Origin: Pirellulimonas nuda
Lineage (GTDB): Bacteria; Planctomycetota; Planctomycetia; Pirellulales; Lacipirellulaceae
Direction of reading: 5' to 3'
Assembly: GCF_007750855.1 (NCBI RefSeq)
Contig: NZ_CP036291.1
Coordinates: 2,852,001-2,916,000, forward strand
DNA: 64,000 bases
Below, in pieces: positions 1 through 64,000 of this stretch. A program made the position numbers and the translations under genes. Under the pieces are notes generated by a model. That model was given only the letters and a program-made list of their open reading frames with translations, did no database searches and had not been told where the DNA came from. Positions within the stretch are counted from its first letter, which is position 1. Each line of letters opens with the position of its first letter.

Positions 1-1276
1 CGAGCTGCATAAGCCCGGCGGAGCCACCTTCGCCCTGCAGGCCCCTCGGCGTGCCGATCCCGAACAGCTTCCGCATTACCAGGCCCAGGTTCCGCACCAG
101 CGCCGACGTCAGTAACCGCTTCCTCACCTTGTCGATCCCCCGCAGCCATGTGCGGCGTGACCCGCCGGTGTCGCACACGTGGGCGAAGCTGCGCTCGACC
201 CGTTCACTCCTCAGCCGCTGGAGCCGTTTGTTCTTGGCGGTCTTGGTCCGCCGGCGGTTACCCTTCACCGCGCGCTGCTGCTCGACTGGCTTGGCGCTCA
301 GACGCGACTCGCCGCGGCGCTTGGGCTCCGGCACATACGTCCGCACCCCGACCGACGTGACCAGTTCCAGCTGCTCGGCAGCGTGGTAGCCCTTGTCGGC
401 AACCGCTTCTTCGATCTGCGCTTCCAGCCCAGCCTCTGACAGGTGCGTCTGCGCCTCCATCACACTGTCGCAGAGGGTCTTCGTGTCGCTGTGGTCGCCG
501 TGATAGACCTCTGCCGCCAAGATCAGCTCCGTATCGATATCGACCACGTGCTCCGCCTTGTACGCCAAATGCGTGCGGCCGTCCTTGAGCTTGGTGATCC
601 GTGCGCTCGGGTCGGTCGTGCTGACCCACTCGGCGTTCGAGACCTTTTTGTTCTTCCGCTTCTTATCGAAACGGCGGACCTCGTCGTCGCTCGGCTCGTC
701 TTCTTTTTCGATCACTCCTTCCTTCTTCATCAAGCCAATGACGTACGCCTTCCAGTCTTCTCCTGTGTCGCGCCGCACGATGCTCTTCATCGCCGCATCG
801 GCTTCAAGGGTAGTCGAATCGACCGCTACCGTCTTGCCTTTTAGCAGCCCCTGCTGCGCCGCCAGTTGCAGCACCAGCCGGAACACTTCCTGGTGGACTT
901 CTAGCGGCAGGCGGTCGCGGACCCGGCTGAGCGTCGAGTGATCGGGGGTCGCCTCGGTCAGCGGAACGCCCAGGAACTCCCGCAGGCTGAGGCTGTCGGC
1001 GCACCGCCACGCGATGCCCCGCTGTGAACCGATCCCCTCGAAGTAACCCACCATCAACATCCGGAAGTAGACTCCCGGCGGGACCGACGGCCGCCCACGC
1101 GTGCCGGTCGGCTGGTAGTACGGCTCGCACAGCTTCTCGACCTCGCGGTCGAAGCCCGCCTCGGAAAGCAGCCTATTGAGCCGCTTGTAGAACGCGTGCC
1201 CCTGACTCTTGGGCAGCTGCTCTGCCGTCACGAACAACACGTCCTGCCGATCCCGCTCTCGCCTTCCCATCCCCAT
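1..1276 (-). CDS. IS1182-like transposase, 3' end outside window
   Basis: Reading from an ATG at 1276 to the window edge gives about 425 codons without a stop, so the C-terminus is missing. The protein begins MGMGRRERDRQDVLF, carries the N-terminal InsH-like block (VYFRMLMVGYFEGIGSQRG), then a DDE-type region (KTVAVDSTTLEADAAM, DGRTHLAYKAEHVVD). It ends with the SERVERSFAHVCDTGG signature and a late block around LVRNLGLVMRKLFG. These are typical of IS1182/IS5-superfamily DDE transposases acting on their own element ends. No frameshift is visible in the part present. Upstream, 1345-1368 contains a 'tttttcaacgggctgtt' type end common in such elements, so the element tip is probably there. Family assignment is by motif recognition only. 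Confidence 0.8.
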   Translation of the reverse strand, partial: MGMGRRERDRQDVLFVTAEQLPKSQGHAFYKRLNRLLSEAGFDREVEKLCEPYYQPTGTRGRPSVPPGVYFRMLMVGYFEGIGSQRGIAWRCADSLSLREFLGVPLTEATPDHSTLSRVRDRLPLEVHQEVFRLVLQLAAQQGLLKGKTVAVDSTTLEADAAMKSIVRRDTGEDWKAYVIGLMKKEGVIEKEDEPSDDEVRRFDKKRKNKKVSNAEWVSTTDPSARITKLKDGRTHLAYKAEHVVDIDTELILAAEVYHGDHSDTKTLCDSVMEAQTHLSEAGLEAQIEEAVADKGYHAAEQLELVTSVGVRTYVPEPKRRGESRLSAKPVEQQRAVKGNRRRTKTAKNKRLQRLRSERVERSFAHVCDTGGSRRTWLRGIDKVRKRLLTSALVRNLGLVMRKLFGIGTPRGLQGEGGSAGLMQL

Positions 1277-1370
1277 CGCTTCGCTCCTGCTCAAGTCACG
1301 CTTTCGTCGGCGACGCAGTTTAGCGCCAAGGGGTTGGTCGGGGGAGTGGCATTTTTCAACGGGCTGTTAA
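1..1370 (-). mobile_element. Partial IS1182-like insertion sequence
   Basis: This comprises the transposase gene plus about 95 bp of leader. The right tip is placed near 1345-1370, where a T-rich 'catttttcaacgggctgttaa' stretch interrupts the GC-rich context. The other end lies outside the window, so inverted repeats and target duplication cannot be compared. Confidence 0.55.
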
Positions 1371-2352
1371 GGCTGAACCGCAGCCGAGCTTGGCCTAGGA
1401 CTCCTTTCTATTGACTAATGCATGGCTAATTTGACGCAGGATCACGCGAAAGCCCTTCAAAACAAGCGGTCCCTGCGTTGAGGGATGTGAAGTTCCCGAG
1501 GCCTTAGTCAATAGTTGCACATCAGCAGCCGGTGAGTTCCGTTGGCCGAATCGACCGCACCAATACTGCCAATGGCTCATGTTTTAGCTGCATTATATCT
1601 AGAAAAGCCTGACCTGTGCGGTACGTCTTCGAATGCCACAGTCAAAGGGCGACAGATTTGCAGAAAAGTACGGGTCCAATTACTCGGGGGCGTGCAGCTT
1701 CCTACACAACCACCGCCGAGAGCTGTTCACGTTCTAGGAGTTCCCCGCAGACGAAACTACGACGGCGTCCAATCGTCAGAGGGCCAACCCGATCGAACCG
1801 TCCGTCGCCTCTATCCGAATCCGGAGCCGCAGGCGCAAGGGAAGCAGAAACCGGAGAGCACGCCAGACCTTGTCCTACGAGAATGCCAATTGCGACGCCC
1901 GGATGCTGCGAGGACTCTTCGACCCCTTCAAGATCGTCCTTGTCATCGAAGCAGGAATCTCGGAAGACGACGGTGCTCAGGACGCCGCTTGACTGCCGTG
2001 AGGAAATAGGAAATCTGACCGTTCGTGAGACCACGCGACCGCTTAGGTCTTCTTCTTAAGATGCCTTGTGCAAACGGCGGGCTTCAACGAAACGACTCAA
2101 CTCAGCCACCAACGCGACTTTGCTCTCCGCATCACGATGAATTAATGCCTGATTGGGGCAGGATTTGCCGAGGTTTGCCGTAGTCGCGTACCAGCCCCAG
2201 AGGCGTCACGAGTCAGCCGCTTCCTCTCACGTCATCCGCTGCTTATACCGGGCCTGCCTGTGATCGGCCGTTTCGCGGCGTTCTTCGACGCGGTACTGGC
2301 GGATGGCTCGGGAGTGGTTCGACGGTGGTTGGATGCTGCGTCACTGGTACGA
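1371..2352. other. Gene-free stretch, about 1 kb
   Basis: Open frames exist on both strands (for example 1542-2009 plus and 1702-2034 minus), but their translations are rich in Arg/Ser/Pro without recognisable motifs or ribosome binding sites. The base composition is less GC-rich near 1400-1700. I see no gene, RNA or clear repeat here; it may be decayed sequence next to the insertion element. Confidence 0.5.
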
Positions 2353-3636
2353 CTACGGGTTCCATTCCGCTTTCTGAAGTGACAGCAGTTTTTCTACGAT
2401 TTCTGGATGTTCGCTGGCAACGTCGTTCTCTTCCAACGGGTCCGCCGCGAGGTTGAAAAGCGCCGTTGCGGAGGGGACCGACGAAAACGGACGATCGGGG
2501 TTCACCGGACCGGGGGCAATCAGCTTCCACTGGCCATCGATCACCACTTGAGCAATGAGGCTCTTCTCGGGCGCGTCCAGGTCGGCGATGTCGTGGGTGT
2601 ACGACTCGACGAAGACGGTTTGACGTGCTTGCATCGCTTCGCGATCCGTCAGGTTCAACCCGGCCAGGCTCTCGCTTCTTGCGACGCCGGTGGCGTCCAG
2701 AATCGTGGGAACAAAATCTATGATGTGGGCCAGTGTGGCGTCGTCGCGCGCGGGCGCCACTTTTCCGGGCCAGCGTACGAACATCGGAGTGCGGATGCCG
2801 AGCTCGTAGGGCGACAGCTTGGCGCGGGCCTTGGACTGGCCGTGCTTGCCGTCCCAGCCGTTGTCCGCGAGATACAAGACGACGGTGTTCTCTTTGAGCC
2901 CATGCTCTTCCAGGTACTGGTCCAGCTGCCCGCAGGTTTGGTCAAACCACTCCACCATTGCGTAGTACTTCTCCGCAGCGGGCGTCGGACCCCTGCCCCG
3001 GTACGCGTCAAGGATCTCCTTGGGCGGGGTATGCGGCACGTGGGGCATGAACGGTGCGTACCACACGAAGAACGGCGCCTTCTGCTTTTGAGCGGCGTCG
3101 ATGAACTCGAAGATGGGCTCCATGCCCTGGCGTCCGATGCCCAGTCCGGCGTCGCCGTGGCGTCCGGCGGTATCGGTCATCCCGTGGGTAAAGCCCGCGT
3201 CTGCATAGGTGACGTTCCACAGTTTGCCCGTTTGCAGGGTCAAGTAGCCCGCATCGGTGAGCATCTTGGGCAGCAATGTGGGGCTGCTGAGTAGCTGCTC
3301 GGCCAGCTCGCCGCGTTGACCGCGGCTCGAGCGATTGTCGGAGAGGTCGTTTCCAGTAATCCGGTGCTCGTGGGGAAGTTTGCCGGTCAGCAGGCACGCC
3401 AGCGACGGCGAGCAAACGGGCATGACGTAGCCGCGCGTGTACAGCAGGCTCTCACCCGCCATTCGGTCCAGGTTGGGCGTCTGAACCTCTTCATTGCCCA
3501 TGAAGCCGTAGTCCGGGAATCCTTGGTCATCGGAAATGATGAGGATCACGTTAGGCCGCGTCGGGGTCTCCCCCTGCCCACGGCCAACCCAAGAGAGCAG
3601 GATCACAGCCGTCCATATCAGAAAGGGGGTCTTCAT
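2353..3636 (-). CDS. Secreted type I sulfatase with CxPSL active-site variant
   Basis: This is a 427-aa sulfatase that would hydrolyse sulfate esters, probably in the periplasm or outside the cell. An N-terminal signal peptide (about residues 1-22) precedes the metal-binding block NVILIISDDQG (D36, D37). The formylglycine signature is CSPSLACLLTG with the cysteine at 75. The usual Arg after PS is Leu here, a variant I recall from other planctomycete sulfatases. HVPHTPP and VVLYLADNGWDGKHGQSKA give the later metal and substrate motifs, and the C-terminus has the usual LFNLAADPLEENDVA block. Length is at the short end for the family. The next gene upstream (HEAT protein, start 5628) is on the same strand with an 81-bp gap. 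The substrate cannot be told from sequence. Confidence 0.9.
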   Translation of the reverse strand: MKTPFLIWTAVILLSWVGRGQGETPTRPNVILIISDDQGFPDYGFMGNEEVQTPNLDRMAGESLLYTRGYVMPVCSPSLACLLTGKLPHEHRITGNDLSDNRSSRGQRGELAEQLLSSPTLLPKMLTDAGYLTLQTGKLWNVTYADAGFTHGMTDTAGRHGDAGLGIGRQGMEPIFEFIDAAQKQKAPFFVWYAPFMPHVPHTPPKEILDAYRGRGPTPAAEKYYAMVEWFDQTCGQLDQYLEEHGLKENTVVLYLADNGWDGKHGQSKARAKLSPYELGIRTPMFVRWPGKVAPARDDATLAHIIDFVPTILDATGVARSESLAGLNLTDREAMQARQTVFVESYTHDIADLDAPEKSLIAQVVIDGQWKLIAPGPVNPDRPFSSVPSATALFNLAADPLEENDVASEHPEIVEKLLSLQKAEWNP

Positions 3637-3717
3637 CTATGCAGCCTTGGAAGGGAGTTGAACGCCGTAGGGGGCATATGTCGGACACCGGGGATCGCCC
3701 CCGAGAAGGCGCACGAA

Positions 3718-5628
3718 TCACTCCGTTATGAGTTTACGCGCCCTAGCAAGAACTTCTTCGCTTCCGCCCGTCTTTATCACCCTGCTGGAAGCTTTGGCGG
3801 CGGCGTCCGGATAGGTTAGTGCGATCGCCTCGGCGATCGCAAGTACCGACTCGCTTGCCTGCTTACCCAGTCGATCCTCGGCGAGCTCGGCCGTCGCCAA
3901 TTCAAGCGCCGCGACGGAGGGGATCCGCTCGAGAACTTGAATGGCGAGCAGCCTCTCTTCGTCCCGACTGGCGACCCGTAGTGCGGAGCGGCACATCGCC
4001 AGCCGCTCGCTCTCGGGGACGGCAAACTGCCGCGCGATCCGTAGGTAGCCGCGTAGCGCCCGCACGGCGTAATGGTTGTCGGAGTCCGCGACACGCAGGA
4101 GCGCTGGCGCCGCGTCTGCGCTCGGCCAGTTGCCTAGCACACGCGTCGCCTCGTTTTGAGCACTCTGGTCTTGCTTCTCGGCGATGGCAACCACGCTCTC
4201 CAGCGCTCGCGGCCCACCGACGACTGCAAGCACGTCGAGCAGGTAGCCAATCTGGTCGCCTGTTGCGACGTCGATCTGATCCGCGACGGCGGCAGCAGCG
4301 GCCTCCCGATCGGAGACACGCGAGGCGGCCGCCAACGACGCTTGCCGAGCAAGCCGGCGTTCTTTGGGAGATTGTGCCCCGATGGCGAGCTCCAGCAGAG
4401 GCGGAAGCGTATCGCCGACCGCGAGTCGGCCTGCGGCTTCGAGCGCCGCAACGCGGGTGGCGCTGTCTTTGGCGGATCGTGCTGATTGGATAATCGCGTG
4501 GGCCCCCTCGATGATGCGTCTTTGCCCGATCAGTTCCGCGGCAATGGCCCGAGAATCGCTGGAACCATCCCGGAGCATGACTACGATGGCGCGATCGACC
4601 CCCTCGTCGTCCATCTCCGCGAGTGCTTCTCGAGCGACCTGGCTGAACTGATTATCCTGATGGGCTAGACGCATCAGCAGCGGTGCGTCCGAAGCGTCTC
4701 CAAGGACGCCGAGCGACTTGATCCCTTCGACTCGCACCGCCGCGATGTCGCTTCTAGCTGCCGTTCGCGCAGACTCGGCGGCAGACCGCTCACCCATGCC
4801 GCGCAGCGCGCGAAGGATCTGCACCTGGCGTTCAGGCTGGTCCTGGTCGATCGCATCGGCCAGCAGCTTGGCGCCATTGTCGACCCCGCCTTCCACCACT
4901 GCCTGCAAGCCGATGGTGAACTTCCAGTCTTCGTCTCTGGCAAGCAGCGACTTGGCTAGCGATGCAGCCTGATTAGGCTCGCTGTAGCGAACGCGGCCCA
5001 AGACGGCGGCGGCGCGTGCCTGCCGCGTCGCGTCGGCGCCCTCAAGGCAGTCGAGCAGCGCTAGCGCGGCAGGGCCCCGGCCCCGGTCCGCGAGGCGATA
5101 CGCACAGCTCAGCAGCACATCGGCTAGCTGGACGCGCGACTTGGGATCGACGGATGCCAAGAGTGAAGCCGCTCGATCTAGATCGATATGAACCAGCGCG
5201 GCCACGGCGGCCGCGGAGACCTTCTGGTTCGACGACTTAGATAGCGCTACGAGCTGCTCTACCGCGTCGCGATCTTGTCGAGCCGCAATAGAGTTGATCA
5301 CGCCAACGAGCTGATCGCCCTGGACTTGGTCGAGGGCCCTACGTAGAGCATCGCCAGCGTCGGCGCTTGGGATATTCTGCAGCGCGTAGCGGGCATAGTG
5401 AGAGAAGTGTTTGTCTGTCAGCAGAGCTTCGAGGTCGGGAACTGCACGGCTCGAGCCGACGATGGCGAGCTGCTGGCAGGCGACCGCCCTGTCGTGGTCC
5501 GAGGCGTCTTGCGATCGGATGATCTTAAGCAACGGTGCTTCATCGATCTGCTCGGCCGCCGCCGCCGGCTGGGCATGGCTCGCGACGAACGCGACCAGCA
5601 GCGCGTAAGAGGTGATGCTTCTATTCAT
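3718..5628 (-). CDS. Secreted HEAT-repeat protein
   Basis: This 636-aa protein has a signal peptide (residues 1-24, ending AAAAEQ). The rest is almost entirely HEAT/Armadillo-type helical repeats about 30-40 residues long, for example ALNIP/DALRRAL, VEQLVALS..KVSAAAVAALV and AESARTAARSDIAAVRVEGIKSLGVLG. Such repeats build an alpha-solenoid that binds other proteins; no catalytic motif is seen. It lies between a sulfatase and an oxidoreductase on the same strand with gaps of 81 and 85 bp, so the three may be co-transcribed, oxidoreductase first. In planctomycetes similar proteins often sit beside Gfo/Idh/MocA oxidoreductases and sugar-metabolism genes, but a specific role cannot be inferred. 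Confidence 0.8.
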   Translation of the reverse strand: MNRSITSYALLVAFVASHAQPAAAAEQIDEAPLLKIIRSQDASDHDRAVACQQLAIVGSSRAVPDLEALLTDKHFSHYARYALQNIPSADAGDALRRALDQVQGDQLVGVINSIAARQDRDAVEQLVALSKSSNQKVSAAAVAALVHIDLDRAASLLASVDPKSRVQLADVLLSCAYRLADRGRGPAALALLDCLEGADATRQARAAAVLGRVRYSEPNQAASLAKSLLARDEDWKFTIGLQAVVEGGVDNGAKLLADAIDQDQPERQVQILRALRGMGERSAAESARTAARSDIAAVRVEGIKSLGVLGDASDAPLLMRLAHQDNQFSQVAREALAEMDDEGVDRAIVVMLRDGSSDSRAIAAELIGQRRIIEGAHAIIQSARSAKDSATRVAALEAAGRLAVGDTLPPLLELAIGAQSPKERRLARQASLAAASRVSDREAAAAAVADQIDVATGDQIGYLLDVLAVVGGPRALESVVAIAEKQDQSAQNEATRVLGNWPSADAAPALLRVADSDNHYAVRALRGYLRIARQFAVPESERLAMCRSALRVASRDEERLLAIQVLERIPSVAALELATAELAEDRLGKQASESVLAIAEAIALTYPDAAAKASSRVIKTGGSEEVLARARKLITE

Positions 5629-5713
5629 GGCCGGTTGGTTTAGTTTGAGGGCTTGGGGTTGGCGAGAACCGGGATGTCTGCGTGGCTATGTGGCTGCGGT
5701 TCTGACCCGCAGA

Positions 5714-6988
5714 TCAGATCCGCCACGGCTCACGAACAGCCCGAGCCAAGTGACGGTTCGCCTCGTTGTGATGGACGAAGGCGTTCTTGGCCGGATCGAA
5801 CCGCAGGGTTTCGCCCATCCTCCAAGCGATGGTTGCGGCGTGCGACGCGATGTGCGATTGAGCCGCCACCCTTTCGTTCGCTGAGCACGCTTTTCGAGAG
5901 CGGACACAATCCAGGAACTCCCTCACGTGGTTGCTGGGATCGGTGCCCCGCATGTCGGGCACCGCGATCTCGGATCGCAGCGACTCGGGATAGACTTCGA
6001 ACTTGCCGCTGTCGCCGGTCTCAACCCAGCCCTCGTCCCCTTCAAAGCGGACGGGGCAGGTCCCCAGCCCGAGCCAGCCCGTGTCGCGGTCACGCATGAC
6101 GAGCTTCACGCCGTTGGCGTAGGTCGCGGTCACATTGGTGTCCCACGGCTCGTACTCGACCGGGACGGTGTCGTCCGATCGATTAGCCCACTGACATAGG
6201 TCGACCGTGTGCGCGCCCCACTCAAGGATTCCGCCGCTGTGCAAATCGTGATAACCCCGCCAACGCCCTTCGGCGTACAGAGCGTTGTAGGGCCGCCACG
6301 GCGCCGGGCCCAACCAAAGGTCCCAATCGATCTCGTCCTTTCCGGGTTGTGGCTGCGCAGGCAGCCAGTCGCGACTCCCCGCCGGATCCAGGGTGTGAGC
6401 GTGCATCGTGCGTAGTTGGCCGAGCTTGCCGCTGTGCACCAGGTCGACCGCAAACTGAAAGTTGGGGATCGTCCTTCGCTGGGTTCCAGCCTGGTAAATG
6501 CGTCCGTAGCGAATCACCGCGTCCCGGAATGCCAGACTCTCCTCGATCGTCATCGAGCACGGCTTCTCGCAGTAGATGTCTTTGCCGGCTCGCGCCGCTA
6601 AGATCGACGCCATCGTGTGCCAGCGATCTCCGGTAGCGATCAATACGGCGTCGATGTCATCGCGGCCGAGCAGCTCCTCGGGGCGTCTGAGAACCACGCA
6701 GTCGCTGCTGTTGTAGTGCTTGTCGACCATCTGCTTGACGATCTGGCCACGGCTCCTCTGCGCGTCGCACGTGGCGACGAATCGCGCGTCCTGCGAATTG
6801 AGGAAGCTTCGCAGGTCGGTCCGGCCCCGATTGCCGACGCCGATGCCGCCGACAGTGATCCGCTCGCTCGGGGGCGTGACGCCATTGCGCCCTAGTGCGG
6901 ACGATGGGATAATCGTTGGAGCGCCAACCACCGCGGTGGCAGTGGCGACCGTTTTCAGGAAATCGCGGCGGCTAGTTGGTCGTACCAC
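5714..6988 (-). CDS. Tat-exported Gfo/Idh/MocA family oxidoreductase
   Basis: This is a 424-aa NAD(P)-dependent sugar/inositol-type oxidoreductase. The chosen start is the GTG at 6988, preceded by GAGGCG, giving a compact twin-arginine signal (PTSRRDFLKTVATATAVV). A GTG at 7042 would only add 18 residues in front of it. The Rossmann fold begins at ITVGGIGVGNRGRTDLRSF. The hallmark EKP motif occurs as IYCEKPCS, and the C-terminal alpha/beta domain includes GGILEWGAHTVDLCQWA. Export as a folded protein through Tat, with its nucleotide bound, is the usual reading for this planctomycete subfamily. The substrate is unknown; the sulfatase next door suggests a sugar derivative. Confidence 0.88.
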   Translation of the reverse strand: MVRPTSRRDFLKTVATATAVVGAPTIIPSSALGRNGVTPPSERITVGGIGVGNRGRTDLRSFLNSQDARFVATCDAQRSRGQIVKQMVDKHYNSSDCVVLRRPEELLGRDDIDAVLIATGDRWHTMASILAARAGKDIYCEKPCSMTIEESLAFRDAVIRYGRIYQAGTQRRTIPNFQFAVDLVHSGKLGQLRTMHAHTLDPAGSRDWLPAQPQPGKDEIDWDLWLGPAPWRPYNALYAEGRWRGYHDLHSGGILEWGAHTVDLCQWANRSDDTVPVEYEPWDTNVTATYANGVKLVMRDRDTGWLGLGTCPVRFEGDEGWVETGDSGKFEVYPESLRSEIAVPDMRGTDPSNHVREFLDCVRSRKACSANERVAAQSHIASHAATIAWRMGETLRFDPAKNAFVHHNEANRHLARAVREPWRI

Positions 6989-7226
6989 TATCTTACGCCT
7001 CGGGGTTGGAGGTGATTTCTCATGCGTCGCCCAGAGGATCACTGAATTGGTTGACGATTCTTTGGGCGACTGTCATCGTAATCGCGCGCCCACGGCGTTT
7101 GCCACGCGGTGGTCGGGAACGATTCACGAACTACTCCAGCAAATCACAGCAATCAACGGAGTCAGGAAGTGACGGCCGGATGACTCTCGCAAAGGCGCGG
7201 AGTCGAACGGGAAGAATCAAATTGCC

Positions 7227-7272
7227 AATGACCAATACGCGCTTTGGTTTCGCCCTGCGCGTATTGGTCGTT
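7227..7272. repeat. Near-perfect 16-bp inverted repeat (hairpin)
   Basis: The arms aatgaccaatacgcgc (7227-7242) and gcgcgtattggtcgtt (7257-7272) pair with one mismatch around a 14-nt loop. It lies in the 531-bp gap between the PEP-CTERM gene and the oxidoreductase gene, both on the minus strand. It has no T-run, so it may be an RNA-stability or readthrough-limiting hairpin, or a small dispersed palindrome. A related structure lies at 9843-9876. Nothing else is recognisable in the gap apart from the terminator at 7464-7494. Confidence 0.6.
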
Positions 7273-7463
7273 GGGGTTATTGTCTACCACTGCGTCTCTG
7301 CGAGAGACTTCCTCGGACTGCCTAGACGTGTTCGGTAAACGTGTCGTTCAGGAGGTCAGGTGAGGGAGTTGTTATGGTTCTACGGATGGGTTGAAGTACT
7401 TGCAGCAAGCCGGGAAACGGCTCTCGCTGCAATCAACCCGAATGCGTGCCTCACGAAGAAACG

Positions 7464-7494
7464 ATGGCGGGAGGGCTGCCCCCCCTCCCGCCAT
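7464..7494 (-). terminator. Strong hairpin after the PEP-CTERM gene
   Basis: Perfect 12-bp stem atggcgggaggg / ccctcccgccat with a 7-nt loop, starting 26 bp beyond the stop codon of the minus-strand gene ending at 7520. On the minus strand it is followed by a weak T-rich stretch (cgtttcttcg). Position and stem strength fit a transcription terminator. Confidence 0.65.
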
Positions 7495-7519
7495 GATCGC
7501 CGTCCGACGCCCGGCCCCT

Positions 7520-9511
7520 TCAGCGTCGGAACCGGCGGATCGCCGGAACCGCGGCCAGAGCCAATCCGAAGATAGCTAACGATGCCGGCTCGGGCACCGA
7601 GGCGGAGCCCACAGCGGCGATCGCAGGTTTGCCGAAGTTCGCCTTCCACAGGTCGTAGCCCGCCTGGGTAGAGTCGGGGCTGTTCCCGTCCCGCCACACG
7701 GTGTAATCGGCCGCATCGACCGCGTTGTCGCCGTTGTAGTCTCCGGGAATCCCTCCGGCGATAAGCAATTCGAGCGCCGCCACGTCGGCGGCGTCGAAGA
7801 AGTCGTTACCCGTCAGGTCAAAGGGCGACAAGTTGAGAGACGCCAGCACGGCGGCCGAGCTGTTGCCTAAGCCGATCAACGTGTTCTGCCGATCGACCGC
7901 GGGGTCGCCACCGTCGCCCATCAGGTAAAGATTCGCCAGGTCGACGTCCGCTTGGTCTACGGCCATGTCGAAATTCACGTCGCCAGGTGCGAAGAGGACT
8001 GGCGTCGTCAACGAGATATTGTCGATCTGCACCTGAGTAAACACATTTCCGTCACGTTGGTCAGGCGACACAGGAGTGCCGTCCGGAAAGTTGGGGATCA
8101 CCGTGTCGGCGAGTGATTGGAAGAACACATTGATGGGATCGCCACTGTCTTGAGCGGCCTTGAGAACAGCCCCACTGATCGTCAGGGTAGGCTGTGCGGT
8201 CTGCGTTGCGCCGCCAGCGGTCTCTGGCGGGATGATTTCCGTCAATTGCTGATCAAAGAGCGCTCCGGCCAATGCGTTATTCGGGTCAATCGCGGCGTCG
8301 CCCGCGCCGGACGTCAAGGCAAGCTTAAAGTTCGAGTCGGGGCTTGCTGGGCGGTTCTTGTTGAAGGTGATGTCAAACGTGAGTGTGTATTCAGCGTTCT
8401 CGTCAATCGTGGCGCCCTGAAAGATGTCTCTCTGGAGCAGGCCATTGAGATAGCCCCCCGCGGTGTTCATTACGACGCGCTCCTGGGCGATTGACCAGTG
8501 GGTGTCTAGATAGAAGGACCCTTGCTGCCCGTTGGTGAAGAGTAGGTCCAATGCGCCGCCGTCGGCCACTGCTTCAATAATGTTGTTGGGGTTATTCGAG
8601 TAGGGCGCCCAGTTATCGACGTCCACCGTGTTCCCGCGGAAAGGGCCAAAGTTGCCGTGGGAGCCGTTGATGTTGTAGGCGCCGCCGGTATTGGGCTGTA
8701 ACGGATTGGTGATGTTTGTGAAGTCGCCGTTGGGGATCAGGTTGGCGGGCGCCGGCTTGGCGATCGCGGCGAAGGCTTGCACGTTGTTGCTGCGGCCGAG
8801 GCTGATATTGTCGAGCGACACCAGCATGCCCGCGTTCGATAGGATCGTGGAGACCGGATCAACCGAGCCCTGGACCGGGTCGATACGGACCTGGTCGTAC
8901 GAATTGCCCCACGTGCCTGTGTCCGACGGAAGGCGCTGAATGGTGTAGGTTCTGAACACGTCGACGGGCGGGATCGGCGACGAACCGCCGTCGTTGACGT
9001 AGTAATCGACCCTGCTGTTAGCGACGCCATCCGGCAGGTTGCCTCCCGTCAGGAACTGCTCCCCTCTTGCTCCCGGGTCGTCGACGTAGCTTTGCGGAAT
9101 CGACACGTCGAGGCGGAGGTCGAACTGCACGATATCGTACTGCCCGGGGAGGTTGCCTACGGTGATGCGGTCGCCTGGGATTTGTGAGATGCTGCTAACG
9201 CTGCGGCGGATGCTGGGGTCGGCTTCGGTGAAGCCGGAACTGTTCTGGATTACCCCCTCTGCGGCATCGATAAAGATCCCGCCGAACCGCACTTCAGTCC
9301 AACTCTGGGCCGTTCCGTCGTTGAAGTCGCCGATGTTGACTACGTCAAAGAAGGTCGGGCCGGCGCCCTGGGCAGAAACGGTGACGTCGGCCGCGTTGGA
9401 GGTGAGCCCGCAAAGGACAACGAGCAGGCAGCCGAAGGGCTTCGCTGCGGCTCGACCGAATGAGTGGACCGGTGGCTTCGGCAGCCGGCCAAAAAAACTA
9501 GTGCGAATCAT
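7520..9511 (-). CDS. PEP-CTERM protein with dockerin-like repeats
   Basis: This is a 663-aa exported protein. I chose the ATG at 9511 because GGAG stands about 9-12 bp upstream and it yields a signal sequence (MIRTSFFGRLPKPP through LCGLTSNAADV). A longer frame starting at 9607 has no such support. Most of the chain is beta-rich and of unknown function. Near the C-terminus are calcium-binding dockerin-like motifs (GDVNFDMAVDQADV and GDYNGDNAVDAADYTVW). The chain ends in the sorting signal VPEPASLAIFGLALAAVPA followed by RRFRR, typical of exosortase-processed PEP-CTERM proteins. No exosortase gene is in the window. A hairpin terminator follows directly. Confidence 0.88.
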   Translation of the reverse strand: MIRTSFFGRLPKPPVHSFGRAAAKPFGCLLVVLCGLTSNAADVTVSAQGAGPTFFDVVNIGDFNDGTAQSWTEVRFGGIFIDAAEGVIQNSSGFTEADPSIRRSVSSISQIPGDRITVGNLPGQYDIVQFDLRLDVSIPQSYVDDPGARGEQFLTGGNLPDGVANSRVDYYVNDGGSSPIPPVDVFRTYTIQRLPSDTGTWGNSYDQVRIDPVQGSVDPVSTILSNAGMLVSLDNISLGRSNNVQAFAAIAKPAPANLIPNGDFTNITNPLQPNTGGAYNINGSHGNFGPFRGNTVDVDNWAPYSNNPNNIIEAVADGGALDLLFTNGQQGSFYLDTHWSIAQERVVMNTAGGYLNGLLQRDIFQGATIDENAEYTLTFDITFNKNRPASPDSNFKLALTSGAGDAAIDPNNALAGALFDQQLTEIIPPETAGGATQTAQPTLTISGAVLKAAQDSGDPINVFFQSLADTVIPNFPDGTPVSPDQRDGNVFTQVQIDNISLTTPVLFAPGDVNFDMAVDQADVDLANLYLMGDGGDPAVDRQNTLIGLGNSSAAVLASLNLSPFDLTGNDFFDAADVAALELLIAGGIPGDYNGDNAVDAADYTVWRDGNSPDSTQAGYDLWKANFGKPAIAAVGSASVPEPASLAIFGLALAAVPAIRRFRR

Positions 9512-9842
9512 AGAACTTTCTCCAGAGAGCCCAGGGGCTGAATAGTACAAGGGTTGAATAGTAACGGAGCAATCAGCGGCATTGGGCGACTCGCCGCGGC
9601 CGCCCACGCCGACCGCCTTCCTGCTCCCAGCGAATCGATGAGATGATCCCCCAACGATCTCAATGCCGACGGGGGAGAAGACATGAGGTAACGTCGGCTC
9701 TAGTCACACTAACGGCGCTCGCAAGATTGGTCAAATATTCCCGTCCAGAATTTGAATTCAGAGCTATCAACGGCACACCCGAACCGCCCGCGAGCCCGTT
9801 GTGCTGTTCGCAGCGTTCCAATGAATGACGAATGCGCAGCAG

Positions 9843-9876
9843 CAAGGACGCGCAGGCGAGCGCATACGCGTCCTTG
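9843..9876. terminator. Hairpin downstream of lipoprotein gene
   Basis: Perfect 10-bp arms caaggacgcg (9843-9852) and cgcgtccttg (9867-9876) flank a 14-nt loop, about 130 bp past the minus-strand gene ending at 10007. It is surrounded by aatgac on one side and gtcatt on the other, echoing the hairpin at 7227-7272. It may terminate the DUF1559/lipoprotein transcript. The rest of the gap 9512-10006 shows only the ribosome binding site of the gene starting at 9511. Confidence 0.45.
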
Positions 9877-10006
9877 GTCATTAATGCTCGTTTTCAAATG
9901 GTTGCCCATCACTCAACGGGCCTACGCAGCAATGCCGACTGGGCTATGGAGTTCCGTCCGCCTGGGCGGTAGCCGCCTCTGCGCCCGATCTTACGAAGTG
10001 CCGCGC

Positions 10007-10423
10007 CTAACCCGACGTCGAAAGATCAAGGTCTCTCGTGTTCTCTCCAGGCTTCACGTCGATCTGCAACTCCGACTCGTTGTTGTACTTGTCGGGTAGC
10101 GATTCTGCGAAAATCTTTCTGACCGGACTATCCGGCGTGTTGTAGAGCCTTTTCTCTCCGACGACCTTGGAGACACGCACCTCAATCCTCGACTCTCCGA
10201 TCGGCACTTCGATGACGTACTTCCCCTGAGAAATGCCTGTTCCCACCGGGTTGGCCGCTCCTCCGAGGGGGAAGAAGCTGATCTTCCCGGCATCTACCGG
10301 GGCGCCGTCGACGATCACGGCCCCCCTAACGATCGCGAAGCCTTCCTTGGGCCCGCCGCAACCGAGGCTGCAAAGCAAGACGGCGGAAGCAGCAAGCGAG
10401 ACAAGAGATTCAGATCCAGTCAT
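10007..10423 (-). CDS. Small lipoprotein, carboxypeptidase-regulatory-like fold
   Basis: This 138-aa protein has a hydrophobic N-terminus ending in [11 protein letters not shown]; Cys22 is the likely lipidated residue, although the -3 position (Ser) is not ideal for a lipobox. The mature part ([21 protein letters not shown], then [16 protein letters not shown]) is a short beta-sandwich resembling carboxypeptidase-regulatory/transthyretin-like domains. These are very common next to DUF1559 genes in planctomycetes. Its ATG overlaps the stop codon of the upstream DUF1559 gene by 4 bp (ATGA), so the two are translationally coupled. The pair may act together at the cell surface; the function is unknown. 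Confidence 0.8.
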
Positions 10424-11418
10424 AGTTGCTCGCCCGCCTCACCGCCGTCCATGGTGCCCAAGGCCATCCATGCGGCAATGTTAATGTCTTCGCTGAAGAA
10501 CGTGACCGATCCATCGCACAACACCGCGTTGACGCCCCCGGGGTGGCGGCTCCTGGCGGCCGCGACCTGGCGACTGCGCTCGCCCGCGATCGCCGGCATG
10601 TTCGGGTCGCCGGTCTCTTGAAACCAGCCATTAATGATGATGTCAGCTACGGACGAGTTCGGGGTTACCAAGGTATGGAACCGGAACCCTCCGTCGTCGT
10701 TCATGATGTCGCCCCGCCAGTCGTCATCGTTGATGCTCCAGCCCTTGAGCGTTTCGGACATAAGCAGGGTGTGCGACGTGCCGTCGGTGATGTTGCGGAA
10801 GGCCGTTTTGCGCGGCTTGTTGCGGTCTCCACCGATGTGTGAGAAGGGCGCTTTGGGCATGTCGTCTACCGTCTGACCACGAATAGCACCGGCGGTTTGC
10901 CCGTACGTCACGTTCCCCCAGTTCACCACGTAGTTCCCGCGCCGACGGTTGTGGCCACCGCCGAGCTGGTCGGAGCCCTCGTCGCTTGGGCAGTAGTACA
11001 GGTCCACTTTGTGGCCGGTAGCGCCGCTCATCGATCCGTCGTTGATCGTGTTGGGCGCGACGTGAAATGCCTTGCTGAGGTCGGCGGTGACGGACGTGGC
11101 CGACTCCTCAATGTACGGCCAGAGCGTCATCACCCAAGTCTGCCGGGGGTCGCGCTTCGACCCGAACGGCAGCTCCCCCTGGGAGTCATGGTGCAGGTGC
11201 ATCGCGATCCCCCACTGCTTGCACTTGTTCACGCACTGCGTGCGCCGCGCAGACTCGCGGGCGGACTGCACCGCCGGCAGCAGCATGGCAACGAGGATGC
11301 CGATAATTGCAATGACAACCAAGAGCTCAACCAGTGTGAATCCTTCTGAACGCCGTTTAGGGCGCCATGAGAATTTTTCGACACCTGTTCTACGCAACGC
11401 GGTTTCACTTACAGACAT
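10420..11418 (-). CDS. DUF1559 pseudopilin-like protein
   Basis: This 332-aa protein has a type IV prepilin/type II pseudopilin N-terminus: charged leader, then [20 protein letters not shown], with cleavage expected after the Gly. The DUF1559 (SBP_bac_10) domain follows, with the family's C-terminal H-x9-DG element visible as [17 protein letters not shown]. An AAGGA sequence 9 bp upstream supports the ATG at 11418. Planctomycete genomes carry many paralogues; they are thought to be secreted or to form pilus-like surface structures, but no member's role is firmly known to me. It is the first gene of a two-gene operon with the overlapping lipoprotein. Confidence 0.9.
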
Positions 11419-12831
11419 GGCTCGTTTCCTTGAGAGAAGTCTTCCAAGACCCGGCGGTGAGGAGTTCCTACGGCGACCTAACCTGACGCGTACGTCCCGC
11501 GGTCGCCGACTGCATTGAAGGGTTCAAGAACGCCGCAAAAGTTTCAAAAAAAGCTGTGTTCGATGGTGGCCAAAGAACTGTGACAAGCGGTCCGCGTCGT
11601 CACTGAGGCGGCGCGGGCGGATTCCTTACTTGAGCGAATGCCCAATGCTGAGGAGTTACTTCCGAGGGGAAGAAAACTGGACAGACAAAAATGGCTCTCT
11701 TTGCCAGATTCTGTCAGATTCTCGATCTGGTGTCAAAAAGTTGCCCGCTGAGCCGCGACGTGTCGCCAGGTTGTTCGAACGCGAGGTCGGAGCGACCGCT
11801 TATGCCGCCCGCGGCTGCGCGTAAGTGAGGGGCAGGCCGGCCCGGATACTCATCGTGGTGTCGCTTGATCTCGGCGACGCATGCGGGGTCTTGCGAAGGG
11901 TGTTTAGGTGCCGTGGGTCTCGGGATAGGCGACCGGCCGCTGCAAAGGCGAACCTTTGGAGCAGGCGTGAACGTAATCTCTTTGACGCAGATACTTCTTT
12001 CTATGGTGGCCTGCTTGCTTCCGACGGCGCCCCGCGAGCATCGCGTGGGCGAACCTCGAAGGGGTCTCGCCACTAGCCGCCGCAAGCCCTCGGGTGCCGA
12101 GTCTCATGGCGGAACATGACCGCGGCTTGTTGGAAAGCAAACACGCAACCAGCGCGTACTCAGCGGAATGTCAAAGATTGCCCGCGGGGCGGCTGCAATT
12201 GCGATCGCCGACCAAGACTAATGTTTCAATGGAAACGCTGGGACTCTTGTGTTCCAATTAGTTTTGGTAGACCTGGGGACGGTTGCTTTCGGGTGGCGAA
12301 GGCGCCCTCGGTCGCCGGGGCCCTGAGGTCCGCAAGGTTCGGGCCTCGGGGGGCACCAGGTCGGCGGTGCGGCTGTCCGACGCTTCGCTTTCGGCTCTCA
12401 GAATCTACTCTTCTCTGCTTTTTTGCGATCTCAATCAGGCTAGGAAATGCAATGCAGACGTGCGTGGGCAAGGTGTTTCTGCATCCTCATGCCGGCTCTG
12501 TCCTGCGTTGTTTCGAGCGACGGACAGCCCTTTGCCTCGCCCTTGCTCGATTGGCGGAAGCGCTTGGACTCGGCTCGGTCGCCCCAGACCCGAATAGGTC
12601 CTACCGCAGCTCGCGCTCGCTTCGGCCCAACTCCCCCAGGCCGCTCGAGTCGAGCGTCTTGTCGAACAGCGCGATCTCGGCTGGCCGTGGACCAGGGTCT
12701 GCGGAGCAGGCTCGGCAAGGCTCTGTGGCAGGGGGCGAACAGTTGCTGAGGGGGCGGTTCGCCAGGCTGGCGAATTGGGTTCTCGCGATGCAAGCGTCGG
12801 CGGTTGGCAGCCGCAACACGAAGGGGTCGAT
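11419..12831. other. Gene-free stretch, 1.4 kb
   Basis: This is the divergent upstream region of the DUF1559 gene (minus) and the sulfatase gene (plus). Long frames such as 12116-12835 plus exist but translate to Arg/Ala-rich sequence without motifs. A short frame around 11600-11750 (plus) reads RADSLLERMPNAEELLPRG and looks protein-like, but it ends in a stop and matches no family I recognise. The Shine-Dalgarno aagggg at 12821-12826 belongs to the sulfatase. Confidence 0.5.
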
Positions 12832-14316
12832 ATGAAGCACCTTTGGCGCCTTCCGCAAGTCGCCGTCTGCTCACTTGCGTTGTTGTGCGTGCTGAGTCAC
12901 GGCATGCCATTCGATGCACAGGCGGACGGGCAACCGAACGTCTTGCTGTTCTTCGTCGATGACCTTCGGCCTGAGCTGGGCTGCTACGGCCAGCACGACA
13001 TCAAGAGCCCGAATATCGACGCGTTAGCTCTCGGGGGGGTCCTCTTCGAGCGTGCCTATTGCCAGCAAGCCATCTGCGCCCCATCGCGAGCGAGCATGAT
13101 GGCTGGGCAGTATCCGGATACGCTTGGCATCTACGACCTGTGGTCGCCGCTGCGTCGCACGGTTCCCGGCGTGATGAGCATGCCGCGCTACTTTCACGAG
13201 CGCGGCTACGAGACCTCATCGTTTGGAAAGGTCTACCATCACCACTCCGACGATCGAGAATACTGGTCAAAGCTGCCCGATGTTCCAGGGGTGATCTACG
13301 CGAATCCACAAACCCTGCGATCGATCACCCGGCGCCACAGAGAAGCACGAGCCAAGGGGCTGACGAAACTCGCGTTGTCGTCTGCCACCAAGGGCCCTCC
13401 CTGTGAAGCGGCGGATGTCGAGGACGATGCTTACCGCGATGGTGCAGTCGCTCAGCAAGCGATCGATGCGCTGCGCAGCTGCGACAGCCCCTTCTTCATG
13501 TGTGTCGGGTTCGCCAAGCCGCATCTGCCCTTTTCCGCGCCCCAGCACTACTGGGACCTTTACCGGCGCGAAGACTTTCATACGCCCGATCGCGACGTTC
13601 CCAAAGCGTCGCCGGATATCGCCTTCACCAATTGGGGCGAGCTGCGGTCCTACGAGGGGATGCCGGAGGAGGGGCCACTGAGCGACGCGCAGACGTGCGA
13701 GCTGATGCACGGGTACGCTGCTTGCGTGAGCTACGCAGACGCACAGGTAGGGAGGGTGCTGGCCGAGCTCGATCGATTGGGGCTTCGCGACGGCACCATC
13801 GTCGTCTTGTGGGGCGACCACGGCTACAAGTTGGGCGAGTACGGCCTGTGGTGCAAGCACACCAACCTGGAGCTAGACGCCCACGTGCCCCTGATCGTGT
13901 CGGCGCCTGGATACGCGAAGGGTGAACGCGCCCAAGGTCTGGTCGAGATGATCGATGTCTTTCCGACCCTTGCCGCGCTCACCAACGGTTCGGCGCCGGC
14001 CTCCTGCGAAGGGCGAAGCCTTGAGCCAATGCTCAAGGACCCCCGCACCACGATCCGCCCCTACGCACGGAGCCAGTACCCGCGAGGCTCGACAATGGGC
14101 TATAGCCTTCGGACCGACCGCTGGCGATACACCGAATGGGTGGCCTCGCCGAGCAAAAGCATCGTGGCAAGAGAGCTCTACGATCATCGCGACTCCCAAA
14201 CGCCGGGGCGGAACCTGGCCGATGAGCCAGGGCGTCAGGAGCTCGTTTCAACGCTTTCCAAGCATCTCGATTCGCGAAGTCGCATCGCGCCGCGGGCGTC
14301 GAGAACCGGGCAATAG
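12832..14316 (+). CDS. Secreted type I sulfatase, iduronate-2-sulfatase-like
   Basis: This 494-aa sulfatase starts at the ATG at 12832 (AAGGGG 6-7 bp upstream) with a signal peptide of about 31 residues. The metal-binding block is NVLLFFVDDLRPELGCYG. The formylglycine signature CAPSRASMMAG (Cys82) is canonical. The overall order (VDDLRPELGCYG, then CAPSRAS, GKVYHH, DDREYWSK, KPHLPFSAP, LWGDHGYKLGEYGLWCKHTN) is that of iduronate-2-sulfatase-type enzymes, which remove 2-O-sulfate from uronic acids. GH10-like and LamG genes follow on the same strand (69-bp gap to the next gene). That specificity would suit a sulfated polysaccharide containing iduronate, such as ulvan, but this is inference. Confidence 0.92.
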   Translation: MKHLWRLPQVAVCSLALLCVLSHGMPFDAQADGQPNVLLFFVDDLRPELGCYGQHDIKSPNIDALALGGVLFERAYCQQAICAPSRASMMAGQYPDTLGIYDLWSPLRRTVPGVMSMPRYFHERGYETSSFGKVYHHHSDDREYWSKLPDVPGVIYANPQTLRSITRRHREARAKGLTKLALSSATKGPPCEAADVEDDAYRDGAVAQQAIDALRSCDSPFFMCVGFAKPHLPFSAPQHYWDLYRREDFHTPDRDVPKASPDIAFTNWGELRSYEGMPEEGPLSDAQTCELMHGYAACVSYADAQVGRVLAELDRLGLRDGTIVVLWGDHGYKLGEYGLWCKHTNLELDAHVPLIVSAPGYAKGERAQGLVEMIDVFPTLAALTNGSAPASCEGRSLEPMLKDPRTTIRPYARSQYPRGSTMGYSLRTDRWRYTEWVASPSKSIVARELYDHRDSQTPGRNLADEPGRQELVSTLSKHLDSRSRIAPRASRTGQ

Positions 14317-14385
14317 ACTCACGGTCCAAGCCATTACCGTGCCTCACACCGTCAACCGCTTACCGGAAGAAGCACGTACACTTCG

Positions 14386-16296
14386 ATGATCCTCGCCGTC
14401 GTCTTCAACCGCCGTGCCGCTCGCATATTCGGCCCATGCCGCCTTGGTGGTCTGACGATGATCATCTTGGCGCTTTGGTCGCTATTGAGCGGGGCGGTTG
14501 CTCGCGCCCAGCCGATCACGTTTCCGCGGGGGGGCGCCGATGTGGTTGCGTTCGGCCAGGATGAGCCGTTGCGGTTCCGCACCAAGGGCATTGAGGCGAC
14601 GGGTGCGTGGACGCCTATCGAGGGCATGCCGTTCCGGGAGGCGTATCGCGTCGAGTCAGGCACGCGGATCACCGACCGCAAGAACGTGCAGGTGACGATC
14701 CCGATTCGAGAACCGGTGCGAAAGGGAGATGTCCTGCTCCTGTCGTTCTGGACGCGTCGCCCCAACGCCGGCGGTCAACCCAACAACGTCTATTTCTGCA
14801 TCGACCCCGGGTCCGCACCTCACGGGTTCGAGTACCAGCTATCGGCGTACCGTGAGTGGAAGCAGCACGTGCGTTCGTTTGTGACGCGTCAAGACCTCGA
14901 CCCAGATAGCAGCAGCGTCCACATCGACCTGGGCGAGGCGGGAACGGTCGCCGAGGTCGCCGACTTGCGGCTCATCAACTACGGTCCCGATCGGGCCCCC
15001 GACACGCTCCCTAGATCAACGGTGGTGTACCGGGGACGCGCTGCCGATTCGGCTTGGCGTGCAGAAGCGCTGGATCGAATCGAGAGGATCCGCAAGGGCG
15101 CCCTGGTCGTGCGAGTCGTCGATGCCCAAGGCGACCCAATTCCCAACGCCAGCGTCACCGTCGTGCAGCAGAGGCACGCATTCGGGTTCGGCGCCGCGGT
15201 GAACTCAGAAGTCCTGGGCGCCAAAGAAAGCGATTTCCCGGTCCAGCCCAAGGGCAAGCTGAGCGTCACATGGGAGGATGCCCAGAGGTACCGTGAGGTC
15301 GTTAGGAAGTACTTCAATCGCGTGGTGTTCGAATCGGAGCTCCGTCCAGGCAACTGGGCGCTGATGAGGCGCGGCCAACCCGGTTGGGTACGCAGGCATG
15401 ACATCTTAATGAACAGCACCCTCCCCTGGCTCAACGCCAATCGCATCGCGGCGCGCGGCCACTATCTCGGGTGGGCGCCGATGGACTTCAACGAGGTCGA
15501 GAAGCCGTTTCTTGGCGACCCACAGGCCCATAAGGCGTGGCTGTGGGGACACATGGCCGATGTGCTGCCTGAAACAGCTGGGTACGTCGCCGAATGGGAC
15601 GCGATCAATCACATTGTCGGCTGGGGCAAACACACGTACGAGCAAGAATACGGTGGGCTAGAGATCTACGCCGAGATACTCGCCGAAGCCCGACGCCTGG
15701 CGCCGGGCGCTGCCCACGCGATCAATGAGGGCAAGGTCTTGCCCGATGGCTACAAACGCGAGCCCTACAAACGGATCATCCGTTTTCTAAACGAAGAAGG
15801 CCAAGCCCCGGACCTTGTTGGCTTCATGGCCCACTTTGACCTGAGCACTCTGACGCCCCCCGAAGAGCTGCTGGAGGTCTACGACGATTTCGCCAAGATA
15901 GCGCCCCGGCTTCAGCTGAGTGAACTCGACGTCGAGGTGGGCGACGACGAAGCCCTGCAGGCGGACTACTACCGCGACGTCCTGATCGCCACCTTCAGCC
16001 ACCCCAATATCGAGGCAATCGTGCAGTGGGGGTTTTGGGAGCCAATGCACTGGAAACCCGCCGCCGCATTGTGGCGTGACGATTGGACCCTCAAGCCTGC
16101 CGGAGAGGTCTTCGTCGACCTGGTCGCCGGCCAATGGTGGACCAATGAAGAATTGACGACCAACCGCCAAGGGAAGTGCCGGCTGCGGGGGTTTCTTGGT
16201 GACTATCGCGTAACCGCCCGGCACGACGGAGTCGCGAGTACCAAGGAGGTCGCGCTCCGCCGCGAAGGCTCAAAGCTTCTCATACAACTGGAGTGA
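14386..16296 (+). CDS. GH10-like glycoside hydrolase lacking the usual acid/base Glu
   Basis: This is a 636-aa exported protein. A signal peptide is clearest from Met25 (ATG at 14458); the upstream ATG at 14386 is the longest option. Residues about 45-210 form a carbohydrate-binding-like beta domain and about 240-580 a GH10 TIM barrel. The nucleophile region is conserved as LQLSELDVEV (Glu513). Where xylanases have W-D-V-V-N-E, this protein reads WDAINHIVGW, with His409 instead of the acid/base Glu. WGFWEPMHWKP corresponds to the last barrel strands. It may be a non-hydrolytic binding protein, use another acid, or act on a substrate with an acidic leaving group. It follows the sulfatase gene closely and is probably in the same transcript. 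Confidence 0.82.
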   Translation: MILAVVFNRRAARIFGPCRLGGLTMIILALWSLLSGAVARAQPITFPRGGADVVAFGQDEPLRFRTKGIEATGAWTPIEGMPFREAYRVESGTRITDRKNVQVTIPIREPVRKGDVLLLSFWTRRPNAGGQPNNVYFCIDPGSAPHGFEYQLSAYREWKQHVRSFVTRQDLDPDSSSVHIDLGEAGTVAEVADLRLINYGPDRAPDTLPRSTVVYRGRAADSAWRAEALDRIERIRKGALVVRVVDAQGDPIPNASVTVVQQRHAFGFGAAVNSEVLGAKESDFPVQPKGKLSVTWEDAQRYREVVRKYFNRVVFESELRPGNWALMRRGQPGWVRRHDILMNSTLPWLNANRIAARGHYLGWAPMDFNEVEKPFLGDPQAHKAWLWGHMADVLPETAGYVAEWDAINHIVGWGKHTYEQEYGGLEIYAEILAEARRLAPGAAHAINEGKVLPDGYKREPYKRIIRFLNEEGQAPDLVGFMAHFDLSTLTPPEELLEVYDDFAKIAPRLQLSELDVEVGDDEALQADYYRDVLIATFSHPNIEAIVQWGFWEPMHWKPAAALWRDDWTLKPAGEVFVDLVAGQWWTNEELTTNRQGKCRLRGFLGDYRVTARHDGVASTKEVALRREGSKLLIQLE

Positions 16297-16755
16297 CTCG
16301 CTGCGGAGGGCCGCGCACCGCGTTTGAACCATGCCCGCCGGATGCGGAACGTGGGGGGCTGGCCGAGTGGCCATATTCGCGACATGTCCATCGGAAACAG
16401 GCTCCTTACCGCTAACCTCGAAGTCGTCGCCGACGCTTGATTCGCAGCCGCTTTGAGAGTAGCGGGCCTTGATCCCAGAATCGTCAAAAATTCGCTTTTT
16501 TCTTGTCCACCTTCTAGAACACCCGACGTATTAAACGAACCAAGTGCAGGTTTGGCACAGACGCTCGCTGGTCGGCAGTCCCGGCGAGCGGAGCGGAATC
16601 TGGGGCTTGGTTCGACCACTTGTCGTGCTTGCTTGTCTAAAGATCTTTGGCTCTTGCCTGCCCTGCGCACGTTTATGTTTTGATCAGAGTTTTGCGCGAA
16701 TTGCCCAAAACCGTCATCCGGGTTCCACTACCACTAATTGAGGAGTAAGAGACTC
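16297..16755. other. Leader region of the LamG gene cluster
   Basis: This is a 459-bp gap without a gene. It becomes more AT-rich toward 16640-16740 and contains the Shine-Dalgarno AGGAG (16741-16745) 10 bp before the next ATG. A promoter is likely here because the gene classes change, but no convincing -35/-10 pair can be singled out. Confidence 0.4.
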
Positions 16756-17586
16756 ATGAGACGTAATCGCCTTGCCACAGTTGGTCTTCTGAACTGCACC
16801 CTGTTTGCAGCAAACTTGTCTCCCGCTGCGCTACTCCACCACTGGGCCTTCGACGACGGTTCTGGGGATACCGCCGTTGACTCTGCCGGCGCGAACAATG
16901 GCGCCATCGTCGGCGCGACTTGGGCGACGGGCGCCGGCGATCGCGCTTCGTATCTCAGTTTCAACGGGACTGATAGCCGCGTCGATCCTGCGCTGACGTT
17001 CCCATCCATCAGTCAGGCAGACTCCTCGTCTTGGGCCTTCTGGGTGAACCCTGCTTCGGCTCAGACGAACGACATCATCGTCGGCAACCGCAAAGACGGC
17101 AGCAATGTCGATATCGGCCCCGGCACAAGGAACTTCCTCAAGGTTACCCCGTTTAGCAGGTTCGACTTCCACCAAGGCGTCGCCAAGAGTGTCACGCTGA
17201 CCACATTTCCAGTCGACGAGTGGACTCACTTCGCTTTTTCGCGATCGGGAGATCAGCTCACTTGGTACATCAACGGCGTTGCCGAAAATGGGGGCCTTCC
17301 TGCAACCATCCCTGGCCTAGACGCCGTCCCCAACGGAGCCATCCTCCCGTTCTACATCGGGGGCGAGCCCGGCCAAAATCAAAACGAGCACTTTGCCGGC
17401 GGCATCGACGACGTCCGAATCTACGACAGCGCAATTAGCGCGGCCGAAGTGCGTGCGCTGGCCGGGGTGGTGCCGGAGCCTTCGGCGCTACACCTCCTCT
17501 TTGCCGTCGGCGGGTTTCTTCTGATCTCTGGGTGGAGAACCAGGGAGCAGGCCTGCCCAAATGCGATCGAATCGCTCCGAGGATAG
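16756..17586 (+). CDS. LamG-domain PEP-CTERM protein (tandem paralogue 1)
   Basis: This 276-aa protein starts at the ATG 10 bp after AGGAG. A signal peptide ends near SPAALLHHW. A concanavalin-like LamG/laminin-G domain covers about residues 28-235 (HHWAFDDGSGDTAVDSAG, SSSWAFWVNP, DEWTHFAFSRSGDQLTWYI, GGIDDVRIYDSAISAAEV). It ends with a PEP-CTERM tail (VVPEPSALHLLFAVGGFLL) followed by WRTRE and an unusual 13-residue polar extension. LamG domains usually bind glycans or calcium. It is strikingly similar to the third gene of the cluster (18796), sharing NVDIGPGTRNFLKVTP. It lacks the dockerin-like segment the other two have. Confidence 0.87.
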   Translation: MRRNRLATVGLLNCTLFAANLSPAALLHHWAFDDGSGDTAVDSAGANNGAIVGATWATGAGDRASYLSFNGTDSRVDPALTFPSISQADSSSWAFWVNPASAQTNDIIVGNRKDGSNVDIGPGTRNFLKVTPFSRFDFHQGVAKSVTLTTFPVDEWTHFAFSRSGDQLTWYINGVAENGGLPATIPGLDAVPNGAILPFYIGGEPGQNQNEHFAGGIDDVRIYDSAISAAEVRALAGVVPEPSALHLLFAVGGFLLISGWRTREQACPNAIESLRG

Positions 17587-17666
17587 TTTGAATCGATCAA
17601 GAACCGCTGGCGTATCCACATGGCTGCGATGCAGTAAGTTTAACAATGGGTAGCAAGGCTATGACA

Positions 17667-18689
17667 ATGAATCGTTTTCTCTCTTACGCAGTCCTCGTCG
17701 GATCAGTACTCGCTGTGAGTTCGTCGCAGGCGGTGCTGGTCGGTCACTGGCAATTCCAGGAGGGCGCCGGGGCAACGGCGGCCAACTCGGTCGTCGGCGG
17801 CGCCGTCGGCGCTATCACGAACGACGCCACTGGCGGGCTGGGCGTAGACGGCTCGGTGTGGGCGACCGACCCGGTGTTCGGTTCGGTGATCAGCTTCAAC
17901 GGCGGCGCCGCCGACGCCGGGTTCGTTCGCGCCGGCAGTCTGCCCATATTGACCCTGGAGCAAGACTTCACCTGGGCGTTCCTCGCAAACAACCAAGAAC
18001 CTACGCAGCCCAACAATATCATTGTCGGTAACCGCAGAGACGGAGGGTCACCCGAGGCCGAGTTCACCCCTCGGCAGTTCATCAAGTTCACTCCGACCAA
18101 CTTCGAGTGGCATATGAACGCCAATACAAACGACAACTTCAACGTCGCCGATCTGACGGTAGGATATTGGAATCATCACGCCGTTGTAAAAGACGGCGCT
18201 CAGTTGACCTACTACCGCAACGGCGTCGAAATGGCCGCGCAGACCATCACGCAGTTCCCGGATGTGGCGATGCCCCTCTTCTTCGGCGGTGATTCAACGG
18301 CGACTAACGGCGAGAACTGGCGCGGGTTTCTCGACGAAGTGCGGATCTACGATGAGGCGCTCAGCGCGAGCGCCGTGCAGGCGCTCGTACCCCCGTCGCT
18401 TCAATTTCTCGCGGGCGATGTCAACGACGATGGCAATATCACGGTGGCAGACGACTTCGAGCCGATCCGCGCCAACTTCCTGCAGGTAGTGTCAAGCCGC
18501 GCCCAGGGCGACCTCACCAGAGACGGCTTCGTTGACTACGACGACTGGAATGAGTTCAAGGTTGCCTTCCTTGGCGCCGGCGGCGATTTGAGCAGCCTAC
18601 AAGGCTTGCCGGTGCCCGAGCCATCCGCCGCGGTGCTCCTAGCTTTGCTGGCGTCAACGGTCGCGCTGGGTAGGCGCTGCAAGCAGTGA
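17667..18689 (+). CDS. LamG + dockerin-like PEP-CTERM protein (tandem paralogue 2)
   Basis: This protein is about 340 aa. ATG codons at 17646, 17661 and 17667 are in frame. I prefer 17667 because AAGG lies 8 bp upstream and it gives a clean signal peptide (MNRFLSYAVLVGSVLAVSSS). The LamG domain runs to VRIYDEALSASAV, followed by a dockerin-like pair (GDVNDDGNITVADD, GDLTRDGFVDYDDW) and a PEP-CTERM tail (VPEPSAAVLLALLASTVAL then RRCKQ). It is the most diverged of the three tandem paralogues: the shared core NNIIVGNRRDGG is kept but the following segment differs. It is probably exported and anchored at the surface, with a glycan-binding role inferred. Confidence 0.87.
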   Translation: MNRFLSYAVLVGSVLAVSSSQAVLVGHWQFQEGAGATAANSVVGGAVGAITNDATGGLGVDGSVWATDPVFGSVISFNGGAADAGFVRAGSLPILTLEQDFTWAFLANNQEPTQPNNIIVGNRRDGGSPEAEFTPRQFIKFTPTNFEWHMNANTNDNFNVADLTVGYWNHHAVVKDGAQLTYYRNGVEMAAQTITQFPDVAMPLFFGGDSTATNGENWRGFLDEVRIYDEALSASAVQALVPPSLQFLAGDVNDDGNITVADDFEPIRANFLQVVSSRAQGDLTRDGFVDYDDWNEFKVAFLGAGGDLSSLQGLPVPEPSAAVLLALLASTVALGRRCKQ

Positions 18690-18795
18690 TGGGACGTCTA
18701 ATCGGCAGTTGAGGCGGCCCGCTACCATCCGCTCGATCGGAGAAGAGCGTGAGTGCCCGTTAACAAGAGACACGTAAGCCATAACGAGGAAAGAG

Positions 18796-19818
18796 ATGAT
18801 GAGAAACAGCAATCACTTATGGTGTAGGACGCTGCCGATCGCCTTATTGGCGTTTATCCCGGTGGCGAAAGCAGATCTTGTTCACTATTGGAGCTTCGAT
18901 GAGGGCTCCGGAACGACCACGGCAGACAGCATTGGCACTGCCACCGGCGTGATCGATGGGGCGACGTGGGCGACCGGTACGGGCAACCGAGCCACATTCC
19001 TTAGTTTTGACGGCAATAATGATCGCGTCGATCCAAGCTTGTCGTTCCCCACTATCACTACCGAAGATTCATCGTCGTGGACGTTCTGGGTAAACCTTGC
19101 GCCGGGAACGGCAGCGACTTCCAATGAGATCATCATCGGAAACAGGAAGGATGGCAACAACGTTGACATAGGTCCGGGCACGAGGAACTTCCTGAAAATT
19201 ACGCCCCGGGGCCGTTTCAATTTTCACCAAGGTGGCGGGCACGACGTTGATTTCGCCCCATTTCCAACAGACACTTGGACGCACTTCGCTTTCTCTCGGG
19301 AGGGAGATCAGCTCACCTGGTACATCGATGGCGTCGCCGCGAACGGAGGGGTTCCTTCCACCATTCCCGGGTTGGCTACTTCGGCTACCGGCGCCATTCT
19401 CCCGTTCTACATGGGCGGAGAGCCCGCCCTTGCTGGTGCCGAGCACTTTGCCGGGGGTCTTGACGACGTGCGGATCTACAACCACGCCCTCACGGCTCAG
19501 GAAGTCCTGCAATCGATGCTGCCGTTTGGTCTGCCCATCCCGGGGGACGCTAACGATGACGGAGTGGTCAACGAGGCGGACTTAACCATCGTTCGCAATA
19601 ACTACTTCAACAACGTCACCGGAACGCCGGTAGAGCGGTTCTTGGCGGGTGACATGAACCTCGACAGCATCGTCGATTTCCGGGACTACCGCATCTGGAA
19701 GGACAACTACGTGCCTTCGGCGCTCGGCTTGGCCTCAGACGCCGTCCCCGAGCCGACTGCTCTTGGGCTCGCGCTCTTCGCTGGAGTCACGCTTTCCGCT
19801 TTGCGCCGACGGGCTTAA
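18796..19818 (+). CDS. LamG + dockerin-like PEP-CTERM protein (tandem paralogue 3)
   Basis: This is a 340-aa protein with GAGGA 5-9 bp upstream of the ATG. Its signal peptide ends near PVAKADLVHYW. The LamG domain is a close copy of the one at 16756 (YWSFDEGSGTTTADSIG, IIIGNRKDGNNVDIGPGTRN, TWTHFAFSREGDQLTWYI, GGLDDVRIYNHALTAQEV). Two dockerin-like calcium motifs follow (GDANDDGVVNEADL, GDMNLDSIVDFRDY), then VPEPTALGLALFAGVTLSA with a terminal RRRA. The three tandem genes probably arose by duplication, with the dockerin segment lost from the first copy or gained by the others. No clear terminator separates them, so co-transcription is possible. Confidence 0.88.
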   Translation: MMRNSNHLWCRTLPIALLAFIPVAKADLVHYWSFDEGSGTTTADSIGTATGVIDGATWATGTGNRATFLSFDGNNDRVDPSLSFPTITTEDSSSWTFWVNLAPGTAATSNEIIIGNRKDGNNVDIGPGTRNFLKITPRGRFNFHQGGGHDVDFAPFPTDTWTHFAFSREGDQLTWYIDGVAANGGVPSTIPGLATSATGAILPFYMGGEPALAGAEHFAGGLDDVRIYNHALTAQEVLQSMLPFGLPIPGDANDDGVVNEADLTIVRNNYFNNVTGTPVERFLAGDMNLDSIVDFRDYRIWKDNYVPSALGLASDAVPEPTALGLALFAGVTLSALRRRA

Positions 19819-19888
19819 GAGGCCTCGTTTGGCGGATCGACGTTCTTCCTTCAATGATGATCCTTACGCGATATAAGGGCTTATCCCA

Positions 19889-21604
19889 ATGACTAGAACT
19901 AGGTACACCGTAGTGCTGCTCGCCATGGCGATGGCGACCAGTGTCTCCTCTACAGCACTGGCGCAAGAAAACTACAACTGGTTACCCGCCGGCAACGGCG
20001 ACTGGAAAGAACCACTCAACTGGGACAATGTCAATTTTGGCAACAATGTGCCCGAAGCGAATTTTGACGACGTGGCGGTCATCGGCAATGGCGGTACCGC
20101 CCAGGTGACCGACACGCGTCTCGATGTCGGTGGCATCAACGTCAACAGCGGCACGCTTAGCGTCATGGCCTTGGGCAATCTAACTTCTAGGGTTGGCAAT
20201 GGCGGCCTCTCTTCGGGGAATGTTGCCGTGGGGGGCGGCGGTACGTTGCATGTAGCCGGCGGGGGCGTCTTGAACGTCGGCACCCCAACCGACAGTTCCA
20301 ACCTGAGCCTCGCTGGAACCTATCGTGTTGAGCTAACCGCTGCTGATCAAAACCCAGTCAACGTCAAAGGGACGGCTACGCTGGGCGGCGGTTTCGTGGC
20401 GAACGTCAACGGGGCCACAGTCAATGCCGGGAGCACTTGGGACGTGATCGACGCAACCTCGATCGCTGGCAACTTCGGTTCCGTCACGGCCGAGGGTACG
20501 CCGCTGCCGGTTGGGCGGGTTTTTTCGCTCAACCAGATGGCGGGCGGGAACGGCTCGATCTTGCGGCTTGGTGTTGAGCAGCGGCTGGTGCTGACGGTAG
20601 ATCGCAATCTGAACACCGCGACGATCCGCAATGCAGCCAACGCAGCGGCGCCCATCAATATCGACAGCTACTTGATCCAATCCGCAACCGGTTCGATCAA
20701 CCCGTCGGGCTGGACGAGCATTGCGGACTCAGATGCTGCTTGGAAGGAGGCGGGCAGCGGGGCGGTGACCAGCAACGCTGTCGCCGAGTTCAACCCGACC
20801 GCTTCTCGGGCCTTCGGCGCCGGCCAGCAACAAGGGATCGGCACGATCTTTTCTGCCAACTATTCCGGCATCCCGTTCGGGGATGATTTTTCGGGGCTGC
20901 AAGACTACGTGTTCACCTACACCAATGCCGGGCAGACCTCGACGGGCGTGGTGGAGTATGTAGGAGACTTCGCCGAGAACAATATCGTGCTCACGGTCAA
21001 TCCCGCGACCGGCGCCGCGGCGATGCAAAACGAATCTGGCAGCGGTGTCTCCATCGATTCCTATTCAATCGCCTCAGCGGCCGGCGGCTTGCTGACCAGT
21101 TGGAACAGCCTACAAGACCAGGGGGGCCCCGGTGGAACCTGGTTAGAAGCCAACGCGTCCGCCAACCGGCTTTCGGAACTGACGCAAACGGGGGCCACGC
21201 GGCTGAATCAGAACGAGGGCTTCAACCTCGGCACGCTCTTCAACACGGCGTCGGCTCAGGACCTGACCTTTCAATTCTTGATCGCCGGCACTACCACGGT
21301 GGTAAACGGGATCGTGGAATACGGCGCGCTGCCGACCAACCTGCTGCCTCCGAGCGCGTTTAACCCCGCGGATTACAACCAGGACGGCTTTGTTGACGCG
21401 GCCGACTACACGGTGTGGCGGGATGGCGGAAGCCCTGATTCGACCAATGCGGGTTACCTGCTGTGGAAGCAGAATTTTGGGGCTGGGGCCGGCGTGGCGG
21501 CTGCCCAGTCATCAGCGTCAGTACCGGAGCCGTGTTCGGCTTGTTTGGGATTGATTGTCCTGTCGCTAGCCTTGCGAGGCAAACGACGCCTGTGTTCGAC
21601 GTAA
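19889..21604 (+). CDS. PEP-CTERM protein with autotransporter-like beta repeats
   Basis: This 571-aa exported protein has a signal peptide ending STALAQENYNW. The N-terminal third resembles planctomycete beta-helix 'autotransporter strand' proteins (GGTAQVTDTRLDVGGINVNSG, GGGGTLHVAGGGVLNVG). Two internal repeats about 110 residues apart start LVLTVDRNLNTATIRN and IVLTVNPATGAAAMQN, each followed by IDSY.I and a W-containing stretch; they look like duplicated domains. A dockerin-like motif ([18 protein letters not shown]) precedes the sorting signal VPEPCSACLGLIVLSLAL and RGKRR. It has the same orientation as the LamG cluster, 70 bp downstream. It is probably a cell-surface or matrix protein; the molecular function is unknown. 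Confidence 0.85.
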   Translation: MTRTRYTVVLLAMAMATSVSSTALAQENYNWLPAGNGDWKEPLNWDNVNFGNNVPEANFDDVAVIGNGGTAQVTDTRLDVGGINVNSGTLSVMALGNLTSRVGNGGLSSGNVAVGGGGTLHVAGGGVLNVGTPTDSSNLSLAGTYRVELTAADQNPVNVKGTATLGGGFVANVNGATVNAGSTWDVIDATSIAGNFGSVTAEGTPLPVGRVFSLNQMAGGNGSILRLGVEQRLVLTVDRNLNTATIRNAANAAAPINIDSYLIQSATGSINPSGWTSIADSDAAWKEAGSGAVTSNAVAEFNPTASRAFGAGQQQGIGTIFSANYSGIPFGDDFSGLQDYVFTYTNAGQTSTGVVEYVGDFAENNIVLTVNPATGAAAMQNESGSGVSIDSYSIASAAGGLLTSWNSLQDQGGPGGTWLEANASANRLSELTQTGATRLNQNEGFNLGTLFNTASAQDLTFQFLIAGTTTVVNGIVEYGALPTNLLPPSAFNPADYNQDGFVDAADYTVWRDGGSPDSTNAGYLLWKQNFGAGAGVAAAQSSASVPEPCSACLGLIVLSLALRGKRRLCST

Positions 21605-21880
21605 CGTGCGGTCAAGTGACTGGTCCAAGTGCGGTTCGGCACGCGCAGAACGGGTTTCCGCGCATGCCGGGCCGCTTCTTTTCGTTCGCGGCCATCGCCG
21701 ACCGGCCGGTTCTCAAGTATGCAAGAGTGTAGGCGCTCCAGGACAATCAATAGAGTCAGGCAGTCGAGGATTCTGTTCTGTCGGGCCGCCGCCGTTAGCA
21801 ATCGTCATTTTTGCTGCGCCGTCCTCGCTCAGCAGCACGTCGGAGCATCGGCAGGGCCCTACTCAGTAGCAACCGAAATC

Positions 21881-24800
21881 ATGAAAGCATTGACCGGCAG
21901 GCAGAGAATCCGAGTCTTCCAGTTCGAGCGGCTGGAGGAGCGCCGGGTCTTGGCGGCAGACCTCGTGATTTCGGAGTTTCTGGCGTCCAACAGCGGCGGT
22001 CTGAAGGACGGCGACGGCGATTCGTCCGACTGGGTCGAGGTTCTCAACGCGGGCGATACGGCGGCCGACCTGGGGGGCTACTACCTGACGGACGACAGCA
22101 CGAACCTCACCAAGTGGGCTTTTCCTGCCGGGACAACGCTTGGCCCCGGCGCCATGCTGATTGTCTTCGCCTCGGACAAGGGCGCCAACGGCCCGGCGGG
22201 CGAGCTTCACACCCCTTATAAGCTTAGCGCCGGCGGCGAGTACCTGGGGCTCATCGACCCCGATGGCCAGAGCGTCGTCCACGCCTTCGCGCCCGAGTTT
22301 CCATCGCAAGAGACGAACATTTCTTACGGCTTGTCGATGACGAGCAGCGAAGAGCAGGTGCTGGTTGGTTCCACCGCCGCGATGAGCTACTGGGTCCCAA
22401 CGAGCGGCGTGGTTGATTCGACCTGGACCCAGCTCGCCTTTGATGACAGCGGCTGGGCGGTCGGCACGCCCGGGATCGGCTACGAGAACAACCTCGGCAG
22501 CGACAGCAGCTACGATCCGCTGATTAACGCCCCCGTCCCGTCGGGGACGACCACGGCCTACACCCGGTTTTCGTTCAACCTGACAGACCTGAGCCAGATC
22601 AGTTCGCTCTCCTTGGAGATGATCTATGACGACGGGTTTGCCGCGTATCTGAACGGCGAACTGGTCGAGTCCGAAAACGCTCCGGCCACCCTCAACTTCC
22701 AGTCTTTCGTCAGCTCCAATCTGGAGCGGCCCGACGGCGAGGTCCTCGACGCGTATGTCCGATTCGACCTGTCTGCCTTCACAGACAGGCTGGTAGTGGG
22801 CGAGAACGTGCTGGCGATCCACGCCTTGAACCAGGCGAGTAGCTCGGACATGCTGATGATCCCGCGCCTCGTCGCGAGTGGCTCGGCGCTCGTGCGACCC
22901 TTGATCGAGGGCTACTTCGCGCAGCCGACCCCCGGCACAGCGAATCCAGAATCGCTGCTGGGAATCGTTGCCGACACCAAGTTCAGCGTCGACCGGGGCT
23001 TCTTCGACGCGCCTTTCGTCGTGGAGATTACGACGCAGACTCAGGGCGCCACGATCGTCTACACAACCGATGGTTCGGCGCCCGCGGTGGATAGCAATCT
23101 CAACGTCGTCAATGGCGTCCTGTACAACCCGGCGTCACCCGTGACAATTACTGGGACCACCAACTTGCGGGCGGCGGCCTTCAAGCTCGGTCACGCTCCC
23201 ACCAACGTTGATACGCAAACCTACCTGTTTACCAGCGACATAATCGGTCAGACGTACCAATCGGCGATCGATGCGGGGCTTCCTGCCTCCTGGGGGTCAC
23301 GCTCCGCGGACTACGGGCTCGACCCCGACGTGATCGGGCCGGGCGACCTTTTTGGTGGAGTCTACGCTTCACAGATAGAAGACAGCCTCAAAGCGATCCC
23401 CACGATCTCGCTGACGCTGGACGACGCCGACTTCTTCGGTCCGAACGGCATCTACGCCAACGTGGGGGGCAGAGGAGTCGATTGGGAGCGTGCGACCTCG
23501 GCGGAGTTGATCTTCTCGGATGGGAGTGAGGGATTCCAGATCGACGCTGGACTGCGCATCCATGGCGCCGCATCACGCAACCTGTCGAAGAAGAACGCGC
23601 TGCGGCTCTTGTTCAAAAGCGAGTACGGCGATACCAAGCTCAATTTCCCGCTATTTGGCGAAACGGGTGTCGATAAGTTTGACACCATTGTGCTGCGGCC
23701 TCATTTCAATGACGGCTGGGGTTGGGGTGGCGCCGGCGGCGATCCGTTGTTTATCCGCGACCAGTGGTTCAGGGATACGCAGGCGGCGATGGGCCACGCG
23801 TCCGCGCGGGGGAATGTCGTACACCTCTACGTGAACGGGTTGTATTGGGGTCTGTACAATCCCAGCGAACGCCCCGACGTGTCGTTCGCCGCAGAGACGT
23901 TCGGTGGCGAGAAGGAGGAGTACGACGCCGTCAATCACAACGGTCTTCATGGTGGGAGCATCGCCGCCTACAACCAGATGATTGACGTCACGACAGACGT
24001 CGCGAGGGGGTCCACCCAAGCCACCAAGAACGTCGCCTACCAGCAGCTTCAGGGGAAACTGCCTAACGGCGCCGTGGACCCAAACCAAGAGGTCCTTCTC
24101 GAGGTTACGAACTACATCGATTACATGATTCTCAACCACTACGGCGGCAATGATGATTGGCCGAACCGAAACTGGTATGCGAATCGACGCCGCGGCCCGG
24201 AGAGCGAGGGCTTTCGGTTTTTTGCTTGGGACAGCGAAATATCGCTCGCTCTGAGCACGCGCACGGACGTGAATGAAAGCTACATCGGAGCCAATACCGG
24301 AGCGGCCGAGGCCTACGGAAACCTCGTCTCCAGCGACGAGTTTCGGATCGCGTTTGCGGACCGGGTCCACAAGCACCTTTTCAACGCAGGGGCGCTCTAC
24401 GTAGATCCCAGCAGCCCTTCCTATGACCCCCAAAATCCGCAGGGCAATGTGCCCGCGAGTCGGTTTGCCGACCTGTCTGAGACGGTGTTCGACGCCATGG
24501 TCGCTGAATCGGCTCGCTGGGGCGATCAGCACGTCACGGTCCCCCGCACGAGAGACTTGGAGTGGCAGCAGCAGCTCGACTACATGCTCGGCGTGTACTT
24601 CCGGGATCGACACGGCATCGTCCTCGATCAGTGGAGATCGGCGGGGCTCTATCCCGATACCGGCGCGCCCGAGTTTCTTGTCGATAGCGTGCGTCAGCAC
24701 GGGGGCGAACTCGACTCGGCCGCAGTGGTCACTTTTGAGAATCCGAACGCGGCAGTGCAAGGAACGATCTACTACACCACCGACGGGACCGACCCCCGAC

Positions 24801-25540
24801 TTATCGGGGGGAGCGTGAATTCAGCGAGCGCCAGCGTGTTCGCGGGCGCCGTGCAGCTGCCGGGCGGGGAAACGACCGTCAAGGCTCGGATCCTCCGTGA
24901 TGGCCAATGGAGCGCATTGACCGACGCCACTTTCTCCGTCCCGCTCGCAGAGAACGCGGACTTTAACGGCGACGGGTTTGTAGACTCGGCGGATTACACG
25001 GTGTGGCGTGACAATCTCGGCGTGTCTGGCGGCGCCGGCCTGCAAGGGGACGCCAACTATGACGGGGTTGTTGATTCGGGCGACTATCAGGTGTGGAGGG
25101 CCCAGTTCGGATCAGCTGCAGCGGTGGCGTTGCCGGCGTTCGGAAGTCAAGCGGCGCCAGCCAGCGTGTTGGGGGTGACCAGCCCTGTTGGAGACGAGGC
25201 CCCGTCGACGCAGGCTTTCGCGGGTCTCTTAGGATTACAGTTGCCGTCGGAGGCGTTGCGGCATGTCAGGAGCAGTCCTGTTCAGGGCCCGCCGCGTCCG
25301 ATGGAGCGAGAGGCGCTTGATCCGGCGCAGGTGGCGGGTCAGCAGGTTGGATCGGTTGCTTCGAGCGCCGACTCGACGAGTCTGATCGCGTCTATTGATC
25401 GGCAGGCGGTTGATGAAGCGATTGCTGCATGGGGCGAAGAATCATTCAATGAGATCTCATCAGACGTTGTAGCGGGAGAGGTTTGGGGAGAATCACGGCT
25501 CTCGTACAGCAGAAGAGCCGGCCGGGGCACACGAACGTAG
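21881..25540 (+). CDS. Giant CotH/lamin-tail/dockerin surface protein
   Basis: This protein is 1219 aa. I take the ATG at 21881 because the planctomycete export signature [13 protein letters not shown] then lies 16 residues in; the frame is open further upstream without a better start. After it come a lamin-tail-like domain (about 26-130, [11 protein letters not shown]), a beta-sandwich with TTDGSAP (chitobiase-like fragment), and a CotH kinase-like domain from about 560 ([41 protein letters not shown]). A second TTDGTDP block follows, then dockerin-like pairs around 1026-1078 ([32 protein letters not shown]). CotH proteins phosphorylate surface proteins in other bacteria. There is no PEP-CTERM; the last 12 residues are basic and may be foreign, next to the IS3 relic. 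Confidence 0.85.
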
Positions 25541-25639
25541 CCCAGGCGGGGCTATTTCGGCGGCGATACGCTCCGAGTCGTGTGGGCCGGCGGAGTGTCC
25601 GAGCTGTGCCGTGGTTCGCGGATAGGTTGGGGGAGTCGG

Positions 25640-26161
25640 ATCCCACGCCACAAAGACCGCTGCGTGCTTGGTTTCTGGTTGGTTGGGACTCATTTGGCTA
25701 AGTGATTGATGAGTGCATTTTGGATCGCAATCGGTGCTGATATATTTGGGCAGGTTCAGACGCGCCGCTTCCGAGTTGGCGTCGTGCCCGTTGTTGGCCA
25801 AGTCTTGCTTCCGCGACCAGAAGAACCGCTCCGCCGCCCGGATTGGCGAGCAGGTGGACCTACGCTCTCGGGAAAACTTCTGACAGGCGTCCGACGGCGA
25901 CGCATAGCTGCGGGCGCGATGGAGCAGCAGCTCAAGGACGACCGGTCTGCCGCATTTGATCGCGGGCCGCAGCGTTTCCGATGCGAGCGGGTCCGCGGGC
26001 GAGTCGCTCAGCGCCCGGTCGGCGACCCTGCGACTGAACAGGTCGAGCGCCACAGCCAGGCAGGCCCATTCTCGCACGGTCGTCAAGGAGTTGATATTGG
26101 TGAACCAACTCCGACTGGGGCGCGTGGCGTCGAAGTCGCGGTGAAGCAGATCGAGAGTCAT
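25640..26161 (-). pseudogene. Decayed IS3 orfB (integrase-type transposase)
   Basis: This minus-strand frame starts MTLDLLHRDFDATRPSRSW and matches the rve integrase core of IS3 transposases by pattern (LDLFSRRVADRALSDSPADPL, AERFFWSRKQDLANN, SPNQPETKHA). The first catalytic Asp is lost: the intact copy has WVTDITY, this one WFTNINS. The second-Asp region is scrambled. The N-terminal third is not in this frame. It is clearly non-functional. Confidence 0.75.
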
Positions 26162-26237
26162 TTCTTTCCGGTGATCGGCCTAGTTGGTGTTTGGCTTAGA
26201 GATGGACGACACGCAGTTTTTCTTTCCCGAATCGTGT

Positions 26238-26699
26238 TTAGAGCGCGCGACCGCCTGGCGGCACGAGCCTTCCGTTGCTTTGGGCTTGGCAGTCTCCTTG
26301 GCGACGTTGCCGCTCCCATGTGCTGCGTGCCGGCCTGCGAGGGCGCGGCGCGCGGCGGCTGCGATTGGCGGCGCATGCCCCTGAGCGCGAGGGCTTGGCT
26401 CGCGATCGGTTACCGCGTTCTAGCCCGTCATCGGCATGTCGATCACCCCGAAAAGGGCGGCGAAGGACGTATTGGGTACTCCGCTTTGGCAGCGGGCGGA
26501 CTTCTTCGCACGGCGGACCCGTCGGCACGGGCTTTGCATGCCAGGCCCATCGCCTCGGTCGGCTCACCCCCACCGTCGCCGCGGCCGCCTCGAGCGAGTG
26601 CCGTTCCCCTGCACCCAGCCGCATCTTGTCTCGCTTGAACGCCTCCTCGCATGCCCGACATCGCCACCGACCATTCTCGTGTTCGTCCACGACCCGCAC
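26238..26699 (-). pseudogene. Decayed IS3 orfA
   Basis: This minus-strand frame begins MRVVDEHENGRWRCRACEEAFKRDK and later reads RRWAWHAKPVPTGPPCEEV. It corresponds to the intact orfA (MDEQQEDGRRPRRSYDEAFKRDA ... LRAWHAKLVPAPAPCGE split over its length), then loses the reading frame. It is a remnant of the helix-turn-helix subunit of the same dead element. Confidence 0.65.
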
Positions 26700-26780
26700 C
26701 CGCGTTGGGCGCTATTAGCCGGCTCCGCCGCTGTCCGGAAGTCATGGGCTAACGCAGGTTTCGCCTAGCACCAGATCATC

Positions 26781-29700
26781 ATGCAGACCCAATCTCTAGC
26801 GTGGCCCTTCGGTTTCTTGTCCTGGCTTCTCTTGTGCCTGACAGCAACGGTAGGAGCTGCCGACGAAACGAAGCCAATGGGGCTGCGGACCGACTTCCGC
26901 CAGACGCCGCTTGGCGTGGATCTTCCCGATCCCCGATTATCATGGAGACTCGAAGGCGAGCGGCCGGGGCTCGCCCAATTGGCTTTTCAGATACAGGTCG
27001 CGAGCGACCCCAACGGATTCGAGCGGCCGAATTTCTGGGATTCGGGTTGGGTCCAGGACGCGCAGTCCGCCGCTATCCTCTACGAGTGCAAGGCCTTCGC
27101 CGCAAAACAGCGAATCTACTGGCGAGTGCGGATCGAGGATGACCGGGGCGAGATTGGACCGTGGTCGGAGCCGACTTGGTTCGAGGCAGGGCTGCTGGAG
27201 GACACGGACTGGAATGGGGCCGATTGGATCTCTTGCTCACGCCGGCTTCAGACCGAGTACGGCCCGCCCAACGTAATGGGGGATTGGATCTCTGCTAGAG
27301 AAGAGGGAGCGCCGGCGGAGACGATCACCTACAAGTTTGCGTTTCCTCTCCCAGAAAAGCATGTCGTTTACGCCGGCGCCTGGTGGAGCCACGTGGAGCA
27401 GGGCGAGATCAACGTGTTGGTCAATGGATTAAAGGGGCTCAACGGCACGGAGGGGCCGCCGACGATCTACTACAAGGACTTCGGATTCTACATGCAGAGG
27501 GAGAACGAGGTCCGCATCAGCCTCTCTGGCGCCGATCTTTCGACGCCGGTGTGTTTCGGGATGAGAATCGTCTTCGCCGACGGCAGCGAGAAGATCATCG
27601 GGACCTCTGAGCGATGGTCCGTTGTGCACGGCGGTGAAGAAAAGTCGGTCCGCGTGGCCTGCGACTACGGCAAGGAACCTCTGGGCAGGGCAAAGGTCTC
27701 GCCACGAGCCCCCTTAGAGGCGGCATGGTACAAGATGGATTTCGAAATAAACAAGAAGGTGGCTTCGGCTCGCCTTTATATCTGTGGCTTGGGTTACAAC
27801 GAGCCATACTTGAACGGCGTTAAAGTCGGAGACCATGTGCTCGATCCTGGGCAAACAGACTACGAGACCTTCGCTCACTACGCTGTGTTCGACGCCGGAG
27901 ATCAGATAGAACAAGGCACAAACGCGCTTGCGGTCTTGCTGGGCGACGGGTGGTACAACAATGACCGCTGGTTCTCCAATCCAAGGCGCCTATACGGCAA
28001 GCCTGGTCTGCGGGCCTATCTTGATATCCGCTACGAGGACGGAACTTGCGACCAGGTGGTTACAAACCGCCACTGGCACTGGAAGCCTGCGGGGATCACG
28101 ATGTCTAATCTCTTCCTCGGTGATCATGTCGACTTCCGCAAGTGGCACGCGGAGTGGGAGAGTCCGGGCACGCCCCTTGGCTGGCGGCCCGTCCGGAAGG
28201 TCAAGCCTTTGTCGCCCAAGTTGGTCGCACAGGACTTTCCCCCGGTTCGAGTCGTCCGGGAGATCGAGCCGGTGAAGACCTGGCAGGTTGGAGAGAAAAC
28301 ATGGATTGTCGATCTGGGGGAGAATATCAGCGGCTGGGTCGGACTCGATATCGAGGAGCCCGCAGGCACCGAGATCCGGCTGCGTCTCACCGAGATGCTC
28401 GACCCTTCCGGCAAGTACTTGGACAACGTCCCGGAATCTTTTTGGAGCTGTCATTCGTCTCCTCAGCACCACTGGATTATCGCTGACGGCAGGCCTCGAA
28501 CGTGGAGACCGTACTTTAGTTATCACGGCTTCCGCTTCGCGGAGATTCACGGTCTTAGCAAGCCGCCGACTGCCGAGCAGATTAGAGGGATGGTCGTCAA
28601 CACCGACTGCCCCGTCACTGCTTCGTTCAAGTCGTCGGACCCGCTCCTGGACCGCATCTTCCAGATGGGCGTCCGAGGCCACCTGAGCAACATGCACTCG
28701 GTCTTGGAGGATTGCCCGCACCGGGAGAAGTGCTTGTGGGGCGGAGATCTCCATTCTTCGTGGGCGACGGGTTTTCACACGCTGGATTCTGCGAGTTTCT
28801 ACCGCCAGCAGGTTCGGCTCTTCTACACCCGGCCATTCGACCCCAGAGGAATTCCGGGCCGGGTCGGCGTGGGTAGACGAGCAACGAACAGCACGCTCGA
28901 TTTCACCTGGTCGGTCTCTCCTCTGTTCATTGCATGGCGCAACTACCGCCAGAATGGCGATCTGCAGACTCCCGAAGAATTCTACGATCTGATGCGATCC
29001 TTTCTGAGCTATTTCGAGAAAGAGTCGCCCGATCTGATTCCGGTGATTCACCGTTACGGCGACCACGCGCCACCGATTGGCGTTCCAAGAACTCCGGCCG
29101 ATAGCCAATTGATCGCTGCCATTAATTACTTCGCCGCAGCCGAGCGATTTTCACAGTTTGCCGAAGCGTTGGGCAGGGACGACGATGTCCGCTGGAGCCG
29201 CGAGCTCGCCGGCCGAATCCGAGAGTCGATTGTGAGTAGCTTCTATGACGCCGGTCGCAAGACCTTCGGCAATGGCACGCACGACAGCCTCGCTCTGGCC
29301 TTTGGGGTCGTTAAGCCTTCACAGCGCGACGCCGTGGCGGCTTCGTTGGCAAAGGTCTATCAGGAGAACGGCAGGCAATTTGATGGCGGCTTCATGTCCT
29401 ACGAGATCTACCCTCAGTTGACCGAGTTTGGCAATGTTGATCTCGCGTTGGAGATGTTGCGGAATCCGGCCTATCCGGGCATCGCCCAGAGCATCCGCGA
29501 CTACGACGCGACAACCATCTTCGAGAGGTTTCGAAACGACTCGCGCCGGGCCCAGGTGCGCCATTCGCTGAACCACCACGCGGCGAACCACCCGACGGCG
29601 TGGATGCTGAACTATCTTGCTGGGATCCGCTGCCACCCGGAGGAGCCTGGGTTTCGTCGTTTGCTCCTGCAGCCCTTTATTCCAAAGGATTTGGAGTGGG

Positions 29701-30731
29701 TAAAAGCAGAGATGGAGACCCCCTACGGCGTGGTGAAGAGCAGTTGGAAGCAAGAGACAGGACGGCTGAGTTGGCGATTCGTCATTCCACCAAGTTCCGT
29801 GGCGGAGCTGCGGCCGCCGAGAGGGATCAAAGTCATCCAGTTGGACGGTCGCAAGACGCAGGTTGTCGATGGCAAGCTGGATTTGCCCTCCGGAACCTAT
29901 CAAGCCCAATGGAAGCAAGAGCCTATGCTGCAAGAGGAGGAGGCGGCGTCGTGGAACTCTCGCCTTCGTCCTCCTGCAGGACGCCTGGCTATCGTCGTCG
30001 ACGGAAACTCACCCGATCCAGATGATATCGGCGCCACGGCGGTGATGTTCGGCCTTCTCAACAGGTCGGGCCTGAACAGTCGGTTGGTGCATCTCTCCCA
30101 TTCGTGTGATCTGCGGCCTACGGAGCGGATTTCGGGGAAGGACGAGCGACGACGGCAGAAGGTCCTGGACGAAGTCTGCGAACAGGGGCTGCTTCATTTC
30201 GGCCCCTTTGAGCGGCTGAAGTGCTGCTTCAATTGCCGGAAAGAGCGGGAAGCTGCGGTAGCCGATCTGCGTGACGCCATTAATGCGTCGTCCCCGGATA
30301 GTCCACTTTGGATTATTGAAGCGGGAGAGCCCGACGTGATTGGTTTCGCTCTTCAAAGGGCGGATCCGTCGAAATCCCGGTACGTTCACATTGTCTCGCA
30401 TCATCCCGCTAACGATGACAGCGGTGACTTCTTTGAGTGGCCGGAGATTCTTGCCTTTGGGATTGAGGAACATCAGATAGGGGATCAGAATACGCTATTG
30501 CAAACGACGAAGACGCCTTGGGATTGGGCAAGAAAGCAACCGGACCCTGGGATTGCCTGGATCTGGGATCGCTTGCATTACGCTGAGCAGGACGGAGTGG
30601 TGGAGTTCCAGAAAAACAAGTTCGATTGCTCCGATGCCGGGATGCTGTATTGGTGGATCACGGGAGCTCAGTCGGGAGGAGAGAAGAAGGCCACGCCAGA
30701 TGACTTCAAGCAACTTCTGATAAGGAAGTAG
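26781..30731 (+). CDS. GH78 alpha-L-rhamnosidase fused to nucleoside-hydrolase-like domain
   Basis: This is a 1316-aa exported enzyme; the signal peptide ends ATVGAADET. Residues about 30-1040 have the GH78 order: a beta-sandwich N-domain (PLGVDLPDPRLSWRL), then SARLYICGLGYNEPYLNGVKV and DLGENISGWVGL. The (alpha/alpha)6 barrel carries the acid motif EDCPHREKCLWGGDLHSS near residue 643, and the C-terminal beta domain follows. GH78 enzymes cleave terminal alpha-L-rhamnose by inversion. From about 1065 to the end there is an extra domain (RLAIVVDGNSPDPDDIGATA, IIEAGEPDVIGFAL, HPANDDSGDFFEWPEI) resembling the DxNxDxDD fold of nucleoside hydrolases, unusual on a rhamnosidase. No strong ribosome binding site precedes the ATG. 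A 187-bp near-copy of the 3' end lies at 43203-43389. Confidence 0.88.
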   Translation: MQTQSLAWPFGFLSWLLLCLTATVGAADETKPMGLRTDFRQTPLGVDLPDPRLSWRLEGERPGLAQLAFQIQVASDPNGFERPNFWDSGWVQDAQSAAILYECKAFAAKQRIYWRVRIEDDRGEIGPWSEPTWFEAGLLEDTDWNGADWISCSRRLQTEYGPPNVMGDWISAREEGAPAETITYKFAFPLPEKHVVYAGAWWSHVEQGEINVLVNGLKGLNGTEGPPTIYYKDFGFYMQRENEVRISLSGADLSTPVCFGMRIVFADGSEKIIGTSERWSVVHGGEEKSVRVACDYGKEPLGRAKVSPRAPLEAAWYKMDFEINKKVASARLYICGLGYNEPYLNGVKVGDHVLDPGQTDYETFAHYAVFDAGDQIEQGTNALAVLLGDGWYNNDRWFSNPRRLYGKPGLRAYLDIRYEDGTCDQVVTNRHWHWKPAGITMSNLFLGDHVDFRKWHAEWESPGTPLGWRPVRKVKPLSPKLVAQDFPPVRVVREIEPVKTWQVGEKTWIVDLGENISGWVGLDIEEPAGTEIRLRLTEMLDPSGKYLDNVPESFWSCHSSPQHHWIIADGRPRTWRPYFSYHGFRFAEIHGLSKPPTAEQIRGMVVNTDCPVTASFKSSDPLLDRIFQMGVRGHLSNMHSVLEDCPHREKCLWGGDLHSSWATGFHTLDSASFYRQQVRLFYTRPFDPRGIPGRVGVGRRATNSTLDFTWSVSPLFIAWRNYRQNGDLQTPEEFYDLMRSFLSYFEKESPDLIPVIHRYGDHAPPIGVPRTPADSQLIAAINYFAAAERFSQFAEALGRDDDVRWSRELAGRIRESIVSSFYDAGRKTFGNGTHDSLALAFGVVKPSQRDAVAASLAKVYQENGRQFDGGFMSYEIYPQLTEFGNVDLALEMLRNPAYPGIAQSIRDYDATTIFERFRNDSRRAQVRHSLNHHAANHPTAWMLNYLAGIRCHPEEPGFRRLLLQPFIPKDLEWVKAEMETPYGVVKSSWKQETGRLSWRFVIPPSSVAELRPPRGIKVIQLDGRKTQVVDGKLDLPSGTYQAQWKQEPMLQEEEAASWNSRLRPPAGRLAIVVDGNSPDPDDIGATAVMFGLLNRSGLNSRLVHLSHSCDLRPTERISGKDERRRQKVLDEVCEQGLLHFGPFERLKCCFNCRKEREAAVADLRDAINASSPDSPLWIIEAGEPDVIGFALQRADPSKSRYVHIVSHHPANDDSGDFFEWPEILAFGIEEHQIGDQNTLLQTTKTPWDWARKQPDPGIAWIWDRLHYAEQDGVVEFQKNKFDCSDAGMLYWWITGAQSGGEKKATPDDFKQLLIRK

Positions 30732-30965
30732 TCTCCGCCGCTTTCTATACTGATCCCGTCTCAGGGCTGAGCCCCAACTACGGCAATTGTCTGGGCAAAG
30801 GCGTCATCGGGGATCGGTTCTAATCCGACTCGGGTATACTGGGCCCTGCTGCGGCTTCACCCAGGGGAGGCTGCCGGCCGCTCTTGCGTAGTGCCGGCCG
30901 GCCGACGGCTTTGCGCGACGCAAGCGCCGCCGCTGACGGTGCTCAACAATCCGTTCGGAGGCCGC

Positions 30966-31460
30966 TTAGAGCTTTCCCAGAACACCGGCGGCGCCGAGCG
31001 TGCTGTAGGCGAAAGAGAGTTGTAGCATGGCGAGGTAGTTGTTAGACTTTTTCTCCCAGCGGACGAGCAGCCGTCGGAAGCGGTTGGTCCAGGAGTGGGT
31101 CCGCTCGACGACCCACCACCTTGCCTTGAACCGCTTGCTCTTCTTTCGCTGCGATGTTTCCTGGCCACGCGACTTCACATGCGGCCGGAAGTTACGCCGC
31201 TTCAAGAACCGGCGGACGTCCTGCGAGTCGTACCCCTTGTCGAGGCAGACGTGCTGATGCCGATGACGAGTCGGCTGCGGTCGTGAGATGGGGACGCTGT
31301 CGAGCGTCGCCTTGAGGAGCTTGATGTCGTGCGTGTTGGCCCCGCTCACCGCGACGCCCAAAGGTAAGCGCCCACCAGCACCATGAGCTTGGCAGCGTGC
31401 CGCCACTATCCGCAGCTTCTCTGAGGCCGTCCAACGACGACGCTTCGCCTTCTCGCTCAT
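30966..31460 (-). pseudogene. Chimeric transposase: IS66/IS3-type N-terminus on IS5 C-terminus
   Basis: A 164-aa frame begins with a strong AGGAGG and MSEKAKRRRWTASEKLRIVA, the start of an IS66/IS3-type helix-turn-helix transposase subunit. After about 25 residues it continues in frame as the C-terminal half of an IS5-family DDE transposase (LPLGVAVSGANTHDIKLL, VCLDKGYDSQDVRRFLK, RWVVERTHSWTNRFRRLL). The IS5 N-terminal half, with the first catalytic Asp, is absent, so it cannot transpose. The junction is near 31375-31395. It is one of at least three IS fragments stacked between the GH78 and sulfatase genes. Confidence 0.75.
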
Positions 31461-31514
31461 CGTCTCCTCCTTCCTGGAATTAGCCCAGGAGTCTACCAAG
31501 GAAAGAGGGGGATG

Positions 31515-31736
31515 CTAACTTGACGATAGTCCCTCTTGGGGAGATGCACTACAATAACCGGATCGATGGTGCGCCGAAGCGCGAAGGCGGCCGGTCTGCT
31601 CGGGGGCCGCCAGCAACTGACGTGCAACGGCGCCACGACTAATCCCCAGCTCCCGAGCGATCCGCCGCTGCGACCAGCCTTGCAACTGTAACGTCCTAAT
31701 GGACAACACTTTAGCCACCTTCAATCGGTTCGCCAT
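31515..31736 (-). pseudogene. IS21 istA 5' fragment
   Basis: From an ATG at 31736 the frame reads MANRLKVAKVLSIRTLQLQ then GWSQRRIARELGISRGAVAR, the N-terminal helix-turn-helix of IS21-family IstA transposases. Homology stops after about 50 residues and the frame ends at 31515. The DDE domain and istB are missing. The 270 bp to the right (31737-32006) show no further recognisable gene. Confidence 0.75.
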
Positions 31737-32006
31737 GCGATCAGTTCCATTGCTCAGACGAAAGCAATGCAGCCTACGCGGCAAACCGCCTTAGTGGCCC
31801 TGTTTCAAGCGCCTGTCGCTGGTACTGTTTGAGCGCCCCGTGACAGCTCCGGTTAGGGCCCCCAGCGGGAGCTTCGCCCGGCAGCGAGAACAGCCGGAGC
31901 AGCCGGTGTGCGTGAAGACCCTCCAACATCAGCGCGTACGGAAACCCAGCCTATCCCGGCGGCCGGCTCCGCGGCTCACCCGCCGTGCTGCTTGGCCGCG
32001 TGGCCT

Positions 32007-33491
32007 TCAATGAGCGTCGCATCGTGTGCGGAGCTGTTCTAGCTGGCTTGCGTGGCGAGGGACCTCAGCAAGGTTCTTCAGCTCCAGGGGGTCGTGTTCG
32101 AGGTCGAAGAGCTGCTCGTAGACGGGGTCGGTCTCTGGGTAGCGGATGTACTTCCATCGCTGCGTTCGGACGCCCTCGGTGACCGCGATGGACAGGCGTG
32201 GCGGGTCCGGGGTATAGACGTGCCGGTAGTAGAAGTCCTCGCGCAGCGGGGCCTCGGGTTCGCGCAACACGGGCGTCAGATCGCGGCCTTGCATCGACGC
32301 CGGCGGGGCAATGCCGGCAAGCGAAAGCATCGTCGGCGCCAAGTCGATGCTGAGCGCCATCTGATCGCGGGGCTGTGTGGCGTTCTTGGACGGGTTCCTG
32401 GGATCAAGAATGATCAGCGGGACCCGGATAGAGTTCTCGTACATCAGCCACTTCCCCGTCAGGCCATGGTCGCCCAGCAAGCTGCCGTGATCGGAAGAGA
32501 AGATGACGATCGTGTTTTGGTCCAGCTTGAGACGTTTGAGCGCAGCCAGGATTTCTCCGACGGCTGTGTCGGCGCGCGTGACCGTGCGGTAAAACGTCCG
32601 CAGCTCTTGCTGGTAGCGCTGCGGGTGGTTCAGGTACCCGCGGCTGTTGTCTGCGTTGAGCGACGTCTTGATGAATTCGGGCTGGTTCTCAAAGGCTTCC
32701 GGGTTGAACGTGGGCGAAGGGGGAAGCTCCACGTTCTCGTACGGGTTGGGGGCCGCGGGATCGAAATAGTTGAACGGGCCATGCGGTTCCTTGAAGGCGA
32801 CCGTCAAACAGAACGGCTGCTCCGCCGGATTGGATTGCAGGAACGCGATTGCTTTCTCCGTCATGACCTCCGTTAGGTAGCGCGGCTCGCCATCCACCTT
32901 CTGAAGGAAACGGATGCTCTGAGGGAAACCGTACCAGGCGTCGAACCGGTCGGCGGGGAGGGAAAGCGGCTTCGTGTTCCCCGACGGGTTTCCGATCGCG
33001 TACTTGCCCAGGTAGCCCGTACGGTAGCCCGCCTCTCGCAGCAAGGCAGGGTAGGTCTGATCAAAGGCTTCTGCGCTCAGTGGCTGCTTGAAGTCCTCGA
33101 TGCCGTGGCGGTCCATCGTCTGACCGGTCAAGATGCAAGCGCGATTGCTGCAGCAAATCGCCGTCGTCACAAAGGCGTTGTTGAACAGCGTGCCTCGTCG
33201 CGCAAGGGCGTCCAGATGCGGCGTTTGGATGGCGTCGTTGCCCATCGCGCCCAAGCAGTTCTGCGGCTGGTCGTCGGTGAACATGAACAGAATGTTCGGG
33301 CGGACGTTTTCGTTTGGCGGGCTGGGTTTGTCTGCAAGGCCCTGCTTGACTGCGAGGCCGGGTTCGTCCGCGAGGCCGGGTTCGCCTGCGAGGCTGGGCT
33401 TGTCGACCCAGCCGAGGAGCAAGCCGACGGCGAGAAGCAACGCCTTCCCAAGCACGCACGTGAACGCGGCGGGTTGAGCCGGATGGGTCAT
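32007..33491 (-). CDS. Secreted type I sulfatase with CCSNR signature and N-terminal hexapeptide repeats
   Basis: This is a 494-aa sulfatase. The start at 33491 has GGAAAG about 8 bp upstream and gives a signal peptide (FTCVLGKALLLAVGLLLGW). A stretch of six-residue repeats (DKPSLA, GEPGLA, DEPGLA, VKQGLA, DKPSPP) follows directly. The catalytic domain has NILFMFTDDQPQNCLGAMG and the signature AICCSNRACILTG: Cys113 should become formylglycine, but the Pro/Ala and Ser positions are Ser and Asn while Arg117 is kept. KEPHGPFNYFDP and IFSSDHGSLLGDHGL supply metal and substrate motifs. The C-terminus ends with a YEQLFDLEHDPLELKNLA block. It is divergent from the esterase-PSD1-DUF1501 operon with a shared 169-bp upstream region. 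Confidence 0.9.
   Translation of the reverse strand: MTHPAQPAAFTCVLGKALLLAVGLLLGWVDKPSLAGEPGLADEPGLAVKQGLADKPSPPNENVRPNILFMFTDDQPQNCLGAMGNDAIQTPHLDALARRGTLFNNAFVTTAICCSNRACILTGQTMDRHGIEDFKQPLSAEAFDQTYPALLREAGYRTGYLGKYAIGNPSGNTKPLSLPADRFDAWYGFPQSIRFLQKVDGEPRYLTEVMTEKAIAFLQSNPAEQPFCLTVAFKEPHGPFNYFDPAAPNPYENVELPPSPTFNPEAFENQPEFIKTSLNADNSRGYLNHPQRYQQELRTFYRTVTRADTAVGEILAALKRLKLDQNTIVIFSSDHGSLLGDHGLTGKWLMYENSIRVPLIILDPRNPSKNATQPRDQMALSIDLAPTMLSLAGIAPPASMQGRDLTPVLREPEAPLREDFYYRHVYTPDPPRLSIAVTEGVRTQRWKYIRYPETDPVYEQLFDLEHDPLELKNLAEVPRHASQLEQLRTRCDAH
33315..33404 (-). repeat. Five imperfect 18-bp tandem repeats inside sulfatase gene
   Basis: Units of 18 bp at 33315, 33333, 33351, 33369 and 33387; the third and fourth differ at three positions (tgcgaggccgggttcgtc / cgcgaggccgggttcgcc). 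They encode six-residue repeats between the signal peptide and the catalytic domain and keep the frame. Confidence 0.85.
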
Positions 33492-33660
33492 CGTAATTCT
33501 TTCCGAAGGTACGGAAATTGCGTGCGTTGGGCACAAATCGGTATGAATCGTCAAGACGACTATTGTAGACTGTGGCCAGCGACGCGGCCGTCGCGGGTGT
33601 CGCGGCCTTCGGGAGTGTCGTTGGGAGTGTCGTTGACGCCTGCTACGAGGAGTTGTGCTG
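33492..33660. promoter_or_regulatory. Divergent promoter region with a 12-bp tandem repeat
   Basis: This 169-bp space between the minus-strand sulfatase and the plus-strand esterase must hold both promoters. It contains an exact tandem duplication gggagtgtcgtt at 33611-33622 and 33623-33634, 26 bp before the esterase ATG, and the ribosome binding site gaggag at 33647-33652. No -35/-10 pair is convincing. Confidence 0.5.
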
Positions 33661-34569
33661 ATGGTCTCCCAGCATACTACCCGCTCCATCGTGATCTGGC
33701 TTTCGCTCGCGAGCGTCGCCACACGCGCTGTTGCGGTTGAGCCCACCGCCAAGGAATCCCCGGGCGCCTTTGGCGCCGCACGCGTGATCGCGCTGTACGA
33801 CGGCGCCGCGCCGGGTTCTGAAGGCTGGGACTACGAGGAGAAAATCGTCCAAGGGCGGAGTGGCCCTCAGGTCCGCAACGTCGTGCGGCCGACCCTGCTG
33901 TACTTTCCCGCAGCCAAGCCAGTGGGCGCCGCCATGCCAGCGGGCGCCGCCATGATCGTCGCTCCCGGCGGGGGCAATCGGACGCTGATGATGGGTTACG
34001 AGGGAGTCGATATCGCCAAGCGACTCAACGCGTCGGGCATCGACGCGTTCGTCTTGAAGTACCGGCTCAAACAGACCGGCGACGGTGCGGATAGCGCCGA
34101 GCCCGCCGCCCTCGGCCCACAAGCCGGTCAGGACGTCCGGGCGTTGTCTGCAGAGGATGGACGCAGGGCGGTAGAGCTGGTCCGGTCACGTGCCGAGGAG
34201 TTTCGCCTCCGGCCCAACCGGATAGGAATGATCGGGTTTTCGGCGGGGGGTGGGCCCGTGCGAGGCGCGATGTCCGGCGACGCGGGCGCTCGGCCAGACA
34301 TCGCGGCGTTGATCTACGGCGCCGGCCGATCTGGCGAGAAGGCAACGGCGCCGGACCACGCGCCCCCCTTGTTCTTGGCGGTGGCTGCCGACGATCCCAA
34401 CGTCGAGGCGTCCATCGCAACGTTCATGGCGTGGCGAGCCGCGGACGCGCCGTGCGAGCTGCACGTGTTTCAGATGGGCGCCCACGGGTTCGTCGACCAG
34501 GGGGGTGGCGCCGATCACTTCATGGATCGATTGGTAGAGTGGATCCAGGTTAACGGTTGGCGCCCATGA
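33661..34569 (+). CDS. Exported alpha/beta hydrolase (esterase/acetylxylan-esterase-like)
   Basis: This is a 302-aa protein starting at the ATG 8 bp after GAGGAG; a GTG two codons earlier is too close to it. A signal peptide ends near TRAVAVEPT. The fold is alpha/beta hydrolase: an oxyanion loop APGGG, the nucleophile in GMIGFSAGGG (Ser194), an acid candidate in VAADDPNVE, and the catalytic His in QMGAHGFVDQG. Planctomycete relatives are often labelled acetylxylan esterase or 'xylanase B-like', and de-acetylation of a polysaccharide is a reasonable guess. An 18-bp duplication (33919-33954) adds PVGAAM/PAGAAM before the oxyanion loop. The stop overlaps the ATG of the PSD1 gene (ATGA), showing translational coupling. 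Confidence 0.85.
   Translation: MVSQHTTRSIVIWLSLASVATRAVAVEPTAKESPGAFGAARVIALYDGAAPGSEGWDYEEKIVQGRSGPQVRNVVRPTLLYFPAAKPVGAAMPAGAAMIVAPGGGNRTLMMGYEGVDIAKRLNASGIDAFVLKYRLKQTGDGADSAEPAALGPQAGQDVRALSAEDGRRAVELVRSRAEEFRLRPNRIGMIGFSAGGGPVRGAMSGDAGARPDIAALIYGAGRSGEKATAPDHAPPLFLAVAADDPNVEASIATFMAWRAADAPCELHVFQMGAHGFVDQGGGADHFMDRLVEWIQVNGWRP
33919..33954 (+). repeat. 18-bp tandem duplication in the hydrolase gene
   Basis: Two units, ccagtgggcgccgccatg and ccagcgggcgccgccatg, differ at one base and encode a six-residue repeat just before the oxyanion loop. Confidence 0.85.
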
Positions 34570-37193
34570 ATGTGCTCGTCCGAAGACTCTGTCTTGCGAT
34601 TCTCCCGGCGGCGGTCGCGTCGACCGCGACGCGCTTGCCAGCCCAGCAAGCTACAGCCCAGCAAGCTACAGCCCAGCAAGTCACGGCCGAGCCAATCACG
34701 ACCGAGCCAATCACGACCGAGGACACCGACGCGAAGGCGATCGCGTACTTCGAGAAGCACGTCCGTCCGGTGTTGGCCTCGCGGTGCTACTCCTGCCACT
34801 CGGCGCGCTCGGGCAACAGCGAAGGTGGTTTGGTGCTGGACCGCCGCCACGGCTGGGTGCAAGGGGGCGATCGAGGGACGGCCGTTGTTCCGGGCGACGC
34901 CGACGCGAGTCTGTTGATACGCGCTATCCGGTATTCCGATCCGGCTCTTCAGATGCCGCCGGACAAGGCGTTGCCCGATTCGACGATTGCGAGACTCGAG
35001 CGATGGGTCGAGGCGGGTGCGGTCGATCCTCGTGACGCGGCAGACGCGTCGCCAGAGCCCGGCTTTGTGGCGTCCGATCCCGTCTCCGGGCGCCAGCACT
35101 GGGCGTACCGTCCGCTGCAACAGGGTCCGCATGCCGCAGAACCACTGCTGCGTGAACGATCCAGCAGCCGGTGGGCTCGCTCGCCGATTGACGCGATGGT
35201 CCTCGCCCGGTTGCAGGCGGCTGGCTTACGGCCCGCCCCGGATGCAGACCGCAGCACGCTGGCCCGCCGGGTCTACATCCAGTTGGCGGGATTGCCGCCA
35301 AGCCCGGCCGAGCTAGCGAAGTTCTTGTCGGACCAGCAGCCCGGCGCGGTGGAGCGGATGGTCGACCGTTTGTTGGAGTCGCCCCGGTTCGGTCAGCGGT
35401 GGGGCCGACACTGGCTCGACTTGGCGCGGTACGCCGACTCCAACGGGCTGGACGAAAACTTCTTGTTCCGCGAAGCGTGGCGCTACCGCAACCAAGTCAT
35501 CGACGCGTTCAATGCAGACGTCCCGCTGGACCAGTTTATCCGCGAGCAGATCGCCGGCGACCTGCTCCCCTACGACTCCGTCGCTCAAAGGGATCGGCAA
35601 CGCATCGCCGCGGGGTTTCTTGTGATCGGACCCAAGGTTCTGCTCATCAACGAAACAGAACGGATGCAGCAGCGGATGGACGTGGCGGATGAGTTGATCG
35701 ATACGATTGGCAAGGCGATCCTGGGCCAGACGCTTGGCTGTGCGCGGTGCCACGACCACAAGTTTGATCCGATCCCGACCAGCGACTACTACGCGTTGGC
35801 CGGGATCCTGGCGTCGACACAGGTCGTCGAAGAACGCCAGATGCTCAATCAAACGCGTGTGATGGAACGCCTGGTGGGGATCGGCGTCGACGGCGGCCAA
35901 CGCGACGACGCGTACGAACGGTACTGGATCGACCGCAAGAAGAGTTCGGGACGCCAGGAGCGTGTCCGGCGTTCCCTCGCGTTGCTGAAGGGGGGCGACA
36001 CGTTGGGGCTTCAGCAGTTGCATGAAGAACAGCCGGCCGACGTCGACCCGATCGCCCTGGACGGTTGCCGCCCGTTCGGCGAACGCATCGCGGCCCAGCA
36101 GGCGATCTTGAAGAAGCTGAAGGATTTTCAGGCGAACCCGCCCCCCATCCCTCCCCGCGCGATGATTCCCTGCGATGTGGATCAACCGGCGGACGAGGCG
36201 ATCCGCTTGGCCGGGCAGGTGGACCGCCCCGGGGCCCTCGTGCCGCGCGGATTCCTCAGCGTCTTGACCGATCGTGACGCCCAGATCCCAGAAGATGCGA
36301 GTGGCCGCTTGGAGCTCGCGGATTGGCTGACCGACACCAACGGAGGCGCCGGGCATCTGACCGCTCGCGTTTTCGCCAACCGGGTTTGGCGCCACTTGAT
36401 CGGTTGCGGGATTGTGCGGACCGTCGACAATTTCGGACGGACCGGAGAACCGCCCAGCCATCCCGAGTTGCTCGACTACCTGGCCGCCGAGTTGATTGAA
36501 TCGGGCTGGTCGACCAAGGCGCTGGTCCGGACGATCGTCCTTAGCCGCACGTTCGCCATGAGCAGCCAGCACGACGCGCTGGGGCATTCGATCGACCCCG
36601 ACAACCGCTTGCTGTGGCGAGCCCACCGCCGCCGCATGGACCCCGAGACCTTTCGCGACGCGATGCTGTTGGCGTCGGGCTCGCTGGACTTAGAGCCGGT
36701 CGGCTCGACCGTCGATTACCTCGGCGATCAAGCAACGTCGGTCGGCGCGAACAAGGTGCGGCGTCGCACCGACTTTGCCTGCCGAAGCGTCTACCTGCCC
36801 GTCATCCGCAACGACCTCCCCGAGCTGTTCGACGCCTTCGATTTCACGGACCCTCAAGCAACGACGGGCATGCGTCCGGACACGATGGTGGGCGCGCAGG
36901 GGCTGTTCGTGCTCAACGACGCATCCGTGTTGGCCGCATCCGATGCGGTCGCGGAGCGGCTGATGGCCGCCGTCGGCCCGGGCAGCGGATCCGATCTCCG
37001 GCGTGTGGACCAGATGTATCAATGGATCGTCGGCGAGCCGGCGCAGGCCGCCGAGGCGGATGAGGCGCTGGCCTTCATCCGACACACGGAGTCCCGGCTT
37101 CAGGACCAGGAGGACGCGGGGCGCCGGTTGCGCGCCTGGTCGGTCGCTTGTCAAGCGCTATTCGCATCGAGCCGCTTTCAGATCATCGAGTAA
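34566..37193 (+). CDS. PSD1 and planctomycete cytochrome c domain protein (DUF1549/DUF1553)
   Basis: This is an 875-aa exported protein. After the signal peptide and a Gln/Thr/Glu-rich linker of five-residue repeats comes a planctomycete-type cytochrome c domain with a heme motif CYSCHS (C74, C77, H78) and GGLVLDRRHGW. The PSD1/DUF1549 domain (LARRVYIQLAGLPPSPAE, WGRHWLDLARYADSNGLDEN, RYRNQVIDAFNADVP, DHKFDPI with a second CARCH heme-like motif) follows. DUF1553 (RVFANRVWRHLIGCGIVRT, PSHPELLDYLAAELIESGW, RRMDPETFRDAMLLASG) forms the C-terminal half. The family is ubiquitous in Planctomycetota and nearly always precedes a DUF1501 gene, as here. A redox role with polysaccharide catabolism is suspected but undefined. 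It overlaps the hydrolase gene by 4 bp. Confidence 0.93.
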   Translation: MNVLVRRLCLAILPAAVASTATRLPAQQATAQQATAQQVTAEPITTEPITTEDTDAKAIAYFEKHVRPVLASRCYSCHSARSGNSEGGLVLDRRHGWVQGGDRGTAVVPGDADASLLIRAIRYSDPALQMPPDKALPDSTIARLERWVEAGAVDPRDAADASPEPGFVASDPVSGRQHWAYRPLQQGPHAAEPLLRERSSSRWARSPIDAMVLARLQAAGLRPAPDADRSTLARRVYIQLAGLPPSPAELAKFLSDQQPGAVERMVDRLLESPRFGQRWGRHWLDLARYADSNGLDENFLFREAWRYRNQVIDAFNADVPLDQFIREQIAGDLLPYDSVAQRDRQRIAAGFLVIGPKVLLINETERMQQRMDVADELIDTIGKAILGQTLGCARCHDHKFDPIPTSDYYALAGILASTQVVEERQMLNQTRVMERLVGIGVDGGQRDDAYERYWIDRKKSSGRQERVRRSLALLKGGDTLGLQQLHEEQPADVDPIALDGCRPFGERIAAQQAILKKLKDFQANPPPIPPRAMIPCDVDQPADEAIRLAGQVDRPGALVPRGFLSVLTDRDAQIPEDASGRLELADWLTDTNGGAGHLTARVFANRVWRHLIGCGIVRTVDNFGRTGEPPSHPELLDYLAAELIESGWSTKALVRTIVLSRTFAMSSQHDALGHSIDPDNRLLWRAHRRRMDPETFRDAMLLASGSLDLEPVGSTVDYLGDQATSVGANKVRRRTDFACRSVYLPVIRNDLPELFDAFDFTDPQATTGMRPDTMVGAQGLFVLNDASVLAASDAVAERLMAAVGPGSGSDLRRVDQMYQWIVGEPAQAAEADEALAFIRHTESRLQDQEDAGRRLRAWSVACQALFASSRFQIIE
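34639..34728 (+). repeat. Six 15-bp tandem units in the PSD1 gene
   Basis: Units at 34639, 34654, 34669, 34684, 34699 and 34714. The first two (cagcccagcaagcta) are identical and the third differs only at its last three bases; the fourth and fifth (cggccgagccaatca / cgaccgagccaatca) differ once. They encode AQQAT, AQQAT, AQQVT, AEPIT, TEPIT and TEDTD between the signal peptide and the cytochrome domain. Confidence 0.88.
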
Positions 37194-37209
37194 GCCAGGT
37201 TGAGACGCC

Positions 37210-38631
37210 ATGCCACGCTGCAATCAGTTCGTTCCAACGTGCAGCCGCCGTGATCTATTGCGCGCGAGCGCCTGCGGCTTCGGGCAGGTGGCCCTGGCCG
37301 CGATGGCAGGCCGCTCGCTGGCCGGACCGAAGGTCGGCCCGACGCCTGGGCCCAAGATGCCGCCCCGCGCAAAGCGGGTGCTGTTCTTGTTCATGTGGGG
37401 CGGGCCCAGCCACGTCGACTTCTTTGATCCCAAGCCGCAGCTCAACAAGCGTTCGGGTCAGCCGCTCCACGCGTCGTCCGTCGGCGAGGCGACGGTCGGC
37501 GGTCCAGACCGTGAGCTGGGGAGGTTGCTCGGCTCCCCGTTCCGGTTCGCTCAACAGGGAGAGAGCGGCGTCTGGATGAATGCGTTGTTCCCGAACCTGG
37601 CCCAGCACGCGGACAAGATGTGCGTTATCCGATCGATGCATACCGAGGGGAACGCGCACGGCGAAGCCCTGCTGCGGCTGCACACCGGGCAGGCCAACCT
37701 GGTGCGACCGAGCGTCGGTGCTTGGGTGAGCTATGGCCTAGGGAGCGCGAACGAGAACCTGCCGGCGTTCGTCACGATCTCACCGCCGCGCGGCCACGGC
37801 GGCGCCCAGAACTACGGCAGCTCATTCCTGCCCGCCGTCCATCAGGGGACGGCGATCGGGTCGGCCGAGACGCCCATCACGCGGGCGAAGATCTCCAACC
37901 TCAAGAACCCGAGTCTCAGCCCGGAGCTGCAGCGGTCCCAGCTGGACTTGATTCAGTCGATCAACGCGCGGCACCTGCGACGCGTGGGCGTCGACCAACG
38001 CATCGAAGGGCTGATCGACAACTACGAGTTGGCGTTCCGGATGCAGTCGACCATCCCGGGCGTGATGGACCTCAGCGGAGAAACGAAAGCGACCCTCGAC
38101 CTGTACGGTATTGATGCCAGGCCCACCGACAATTTTGGCCGGCAATGCCTGCTGGCGAGAAAGTTTGCGGAGAACGGCGTGCGTTACATTCAGGTTTCGA
38201 CCGACTACACCTGGGATCACCACAAGCAGGTGGAGCAAGGGAGCATCGCCGAGGCCTCCAAGGTCGATCGCCCGATCGCGGGACTGCTGGCGGACCTCGC
38301 GCAACGCGGGCTGCTAGAAGACACCTTGGTGCTTTGGGGTGCGGAATTTGGGCGGACGCCGACGGCGGAGAACGGCGATGGACGCAACCACCACCCCAAG
38401 GCCTTCACGATGTGGATGGCCGGCGGGGGCTGCAAGCCCGGTTTGACCTACGGGGCGACCGACGACTTTGGTTACGCGCCGATCGAGAACCCCGTGCACA
38501 TGCATGACCTGCATGCGACGCTGCTGCACATGCTGGGGCTCGACCACGAAAAGCTCACCTACCGCCATGCCGGTCGCGACTTCCGGCTAACCGACGTCTA
38601 CGGCAACGTCGTGCACGACATTCTTTCCTGA
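37210..38631 (+). CDS. DUF1501 protein with Tat-type signal
   Basis: This 473-aa protein begins 16 bp after the PSD1 stop, completing the operon. The N-terminus has a twin-arginine motif (CSRRDLLRASACGFGQVAL). The DUF1501 domain belongs to the alkaline phosphatase/sulfatase superfamily: VLFLFMWGGPSHVDFFDPK near the N-terminus, the central block MCVIRSMHTEGNAHGEALLRL split around residue 145, DYTWDHHKQVEQGS, and LWGAEFGRTPTAENGDGRNH near the end (metal-site-like). Members have no agreed activity. The constant pairing with PSD1 proteins suggests one exported complex or pathway. The gene ends 50 bp before the insertion-sequence pile-up. Confidence 0.93.
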   Translation: MPRCNQFVPTCSRRDLLRASACGFGQVALAAMAGRSLAGPKVGPTPGPKMPPRAKRVLFLFMWGGPSHVDFFDPKPQLNKRSGQPLHASSVGEATVGGPDRELGRLLGSPFRFAQQGESGVWMNALFPNLAQHADKMCVIRSMHTEGNAHGEALLRLHTGQANLVRPSVGAWVSYGLGSANENLPAFVTISPPRGHGGAQNYGSSFLPAVHQGTAIGSAETPITRAKISNLKNPSLSPELQRSQLDLIQSINARHLRRVGVDQRIEGLIDNYELAFRMQSTIPGVMDLSGETKATLDLYGIDARPTDNFGRQCLLARKFAENGVRYIQVSTDYTWDHHKQVEQGSIAEASKVDRPIAGLLADLAQRGLLEDTLVLWGAEFGRTPTAENGDGRNHHPKAFTMWMAGGGCKPGLTYGATDDFGYAPIENPVHMHDLHATLLHMLGLDHEKLTYRHAGRDFRLTDVYGNVVHDILS

Positions 38632-38678
38632 TGGGCGTGACGGCGGCCTCGAAGGCGCGCGGTCAAGGGTAAGAAGTC

Positions 38679-39476
38679 CTAACTGGAATCCCTTCTCAGC
38701 ACGTTCCAGCAGACGAGACATTTTCCGAGATTGAGGAAGCCTTCGTGGATGTCGGCCCGTCGGTCGAAGCGGATCCTGAGGCGTTTGAAGTGATGCAGCC
38801 AAGCGATCGTCCTTGCAACGACCCAGCGGTAGAAGCCCCGTCCGCCGCCATGCTCGTCGCCACGGTGGGCGATGTCGGGCGCGATCCCGAGCCGCTCCAG
38901 CAGCAACCGGTTGGCGTCATCGTCGTAGGCCCGGTCGGCGAACGCAACGTCGGGCCGCGACCGCGGATGCCCTACCTTGCCGCGGACCGGAGGGATCTCC
39001 GCGATCAGCGCGGCCGTGGGCTTGCCGTCGTGCGAGTTGGCGGCCAAAAGCTCGGTCTGCAGCGGCACGCCATTGCCATCGGTGGCGAGGTGGTGCTTAC
39101 TGCCGGGCTTCCGGCGGTCGGTAGGGTTGGGGCCGGTCTCTTCGCCACCCCCCCACAGCGCGAACCGTGCCGCTATCGACCCCACACGCGACCAGTCGGT
39201 CTCTTCGGAGGCGCTAAGCTCGGCCAGCAGCAGCTCGTGGAGGCGGTGCCACACGCCGGCTTCTTGCCAGTCGCGGGCCCGCCGCCGCCAGGTCATGCCG
39301 CTGCCGCAGCCCATCTCCTGCGGGAGCATCTCCCAAGGGATGCCCCTCTTGAGCACGAACACGATGCCGGTAAGCGCGGAACGGTCGTCCACCGGCGGCC
39401 GACCCCCTTGGGGTCGCTCGGAGATCAGCGGCTCGATCTTCGTCCACAACTCGTCACGAACCAACGGTCCGGCCAT
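38679..39476 (-). pseudogene. IS5 transposase with two compensating frameshifts
   Basis: The open frame is 265 aa and starts MAGPLVRDELW after GGAGG. It has the IS5 N-domain (PVDDRSALTGIVFVLKRGI, PWEMLPQEMGCGSGMTWRRR) and late DDE motifs (PNPTDRRKPGSKHHLATDG, DVAFADRAYDDDANRLLLER). Where the first catalytic Asp should be, it reads VGSIAARFALWGGG. The same bases one frame over read GVDSGTVRAVGG, the expected motif. A one-base loss near 39180-39186 and an extra base in the C7 run at 39148-39154 therefore cancel in length, but destroy the catalytic Asp. The element should be immobile unless helped in trans. Confidence 0.75.
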
Positions 39477-39511
39477 CATGCGCCTCCAAGAGAGAGAGAA
39501 GGGGGATCCAG
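38683..39511 (-). mobile_element. IS5-family element, inactive
   Basis: Imperfect inverted ends: ctggaatcccttctc at the left (38683-38697) and gagaagggggatccag at the right (39496-39511). One transposase frame lies between them. The left end sits 52 bp after the DUF1501 gene; the right end overlaps the tip of the neighbouring ISAs1 element by 3 bp. Confidence 0.65.
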
Positions 39512-40808
39512 GGCAACCGCACGTTAACCCGTTAACCCGGCGATCTTTGCGAGCTCGTCGCGATTCCACGCGGCCCGTTTTCGCTTTTTCCTGATGCTTC
39601 CGGGCGAAGTGTCCTGTTTGATGACGCTTACCGCCAGCCGTCGCAGGAGGGCGAAGTTCTCGGGACCGTGATCCTTGCGGATGCGGCTCTGGTCTTCTCC
39701 AAACGTCACGTCCAGCACCCAGTGCAGCGAGTCCTCGCCCCGCTCCTGGATAGGTGGCCAGTGGCCGCGGACCGCCGAGGCGAACTTCTTTACCTCCGGA
39801 GGTAAGCTGCTGATGTAGTACCGCACCTCGGAGGTCTGCTTTCCGTCACGCTCGGTGATCGAGATCGCTTGGCCGATCGTCGCTAAGCCCGTCCAGTCTT
39901 TCACGAAGGGACGCAGCGACTCGGGCAGGGGCGCGTGGTAGTAGTAACGCTCCTCGACCCGGCCGCGCCCCTTCTCGCTCGTCTTGCGGCGGCGGCAGTC
40001 TCCCGCCTGGAAGTCTTCCTCGTGCCACCCATCGAAACACCCCCGCAACGCCTCGACGAGCTTCAGCTGGTTCTCCTTCACCGCCAACACGTAGTCGCCC
40101 CCCGAGGCGATGATCTCGCGGGCGATCTCTTTCTGGCAGCCCATCGCGTCGATGGTCACCACGGCGCCTTTCAAGTCCAGCAGCTTCAGCAGCTCGGGGA
40201 TCGCCGTGATCTCGTTCGACTTCTCCCCGCACGCTTGCTGGCCGAGCATCAGGTGGTTCTCAACGCTCCACGCGCACACCGAGTGCAGCGCCCCCTTTCA
40301 TCGTCGTCCGACCGCCGCCGTGGCCCCGTCGATCAAAGCTTCGGCGCAACGTCCTTCCGTCGATCGCCACGAGCTTCAGTCCCATCCCCGCGTGCAGCGA
40401 CTCAACCCAGCGGCCAAAGCCCTCCTTGAACGCCTTCAGCTTGAGCAGGCGGAACACCCGGCTGATGGTGTCGTGCGACGGCGCGCCCCCCGGGAGCCAC
40501 AGGAAACGCCTCAGCCACGCCTGCTGCTGCTTGCCAAACTCCTCGATGTCCTCCCACCCCTCGGCGCCGGCGATCACCACCAGCACCGTGAGCACGAGGA
40601 TGTCCGACAGGCTGTGGACCCGAGCCTTCTCGCTCCGCGGGTCGGCCACTTCGAAAAAGCACTCCAACATGGACACCGTCCGCGCCGCCATCGAACCACC
40701 TCCGTGAAGCCCAGGGACTCCGTCCACGGAAATCTTTCGATGCTAGCCTTCCCCAAGGCAAGCACACCGGAAACAATCACGCCGTGTAGGGATCATGCGT
40801 TTGCCCTG
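39509..40808 (-). mobile_element. ISAs1-family element (damaged), inserted into an IS4 element
   Basis: The ends are CAGGGCAACCGCACGTTAAC at 39509 and, on the minus strand, CAGGGCAAACGCATGATC ending the element at 40808. Both match the intact ISAs1 copy at 59937-61197 (CAGGGCGATTGC). Spacings from tip to start codon (117 vs 110 bp) and from stop to tip (15 vs 20 bp) agree. The right tip lies inside the 3' end of the IS4 transposase gene. No target duplication is seen. Confidence 0.7.
39524..40691 (-). pseudogene. ISAs1 transposase, frameshifted
   Basis: The start is the ATG at 40691 with GGAGG 6 bp upstream. The first frame (MAARTVSMLECFFEVADPR ... DGRTLRRSFDRRGHGG) runs to 40260. The remainder (VCAWSVENHLMLGQQACGEK ... 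TIDAMGCQKEIAREII) is in another frame to 39524. Comparison with the intact copy puts the shift at or just before the C5 run at 40291-40295. In addition, the block that reads GHWGIENSLHW in the intact copy is GHWPPIQERGEDSLHW here, a six-residue insertion through the region of the presumed catalytic Glu. Both lesions argue for a dead gene. Confidence 0.8.
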
Positions 40809-42102
40809 GGGCCGTGCGTGGCTTCTTGGGTGCGCGTGGGTGTTTTTGGTAGCGGCGGAGGTGGAGGTTCTGAGCGAAGCGTTTCAGCTCGACCGCCAAA
40901 GCCGGCGGCGGGAGGTCTGCGAAGCGGTCCCACGCCGCCCCTTCCACGGCGATCTCCATCCCCTCCCACACCGTGGCGACTTCATTGGCCAGGTAGTAGG
41001 TCGAGACCTGCTCGGCCTTCTCGACGCCGTACGCGGCCGCCGTCGCGGCCCGAACCACCCCCAGCGTGTTGTAGGTCACCACCGCGAGTGCGAAGCCCAA
41101 CAGCGCCGCCTTCGGGTAGGCCAGCGTGTCGATCTCGCCCCGTAACGCCAGGGTCATTTCTCCAAACGCGGCCTCGATGCTCCAGCGCGTGTGGTACAGC
41201 TCCGCGACCGCCGCCGCAGCGACCTCGGCGGGGAGGTTGGTGAGGATCGCTATTTCTTTGTCTCCCGACGCATTGGACCTATCGAGCCTCACTACCACGC
41301 GCCGCAGCGTCATCTGCCCGCCGTGACCGTCGGAGAGCGTCGCCGGCTGCTGGAGCACCTCGCCCGTCTCGCAGCGGCCCTGCTTGAGCAGCCTCCCCGC
41401 CCCCTCGATCGGGAGCTGGCCGTGCTGCCGCACTACGAAATACGCACGCTCCAGTTCGGTCTGAAACAGCCACATCCGGGTGGCGAAGTTGCGGTCACAG
41501 ACCCACACCTGCCCCGGCCGCAGCACATCGACCAACTCGGCCAGGACGGCCCGCTCCTGGTCGTGCGCGTCCTCCCACGGCAGCACGTCTTCGATCAGCT
41601 TCTTCTGCGGGTCGAGCACCACCAACGCCTGACCCGGCAGAGGCCCGCCGCGCACGCCGCGTGTCTCTTTCAAACGGTGCTCGCTCGCCGCCAGATGGAA
41701 GCCGTCGAGGATGCGGACCTCGTACCCCGGCAGCGGCGCGGGGGCGTCCGGCACGAGCTCGGCGACCACCGCCCCCATCCGCGCCGCGGTGCGACACACC
41801 AGCTCCCGCGTCACGCAGGTCTCGATCCCGGCGAGCTTCTGGTAGAGCGCAGCGATCGACACGCCCAGCTCTGCACGCCGCTGCTGGTAGGCCGCGTGCA
41901 GCGACGGCTGCGCCTTGGTCACCACCAGGTGCAGCAAGCCCACCACCTGCGAGAACAGCAGCGGCCCCTCGACCTGCCGCTCGGCCGATTCGCGGAAGAT
42001 CGCGTCGAGCTCCTTGTCCGACAGCACATTGGCCAACAGCGCCCGCACCATCACCGCCGCGGGCGCCTGCTTCGCAAAACGCTCCAGCACCGCATCGATC
42101 AT
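40777..42102 (-). CDS. IS4-family transposase, 3' end replaced by ISAs1 tip
   Basis: This is a 441-aa DDE transposase; GGAGGGAG about 8 bp upstream supports the ATG at 42102. The IS4 catalytic pattern is visible: first Asp in VRILDGFHLA, second in VWVCDRNFATR, and the Y-R-E signature in LYHTRWSIEAAFGE. The last ten or so residues (GQTHDPYTA) are encoded by the left tip of the ISAs1 element at 40787-40808, so the native C-terminus has been cut off. The core appears intact. Its own element's 3' end has been lost. Its upstream end abuts a truncated IS3 orfB at about 42160. Confidence 0.83.
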   Translation of the reverse strand: MIDAVLERFAKQAPAAVMVRALLANVLSDKELDAIFRESAERQVEGPLLFSQVVGLLHLVVTKAQPSLHAAYQQRRAELGVSIAALYQKLAGIETCVTRELVCRTAARMGAVVAELVPDAPAPLPGYEVRILDGFHLAASEHRLKETRGVRGGPLPGQALVVLDPQKKLIEDVLPWEDAHDQERAVLAELVDVLRPGQVWVCDRNFATRMWLFQTELERAYFVVRQHGQLPIEGAGRLLKQGRCETGEVLQQPATLSDGHGGQMTLRRVVVRLDRSNASGDKEIAILTNLPAEVAAAAVAELYHTRWSIEAAFGEMTLALRGEIDTLAYPKAALLGFALAVVTYNTLGVVRAATAAAYGVEKAEQVSTYYLANEVATVWEGMEIAVEGAAWDRFADLPPPALAVELKRFAQNLHLRRYQKHPRAPKKPRTAPGQTHDPYTA

Positions 42103-42159
42103 CGCAACTCCCTCCGTGAGGACCCTAAGCTCACAGAATACCGCCCGGAACCGTTAGAA

Positions 42160-43133
42160 TCAGCCGGTCGGGCGAGACGGTGCTAGCTTGAAAGGGATGG
42201 CCTCGGGGAACGCCTCTCTTGCGCGTTGCAGCGTGACCTCGACATCGGCCTCAGTCATGCTCTCCCTCAGCTCCCAATGCACCAAGTAGCGGCTGGCGCC
42301 GTCGAGCACGCTGATCAGGTAGTAGAACGTCCCGCAGACGTTCACGTAGCTGATGTCGCAGTGCCAATGCTCGTGGGGCGCTAAAGGCTGCCCGAACCCC
42401 GTCCCCTTGCCGCTCGCGGGGCGGTTCCACCGCTCGAAGCAGCCGTGCGCCCTGAGCACGCGGTAGACCGTCGCCGGGCTCACCGCCACGACGTCTTGAT
42501 CCATCATCAGGTAGGTCAAGCGGCGGTACCCTTCCAGTCCGCCACAGGCGGACTCGGCGTGGAACGCTAGGATCGCGTCCTTCTCCCACGCCTGGAGCCA
42601 GTGGTCGCGCGGCACGAGCGCGTTGTGCTCGTTCGCCCTGCCGTACCGCTGCTTCCAGTCGTAGAACTTGCTCGTGCCCAGGCCGATCCAGCGGACCAAC
42701 TGCTTGGCGGGCAGCTCGGTCCGCGTGCTCCACTTCTGGACGTAATCGAGCACCTCGTCACGCGTGTCGTGAGGAACCCAGCGTCCCTGTCATCCGCCGC
42801 GGCGGACCCATTGGCTTTTTTTGCCTTGACGTTCTCCTCCATCAACTCGGCGATCACCTCGTTCTTGTCGGCCAACTTGGCCCGCAGCTGCTCGATCTTC
42901 TGCTGCTCGGGCGACTTGCGTCAGGGCTTCGCCTTACGCTCGAACGCCACACCACAGTTCTCGAACAGATGCTTCTGCCAGAGGTAAAACTGCGTCGGCT
43001 GGATGCCGTGCTTATCGCACAGCTCCGAGATCGCTACGCCATCCACTAGGTGCGCCTTGACGATCGCACCCTTCTGGGCGCCGGTGAAGTGACGCCGCTC
43101 TCGCTTGCCCGAACCCGTTCTCACGCCTCTCAT
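42160..43133 (-). pseudogene. Truncated IS3-family orfA/orfB
   Basis: orfA begins at 43133 (MRGVRTGSGKRERRHFTGAQ, ISELCDKHGIQPTQFYLWQ) and hits a TGA at 42921. The same frame then continues with good homology (SPEQQKIEQLRAKLADKNEV), so this is a nonsense lesion. orfB is in another frame (DEVLDYVQKWSTRTELPAKQ, GLEGYRRLTYLMM, WHCDISYVNVCGTFYYLI). It stops at 42160 after REAFPEAIPFKLA, before the second and third catalytic residues. The IS4 element starts there, so IS4 insertion or a deletion removed the rest. It is not the same IS3 subgroup as the element at 43389. Confidence 0.8.
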
Positions 43134-43202
43134 GGAATCTTCCTGCGGTTAGTGTTACGCTAACCACCACGCTGGGAAATTCCAGTTCCGACTGAGGCAG
43201 GA

Positions 43203-43389
43203 CAAGAAAGCAACCGGACCCTGGGATTGCCTGGATCTGGTGTCGATTGCAGTATGCTGAGCAGGACGGAGTGGTGGAGTTCCAGAAGAGCAATTTCGAT
43301 TGCTCCGATGCCGGGATGCTGTATTGGTGGATCACGGGGGCTGGGTCCGGAGGAGAGAAGAAGTCCATGCCAGTTGACCTCAAGCAACT
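43203..43389 (+). pseudogene. 3' fragment of a second GH78-fusion gene
   Basis: These 187 bp align without gaps to 30529-30715, the end of the GH78/nucleoside-hydrolase-like gene, with 16 differences by my count. The frame is still open: KQPDPGIAWIWCRLQYAEQD, then SDAGMLYWWITGAG and DLKQLR, where the last codon and a stop (tag) come from the tip of the IS3 element. The left side is lost at the damaged IS3 copy. It is therefore a relic of a paralogue that once stood just upstream of the GH106 gene. Confidence 0.85.
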
Positions 43390-43455
43390 GCGTTAGCCCA
43401 GTACATTCGGACAGCGTCGGGGACGGGATAATTTTCCCCACAGGAGGTCCGAGTT

Positions 43456-43767
43456 ATGGACGAGCAGCAGGAAGATGGTCGTCGGCCGCGTAGGTCGTAC
43501 GATGAGGCGTTCAAGCGGGATGCGGTACGGCTGGTGGCGCAGGAGGGGTACACGTTCAAGGCGGCCGCATCGCTTGGGATGAGCGAGCAGAGCCTGCGTG
43601 CTTGGCACGCGAAGCTCGTTCCGGCTCCCGCCCCGTGCGGCGAGAGCGCCTCGGTCAACGAGTTGAAGGCCGAGAATGCCCGGCTCCGCAAGCAGCTCAA
43701 GCGGGTTGAGATGGAGCGTGAGATCTTAAAAAAAGCCACGGCATACTTCGCGAAGGAGTCGCTGTGA
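43456..43767 (+). CDS. IS3 transposase orfA
   Basis: This 103-aa helix-turn-helix subunit is preceded by AGGAGG. Motifs: RSYDEAFKRDAVRLVAQEGY, AAASLGMSEQSLRAWHAKL, then a leucine-zipper-like coiled coil (VNELKAENARLRKQLKRVEM). It binds the inverted repeats. Near its end the mRNA reads A AAA AAA G (43728-43735), a classic -1 slippery site; slippage joins orfA to orfB to make the OrfAB transposase. Stop TGA at 43765-43767 overlaps the orfB GTG. Confidence 0.92.
   Translation: MDEQQEDGRRPRRSYDEAFKRDAVRLVAQEGYTFKAAASLGMSEQSLRAWHAKLVPAPAPCGESASVNELKAENARLRKQLKRVEMEREILKKATAYFAKESL
43728..43735 (+). promoter_or_regulatory. Slippery heptamer for -1 programmed frameshift
   Basis: Seven A then G. 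In the orfA frame codons are aaa (43729-43731) and aaa (43732-43734); slipping back one base gives agc at 43734, which stays open and is in register with orfB. This is the standard way IS3 elements make the fused transposase. Confidence 0.75.
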
Positions 43768-44648
43768 AGCATGCCTGGATCAAGAAGCACCGCGACTCGT
43801 TCCCTGTTGCCGTGATGTGCGAGGTGCTCGACGTATCGAAGTCGGGCTACTATGCCTGGGTCGATCGTCCGCCGAGCCCGCGCACGCAGCGGGGCGAGCG
43901 GATCCGCGAATCGGTGCGGCGGGTCCACGCCGACTCGCATGGAATCTACGGCAGTGGCAAGGTCGCCAAGCAGCTGGCCAAGGAAGAAGGACTCGAGCGG
44001 GCCTGCCGCAACACGGTGGCGCGGGCGATGCGACAAATGGGGCTGAAAAGCCGTGTCTCGAAGGGGTTTACGCCGACCACTACGCAGGCCGATCCGACCA
44101 AGCAGCCCGCACCGAACCTGCTGGACCGCGACTTCGAAGCGACGGCGCCGAATCAGAAATGGGTGACCGACATCACCTACTTGGCAGTCGCCCAGGGCTG
44201 GGTCTACCTGGCGGTGGTGCTCGACCTGTTCAGCCGCAAGATCGTCGGCTGGGAGATTAGCGACTCGTTGGCCACGCCGCTGGTGGCGGGGGCGCTGCGA
44301 CGTGCGATCGAATCGAGACGGCCGATTGGCGCCGACTTGCTACACCACAGCGACCGCGGCTGCCAGTACACCTCCGACGCCTACCAGCAGACGCTGCGGG
44401 CGATGGGGATTACCTGCTCGATGAGCCGCACGGGCGAGTGCTACGATAACGCGGTAGCAGAGCGGTTCTTCTGGTCGCTCAAGCACGAGTGGACCAACCA
44501 TGAGGCGTACGCCACTCAAGAGACGGCCCGTCTGGGCGTGTTCAAGTACATCGAGACGTTTTACAATCGTGAGCGGCTTCATCAGTCGCTTGGCTTCAAG
44601 AGTCCCGACCAATTCGAAACCGAGTACGCCCCGGTACTAGCGGCGTAG
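43764..44648 (+). CDS. IS3 transposase orfB (integrase core)
   Basis: This 294-aa subunit carries the HTH_21 segment (ESVRRVHADSHGIYGSGKVA) and the rve DDE core. First Asp lies in KWVTDITYLAVAQGWVYLAV, second Asp in LLHHSDRGCQYTSDAYQQ, Glu in GECYDNAVAERFFWSLKHEW, and the tail has YNRERLHQSLGFKSPDQFE. All catalytic residues are present and the frame is complete, so the element is probably active. The decayed copy at 25545-26756 is its relative. An independent start at GTG 43764 is possible but the fusion product is the usual enzyme. Confidence 0.92.
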   Translation: MKHAWIKKHRDSFPVAVMCEVLDVSKSGYYAWVDRPPSPRTQRGERIRESVRRVHADSHGIYGSGKVAKQLAKEEGLERACRNTVARAMRQMGLKSRVSKGFTPTTTQADPTKQPAPNLLDRDFEATAPNQKWVTDITYLAVAQGWVYLAVVLDLFSRKIVGWEISDSLATPLVAGALRRAIESRRPIGADLLHHSDRGCQYTSDAYQQTLRAMGITCSMSRTGECYDNAVAERFFWSLKHEWTNHEAYATQETARLGVFKYIETFYNRERLHQSLGFKSPDQFETEYAPVLAA

Positions 44649-44768
44649 GGCCCGTCCCCGACGCTGTCCGAAAGTGCTGGGCTAACGCACCATGCGTCGC
44701 ACTTCTTCCCCGGCTTTGTTCGGCGTTCTCGTCCGGCGACCCCTCCCTGCCCTTCTCCCGGTTCTCAT

Positions 44769-47700
44769 ATGACTAAAGTCTTCCCCATTCTGGCCTCGTT
44801 CGCGTTTGCGTTGGCGTCAACCGCCCACGCAGAAACCCTGGAAGCGGGTTTCGCGCACCCGCCGCAACAGCGCCGCCCCGAGACCTGGTTTCATTTGATT
44901 AGCGGCAACGTGAACAAGGCGGCCCTCACGGTCGACCTCGAGGCCGTCGCGTCCGCCGGGATGCAAGGGATCCAGCTCTTCCACGGGGCGGGCAGCCCTT
45001 GGCCGGGGGTCAGCCCGCAGATCGAAACCCTTAGCCCGGCCTGGGACGACATGATCGCGCACGTCGCCAACGAGGCCCGTCGCCTTGGACTCCGGTTCAC
45101 GATGCAGAACTGCCCCGGTTGGGCCATGTCCGGCGGGCCGTGGATCACGCCGGGCAACGCGATGCGCCATATCATCTGGAGCCGCGAGGTTGTCGAAGGT
45201 GGTTCGAGGGTCGCACTCGACCTCGCGATGCCCCAACCCAGTCGAGAAGCGTGGCGCGACTACCGCGACATCGCCGTGCTGGCGTTTCCCACCCCCGCCG
45301 ACGACGATCGGGAGTGGTTAACGCCGGTGGAGGTCCGCAGCAACCGCAGCGAACTTGCTTGGGCCGACCTGATCCGAGGCAAGCGCCAGTCGTCTGTGAG
45401 GGTAGAGCCGGCCGATGAGCCGGCCTGGGTCGAGGTCGCCTTTGCCGAGCCGACGCACCTCCGCTCGATCAGCCTGCCTCCCGTAGAACTGCTGATGGCT
45501 CGGAGGAACTTTGACCCGGACTCACGTATTCGCGTCCAGGCGTTGGTTGATTCTCACTGGAAGGACCTGACGACGCGCGAGATCCCGCGCGGCACGTGGC
45601 AAGATCGGCAACCGGAGCACCCATTGGTGCTTGCGATCGCCGACACAAGAGCCCTCAAGTTCAGGATCGTGTTTGAGAACAAGCATCCGATCGAGCTGAC
45701 CGAGCTAAGATTCTCGTCGGCCGCCCGCGTGAACGACTGGCAGGGTCAGGCGGCGTTCGCCCTACGCAGTCAGGATCGCAGCCCGCCCCCTGTGCAGGAC
45801 ACTGCTGCATGGGTCCGGGTAGACTCGATCGTGGACCTCAGCGACCGCCTCGATGCTACCGGGCGCCTGAGCTGGCCGGCGCCTCCGGGCGGGTGGACGG
45901 TGCTTCGCTTTGGCCACGTAAACACCGGCGCCAAGAACAAACCGGCGCCACCTGAGGCGACCGGCTTCGAGTGCGACAAGCTCTCGCCGGGCGGCGCCGA
46001 GCAGCACTTCGCCGGTTACATCGGGCGGATCAGCGCCAACGGGGGCCCGGCGGACGGCGGTCGGCTCGGCGGGATGCTGATCGATAGCTGGGAGTGCTAC
46101 ACCCAGACCTGGACGCCGGCGATGGAAGCCGAGTTCGCCCGCCGCCGGGGGTACCCTCTTCGCGCGTGGCTCCCGGGGCTCGCGGGGTACGTGCTGGACG
46201 ACCATCGCACCAGCGAACGCTTCCTGCGCGATTGGCGGAAAACGATCAGCGACCTGCTGGTCGAGAACTACTTTGGCCGGTTGGCCGAGCTGGCGCGCGG
46301 GCGTGGGATGATGTTGTCGTTCGAGACGGCCCTGGGCGACGTATCGCCCGGCGACATCCTTCAGTACTTCGGCAAGGCGGACATACCGATGTGCGAGTTT
46401 TGGCAGCCCAACGACCCGCATCAGGGTGGGCTCGAGACCAAGCCGGTGTACCCCGCCGCCTCCGCGGCCCACATCTACGGCAAGCCAACGGTCGCGGCCG
46501 AAGCGTTCACCAACGTGGGGCACGACTGGGACAACCACTTCTTCGAGTTCAAGCACCTCGCCGACGCGCACTTCGCGCTCGGCATCAATCACTTGGTCTT
46601 CCACACCTACACCCACAACCCGCTCGATCGGGTTCCCGGCACTTCGTTTGGAGGCAGGATCGGGTCGCCCTTCATTCGCGGGCAGACCTGGTGGCGCCTC
46701 ATGCCGCACTTTACGGACTACCTCGCGCGATGCCAGTACATGCTGCAACAGGGCCATCCGGTTGCCGACGTGTTGTGGTGTCTGGGGGATGACGTTGACC
46801 ACAAGCCTCGTCAGGACAGCCCATTCCCTGCGGGATACAAGTTTGACTACGTCAATCAGGACGTCTTGCTCCATCGGCTCCGCGTGGTCGACGGCGTGGT
46901 TCAATCGCCCGAAGGGTTGACGTGGAGGGTCTTGTGGCTGCCTCCGCAGCAGTGCGGTCGGTTGACGGCAGCCACGCTTCGGCGGTTAGAGGAACTGCTG
47001 CGCGACGGTGCGGTCGTCGTCGGCGGGCCTCCCGAGCTCGATCCTTCCCTGTCGGAGGGCGGTGATTTCGATACGCTAAGGGCCGCCCTCTGGGGCGACC
47101 GGCCGGCGACCGCCGGCGACCGCACCGTCGGCAGCGGGCGGCTGATCTGGGGCGGCGGGTTGGAGGATTCGTTGAGACGGCTTGGCGTCGCGCCCGACGT
47201 AACCGGCGCGGGAAACGCGGTCTGGATCCATCGGCGTGTGGGCGACACCGAGATCTACTTTGTTGCTGCCAGCAGGGACTCCATCCTCGATACGAACCTC
47301 TGCTTCCGCGCCGTCGGTACGCCCGAGTTTTGGGACCCGCTCACCGGCGCCGTGACTCCGGCCTCGGTCTTCAAGCAGGCCGGCGACAAGACGATTCTCC
47401 CCATCCAATTGCCGGCAGCCGGATCGCGTTTTGTCGTGTTCCGCCCGGGGGCGGTAGCGCCCGCGTTCACGAAGGTAGAACGCGACGGACAAGCACTGGT
47501 CGAGACGTCAGCGCCCGGCCAGCAGAACAGGACAACTCCGGAGAGGCCCTTCGGCCTGCGACCCGGCCAACCCCTCCAACCCTGGATTGAGCTCCCCTAC
47601 CCCGAGTTTGAGCTGCTCGATCGCGGCCAGCGTCTGCTCGCCTGGGAGAATGGCGACTACAAGCTCACCCGATCCGATGGTCGATCGTTCTCACACAGGG

Positions 47701-48212
47701 TTACCGGGGCTCGCTCGATGGGCCTTTCTAACCCCTGGAAACTATCGTTTCCCGGCGGCTGGGATACGCTAGGCGAGGTCGAGCTCCCCCGCCCCGCGCC
47801 TTGGTCCGAGCTCGGCGATGCCGCCAGCCGAGCGTTCTCCGGGACCGCAACGTATCGAACCAGCGTCACGCTCGGCCCCCTCTCCCCGGACGCGAGGCTG
47901 CTGCTGGACCTCGGCCGCGTCGCCAACGTGGCCGAAGTTAGCGTGAACGGCCGCTACGTGGCCACCTTGTGGGCGCCCCCCTTCCGCGCCGAGATCACTC
48001 CCGCGGTGAAAGAGGGGGAAAACCTCATTGAGATCCGGGTGACCAACACCTGGCACAACCGGCTGGTCTACGACGCCTCGTTGCCGGCGGATCGGCGAAG
48101 GACATGGACGCTCGACGGCCCCGGCGCTGATTCTCCGACGATTGATGCCGGGCTGCTTGGGCCGGCTACGATCCGTGTGGGGAGCGTTCACGAAAATCGT
48201 CCTGGTACGTAA
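44769..48212 (+). CDS. GH106-type alpha-L-rhamnosidase
   Basis: This is a 1147-aa exported glycoside hydrolase; the signal peptide ends ASTAHAETL. The start of the mature protein (PPQQRRPETWFHLISGNVNK, GMQGIQLFHGAGSPWPGV, FTMQNCPGWAMSGGPWI) is typical of GH106/BT0986-like rhamnosidases. It continues with a TIM barrel (LGGMLIDSWECYTQTWTPAM, MMLSFETALGDVSPGDI, PTVAAEAFTNVGHDW, THNPLDRVPGTSFGGRIG) and a C-terminal galactose-binding-like sandwich (VAEVSVNGRYVATLWAPPFR, NLIEIRVTNTWHN). These enzymes remove alpha-L-rhamnose and need calcium. An intact IS3 lies 79 bp upstream and a GH78-fusion relic beyond it, so the gene was probably once part of a rhamnoside cluster. No clear Shine-Dalgarno precedes the ATG. 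Confidence 0.9.
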   Translation: MTKVFPILASFAFALASTAHAETLEAGFAHPPQQRRPETWFHLISGNVNKAALTVDLEAVASAGMQGIQLFHGAGSPWPGVSPQIETLSPAWDDMIAHVANEARRLGLRFTMQNCPGWAMSGGPWITPGNAMRHIIWSREVVEGGSRVALDLAMPQPSREAWRDYRDIAVLAFPTPADDDREWLTPVEVRSNRSELAWADLIRGKRQSSVRVEPADEPAWVEVAFAEPTHLRSISLPPVELLMARRNFDPDSRIRVQALVDSHWKDLTTREIPRGTWQDRQPEHPLVLAIADTRALKFRIVFENKHPIELTELRFSSAARVNDWQGQAAFALRSQDRSPPPVQDTAAWVRVDSIVDLSDRLDATGRLSWPAPPGGWTVLRFGHVNTGAKNKPAPPEATGFECDKLSPGGAEQHFAGYIGRISANGGPADGGRLGGMLIDSWECYTQTWTPAMEAEFARRRGYPLRAWLPGLAGYVLDDHRTSERFLRDWRKTISDLLVENYFGRLAELARGRGMMLSFETALGDVSPGDILQYFGKADIPMCEFWQPNDPHQGGLETKPVYPAASAAHIYGKPTVAAEAFTNVGHDWDNHFFEFKHLADAHFALGINHLVFHTYTHNPLDRVPGTSFGGRIGSPFIRGQTWWRLMPHFTDYLARCQYMLQQGHPVADVLWCLGDDVDHKPRQDSPFPAGYKFDYVNQDVLLHRLRVVDGVVQSPEGLTWRVLWLPPQQCGRLTAATLRRLEELLRDGAVVVGGPPELDPSLSEGGDFDTLRAALWGDRPATAGDRTVGSGRLIWGGGLEDSLRRLGVAPDVTGAGNAVWIHRRVGDTEIYFVAASRDSILDTNLCFRAVGTPEFWDPLTGAVTPASVFKQAGDKTILPIQLPAAGSRFVVFRPGAVAPAFTKVERDGQALVETSAPGQQNRTTPERPFGLRPGQPLQPWIELPYPEFELLDRGQRLLAWENGDYKLTRSDGRSFSHRVTGARSMGLSNPWKLSFPGGWDTLGEVELPRPAPWSELGDAASRAFSGTATYRTSVTLGPLSPDARLLLDLGRVANVAEVSVNGRYVATLWAPPFRAEITPAVKEGENLIEIRVTNTWHNRLVYDASLPADRRRTWTLDGPGADSPTIDAGLLGPATIRVGSVHENRPGT

Positions 48213-48292
48213 ACGTCCGGCGTCCTTTGTTGGACCGCGACTTTCGGACAGCGGCAGGGGCCTTAGGATGGTTTTTCAAGTAGGTCCGAGTT

Positions 48293-48556
48293 GTGGACGA
48301 ACACGCGGATCGCCGTCGACGACGGCGGATGTACGACGAGACGTTTAGGCGAGACTCCGTGCTGCCGGTCGCGAGGAATGAAGGGTACACGTTGGAGGCG
48401 GCCACGGCGTCGCTGCGGCTGGTGGTCCTGGGAAGGACTGCAAGACTGCAGTTCGAGGATCGAGCGGTAGAGCCGAGACCCGGCGACCACGTGTGCCTCG
48501 CCAGCGGCCAACGCGACCGGACCGAGTGGAAGTTGTCTGATGAGCCCAGGGGGTAG
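48293..48556 (+). pseudogene. IS3 orfA fused to a cupin 3' fragment
   Basis: An 87-aa frame starts like IS3 orfA (MDEHADRRRRRRMYDETFRR, NEGYTLEAA; compare MDEQQEDGRRPRRSYDEAFK in the intact orfA). After about 40 residues it switches to cupin sequence (TARLQFEDRAVEPRPGDHV, SGQRDRTEW, SDEPRG; compare AARLRFEDRTLELRPGDHV in the intact cupin at 59600). 48232-48255 resembles the inner part of the IS3 inverted repeat. An IS3 insertion followed by internal deletion would explain it. A weakly initiated in-frame product is possible but function is doubtful. Confidence 0.75.
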
Positions 48557-48797
48557 CGCGCCATGCGGATGGTGTGAGACCAATCCGAGTCAGCCTCCGC
48601 TTGCATGCGGTGGCCCTGGGAACCGACAGCCGACTCCGGTCCAGCTCCTCTGATCCTGGCTGAGCGAGCGTAGCCGGCGCGCCACGTAGGTCAGCTCCAG
48701 CGCGGTCGTCGTCAGGCGCTTCTGCGCAGCCGAGACGCTCACTTCCTTCGGCCGCGGCCATCGCTCGACCAGGGGCCTTGCGCGCGAGGCGTGCCCG

Positions 48798-48813
48798 TGT
48801 GCGGATTCGCACA
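48798..48813. promoter_or_regulatory. Palindromic operator TGTGCGGATTCGCACA
   Basis: Perfect 6-bp arms TGTGCG / CGCACA with a 4-bp spacer, 185 bp before the PFOR start and about 107 bp before a candidate sigma-54 promoter. It differs by one spacer base from the palindrome at 58392-58407. Placement suits an enhancer site for the response regulator encoded at 56747-58120. The TGTGC-N6-GCACA layout also resembles CRP/FNR-family sites. Confidence 0.55.
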
Positions 48814-48919
48814 GTCGCGAGCGCGCACCGCACACACCACGTGGCCCGCCGCGGCTTGGCTTCGGCGTTACGTCTGGAGGAATCGATTTTGCTCGGCGGC
48901 GCACCATGTGCAGGTAGTT

Positions 48920-48934
48920 CGGAGGGCGATTCGC
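48920..48934 (+). promoter_or_regulatory. Candidate sigma-54 (-24/-12) promoter for PFOR
   Basis: CGGAGG-GCGAT-TCGC gives the essential GG-N10-GC spacing and shares GG-N3-GCGATTCGC with the candidate at 58555-58569. The match to TGGCAC-N5-TTGC is partial, and GG-N10-GC is frequent in GC-rich DNA, so confidence is low. Confidence 0.3.
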
Positions 48935-48998
48935 TGAGCGGCTCGAACGCTGCAAGGTGGGGCGGTTCCTTCCGTGCTACTCCAATCCCGACAGCTCA

Positions 48999-51900
48999 AT
49001 GACAGGTCTCCAAGCGATCGTCGACGGCAACGAAGCCGCGGCGGACGTGGCGTATCGCCTCAACGAGGTCATTGCGATTTACCCCATCACGCCGGCGTCG
49101 CCGATGGGCGAGCTGTCCGACGCCTGGGCTAGCCGAGAACGCCAGAACCTTTTTGGGACGGTCCCTCGGGTCATCGAGATGCAGAGCGAGGGTGGAGCCG
49201 CCGGCACCCTGCACGGCGCGCTTCAGACCGGCGCGCTTGCGACCACGTTCACGGCGTCGCAGGGCTTGTTGTTGATGATCCCGAATATGTACAAGATCGC
49301 CGGAGAGCTCACGCCGGCGGTGGTTCACGTCGCGGCGCGGACACTCGCGACGCACGCGCTGTCCATCTTCGGTGACCACAGCGACGTTATGGCCGCCAGG
49401 GCGTCGGGCTGGGCGATGCTGTGCGCCAGCTCGGTGCAAGAAGCCCACGACTTTGCGTTGGTCGCACAAGCCGCCAGCCTGGAGGTCCGCGTCCCCTTCC
49501 TGCACTTCTTCGACGGCTTTCGCACCTCGCACGAGGTTAAGCGGATCGCCCGCTTGACTGATGCACAGCTGCTTTCGGTGATCGATCTGGAAGCGGTCGA
49601 GGCGCATCGGGGTCGCGCGCTCGACCCGGACCACCCGGTTCTCCGCGGCACCGCTCAGAACCCGGATGTTTTCTTCCAGTCGCGTGAGGCCGCCAATCCC
49701 TTCTACGACGCCACGCCGCAGGCGGTCGTATCCGCCATGGACCGGGTGGCGAGGGAGACCGGGCGCCGCTACTACCCGTTTGAGTTTGTGGGCGCGCCCG
49801 ACTCCGAACAGGTGGTGGTGCTGATGGGCTCGGGGGTGGGCGCCGCCGAAGAGGCCGTTGCACGCCTAAACGAAAGCGATCACCGCGTCGGATTGGTCAA
49901 GGTGCGGCTCTATCGGCCCTTCGCCGTCGACGCGTTCATCAACGCATTGCCCGCAACGACCAAGCGGGTTGTGGTTCTCGACCGCACCAAGGAACCGGGG
50001 GCCGTGGGCGAGCCCCTCTACCAGGACGTCACGGTTGCGATCGCGGAAGGCTGGCGCGTAGCGTACCCGCAGACCCCACCTCCGGAGGTGATCGGCGGCC
50101 GCTACGGCTTGTCGTCCAAGGAGTTCACGCCGGGGATGGCGGCGGCGGCGCTTGCCGAGGCGGATAAGCCCCAGCCAAAGCGGCATTTCACCCTTGGCAT
50201 CTACGACGATGTCACTCACACGAGCCTCACCTGGAGCGAGTCAGGCTTTGAGGAGTCCGACGACGTGATGCGCGCCGTGTTCTACGGGCTGGGGAGCGAC
50301 GGCACGGTGGGGGCGAACAAGAACTCAGTCAAGATCATCGGCAAGAATACGGAGAATCACGTCCAGGGGTATTTTGTTTACGACTCGAAGAAGGCCGGCG
50401 CCACGACCGTCTCGCACCTACGCGTGAGCCGACGGCCGATCGAGTCGACCTACTTGATCCGTAGCGCGGGCTTTGTCGCCTGCCACTTCTCCGCGCTGCT
50501 GGAACGGATCGACGTGCTCGGCACGGCCAAGCCGGGCGCCACCTTCTTGCTCAATTCCCCTTACCCACCTGCCGAGGTCTGGGAACACCTCAACCGTGAT
50601 GTCCAGCAGGCCATCCTTGATAAGAACCTCAATTTCTTTGTGATCGACGCCAGCGGGATCGCCGCGCAGGTTGGCCTTGGGGGCCGCATCAACACGATCA
50701 TGCAAACCTGCTTCTTCGCGCTCACGGATATCTTCGACCGGGAATCGTTGCTCCGTCACGTACGCGCCTCGGTTTCGGACGCCTACGCCAACCGGGGCGC
50801 GACGGTCCTCGAGCGGAACTTCGCCGCGATCGACGCTGCTTTGACGGCGTTGCATCGGGTCGAACTCCCAACGAACGTCACGGCCACTCGGGGGCGGTTC
50901 TTGCCGGTCGATTCCGATGCGCCCGACTTTGTGCGGCGAGTGACGGCCAAGATCATTTCTGGCGAGGGGGACCTGCTGCCGGTGAGCGCGCTCCCGGTGG
51001 ACGGGGGCTTCCCGGTCGGAACCGCGCGGTTCGAGAAGCGGAGCATCGCCCACGAGATCCCGATCTGGGACGCCGACCTCTGCATCGAGTGTGGTCTGTG
51101 CGCCTACGTCTGCCCCCACGCCGCGATCCGGCTGAAGCGGCTCGACGGAGAACTCAACGGGAATGCGCCCCCGTCATTTCGGCAGCGGCACTGCACGCGT
51201 GGCGACCTGAAGGGAGAGTGGCTGACGATCCAGGTCGCGCCGGACGACTGCACCGGCTGCGGCGTGTGCGTCGACGTCTGCCCGGCGCGCAGCAAAGAGC
51301 AGCCCAAGCACAAGGCGCTCAACATGCGCGACAAGCACGACCACCTCGAACCGGAGCGGTCAAACTTCGACTATTTTCTCACCCTGCCCGAAGCGTCGCG
51401 CGAACGTGTAAGCGCGGGGTCCGTGCAGGGATCGCAGTTGCTGCTCCCGCTCTTCGAGTTCTCCGGCGCCTGCGCCGGGTGCGGCGAGACCCCCTACCTG
51501 AAGCTGTTGTCACAATTGTTCGGAGACCGGCTGGTGATCGCCAACGCGACGGGCTGTTCCTCGATCTACGGCGCCAATCTCCCCACGACCCCCTGGACCC
51601 AAGACGCCAACGGGCGCGGACCCGTCTGGTCGAACTCGCTCTTCGAAGACAACGCAGAGTTTGGGCTGGGGATGCGGCTCGGGATCGACCAGCGGCTGGA
51701 GCTTGCCCGCAGGTTGCTCGAGCGGCTGGCCGGCGCCGTAGGGCCTGACTTGGCTACGGCGATCCTCGCCGCGTCGGTCGAAGATGAGACAGAGATCGCC
51801 GAGCAGCGGCGGCGGATCGCGTTGCTGCGGCAGAAGCTCGGCGGAGTCGCCTCTGCCGACGCGAAGCGGCTCGCCGGCTTGGCGGACGTGTTCGTGCCCC

Positions 51901-52580
51901 GGTCGGTATGGATCGTCGGAGGAGACGGCTGGGCTTACGACATTGGGTACGGCGGGCTCGACCATGTGCTTGCATCCGGCGAAGACGTCAACCTGTTGGT
52001 GCTCGACACCGGGACCTACTCTAATACGGGGGGACAAGCGTCGAAGGCGACGCCGCGGGCCGCAACGGCGAAGTTCGCTTCCGGCGGCAAAGAGACCCGT
52101 AAGAAGGACCTGGGGATGCTCGCCGTAGCCTACGGCAACGTCTACGTTGCCCAGGTTGCGATCGGCGCAAACCCGCAGCAGACCCTGCGGGCGATGCACG
52201 AGGCGCAGTCGCACCACGGCCCTTCTCTGGTGATCTGCTACAGCCAGTGCATCGCCCACGGCGTCGACATGCGGACCGGCATGTCGCACCAGAAAGACGC
52301 CGTCAAGAGCGGTTTCTGGCCCCTCTACCGCTACGACCCCCGGCACGCGCGCCGTGGCGAGCACCCCCTGAAAGTCGACAGCCACCGTCCCACGGTCAAG
52401 TTCCGAGACTTCGCGATGAAAGAAGCCCGGTTCGGGCTGCTAGCGCATGCTTTCCCGGAAAGGGTCGACCACTTGTTTGACCTAGCTCAGAACGACATCG
52501 ACGACCAGTGGCGTTACTACGAGCAGCTCGGTGTGATCGAGCGTTCGATCGATCTCGAAAGCGAAGGGGACAAGTCATGA
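48999..52580 (+). CDS. nifJ: Pyruvate:ferredoxin (flavodoxin) oxidoreductase
   Basis: This 1193-aa single-chain PFOR oxidises pyruvate with CoA to acetyl-CoA and CO2, passing electrons to ferredoxin or flavodoxin. I chose the ATG at 48999 because the conserved N-terminus (DGNEAAADVAYRLNEVIAIY then PITPASPMGELSD) begins right after. Domain order is standard: N-terminal pyruvate/TPP domain, CoA domain, EKR region (EKRSIAHEIPIWDADL), and two 4Fe-4S motifs (CIECGLCAYVCP from Cys695; CTGCGVCVDVCP from Cys751). The TPP domain has the proximal-cluster cysteines in GACAGCGETPY (C825, C828) and the C-terminal YSQCIAHGVDM Cys (1084). All are intact, so the enzyme should work. PFOR is oxygen-sensitive and marks low-oxygen or fermentative metabolism. 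The stop overlaps the next ATG. Confidence 0.95.
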   Translation: MTGLQAIVDGNEAAADVAYRLNEVIAIYPITPASPMGELSDAWASRERQNLFGTVPRVIEMQSEGGAAGTLHGALQTGALATTFTASQGLLLMIPNMYKIAGELTPAVVHVAARTLATHALSIFGDHSDVMAARASGWAMLCASSVQEAHDFALVAQAASLEVRVPFLHFFDGFRTSHEVKRIARLTDAQLLSVIDLEAVEAHRGRALDPDHPVLRGTAQNPDVFFQSREAANPFYDATPQAVVSAMDRVARETGRRYYPFEFVGAPDSEQVVVLMGSGVGAAEEAVARLNESDHRVGLVKVRLYRPFAVDAFINALPATTKRVVVLDRTKEPGAVGEPLYQDVTVAIAEGWRVAYPQTPPPEVIGGRYGLSSKEFTPGMAAAALAEADKPQPKRHFTLGIYDDVTHTSLTWSESGFEESDDVMRAVFYGLGSDGTVGANKNSVKIIGKNTENHVQGYFVYDSKKAGATTVSHLRVSRRPIESTYLIRSAGFVACHFSALLERIDVLGTAKPGATFLLNSPYPPAEVWEHLNRDVQQAILDKNLNFFVIDASGIAAQVGLGGRINTIMQTCFFALTDIFDRESLLRHVRASVSDAYANRGATVLERNFAAIDAALTALHRVELPTNVTATRGRFLPVDSDAPDFVRRVTAKIISGEGDLLPVSALPVDGGFPVGTARFEKRSIAHEIPIWDADLCIECGLCAYVCPHAAIRLKRLDGELNGNAPPSFRQRHCTRGDLKGEWLTIQVAPDDCTGCGVCVDVCPARSKEQPKHKALNMRDKHDHLEPERSNFDYFLTLPEASRERVSAGSVQGSQLLLPLFEFSGACAGCGETPYLKLLSQLFGDRLVIANATGCSSIYGANLPTTPWTQDANGRGPVWSNSLFEDNAEFGLGMRLGIDQRLELARRLLERLAGAVGPDLATAILAASVEDETEIAEQRRRIALLRQKLGGVASADAKRLAGLADVFVPRSVWIVGGDGWAYDIGYGGLDHVLASGEDVNLLVLDTGTYSNTGGQASKATPRAATAKFASGGKETRKKDLGMLAVAYGNVYVAQVAIGANPQQTLRAMHEAQSHHGPSLVICYSQCIAHGVDMRTGMSHQKDAVKSGFWPLYRYDPRHARRGEHPLKVDSHRPTVKFRDFAMKEARFGLLAHAFPERVDHLFDLAQNDIDDQWRYYEQLGVIERSIDLESEGDKS

Positions 52581-53647
52581 CTCCCAATCTTACGACCAAC
52601 TACCTGGGATTTGAGCTCGCGTCGCCGATCCTGGCCTCCGCCTCTCCTATCACTTCGCAACCGGACGTCCTCAAACGCCTCGAAGCTTGTGGGGCCGCCG
52701 GCGCGGTGTTGCCCTCCCTGTTCGAAGAACAGGTGGTCCAAGAAGAGATGGCTACCCACTCCGTGCTAGAGCTCTTCACCGACCAGTCCGCTGAGTCGCT
52801 CAGCTACCTGCCAAGCTTCTCCAGCTACAACACGGGGCCGGACCGCTACCTGCGACTGGTCGAGGAAGCGAAGCGGGCGGTGTCGATGCCGATTGTCGGG
52901 AGCCTGAACGGCGCCACCAGCGGTGGCTGGGTCCGCTACGCCCGGCAGATCGAGGAGGCCGGCGCGGACGCCCTCGAGCTGAACATCTACTTCATCCCCA
53001 GTGACCCTTTCGTTACGGGGCGCGACGTAGAGCGGCGGTACGTCAGCCTTGTGAAGGCGGTCCGGGAGTCGATCCGGATCCCGCTCGCGGTCAAGATCGG
53101 CCCGCAGTTTTCGTCTCTCCCCAATCTCGCCAGCCAACTAGACGAAGCAGGCGCGGACGCCCTCGTACTGTTCAATCGCTACCTAGAACCTGAGATCGAC
53201 CTCGAGACGTTGAGCGTCGAACCGCACCTGACGCTCAGCCGATCGAGCGAGCTGCGGCTGTCGATGCGCTGGATCGCCATCCTGTATGGACAGGTAGAGT
53301 GCGGGCTCGCCGCCACCAGCGGCGTGCACTCGGGCATTGAAGCGCTCCGCGCCCTGTCGGCCGGCGCCAACGTGGTCATGGTGACTTCCGTGCTGTTGAA
53401 GCGGGGCGCCGACTACGTCGCCCAGATGATTCAGGACATGTCGAACTGGCTCTCCGACCACGACTACGCCTCGCTGGACCGGCTGATCGGAAGCATGAGC
53501 CGCAAGAACTGCCCGGATCCCTCCGGTTTCGAGCGTGCTAACTACATGAAAGCGCTTGTGTCGTACCTCGATGAGGGGGCTCACAAGAACGTCGCCGACT
53601 TGGTTGGCGGCGAACTCTTGGATCAACACGACGGCCCGATGCGTTGA
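52577..53647 (+). CDS. Dihydroorotate dehydrogenase-like flavoprotein
   Basis: This is a 356-aa FMN-binding TIM barrel, translationally coupled to PFOR (ATGA overlap). It begins NLTTNYLGFELASPILASAS, as in class 1 DHODH and PreA. It has the substrate/FMN segments VGSLNGATSGGWVRYARQIE, ADALELNIYFIPSD, IPLAVKIGPQFSSL and SGVHSGIEALRALSAGANVV, and ends with a polar helical tail (WLSDHDYASLDRLIGSMSRK). There is no cysteine-rich domain. The usual active-site Cys/Ser loop of pyrimidine-pathway enzymes is not obvious. Such DHODH-like genes often follow PFOR in bacteria and are probably not for pyrimidine synthesis; an electron-transfer role beside PFOR is likely but unproven. Confidence 0.85.
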   Translation: MTPNLTTNYLGFELASPILASASPITSQPDVLKRLEACGAAGAVLPSLFEEQVVQEEMATHSVLELFTDQSAESLSYLPSFSSYNTGPDRYLRLVEEAKRAVSMPIVGSLNGATSGGWVRYARQIEEAGADALELNIYFIPSDPFVTGRDVERRYVSLVKAVRESIRIPLAVKIGPQFSSLPNLASQLDEAGADALVLFNRYLEPEIDLETLSVEPHLTLSRSSELRLSMRWIAILYGQVECGLAATSGVHSGIEALRALSAGANVVMVTSVLLKRGADYVAQMIQDMSNWLSDHDYASLDRLIGSMSRKNCPDPSGFERANYMKALVSYLDEGAHKNVADLVGGELLDQHDGPMR

Positions 53648-53802
53648 TCCGAAGCTCATGACCACTGAGATCCTAACCCCCGGCGGCGACGAGCAAGAGC
53701 CCGCCAGCAGGTCCTGCATGCGATTGCGGAGAAGGCCAAGCTTGGCCTTGCCGTGTCTGCGGAACTGAGCGGACTTACAGCAGTCCGAAGGAAGACCTAC
53801 CA

Positions 53803-54545
53803 ATGACCCATCGCCCAAGCGAGATCGGCGCCGGCCTCGAGAAGGCGTATCAACACTGGCGTGAGCAGGGCGCACTGCTTCTGCAGAAACCGGCTCGCTC
53901 AGGGCCCCCGGCGATGACCATCGCGATCAGTCGCGAGCGGGGCGCCGGCGGGGCAACGATCGCAAAGGCGCCTCGCCAAGCGGCTGGGATGGCCGCTCTA
54001 CGACCATCAGCTTGTGGAGACAATCGCGAACGACGCTGGCGTAAGTTCCGAACTGGCCGCCCGGCTGGACGAGAACTGCCCGAACTGGCAGGAGGAAATG
54101 CTCACCAGCTTGGGCTCGACGCGAAGGCTCACGGGAGTCGACTATGTCGTGCGGATGCGAAAGACGCTGCTGGCGCTCTAACGCCACGGCAATTGCGTCC
54201 TCCTGGGCCGCTGCGCGGCCCAGGTTCTTCCAGCAAGGCAGTCCGTCCGCGTTCGTCTGGTGGCGCCGCTCGAATACCGCATCCGTCGCGTTGCAGCGCG
54301 TCGGGGGATATCAGATATCGGAAGCGGCTTTGGAGGTCGCCGAGGTAGACCTTGCCCGCAACCGGTTAGTTCAGACCTACTTTGGAGAAGACCCGACGGA
54401 CCCGCACGCGTACGACCTGACCATGGACGCGTCTCGGTTTGAGACGGGCGCCCTCGTCGCGGTGATCGTCTCAGCGATGGACGCGCGGCGGATGCAAATA
54501 GAGCAAATCCATCAACCGGTCCAGCCTCCTGCCGCACCGCCTTGA
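53803..54545 (+). pseudogene. Decayed cytidylate-kinase-like gene
   Basis: The N-terminus is good (QHWREQGALLLQKP; P-loop MTIAISRERGAGGATIAK). An extra C at about 53971 shifts the frame; the true continuation is RLGWPLYDHQLVETIANDAG, then ENCPNWQEEMLTSLGST and VDYVVRMRKTLLAL. There it meets a TAA (54179-54181), resumes in the same frame (RHGNCVLLGRCAAQVLPAR), and shifts again near 54320 to EAALEVAEVDLARNRLVQTY and FETGALVAVIVSAM. These are at least three lesions in a cytidylate-kinase-like (AAA-type nucleotide kinase) gene. It stands third after PFOR and the DHODH-like gene, 155 bp downstream. Confidence 0.82.
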
Positions 54546-54787
54546 GCGGCTTGCCCAACGGGCGGCCTCAGCGGACAATCACGATGGTAAGGTAATTCCT
54601 GCATTGCGTCGCGTCCCACAGACGGGTGGACCGATGTCGCGTCGTGTTCGGGGTTCTTGCGTGCGAATAGTTCGGCGCATTGCGGCCCCCAGTTGAGGAT
54701 CGCAGCGCCGGCCGCGGACGGATCGGCAGGCTCCACAGCGCGTGCTGCTTCGCCAGCCGTTGAACCCCACTAAGCCTGAGTTTCGAC

Positions 54788-55891
54788 GTGACGCAGCAAG
54801 GAGTGACCGGCGCTGAGGTTTCGCAAGACCGCGATGGCGCGAATGAAGCGCGTCTCAAGGCGATTCTCGACACGGCTGTCGACGCGATCATCACGATCGA
54901 CCATCGCGGCGTCTGCGACTCGGCGAATCTGGCCGCCAGCAGGATGTTTGGCTACGCTACCGACGAGATAGTCGGGCAGAACATCTCGATGCTCATGCCC
55001 GCGCCCTTCAGCCGAGAGCACGACGCGTACTTGCAGCACTACCTGCGAACCAGCGAAAAGCGGATCATCGGGCTGGGACGAGAAGTCATCGGTCGACGGC
55101 GATGCGGGTCTGAGTTTCCAGCCAATCTTGCAGTAAGCGAGTTCCGGCTGGGAAATCGCCGATTCTTCACAGGCGTTCTGCGCGACCTCACCGAGTCGAA
55201 AGAGTACGAGGGCCGCATGGTCCAAGCCGAGAGGCTGGCAGCGGTCGGCCAAGCCGTGACAAGCCTGGCCCACGAGAGCCGCAACCTCCTTCAGACCATC
55301 AATATCGCCGCCGAACTGATTCACCTCGATGCCAGCGTGGATCCGAAGATCATCAAGCACGTTGCGTGCATCGAATCGGCGTGCGATGGCCTCAACTCCC
55401 TGCTGGAAGAGGTTCGCGAGTACGCGGCGCCGCTACGCATCGACGCAGAAAGACATCCGATCCAGGGCGTGATCGCGGACGCGTGGGGGTCGGTCCTACA
55501 GGCTCATCCGGGCCGGCGGGCTGCCCTCTGTCAATCTAGCCCTCTGCCGGAGAAGCCGTCTTACGACCGCTTTCGGATGTTCCAGGTGTTCAGAAACCTG
55601 TTTGAAAACTCGCTCGCTGCTTGCGAAGACCCGGTAGAAGTTTCGGTCGTGGTCAAGAAAATCGCCAATGAGCGCCATCCGATTCTATCCATCGTGGTCA
55701 GTGACAACGGCCCCGGTCTCGACCCAGAACAACGGCGCCGTGTCTTCGAGCCGTTCTTTACGACCAAGGCCAAGGGAACGGGGCTGGGCATGGCGATTGC
55801 TCGCAAGATCATGCAGGCGCATCGGGGGAGTCTTTCCTTGGGCGACGAGGATTGCTCCGGCGCGGAGTTCCGACTAGAGCTCCCTTTGTAG
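54788..55891 (+). CDS. FixL-like PAS histidine kinase (putative heme O2 sensor)
   Basis: This is a 367-aa cytoplasmic sensor kinase with no membrane segment; the start is GTG 54788. The PAS domain (residues 21-135) is strikingly FixL-like: MFGYATDEIVGQNISMLMPA, SREHDAYLQHYLRTSEKR, then IIGLGREVIGRRRCGSEFPA. His78 aligns with the proximal heme ligand of Bradyrhizobium FixL (His200) and Arg98 with the oxygen-sensing Arg220, with the same 20-residue spacing. The kinase part has the H-box SLAHESRNLLQ (His162), N-box FRNLFENS (268-275), G1 DNGPGLD (306-312) and G2 GTGLGMA (330-336). All catalytic boxes are complete. It would phosphorylate the response regulator at 56747-58120. Heme binding is inferred. 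Confidence 0.9.
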   Translation: MTQQGVTGAEVSQDRDGANEARLKAILDTAVDAIITIDHRGVCDSANLAASRMFGYATDEIVGQNISMLMPAPFSREHDAYLQHYLRTSEKRIIGLGREVIGRRRCGSEFPANLAVSEFRLGNRRFFTGVLRDLTESKEYEGRMVQAERLAAVGQAVTSLAHESRNLLQTINIAAELIHLDASVDPKIIKHVACIESACDGLNSLLEEVREYAAPLRIDAERHPIQGVIADAWGSVLQAHPGRRAALCQSSPLPEKPSYDRFRMFQVFRNLFENSLAACEDPVEVSVVVKKIANERHPILSIVVSDNGPGLDPEQRRRVFEPFFTTKAKGTGLGMAIARKIMQAHRGSLSLGDEDCSGAEFRLELPL

Positions 55892-56313
55892 TCCCCCCGC
55901 GGCAGGTTCAGAAAAGCAGGCGTCTCGAACGGCGGCTATCCTGGCGGTATCGGAACGGGAGAATCGCGTCGCGACTGGTGGGCCGATTTTCTGGCGCCGC
56001 AGCGGCTGCCAGATAGGATTGGCGGCGACGGCACGACCACGCGCGGTTGCTTGGTGTGCTCCTACGCTCAGCGGGCGCCACGTTTTGGCTCACTTGGACT
56101 GCTTGGTCCGCGCTAGCGCCGGCCCAAGGATCGCTCCATCCCTGAAACTGGCCGAGAAATCGGCTTGCGCTCACCAGGCCAACAGAGCGCCTGGTTTGCG
56201 GTATAGCGGTTGCACCGATAATTCGGGGCGTCTGCCCCGCGGCAGCCTGCTTATCTTACGGAGCCCCAGAGCAGCGGCGTCCCTAGTGCCTCTTGAAGCG
56301 GAGTCGACCGACC
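55892..56313. other. Upstream region of the BON gene
   Basis: This 422-bp region has no gene. It includes a weak relative of the palindrome (TGTGCTCCTACGCTCA, 56054-56069; 12 of 16 bases), a candidate -24/-12 element at 56199-56214, a GC-rich short hairpin around 56226-56245 (gggcgtctgcccc type) and the GGAG ribosome site at 56300-56303. Confidence 0.45.
56199..56214 (+). promoter_or_regulatory. Candidate sigma-54 promoter for the BON gene
   Basis: CGGTAT-AGCGG-TTGCA has GG-N10-GC spacing and a perfect TTGCA -12 element; the -24 element is only partly consensus. It lies 100 bp before the BON start and about 130 bp after the weak palindrome. Confidence 0.35.
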
Positions 56314-56574
56314 ATGAACACCGTAACCGACAGGCCTGATTGGCCGGCCGCGATCGAATCGGATCAAGCCCGCCGCCACTCCAGCCACTCGGCCCACCTC
56401 GCCCTGAGGGCAAGAAAGTACGCCGAACTCAACAGCGTCGAGTGCGAGATCTTTCGCGGTTTCGCCGTCTTGGAGGGAGAGGTTAGCACCTATTACTTGA
56501 AGCAGCTTGCCCAAGAAACGGTTCTTCACATCGACGGCGTGGCGTCGGTTTCTAATCGGCTGCTCGTCACTTGA
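56314..56574 (+). CDS. Small BON-domain protein
   Basis: This 86-aa protein has GGAG 10 bp before the ATG. Residues about 38-86 form one BON domain (CEIFRGFAVLEGEVSTYYLK, LAQETVLHIDGVASVSNRLL), an alpha/beta fold found in osmotic-shock and envelope proteins that binds phospholipid or small ligands. No signal peptide is seen, so it is probably cytoplasmic. The N-terminal third is His/Arg/Ala-rich. It lies between the sensor kinase and the convergent response-regulator gene, in a cluster of redox and stress genes, so a stress role is plausible. Confidence 0.8.
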   Translation: MNTVTDRPDWPAAIESDQARRHSSHSAHLALRARKYAELNSVECEIFRGFAVLEGEVSTYYLKQLAQETVLHIDGVASVSNRLLVT

Positions 56575-56746
56575 TTGACGTCTTTGTGGCCCCTCTTCCA
56601 TGGGGCGCCGCTCGATCGGCTAGGTCTTGATTCGCGCGGCTTGGCGGCGTGTTGTAAGATAGACCGGCCCGCGGGCCGACGCGGGGCGCCCCGCAGCTCT
56701 TCGAGATGCCCCGCGCTGCTGCCCCAGATTCTGGTTGGACTGGCTG

Positions 56747-58120
56747 CTAGCTGCCCAGTTCGCTCGGAAGAATCTGGTACTTGCCGATAAGGCGGTACAG
56801 ACTGCGGCGATTCACGCCCAACACTTCTGCAGCGCGGGCCTTGTTGCCGAGATTCTCGCGCATTGCCTGGACGATCCGGGCTCGAGTGAGCGTGGCCAAG
56901 TCGATGTCGGAGTCGTAGACCAAGTGGCCTCGGTGAGGGCCTACGCCGAGCACTTCGGGGGGAAGGTTCGCTTTGCACAGCAACTCATTGTCGGCCAAGA
57001 TCCTCATCCGCTCAATCGCGTTGATAAGTTGCCTTACGTTGCCCGGCCAATGATACTTCTCGATCGCCTGGAGGCACTCGGGCTCGAACTCCCAGCCCTC
57101 TCCGCAAAAATGCTCCGCCAAGATCCGCACATCCGCGCCCCGTTCCCGTAGAGGTGGCGCCTGAATCGTCATCATATTGATCCGGTAGTACAGGTCTTCC
57201 CGAAACCGCTTCTCTTGGACTTCGAACGTGATGTCTCGATTGGTCGCCGCGATGAGCCGGACGTCCACGCGGCGTTCCTTGAGGGAGCCGACGCGTCGCA
57301 GGGACCCGTCCTCAAGCACCCTCAAGAGCTTGGGCTGGAGCGCGGCAGAAAGCTCTCCGATCTCATCAATGAAGAGAGACCCGCCGTCGGCCGCCTCGAA
57401 GAGCCCCGGCTTCGACGCGGAAGCCCCGGTGAAGGCGCCTTTCTCGTGCCCGAAGAGCTCGCTTTCCAGCAGCAGCTCCGGCATGGCCGCGCAGTTGATC
57501 ACCACCATCGGTTTATCGGCGCGGGGGCTTGCCTCGTGGAGAGCGCGAGCGATGAGCTCTTTCCCCGCGCCGCTCTCGCCCTGAATCAAGATCGGTTTGT
57601 CGCTGGGGCCGGCGCGCTCAATCAACCGGAACACCTCGCGGATCGCCGGCGAATCGCCGATCATGTGGTGCTGCGACACGCTGCGGCGGAGCAGGTCGGA
57701 GAGTTGCCGGTTCTCTTTCCGGATACGCCCCGTCTCGACCGCCTTGTGAACGACGCCTTCAAGCTGTTTCAGCCGAATCGGCTTGGTAAGAAAATCGCAG
57801 GCCCCGAGCTTCATCGCCTCGACCGCCGTTTCAATCGAGCCCTCCCCCGTCAGCAAGACAACTTCGGTGTCGACGTGCTCGTCGCGCATCCTGCCGAGCA
57901 GGTCCATGCCGGACATCCCGGGCATCACCACATCAAGGATCGCCACGCCGAAGGCGCGGCTCTCCAACTGACGGAGCGCCTCTTGCGCGTCGGCGGCTTG
58001 CGCCACCGCGTGTCCGCGGCGAGTGAAGTAGCTGGCGAGCCCTTCACGGAGCTCTTCATCGTCGTCGACGATGAGCATGTCTAGGTTGCGGCCAATCGTT
58101 GATCGGTTCACGGTAGGCAT
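56747..58120 (-). CDS. Sigma-54-dependent NtrC-family response regulator
   Basis: This 457-aa protein starts at the ATG at 58120; a longer frame exists but the receiver domain begins at residue 12. Receiver: MLIVDDDEELREGL, phospho-acceptor Asp63 in AILDVVMPGMSG, then TGEGSIETAVEAM and DFLTKPIRLKQLE. AAA+ domain: Walker A GESGAGKE (181-188), the sigma-54-contacting GAFTGA loop (228-233), Walker B GGSLFIDEIGE (246-256), and HWPGNVRQLINAIERM. A C-terminal Fis-type helix-turn-helix lies at about 424-448 (NKARAAEVLGVNRRSLYRLI). All motifs for activating sigma-54 promoters are complete. It is encoded opposite to the FixL-like kinase 850 bp away and is its likely partner. Targets are probably this gene cluster. 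Confidence 0.93.
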   Translation of the reverse strand: MPTVNRSTIGRNLDMLIVDDDEELREGLASYFTRRGHAVAQAADAQEALRQLESRAFGVAILDVVMPGMSGMDLLGRMRDEHVDTEVVLLTGEGSIETAVEAMKLGACDFLTKPIRLKQLEGVVHKAVETGRIRKENRQLSDLLRRSVSQHHMIGDSPAIREVFRLIERAGPSDKPILIQGESGAGKELIARALHEASPRADKPMVVINCAAMPELLLESELFGHEKGAFTGASASKPGLFEAADGGSLFIDEIGELSAALQPKLLRVLEDGSLRRVGSLKERRVDVRLIAATNRDITFEVQEKRFREDLYYRINMMTIQAPPLRERGADVRILAEHFCGEGWEFEPECLQAIEKYHWPGNVRQLINAIERMRILADNELLCKANLPPEVLGVGPHRGHLVYDSDIDLATLTRARIVQAMRENLGNKARAAEVLGVNRRSLYRLIGKYQILPSELGS

Positions 58121-58391
58121 AGAAACAAATCGCCTGATAGTCGCCCAGCGGCGGTTGGGCCCAGCCTGCTCGGCCAGCACTCAACGACTGCGCGTGTCGG
58201 TAGCCGGCGACGCTGCTTTGCGCGACGGTCCAGTGCGTCCGCCGCTCGGCGAGCCCGAACAAGTCGGTTGGTCGAGGAGAAGAGAGTTGTCGCCGGCTTC
58301 ATGAGATTATACCCAGCGGAAGCCGTACGTCGATTCGGCAGAGAGTCGGCCGCACGAGCGTCGGGCGGAGGGCATCGACCACGGGGCAGCT

Positions 58392-58407
58392 TGTGCGGAT
58401 ACGCACA
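58392..58407. promoter_or_regulatory. Palindromic operator TGTGCGGATACGCACA
   Basis: Same palindrome as 48798-48813 with one spacer base changed. It is 148 bp before a -24/-12 candidate and 272 bp from the response-regulator start, so it could serve either divergent gene. Distances are typical for enhancer sites of NtrC-type activators. Confidence 0.55.
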
Positions 58408-58554
58408 CATCTTGAAACGCCGGGCTAGACGGACACCCCCCATCAAGGTTGATCCCCAAAAGGTCGCCGCCGTTCGCCGCACTACCGCGGGGGGGATCGG
58501 CGACAAGAAGGGGCCCCTGCGTACCGTGTTGCTAGCCACGGTGAGCCCCGGCTT

Positions 58555-58569
58555 AGGCACGCGATTCGC
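58555..58569 (+). promoter_or_regulatory. Candidate sigma-54 promoter
   Basis: AGGCAC-GCGAT-TCGC matches five of six bases of the TGGCAC -24 element and three of four of the TTGC -12 element with correct spacing. It lies 189 bp before the ATG at 58758, downstream of the palindrome. Confidence 0.42.
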
Positions 58570-58757
58570 GGGGTAGATAGGCCTATTCTCAATTCCGTTC
58601 GGCAACTGCTTCGGAACCCGGCCGTTGCGGTTTGGAGGGCCGCCGTCTGGTCGGAGACCCACCGAGCAGGGGCGCGACGTGGGCTCTTCCTTGGAGCAGC
58701 CGGGAGCGGGCCTGGCGCGGTCCCCGGCATTCGATCAGTACCCATGGAGCCAAAGTT

Positions 58758-59204
58758 ATGTCAGTCGGCGCTGCGTTGAGCGAGCGGGTAGCCGGTCGAG
58801 AAGCCAGGTACCGAGACCTGTTGGACGCTTCGGACAGCCTCAGCTCGGTGCTGGCCGATCCCACGACGTCGAGGATCGTGATCGAGGACGCGGTCGGCCG
58901 CTTCTGCGATCTTGCGGACCAGCGCTATTCTCTTGACGAGTGGGGTTGTTTGGAGCGGGACATGGTCGGTCGAACGCCGCACCTTCGTCCCCAGTTTAAG
59001 GCGATCGCCAAGCGTCAGGGCGAATTCCTGGAGAAGGTCGCCAAGTTGAGATTGTTGGCCCGATCTGGGTTGGAAGTTGGTTCGTGGTGGCGCTGCATCA
59101 GCTCTTCCTACGATGCTATCGCCCAGAACCTGCGGCGGCTCCGTCGTTCCGAGGCAACGTTGCTTCGAGAGGCACTCCAGGACCGCGCCGGTCCCGCGCA
59201 CTAG
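58758..59204 (+). CDS. Helical protein, possibly a metal-less hemerythrin-like fold
   Basis: This 148-aa protein has GGAG 8 bp upstream of the ATG. It is predicted all-helical and cytoplasmic, with no signal peptide or membrane segment. The order of blocks (ARYRDLLDASDSLSSVLADP, then FCDLADQRYSLDEWGCLERD, AIAKRQGEFLEKVAKL, SSYDAIAQNLRRLRRSEATL) reminds me of planctomycete hemerythrin-like (HHE) stress proteins. However, the metal-binding His residues are replaced (for example KRQ where REH is usual, and RRLRRSE where RRHE is usual). The family link is tentative. It sits behind the operator and promoter described above, so it is probably co-regulated with PFOR. Function unknown. Confidence 0.7.
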   Translation: MSVGAALSERVAGREARYRDLLDASDSLSSVLADPTTSRIVIEDAVGRFCDLADQRYSLDEWGCLERDMVGRTPHLRPQFKAIAKRQGEFLEKVAKLRLLARSGLEVGSWWRCISSSYDAIAQNLRRLRRSEATLLREALQDRAGPAH

Positions 59205-59557
59205 CGGGCGGCAAGCCCTCGACATTCCGGCACGCGTAGGCCGCCGTACGGTTCTCCCCGGTGCTCCGCAAGCACAGGATGGCCGTGCTCGGACTGGTTG
59301 ACGTATGCTACGGCGAAGTCGGCGATGGCGCCGTCAAACCAGTCGTTAACCCCTGGATAGCTGGTGAGTTGCGTCGGCCCGCCCGAACGCGTGTGAGCAT
59401 GCGCCAGCATCCAGCCGCATCGGCCGCGGTGCTCATGCATCGCGCTCAGAGCACCGATTTGGAGCATCCGCATTTTCTTGAGAGCGGCTTGACGAGCAGT
59501 TGGGCTGTTCCTACGAGCGAACGCGGCGCATGTTTGGGGCCCGGGCGCCGTAGCCAT
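59201..59557 (-). pseudogene. C-terminal remnant of a DUF2252 gene
   Basis: On the minus strand the segment 59440-59264 reads HEHRGRCGWMLAHAHTRSG, GVNDWFDGAIADFAVAYVNQ and SEHGHP. This is the conserved C-terminus of DUF2252 proteins (C-W-L-A-x-AHARSG, then D-F-A-x-x-Y-A-D-Q-x-x-x-D). The much larger N-terminal part is absent, and some invariant residues (Asp after Ala-Tyr-Ala) are changed. The frame runs tail-to-tail with the gene ending at 59204. It is a decayed fragment. Confidence 0.7.
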
Positions 59558-59599
59558 ATCAGGTCAGCATCCACCAACGGTTCGATTCGATCAAAAACC

Positions 59600-59923
59600 A
59601 TGCTCGCCAACCTCTTCGCCGACCTGCCCCAAGAGATTGCGGCAGAGCTTTTCACGACGATTGTGGACACGCCCAAGCTCCGCATCGAGCGGATCGTCTC
59701 CCTGGGGCAGGCGTCGCCAGAGGGCTTCTGGTACGAGCAACCGCAACACGAGTGGGTGGTCCTGCTGCGAGGGGCGGCGAGGCTGCGGTTTGAGGACCGC
59801 ACGCTTGAGCTGCGACCGGGCGACCACGTGAACTTGCTCAGCGGCCAGCGCCACCGGATCGAATGGACGTCGCCCGACGAGCCCACGGTGTGGCTGGCGG
59901 TGCACTACGGGAGCGTCGAGTAA
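59600..59923 (+). CDS. Small cupin-domain protein
   Basis: This is a 107-aa single-domain cupin. I use the ATG at 59600, where homology-like sequence begins (MLANLFADLPQEIAAELFTT). The beta-barrel motifs are EGFWYEQPQHEWVVLLRGAA (first motif with H/E ligands) and LELRPGDHVNLLSGQRHRIE (second motif with His), so a metal site seems intact. It belongs to the group of tiny 'cupin 2' proteins next to stress genes; no substrate can be named. A 3' relic of a paralogue is fused to IS3 orfA at 48293-48556, the other edge of the PFOR cluster. The intact ISAs1 element starts 13 bp after its stop codon. Confidence 0.87.
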   Translation: MLANLFADLPQEIAAELFTTIVDTPKLRIERIVSLGQASPEGFWYEQPQHEWVVLLRGAARLRFEDRTLELRPGDHVNLLSGQRHRIEWTSPDEPTVWLAVHYGSVE

Positions 59924-59936
59924 CCGAGCTCCGGGT

Positions 59937-61197
59937 CAGGGCGATTGCGCCACGCTGGGTAGTCTGCGAGACTTACGGCGAGTCGAACATGATTTCGTTG
60001 GGAGCGCCGCTTGCGTCATGTTTGCGTTCTTGCCGGAGGGATTGTTGTGGCCGAGGTTTCCGAGGCAGGGATCGCGAGGCATTTCGAGGGGCTAACCGAT
60101 CCGCGTCGGCGTGAGCCGATCTACCCGTTGGTGAACGTTGTGGTGATGGCGTTGTGCGCGGTCCTAAGCGGGGCGGACGACTTCGTGTCGATCGCCGCGT
60201 GGTCGAGGGAGAAGAGAGGGTGGCTGGCGAAGTTCTTGGACCTGTCGGCGGGCGTGCCTTCGCACGACCGCTTCAACGCGGTCTTCGCGGCCCTCAACCC
60301 GGCCGAGTTCGAGAAGTGCTTCTTGAGCTGGGTCACCGCGCTGCATGAGGTCACCGACGGCCAGGTGATCGCGATCGATGGTAAGACGCTGCGGCGCAGC
60401 TTCGACGCAGCGAGCAGCAAGGCGGCGATCCACATGGTGAGCGCCTGGGCGACCGCCAATCATATCGCCCTGGGGCAGGTCGTCACCGACGCCAAGAGCA
60501 ACGAGATCACAGCCATCCCAAGGCTGCTTGAGATGCTGGAAATCAAGGGGTGTTTGGTGACCATCGACGCGATGGGGTGTCAACGGGAGATCGCCGAGCG
60601 GATCGTCGAAGGGGGCGGCGACTACGTGCTGGCGACCAAGGGGAACCAGCCGAACTTGTGCGAAGCGATCGATGCGTTCTTCACCGCGCAACTGGAAGAC
60701 GACTGCCGGAACGTGGCGTGCCGACGGCACGAGTCGCACGAGAAGGGGCACGGCCGCGAGGAAGACCGTTACTACTACCTGACGAAGCTGCCGGAGGGGT
60801 TTCCCGAGCGTGAGAAGTGGCGTGGGCTCAAGGCGATCGGCATGGCGGTCCGCATCACCACCCATAGCGACGGCGCACAGACATTCGACACGCGCTACTA
60901 CATCACTAGCCGCTACATGAGCGGCAAGAGGTTCGCCGAGGCGGTGCGCGGCCACTGGGGGATCGAGAACTCACTCCACTGGCAGCTCGACGTGACGTTC
61001 GGCGAAGACCAATGCCGCGTCCGCAAGGGACACGCCGACGCCAACTTCAGCCTGCTGCGCAGAACGACGCTGAGCCTGCTCAAGAACAACACCTCCCGAA
61101 AGCTCGGCGTAAAGAACAAACGCCTCACCGCGGCATGGTGCGATCAGTACCGACTCGAAGTGCTCTGCGGGGCATGAGTTGACGTGCAATCGCCCTG
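59937..61197 (+). mobile_element. Intact ISAs1-family element, 1261 bp
   Basis: Perfect 12-bp terminal inverted repeats CAGGGCGATTGC at 59937-59948 and 61186-61197, with one full transposase gene inside. Flanks (ctccgggt left, ggtggggc right) do not show a clear target duplication. Its right end interrupts the 3' end of the minus-strand sulfatase gene. Confidence 0.88.
60047..61177 (+). CDS. ISAs1-family transposase
   Basis: This 376-aa protein starts at GTG 60047 with GGAGGG 6 bp upstream. The N-domain (FEGLTDPRRREPIYPLVNVV, MALCAVLSGADDFVSI) is followed by DDE-type motifs: VIAIDGKTLRRSFDAA, CLVTIDAMGCQREIAERIVE, and AVRGHWGIENSLHWQLDVTF with the presumed catalytic Glu, then EDQCRVRKGHADANFSLLRR. 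Length and motifs are complete, so the element is probably active. The frameshifted copy at 39524-40691 is a diverged relative. Confidence 0.93.
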   Translation: MAEVSEAGIARHFEGLTDPRRREPIYPLVNVVVMALCAVLSGADDFVSIAAWSREKRGWLAKFLDLSAGVPSHDRFNAVFAALNPAEFEKCFLSWVTALHEVTDGQVIAIDGKTLRRSFDAASSKAAIHMVSAWATANHIALGQVVTDAKSNEITAIPRLLEMLEIKGCLVTIDAMGCQREIAERIVEGGGDYVLATKGNQPNLCEAIDAFFTAQLEDDCRNVACRRHESHEKGHGREEDRYYYLTKLPEGFPEREKWRGLKAIGMAVRITTHSDGAQTFDTRYYITSRYMSGKRFAEAVRGHWGIENSLHWQLDVTFGEDQCRVRKGHADANFSLLRRTTLSLLKNNTSRKLGVKNKRLTAAWCDQYRLEVLCGA

Positions 61198-62579
61198 GGT
61201 GGGGCGTCGTTCATACAGAGCTGCCTGAGCAGCTCGTACGGCAGGGGCTGAGCCTCCTTCTGCAGGACCGTGTCGTCGTGCAGGTTGATGGCGTACTGGG
61301 GACCGGGGCTTCCATACTCGCCGTTGCCGCTGCCGACGAACAGCGTCTGCTCGACCGGGCCCCCGACGGTCTCTTGGATCAGATTGCGGATGTAGTAGTA
61401 GCGGCCGTCGCATACGGCGCGTGCCATGGTTGTGGAGCCGTTGCCCGGGGCCGACATAAAGCTGTTGTTGGTTTCGGTCATGACCGTGCGGCGGCCGGCC
61501 ACCCGGTCCGCCTGGCCGCCTAGGATCGGCCACAGCGATCTCCCCTGACAGGCCGCGGTCGGTTCGATCCCCAACGCTTCCAGAAAAGTCGGGTTGAAGT
61601 CCATCTGCGAGATCGGGGCAGAAATCACCCGCCCCCCTTCCACGTCGGGGCCGCGAACAAAACAGGGGACCTGCGTCCCCGCCGGGTAGACGCTGGTCTT
61701 GCCTCGCTGAACGGGGATGCCGTGATCGCCCGTGAACACCACGAGCGTGCGGTCGGCCTCTCCGCTGGCCTCGAGCCGGTCCAACATGCTACCGACAAAC
61801 GCGTCGATGTTGCGTACGTTGGAGTAATACTGGGCGACATCGATCCGCGCCGCCGGGGTATCGGGGAGCCATGGGAGCATGCCGATCGCCGCGGGATCGA
61901 CGTCGTTGGGGGCCGAATTGCGGTCTTTGGGGTTGACCAGCTTGTGCTGGATCGACTTCCAGAACGGGGCGTGGGTGTCCCCCGGGTTGCACCAGAACAG
62001 CCACGGTTTGTCCCCGGCCGCCGCGATCACCTCGTCGATGTCAGCCGCGTCGACAAACACGTCGTACGGAAAGTTGCGGGCCGGTTGGACGTGCAGCTTG
62101 CCGGAGAGGGCGCAGTACACGCCGTTCCTTTTGAGGAGCTGGATGAGGGTTGGCAGGTCTTCGTGCATGCCCCCTACGCCGGTGTTCGAGGGGTCGTTCT
62201 CGGGCGTGAGGGGCGACGCAAGGGGGATCCAGTTGTCCGGGCCCCCCCGCGAGCCGTGCCGGTTGAACACGTTCCGCCAAATGCCGTTTGCGTGCGGCAG
62301 CATCCCGCTGTAGATAGCGCTTTTGCTGGGTGAGCAGACGCTCTGCCCACAGAAGGCGTGTGTGAAGTTGACCCCCTCGCGGGCGAGCGCGTCTAGGTGG
62401 GGGGTCTGGAGCCCGGCGATCTTGGCGGCGGGCTCGCGGGCGGCTCGCTCGCTCGTGTAGTAACCAAGGTCCTCAACGTAAATGAATAGCACGTTCATGC
62501 GCCGGTCTTCGGCCGTCGCCAGCTGAACCTGGCCGAGGCAGGTGACCAGCACTGTAAGCGCGCTTGCAAGGCGGTTCAT
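61125..62579 (-). CDS. Secreted sulfatase, C-terminus cut off by ISAs1
   Basis: This is a 484-aa reading frame. The signal peptide (VLVTCLGQVQLATAEDRR) precedes NVLFIYVEDLGYYTSERAAR and the signature CSPSKSAIYSGMLPH (Cys82), with Lys in place of the usual Arg. LSGKLHVQPARNFPYDVF and VVFTGDHGIPVQRGKTSVYP supply the metal/substrate motifs, pointing to the heparan N-sulfatase-like branch. After MNDAPPR the sequence from 61197 leftward belongs to the ISAs1 tip, adding about 24 foreign residues (AIARQLMPRRALRVGTDRTM). The usual C-terminal block 'LYDL..DP.E..NLA' is missing. The enzyme may be unstable or inactive. A 53-bp gap separates it from the next sulfatase, transcribed in the same direction and lying upstream. 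Confidence 0.85.
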   Translation of the reverse strand: MNRLASALTVLVTCLGQVQLATAEDRRMNVLFIYVEDLGYYTSERAAREPAAKIAGLQTPHLDALAREGVNFTHAFCGQSVCSPSKSAIYSGMLPHANGIWRNVFNRHGSRGGPDNWIPLASPLTPENDPSNTGVGGMHEDLPTLIQLLKRNGVYCALSGKLHVQPARNFPYDVFVDAADIDEVIAAAGDKPWLFWCNPGDTHAPFWKSIQHKLVNPKDRNSAPNDVDPAAIGMLPWLPDTPAARIDVAQYYSNVRNIDAFVGSMLDRLEASGEADRTLVVFTGDHGIPVQRGKTSVYPAGTQVPCFVRGPDVEGGRVISAPISQMDFNPTFLEALGIEPTAACQGRSLWPILGGQADRVAGRRTVMTETNNSFMSAPGNGSTTMARAVCDGRYYYIRNLIQETVGGPVEQTLFVGSGNGEYGSPGPQYAINLHDDTVLQKEAQPLPYELLRQLCMNDAPPRAIARQLMPRRALRVGTDRTMPR

Positions 62580-62632
62580 CGATGCGTTCCATTTTCGTGG
62601 GAGCAGGTGGCGTTCTCGGGCTCAAAACGAAG

Positions 62633-64000
62633 TTATCGACCGCGAGCTGGTTCTCTGAGCTGCACACCGACCGATCGCTTCTTGGCCCGCGCCAACGAAG
62701 CGGGTTCGTCCGAGACCTTCTCGCGCGCTCCAGGCCCGATCCTGCCCACGGCGTTGTAGATCGGTGCATACTTCGGCTCGCGCTCGCCCGGCTTGAGCCG
62801 CAGCCGCACGTCGGGCCGCTGGGCGTAGGCCTTCTGTAGCGCAAGCATCTCATTTAGTCGTGTGGGATTGGAAGCGGCCAAGTCGTGGGTTTCGCTGCGG
62901 TCGTCGGTCAAATCATAGAGTTGCCACGGCTGGTCGTAGGCGGTTACCATCCGCCAGCCGCCGTCGACGATCGCCATGTTGTTGAACAGCGAGAAGTAGA
63001 GCGGCTTAGGGGCGAGTCGCTCTCCCGCGGTCAGCACTTGCGCGAACGAGCGGCCCGGCAGTGGCGGATGCTCTTTGCCGCGAAAGTCGCGTGGGTACCG
63101 GGCGCCGGCGAGCTCGATCAACGTCGGGAGGACATCGGTGATGTGCAGCGGCTGATCCTCGAACGCCGCTCTTGGCTCAATGGCGCTCGGCCAGCTCGCA
63201 ATGAAGGGTGTCGTCACACCGCCACTGTGCTGCGTCCGCTTGTAGTACTTCAGTGGGGTGTTCGATGCGTGCGCCCAACCGACGCCGGTATTCCAGGTTG
63301 TGTTGGGCGTGCCGAACTCGCCGCGGCGAACTCGGTCGTTCGGGCTGGCGCCGTTGTCGTTCATAAAGATGACGAGCGTGTTGTCGGCGACGCCCAGTTC
63401 ATTCAACGTATGCGTCAGCCTGCCAACGCCCTGGTCAACGCAGTCGACCATTGCGGCGTAGGTCGCCATGCGGAGGTCTTCGAAATCGCGTGATTTCACG
63501 TCGAGCGAGTTCCAGGCCGGGATGTTCGCCGGTCGGTCGGGGAAGTTCCAACCAGGCCCCGCCAGCCCGAGTGCTTGCTGCTTGGCAAAGCGCGCTTTGC
63601 GGATCTCGTCCCAACCCGACAGGTATTTCCCGCGGTACTTAGCGACCTGGTCTGCGGGCGCCTGGATCGGCGAGTGGGGCGCGTTGTAGGCCAGGTAGAG
63701 GAAGAACGGCTGGTCCGGGTGTGCGGCGTGCTCTTGGCGGATGAACTTGTCTGCGTAGTCGGTCAGCGCGGTGGTGACGTAGAAGTCCTCCTTGGGCACG
63801 GGCCAGGGACGGCCGTCGAGAGTGAAAGAATCATCGCCCAGAAAGAAGTTCGTGCCTCCCCCCATAAAGCCAAAATGACGGTCGAATCCGCGTTCGAACG
63901 GCACGCCTGCGCAGTGCCATTTGCCGACCATCATCGTTCGGTAGCCCGCGGTCTGGAGGACCTCGCCGAAGTTGGGGCTGTCTTTCCTGACCGCGACGTT
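62633..64000 (-). CDS. Arylsulfatase-like protein, 5' end outside window
   Basis: 456 codons are visible; the start codon and the formylglycine signature lie beyond the right edge. Present are VLQTAGYRTMMVGKWHCAGV, GFDRHFGFMGGGTNFF, YLAYNAPHSPIQAPADQVAK, a calcium-site block VIFMNDNGASPNDRVRRGEF, LKYYKRTQHSGGVTTPFIAS and the C-terminal QLYDLTDDRSETHDLAASNP. These are typical of type I arylsulfatases (S1 family). It ends 53 bp upstream of the truncated sulfatase, so both are probably in one transcript. The C-terminal tail (KKRSVGVQLREPARGR) is basic. Confidence 0.88.
   Translation of the reverse strand, partial: NVAVRKDSPNFGEVLQTAGYRTMMVGKWHCAGVPFERGFDRHFGFMGGGTNFFLGDDSFTLDGRPWPVPKEDFYVTTALTDYADKFIRQEHAAHPDQPFFLYLAYNAPHSPIQAPADQVAKYRGKYLSGWDEIRKARFAKQQALGLAGPGWNFPDRPANIPAWNSLDVKSRDFEDLRMATYAAMVDCVDQGVGRLTHTLNELGVADNTLVIFMNDNGASPNDRVRRGEFGTPNTTWNTGVGWAHASNTPLKYYKRTQHSGGVTTPFIASWPSAIEPRAAFEDQPLHITDVLPTLIELAGARYPRDFRGKEHPPLPGRSFAQVLTAGERLAPKPLYFSLFNNMAIVDGGWRMVTAYDQPWQLYDLTDDRSETHDLAASNPTRLNEMLALQKAYAQRPDVRLRLKPGEREPKYAPIYNAVGRIGPGAREKVSDEPASLARAKKRSVGVQLREPARGR

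Follow-up and report, generated by a model that had tools for sequence, protein, structure and literature searches.

Relatives in bacteria and haloarchaea share the histidine found at the acid/base position of a GH10-fold protein from Pirellulimonas nuda

GH10 is a textbook retaining family in which the acid/base glutamate is taken as invariant. Within the window, a stretch of 64,000 nucleotides of the Pirellulimonas nuda genome (contig NZ_CP036291.1, positions 2,852,001 to 2,916,000), one gene product departs from this rule: the protein P0001 reads WDAINH from residue 404 on, with His409 at the place of the glutamate. Is such a protein a damaged xylanase or a catalyst of another kind? The preliminary description of the locus held that the protein should be almost inactive on ordinary glycosides, an expectation drawn from ordinary xylanase mutants. 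We find that the swap is no lone defect but a trait of a conserved class in which the −1 subsite is otherwise preserved. Its conservation in both bacteria and archaea suggests a variant catalyst that works, with sulfated sugars containing rhamnose as the probable substrate here.

The reading frame of P0001 (Table 1) contains no internal stop, and the opposite strand is interrupted by stops in the frame read. Pfam GH10 (PF00331) matches residues 297-576 with an E value of 2e-20 and a score of 73.7 bits (cut-off 22.1), and CarboxypepD_reg matches a weak stretch over residues 241-268. The region of about residues 45-215 gave no match in a Pfam scan at E 1, and an NCBIfam scan of the protein gave none at E 1e-5. 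We modeled residues 216-636, with 17 GH10 domains from viral contigs and two close relatives added to the window protein as input, and obtained a GH10 barrel with a pLDDT of 92.5 and a pTM of 0.89. An earlier model built from 3 sequences had been discarded because its pLDDT was 46.8; its N-terminal strands were of low confidence. The best solved match of the retained model is the GH10 xylanase XynA (7d88), with a Z score of 41.7 and an rmsd of 2.4 over 361 aligned residues. The VIA-align matches listed for the model are GH10 xylanases or designs on the GH10 fold, that Z score being the highest, and the top two Foldseek hits are the GH10 xylanase 8b73 and 7d88, in that order. P0001 therefore has the profile and the fold of GH10, together with the nucleophile in SELDVEV from residue 512 on, and lacks the acid/base glutamate that follows the asparagine of WDVVNE. 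On these features it descends with GH10 and would be expected to act in the same manner, and we file it only as a variant without the acid/base glutamate.

Table 1. Features of the window, in window coordinates
Feature	Position	Strand	Basis or remark
Sulfatase	2353..3636	-	
S1-type sulfatase, CAPSR motif	12775..14316	+	Probably starts at 12832; Pfam Sulfatase, E 7.6e-44
GH10-fold His-type protein P0001	14386..16296	+	636 aa; from the sequence, a later ATG at 14458 (Met25) may be the true start
Probable export signal, residues 1-41, hydrophobic MIILALWSLLSGAVARA	14386..14508	+	Judged by eye from the sequence
N-terminal region, residues about 45-215	14518..15030	+	Common to several relatives (alignments from query residue 64-82)
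Modeled region, residues 216-636: small beta domain, GH10 barrel, C-terminal beta domain	15031..16293	+	Structure model
His409, codon CAC, GH10 acid/base place (WDAINH)	15610..15612	+	Sequence and alignment
Glu448, carboxylate invariant in the His class, within INEGK (where ordinary GH10 has NDY)	15727..15729	+	Sequence and alignment
Glu513, nucleophile, codon GAA (SELDVEV)	15922..15924	+	Sequence and alignment
GH78-type alpha-L-rhamnosidase, extra C-terminal region of ~270 residues	26781..30731	+	
Sulfatase	32007..33752	-	Residues within 32007-33602 scanned
GH106 alpha-L-rhamnosidase	44769..48212	+	Pfam E 1.1e-180
Sulfatase	61125..62579	-	
Sulfatase	62633..63934	-	N-terminal part beyond window

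The preliminary description had called for an alignment with GH10 and related proteins. That alignment places histidine at the position of the acid/base glutamate, as it had reported, but the feature is not private to P0001. From 148 domains found, we retained 122 rows (query included); the window's own copy, near duplicates and fragmentary domains were removed, and viral-contig domains excluded. The acid/base column of these GH10-like domains holds Glu in 86 rows, His in 33, Asp in 2 and Pro in 1; because the loci were chosen for their similarity to the query, 33/122 does not represent a population frequency. The proline is that of L005 (WDITHP), whose histidine aligns one place earlier and which joins the His rows only for the trees, making 34. 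A hand count on the locus lists traces the 33 His rows to 27 genomes or records, and the identical histidine in all of them rules out a sequencing or frame artefact for His409.

Around this substitution the −1 subsite is kept: Asn408, His359, His483, the nucleophile Glu513 and Trp551/Trp556 are each present in 33/33 His-type rows. Both the GH10 fold with His409 in place of the glutamate and the retained nucleophile, as first described, are confirmed. Column 448 sets the class apart, with Glu in every His row compared with Asp in 61, Glu in 23 and Asn in 2 of the 86 Glu rows; apart from the nucleophile, Glu448 is the only glutamate invariant in the His rows whose column varies elsewhere. The neighboring column 449 is Tyr or Phe in 75/86 Glu rows versus 1/33 His rows, which mostly have Gly, Asp or Ala. 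This position equals Tyr196 of Thermotoga TmxB, a +1 subsite residue (PMC6163442; register checked on the 1vbr alignment), and on the column 449 pattern the changes cluster where a new aglycone would sit. Residues of the −2/−1 region are altered as well: TmxB Asn68, Lys71 and Gln228 are replaced by Ser, Arg and Met, respectively, in 13/13 ortholog rows each. Read from the alignment, the reaction centre is retained save for the acid/base, and the sugar-binding and leaving-group sides are both changed.

The His class was found in Planctomycetota, Verrucomicrobiota and two haloarchaeal plasmids. The genome collections contain a relative of P0001 at 73% in Bythopirellula polymerisocia and one at 54% in the verrucomicrobium Haloferula rosea. 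At E 0.001, 44 of 392 genomes sampled from the phylum have a match, and at 1e-20 so do 84 of 396 sampled from the order, 12 of these 84 with orthologs of at least 987 bits; both sets are samples from larger groups, and the first look scored at most three candidates per genome. In PLSDB, 21 plasmid records match P0001, and five were examined. The Halocatena marina (WDVINHP) and Halorussus vallis (WDMHNHP) plasmids encode His-type proteins, and the relatives on the Halomicrobium urmianum and Halocatena salina plasmids are Glu-type. The GH10 of a Haliscomenobacter hydrossis plasmid (L062 2380-4439, WDVVNEP) is split into two CDS with in-frame stops between them. A profile search of viral contigs for relatives of P0001 confirmed none. 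Other catalytic sites were also seen: L012 has WDVINDP, with Asp at the acid/base place, and L018 has WDVVADP and ITALGID, with both catalytic glutamates gone. The window's genome itself encodes a second GH10-like protein, L392 (G000:C1:804181-804480; 507-aa frame), which has WNVAARVNH and MVSAPSS at the catalytic places and looks catalytically decayed.

A tree computed without the motif columns places the His rows (34, L005 included) in three groups of 28, 3 and 3 and needs 3 changes, whereas a tree that holds all His rows together scores 19.4 log units higher and is not rejected, with a p-AU of 0.78. The class may have arisen once. We had considered repeated independent origin as proof of a coupling between the histidine and Glu448 and dropped it because the grouped tree scores higher at that p-AU. 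A sign test for the coupling on the tree has no power, and the link has few independent origins; for these reasons its Fisher value overstates it. With a single origin possible, the association is not countable as many independent events.

The genes around P0001 bear on its substrate. The S1-type sulfatase gene ends 69 bases upstream of the GH10 frame on the same strand, and the nearest rhamnosidase gene of the window lies 10.5 kb from the GH10 gene. Compared with solved structures, this sulfatase matches 6hhm_A at E 4.5e-122, followed by iduronate-2-sulfatases at 3e-69. 6HHM is P18_S1_7, which acts in ulvan breakdown as an endo-2-sulfo-D-xylose sulfatase, but S1_7 also includes a carrageenan sulfatase (PMC9096561). 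Within ~10 kb around 13 ortholog loci, we observed a sulfatase in 12/13, an S1_7-like sulfatase (at least 55% identity to that of the window) in 8/13 and a GH78 or GH106 rhamnosidase in 8/13, using rhamnosidase and sulfatase queries taken from the window and L001, a choice that favors L001, itself one of the 13. Among 18 Glu-type relative loci of the same order, the corresponding counts are 2, 0 and 0 (Fisher, orthologs against controls: p 7.6e-6 for sulfatase, p 1.6e-4 for rhamnosidase); 20 controls had been fetched, and L395 and L399, both without sulfatase or rhamnosidase, were removed as His-type. Nine other His-type loci include a sulfatase in 2/9 and a rhamnosidase in 0/9, which limits both this context and the substrate idea to the ortholog group.

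Single ortholog loci carry further sugar-related genes: a rhamnulose-1-phosphate aldolase (RhaD) at L370, a GH2 nearest to beta-glucuronidase models at L374 and a GH3 near beta-xylosidase models at L001, these last two under the cut-offs of their models. L371, L372, L376 and L377 have in common a BNR_4 protein that weakly resembles a BT3686-type alpha-L-rhamnosidase model (L372 copy checked). No gene of the window's genome, which is 95.9% complete, matched GH88/GH105 (PF07470) at E 0.001. Transposase- or integrase-like frames, identified by eye, lie in the sulfatase/rhamnosidase region at 38679-42102, 43764-44648 and 60011-61177; the stretch 43202-43390, which precedes the second of these, is 84% identical to part of the extra C-terminal region of the GH78 enzyme.

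From these features we infer, with confidence about evenly balanced, that P0001 is a secreted retaining beta-glycosidase of GH10 fold that uses His409 as general acid/base, perhaps with Glu448, and that the orthologs act on a sulfated rhamnose-containing glycan. Glu513 would attack the anomeric carbon as protonated His409, tuned by the adjoining Asn447-Glu448, gives its proton to the leaving oxygen; His409 would next activate the acceptor water. Glu448 may hold His409, a pairing suggested by their co-occurrence. The aglycone in the orthologs would probably be a sulfated L-rhamnose of an ulvan-like polymer, with a beta-xylosyl or beta-glucuronosyl unit linked to rhamnose. A glutamate would be repelled by an adjacent anionic sulfate, which a neutral or positive histidine would not, and without the +1 Tyr/Phe there would be room for the sulfated rhamnose unit. 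Against an ulvan substrate stands the lack of GH88/GH105 in the genome, unlike the usual ulvan lyase route.

Other assignments of the catalytic residues and of the reaction deserve consideration. Glu448 itself could be the real acid/base, with the carboxylate now on strand 5 instead of strand 4 and His409 left to position or tune it. The preliminary description had looked to a conserved glutamate elsewhere in the active site as the sign that would count against it, and Glu448 partly agrees with that in being invariant in the His rows and not fixed as Glu elsewhere. However, 84/86 ordinary relatives combine a normal acid/base glutamate with Asp or Glu in column 448, which points to another job, and the TmxB counterpart is absent from the cleft-lining residues listed in the portion of the report available (PMC6163442); we consider Glu448 an unlikely acid. 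It also appears improbable that the protein is a retaining phosphorylase or transglycosidase in which the histidine lets phosphate, a sulfated sugar or another anion attack the glycosyl-enzyme as acceptor. The hydrophobic N terminus of P0001 looks by eye like an export signal, and free phosphate is usually scarce outside cells, both of which count against phosphorolysis. The GH3 enzyme Nag3, by contrast, is a retaining phosphorylase whose activity is explained by its His acid/base (PMC8950772), and one must still reckon with a slow or transferring enzyme because an engineered E128H xylanase gave a covalent intermediate, going by the title of its entries (5gqd, 5gqe).

A catalytically dead protein that serves in carbohydrate binding or scaffolding would account for the loss of the acid/base glutamate, and decayed GH10 relatives such as L018 and L392 do exist. 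Unlike them, the His class keeps its nucleophile and most −1 residues in 33/33 rows, and the swap is retained across two bacterial phyla and haloarchaea. The binding-protein role offered in the preliminary description thus loses ground, and we give a dead protein only a small chance. Its suggestion of a lyase-like activity fares worse. Histidine is the base in some lyases, and the neighborhood suggests uronate-containing sulfated glycans on which it might act as a proton-abstracting base, but a nucleophile kept in 33/33 rows together with His359, Asn408 and His483, in a genome without GH88/GH105 to process unsaturated products, makes this reading very improbable.

If the favored reading of His409 as general acid/base holds, the class offers a natural experiment on a histidine acid/base in a retaining beta-glycosidase, in which hydrolysis, phosphorolysis or transfer, as well as tolerance of an anionic aglycone, could be compared. 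The most specific form of the proposal is a GH10-derived clade in bacteria and haloarchaea with a natural His(-Glu) acid/base, whose orthologs are endo-hydrolases of beta-linkages in an ulvan-like sulfated rhamnan and thus a hydrolytic alternative to ulvan lyases; taken whole, we regard it as rather unlikely. Were the substrate guess true, the orthologs could provide a way to break into polymers of sulfated rhamnose by hydrolysis. His-type proteins are annotated plainly as endo-1,4-beta-xylanases, both haloarchaeal members among them, and a conserved natural swap makes such annotations unsafe. Searches of the open-licence literature, a scope that could miss a paper in a subscription journal, gave no report of a natural GH10 protein with histidine at the acid/base place and no role for GH10 on ulvan.

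An engineered Ser-His mutant of GH10 is reported to perform azidolysis. The Streptomyces olivaceoviridis xylanase mutant T82A/N127S/E128H (5gqd, 5gqe) likewise has histidine at the GH10 acid/base place, and, as far as its entries describe it, the histidine fits that site. It differs in being engineered, in having Ser before the His and an ordinary +1 site, and in having, by title, a trapped covalent intermediate; the natural class keeps Asn408, has Glu448 and is missing the +1 Tyr. That a Glu-to-His change in an ordinary GH10 is, going by these titles, one used for trapping an intermediate speaks against our favored reading. XynA (7d88) shares with the P0001 model the fold over 361 residues, the N- and C-terminal flanks, the nucleophile and the −1 residues, and differs in that its identity is 26%, its acid/base Glu is present and its NDY motif has Asp; 7d89 is its double mutant E182A/E280A. 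The ulvan genes of Formosa agariphila include P18_S1_7, the nearest solved relative of the sulfatase adjoining the GH10 gene (PMC9096561 for the name), and differ from the window's genome in the matter of GH88/GH105. Nag3, an N-acetylglucosaminidase/phosphorylase, shares the His acid/base of a retaining beta-glycosidase (PMC8950772) but belongs to another family and fold organisation and is unrelated by sequence as far as tested. Finally, the GH117 3,6-anhydro-galactosidase, acts on an algal glycan with a His/Asp dyad serving as the general acid (PMC11574756), although it is an inverting enzyme of another family.
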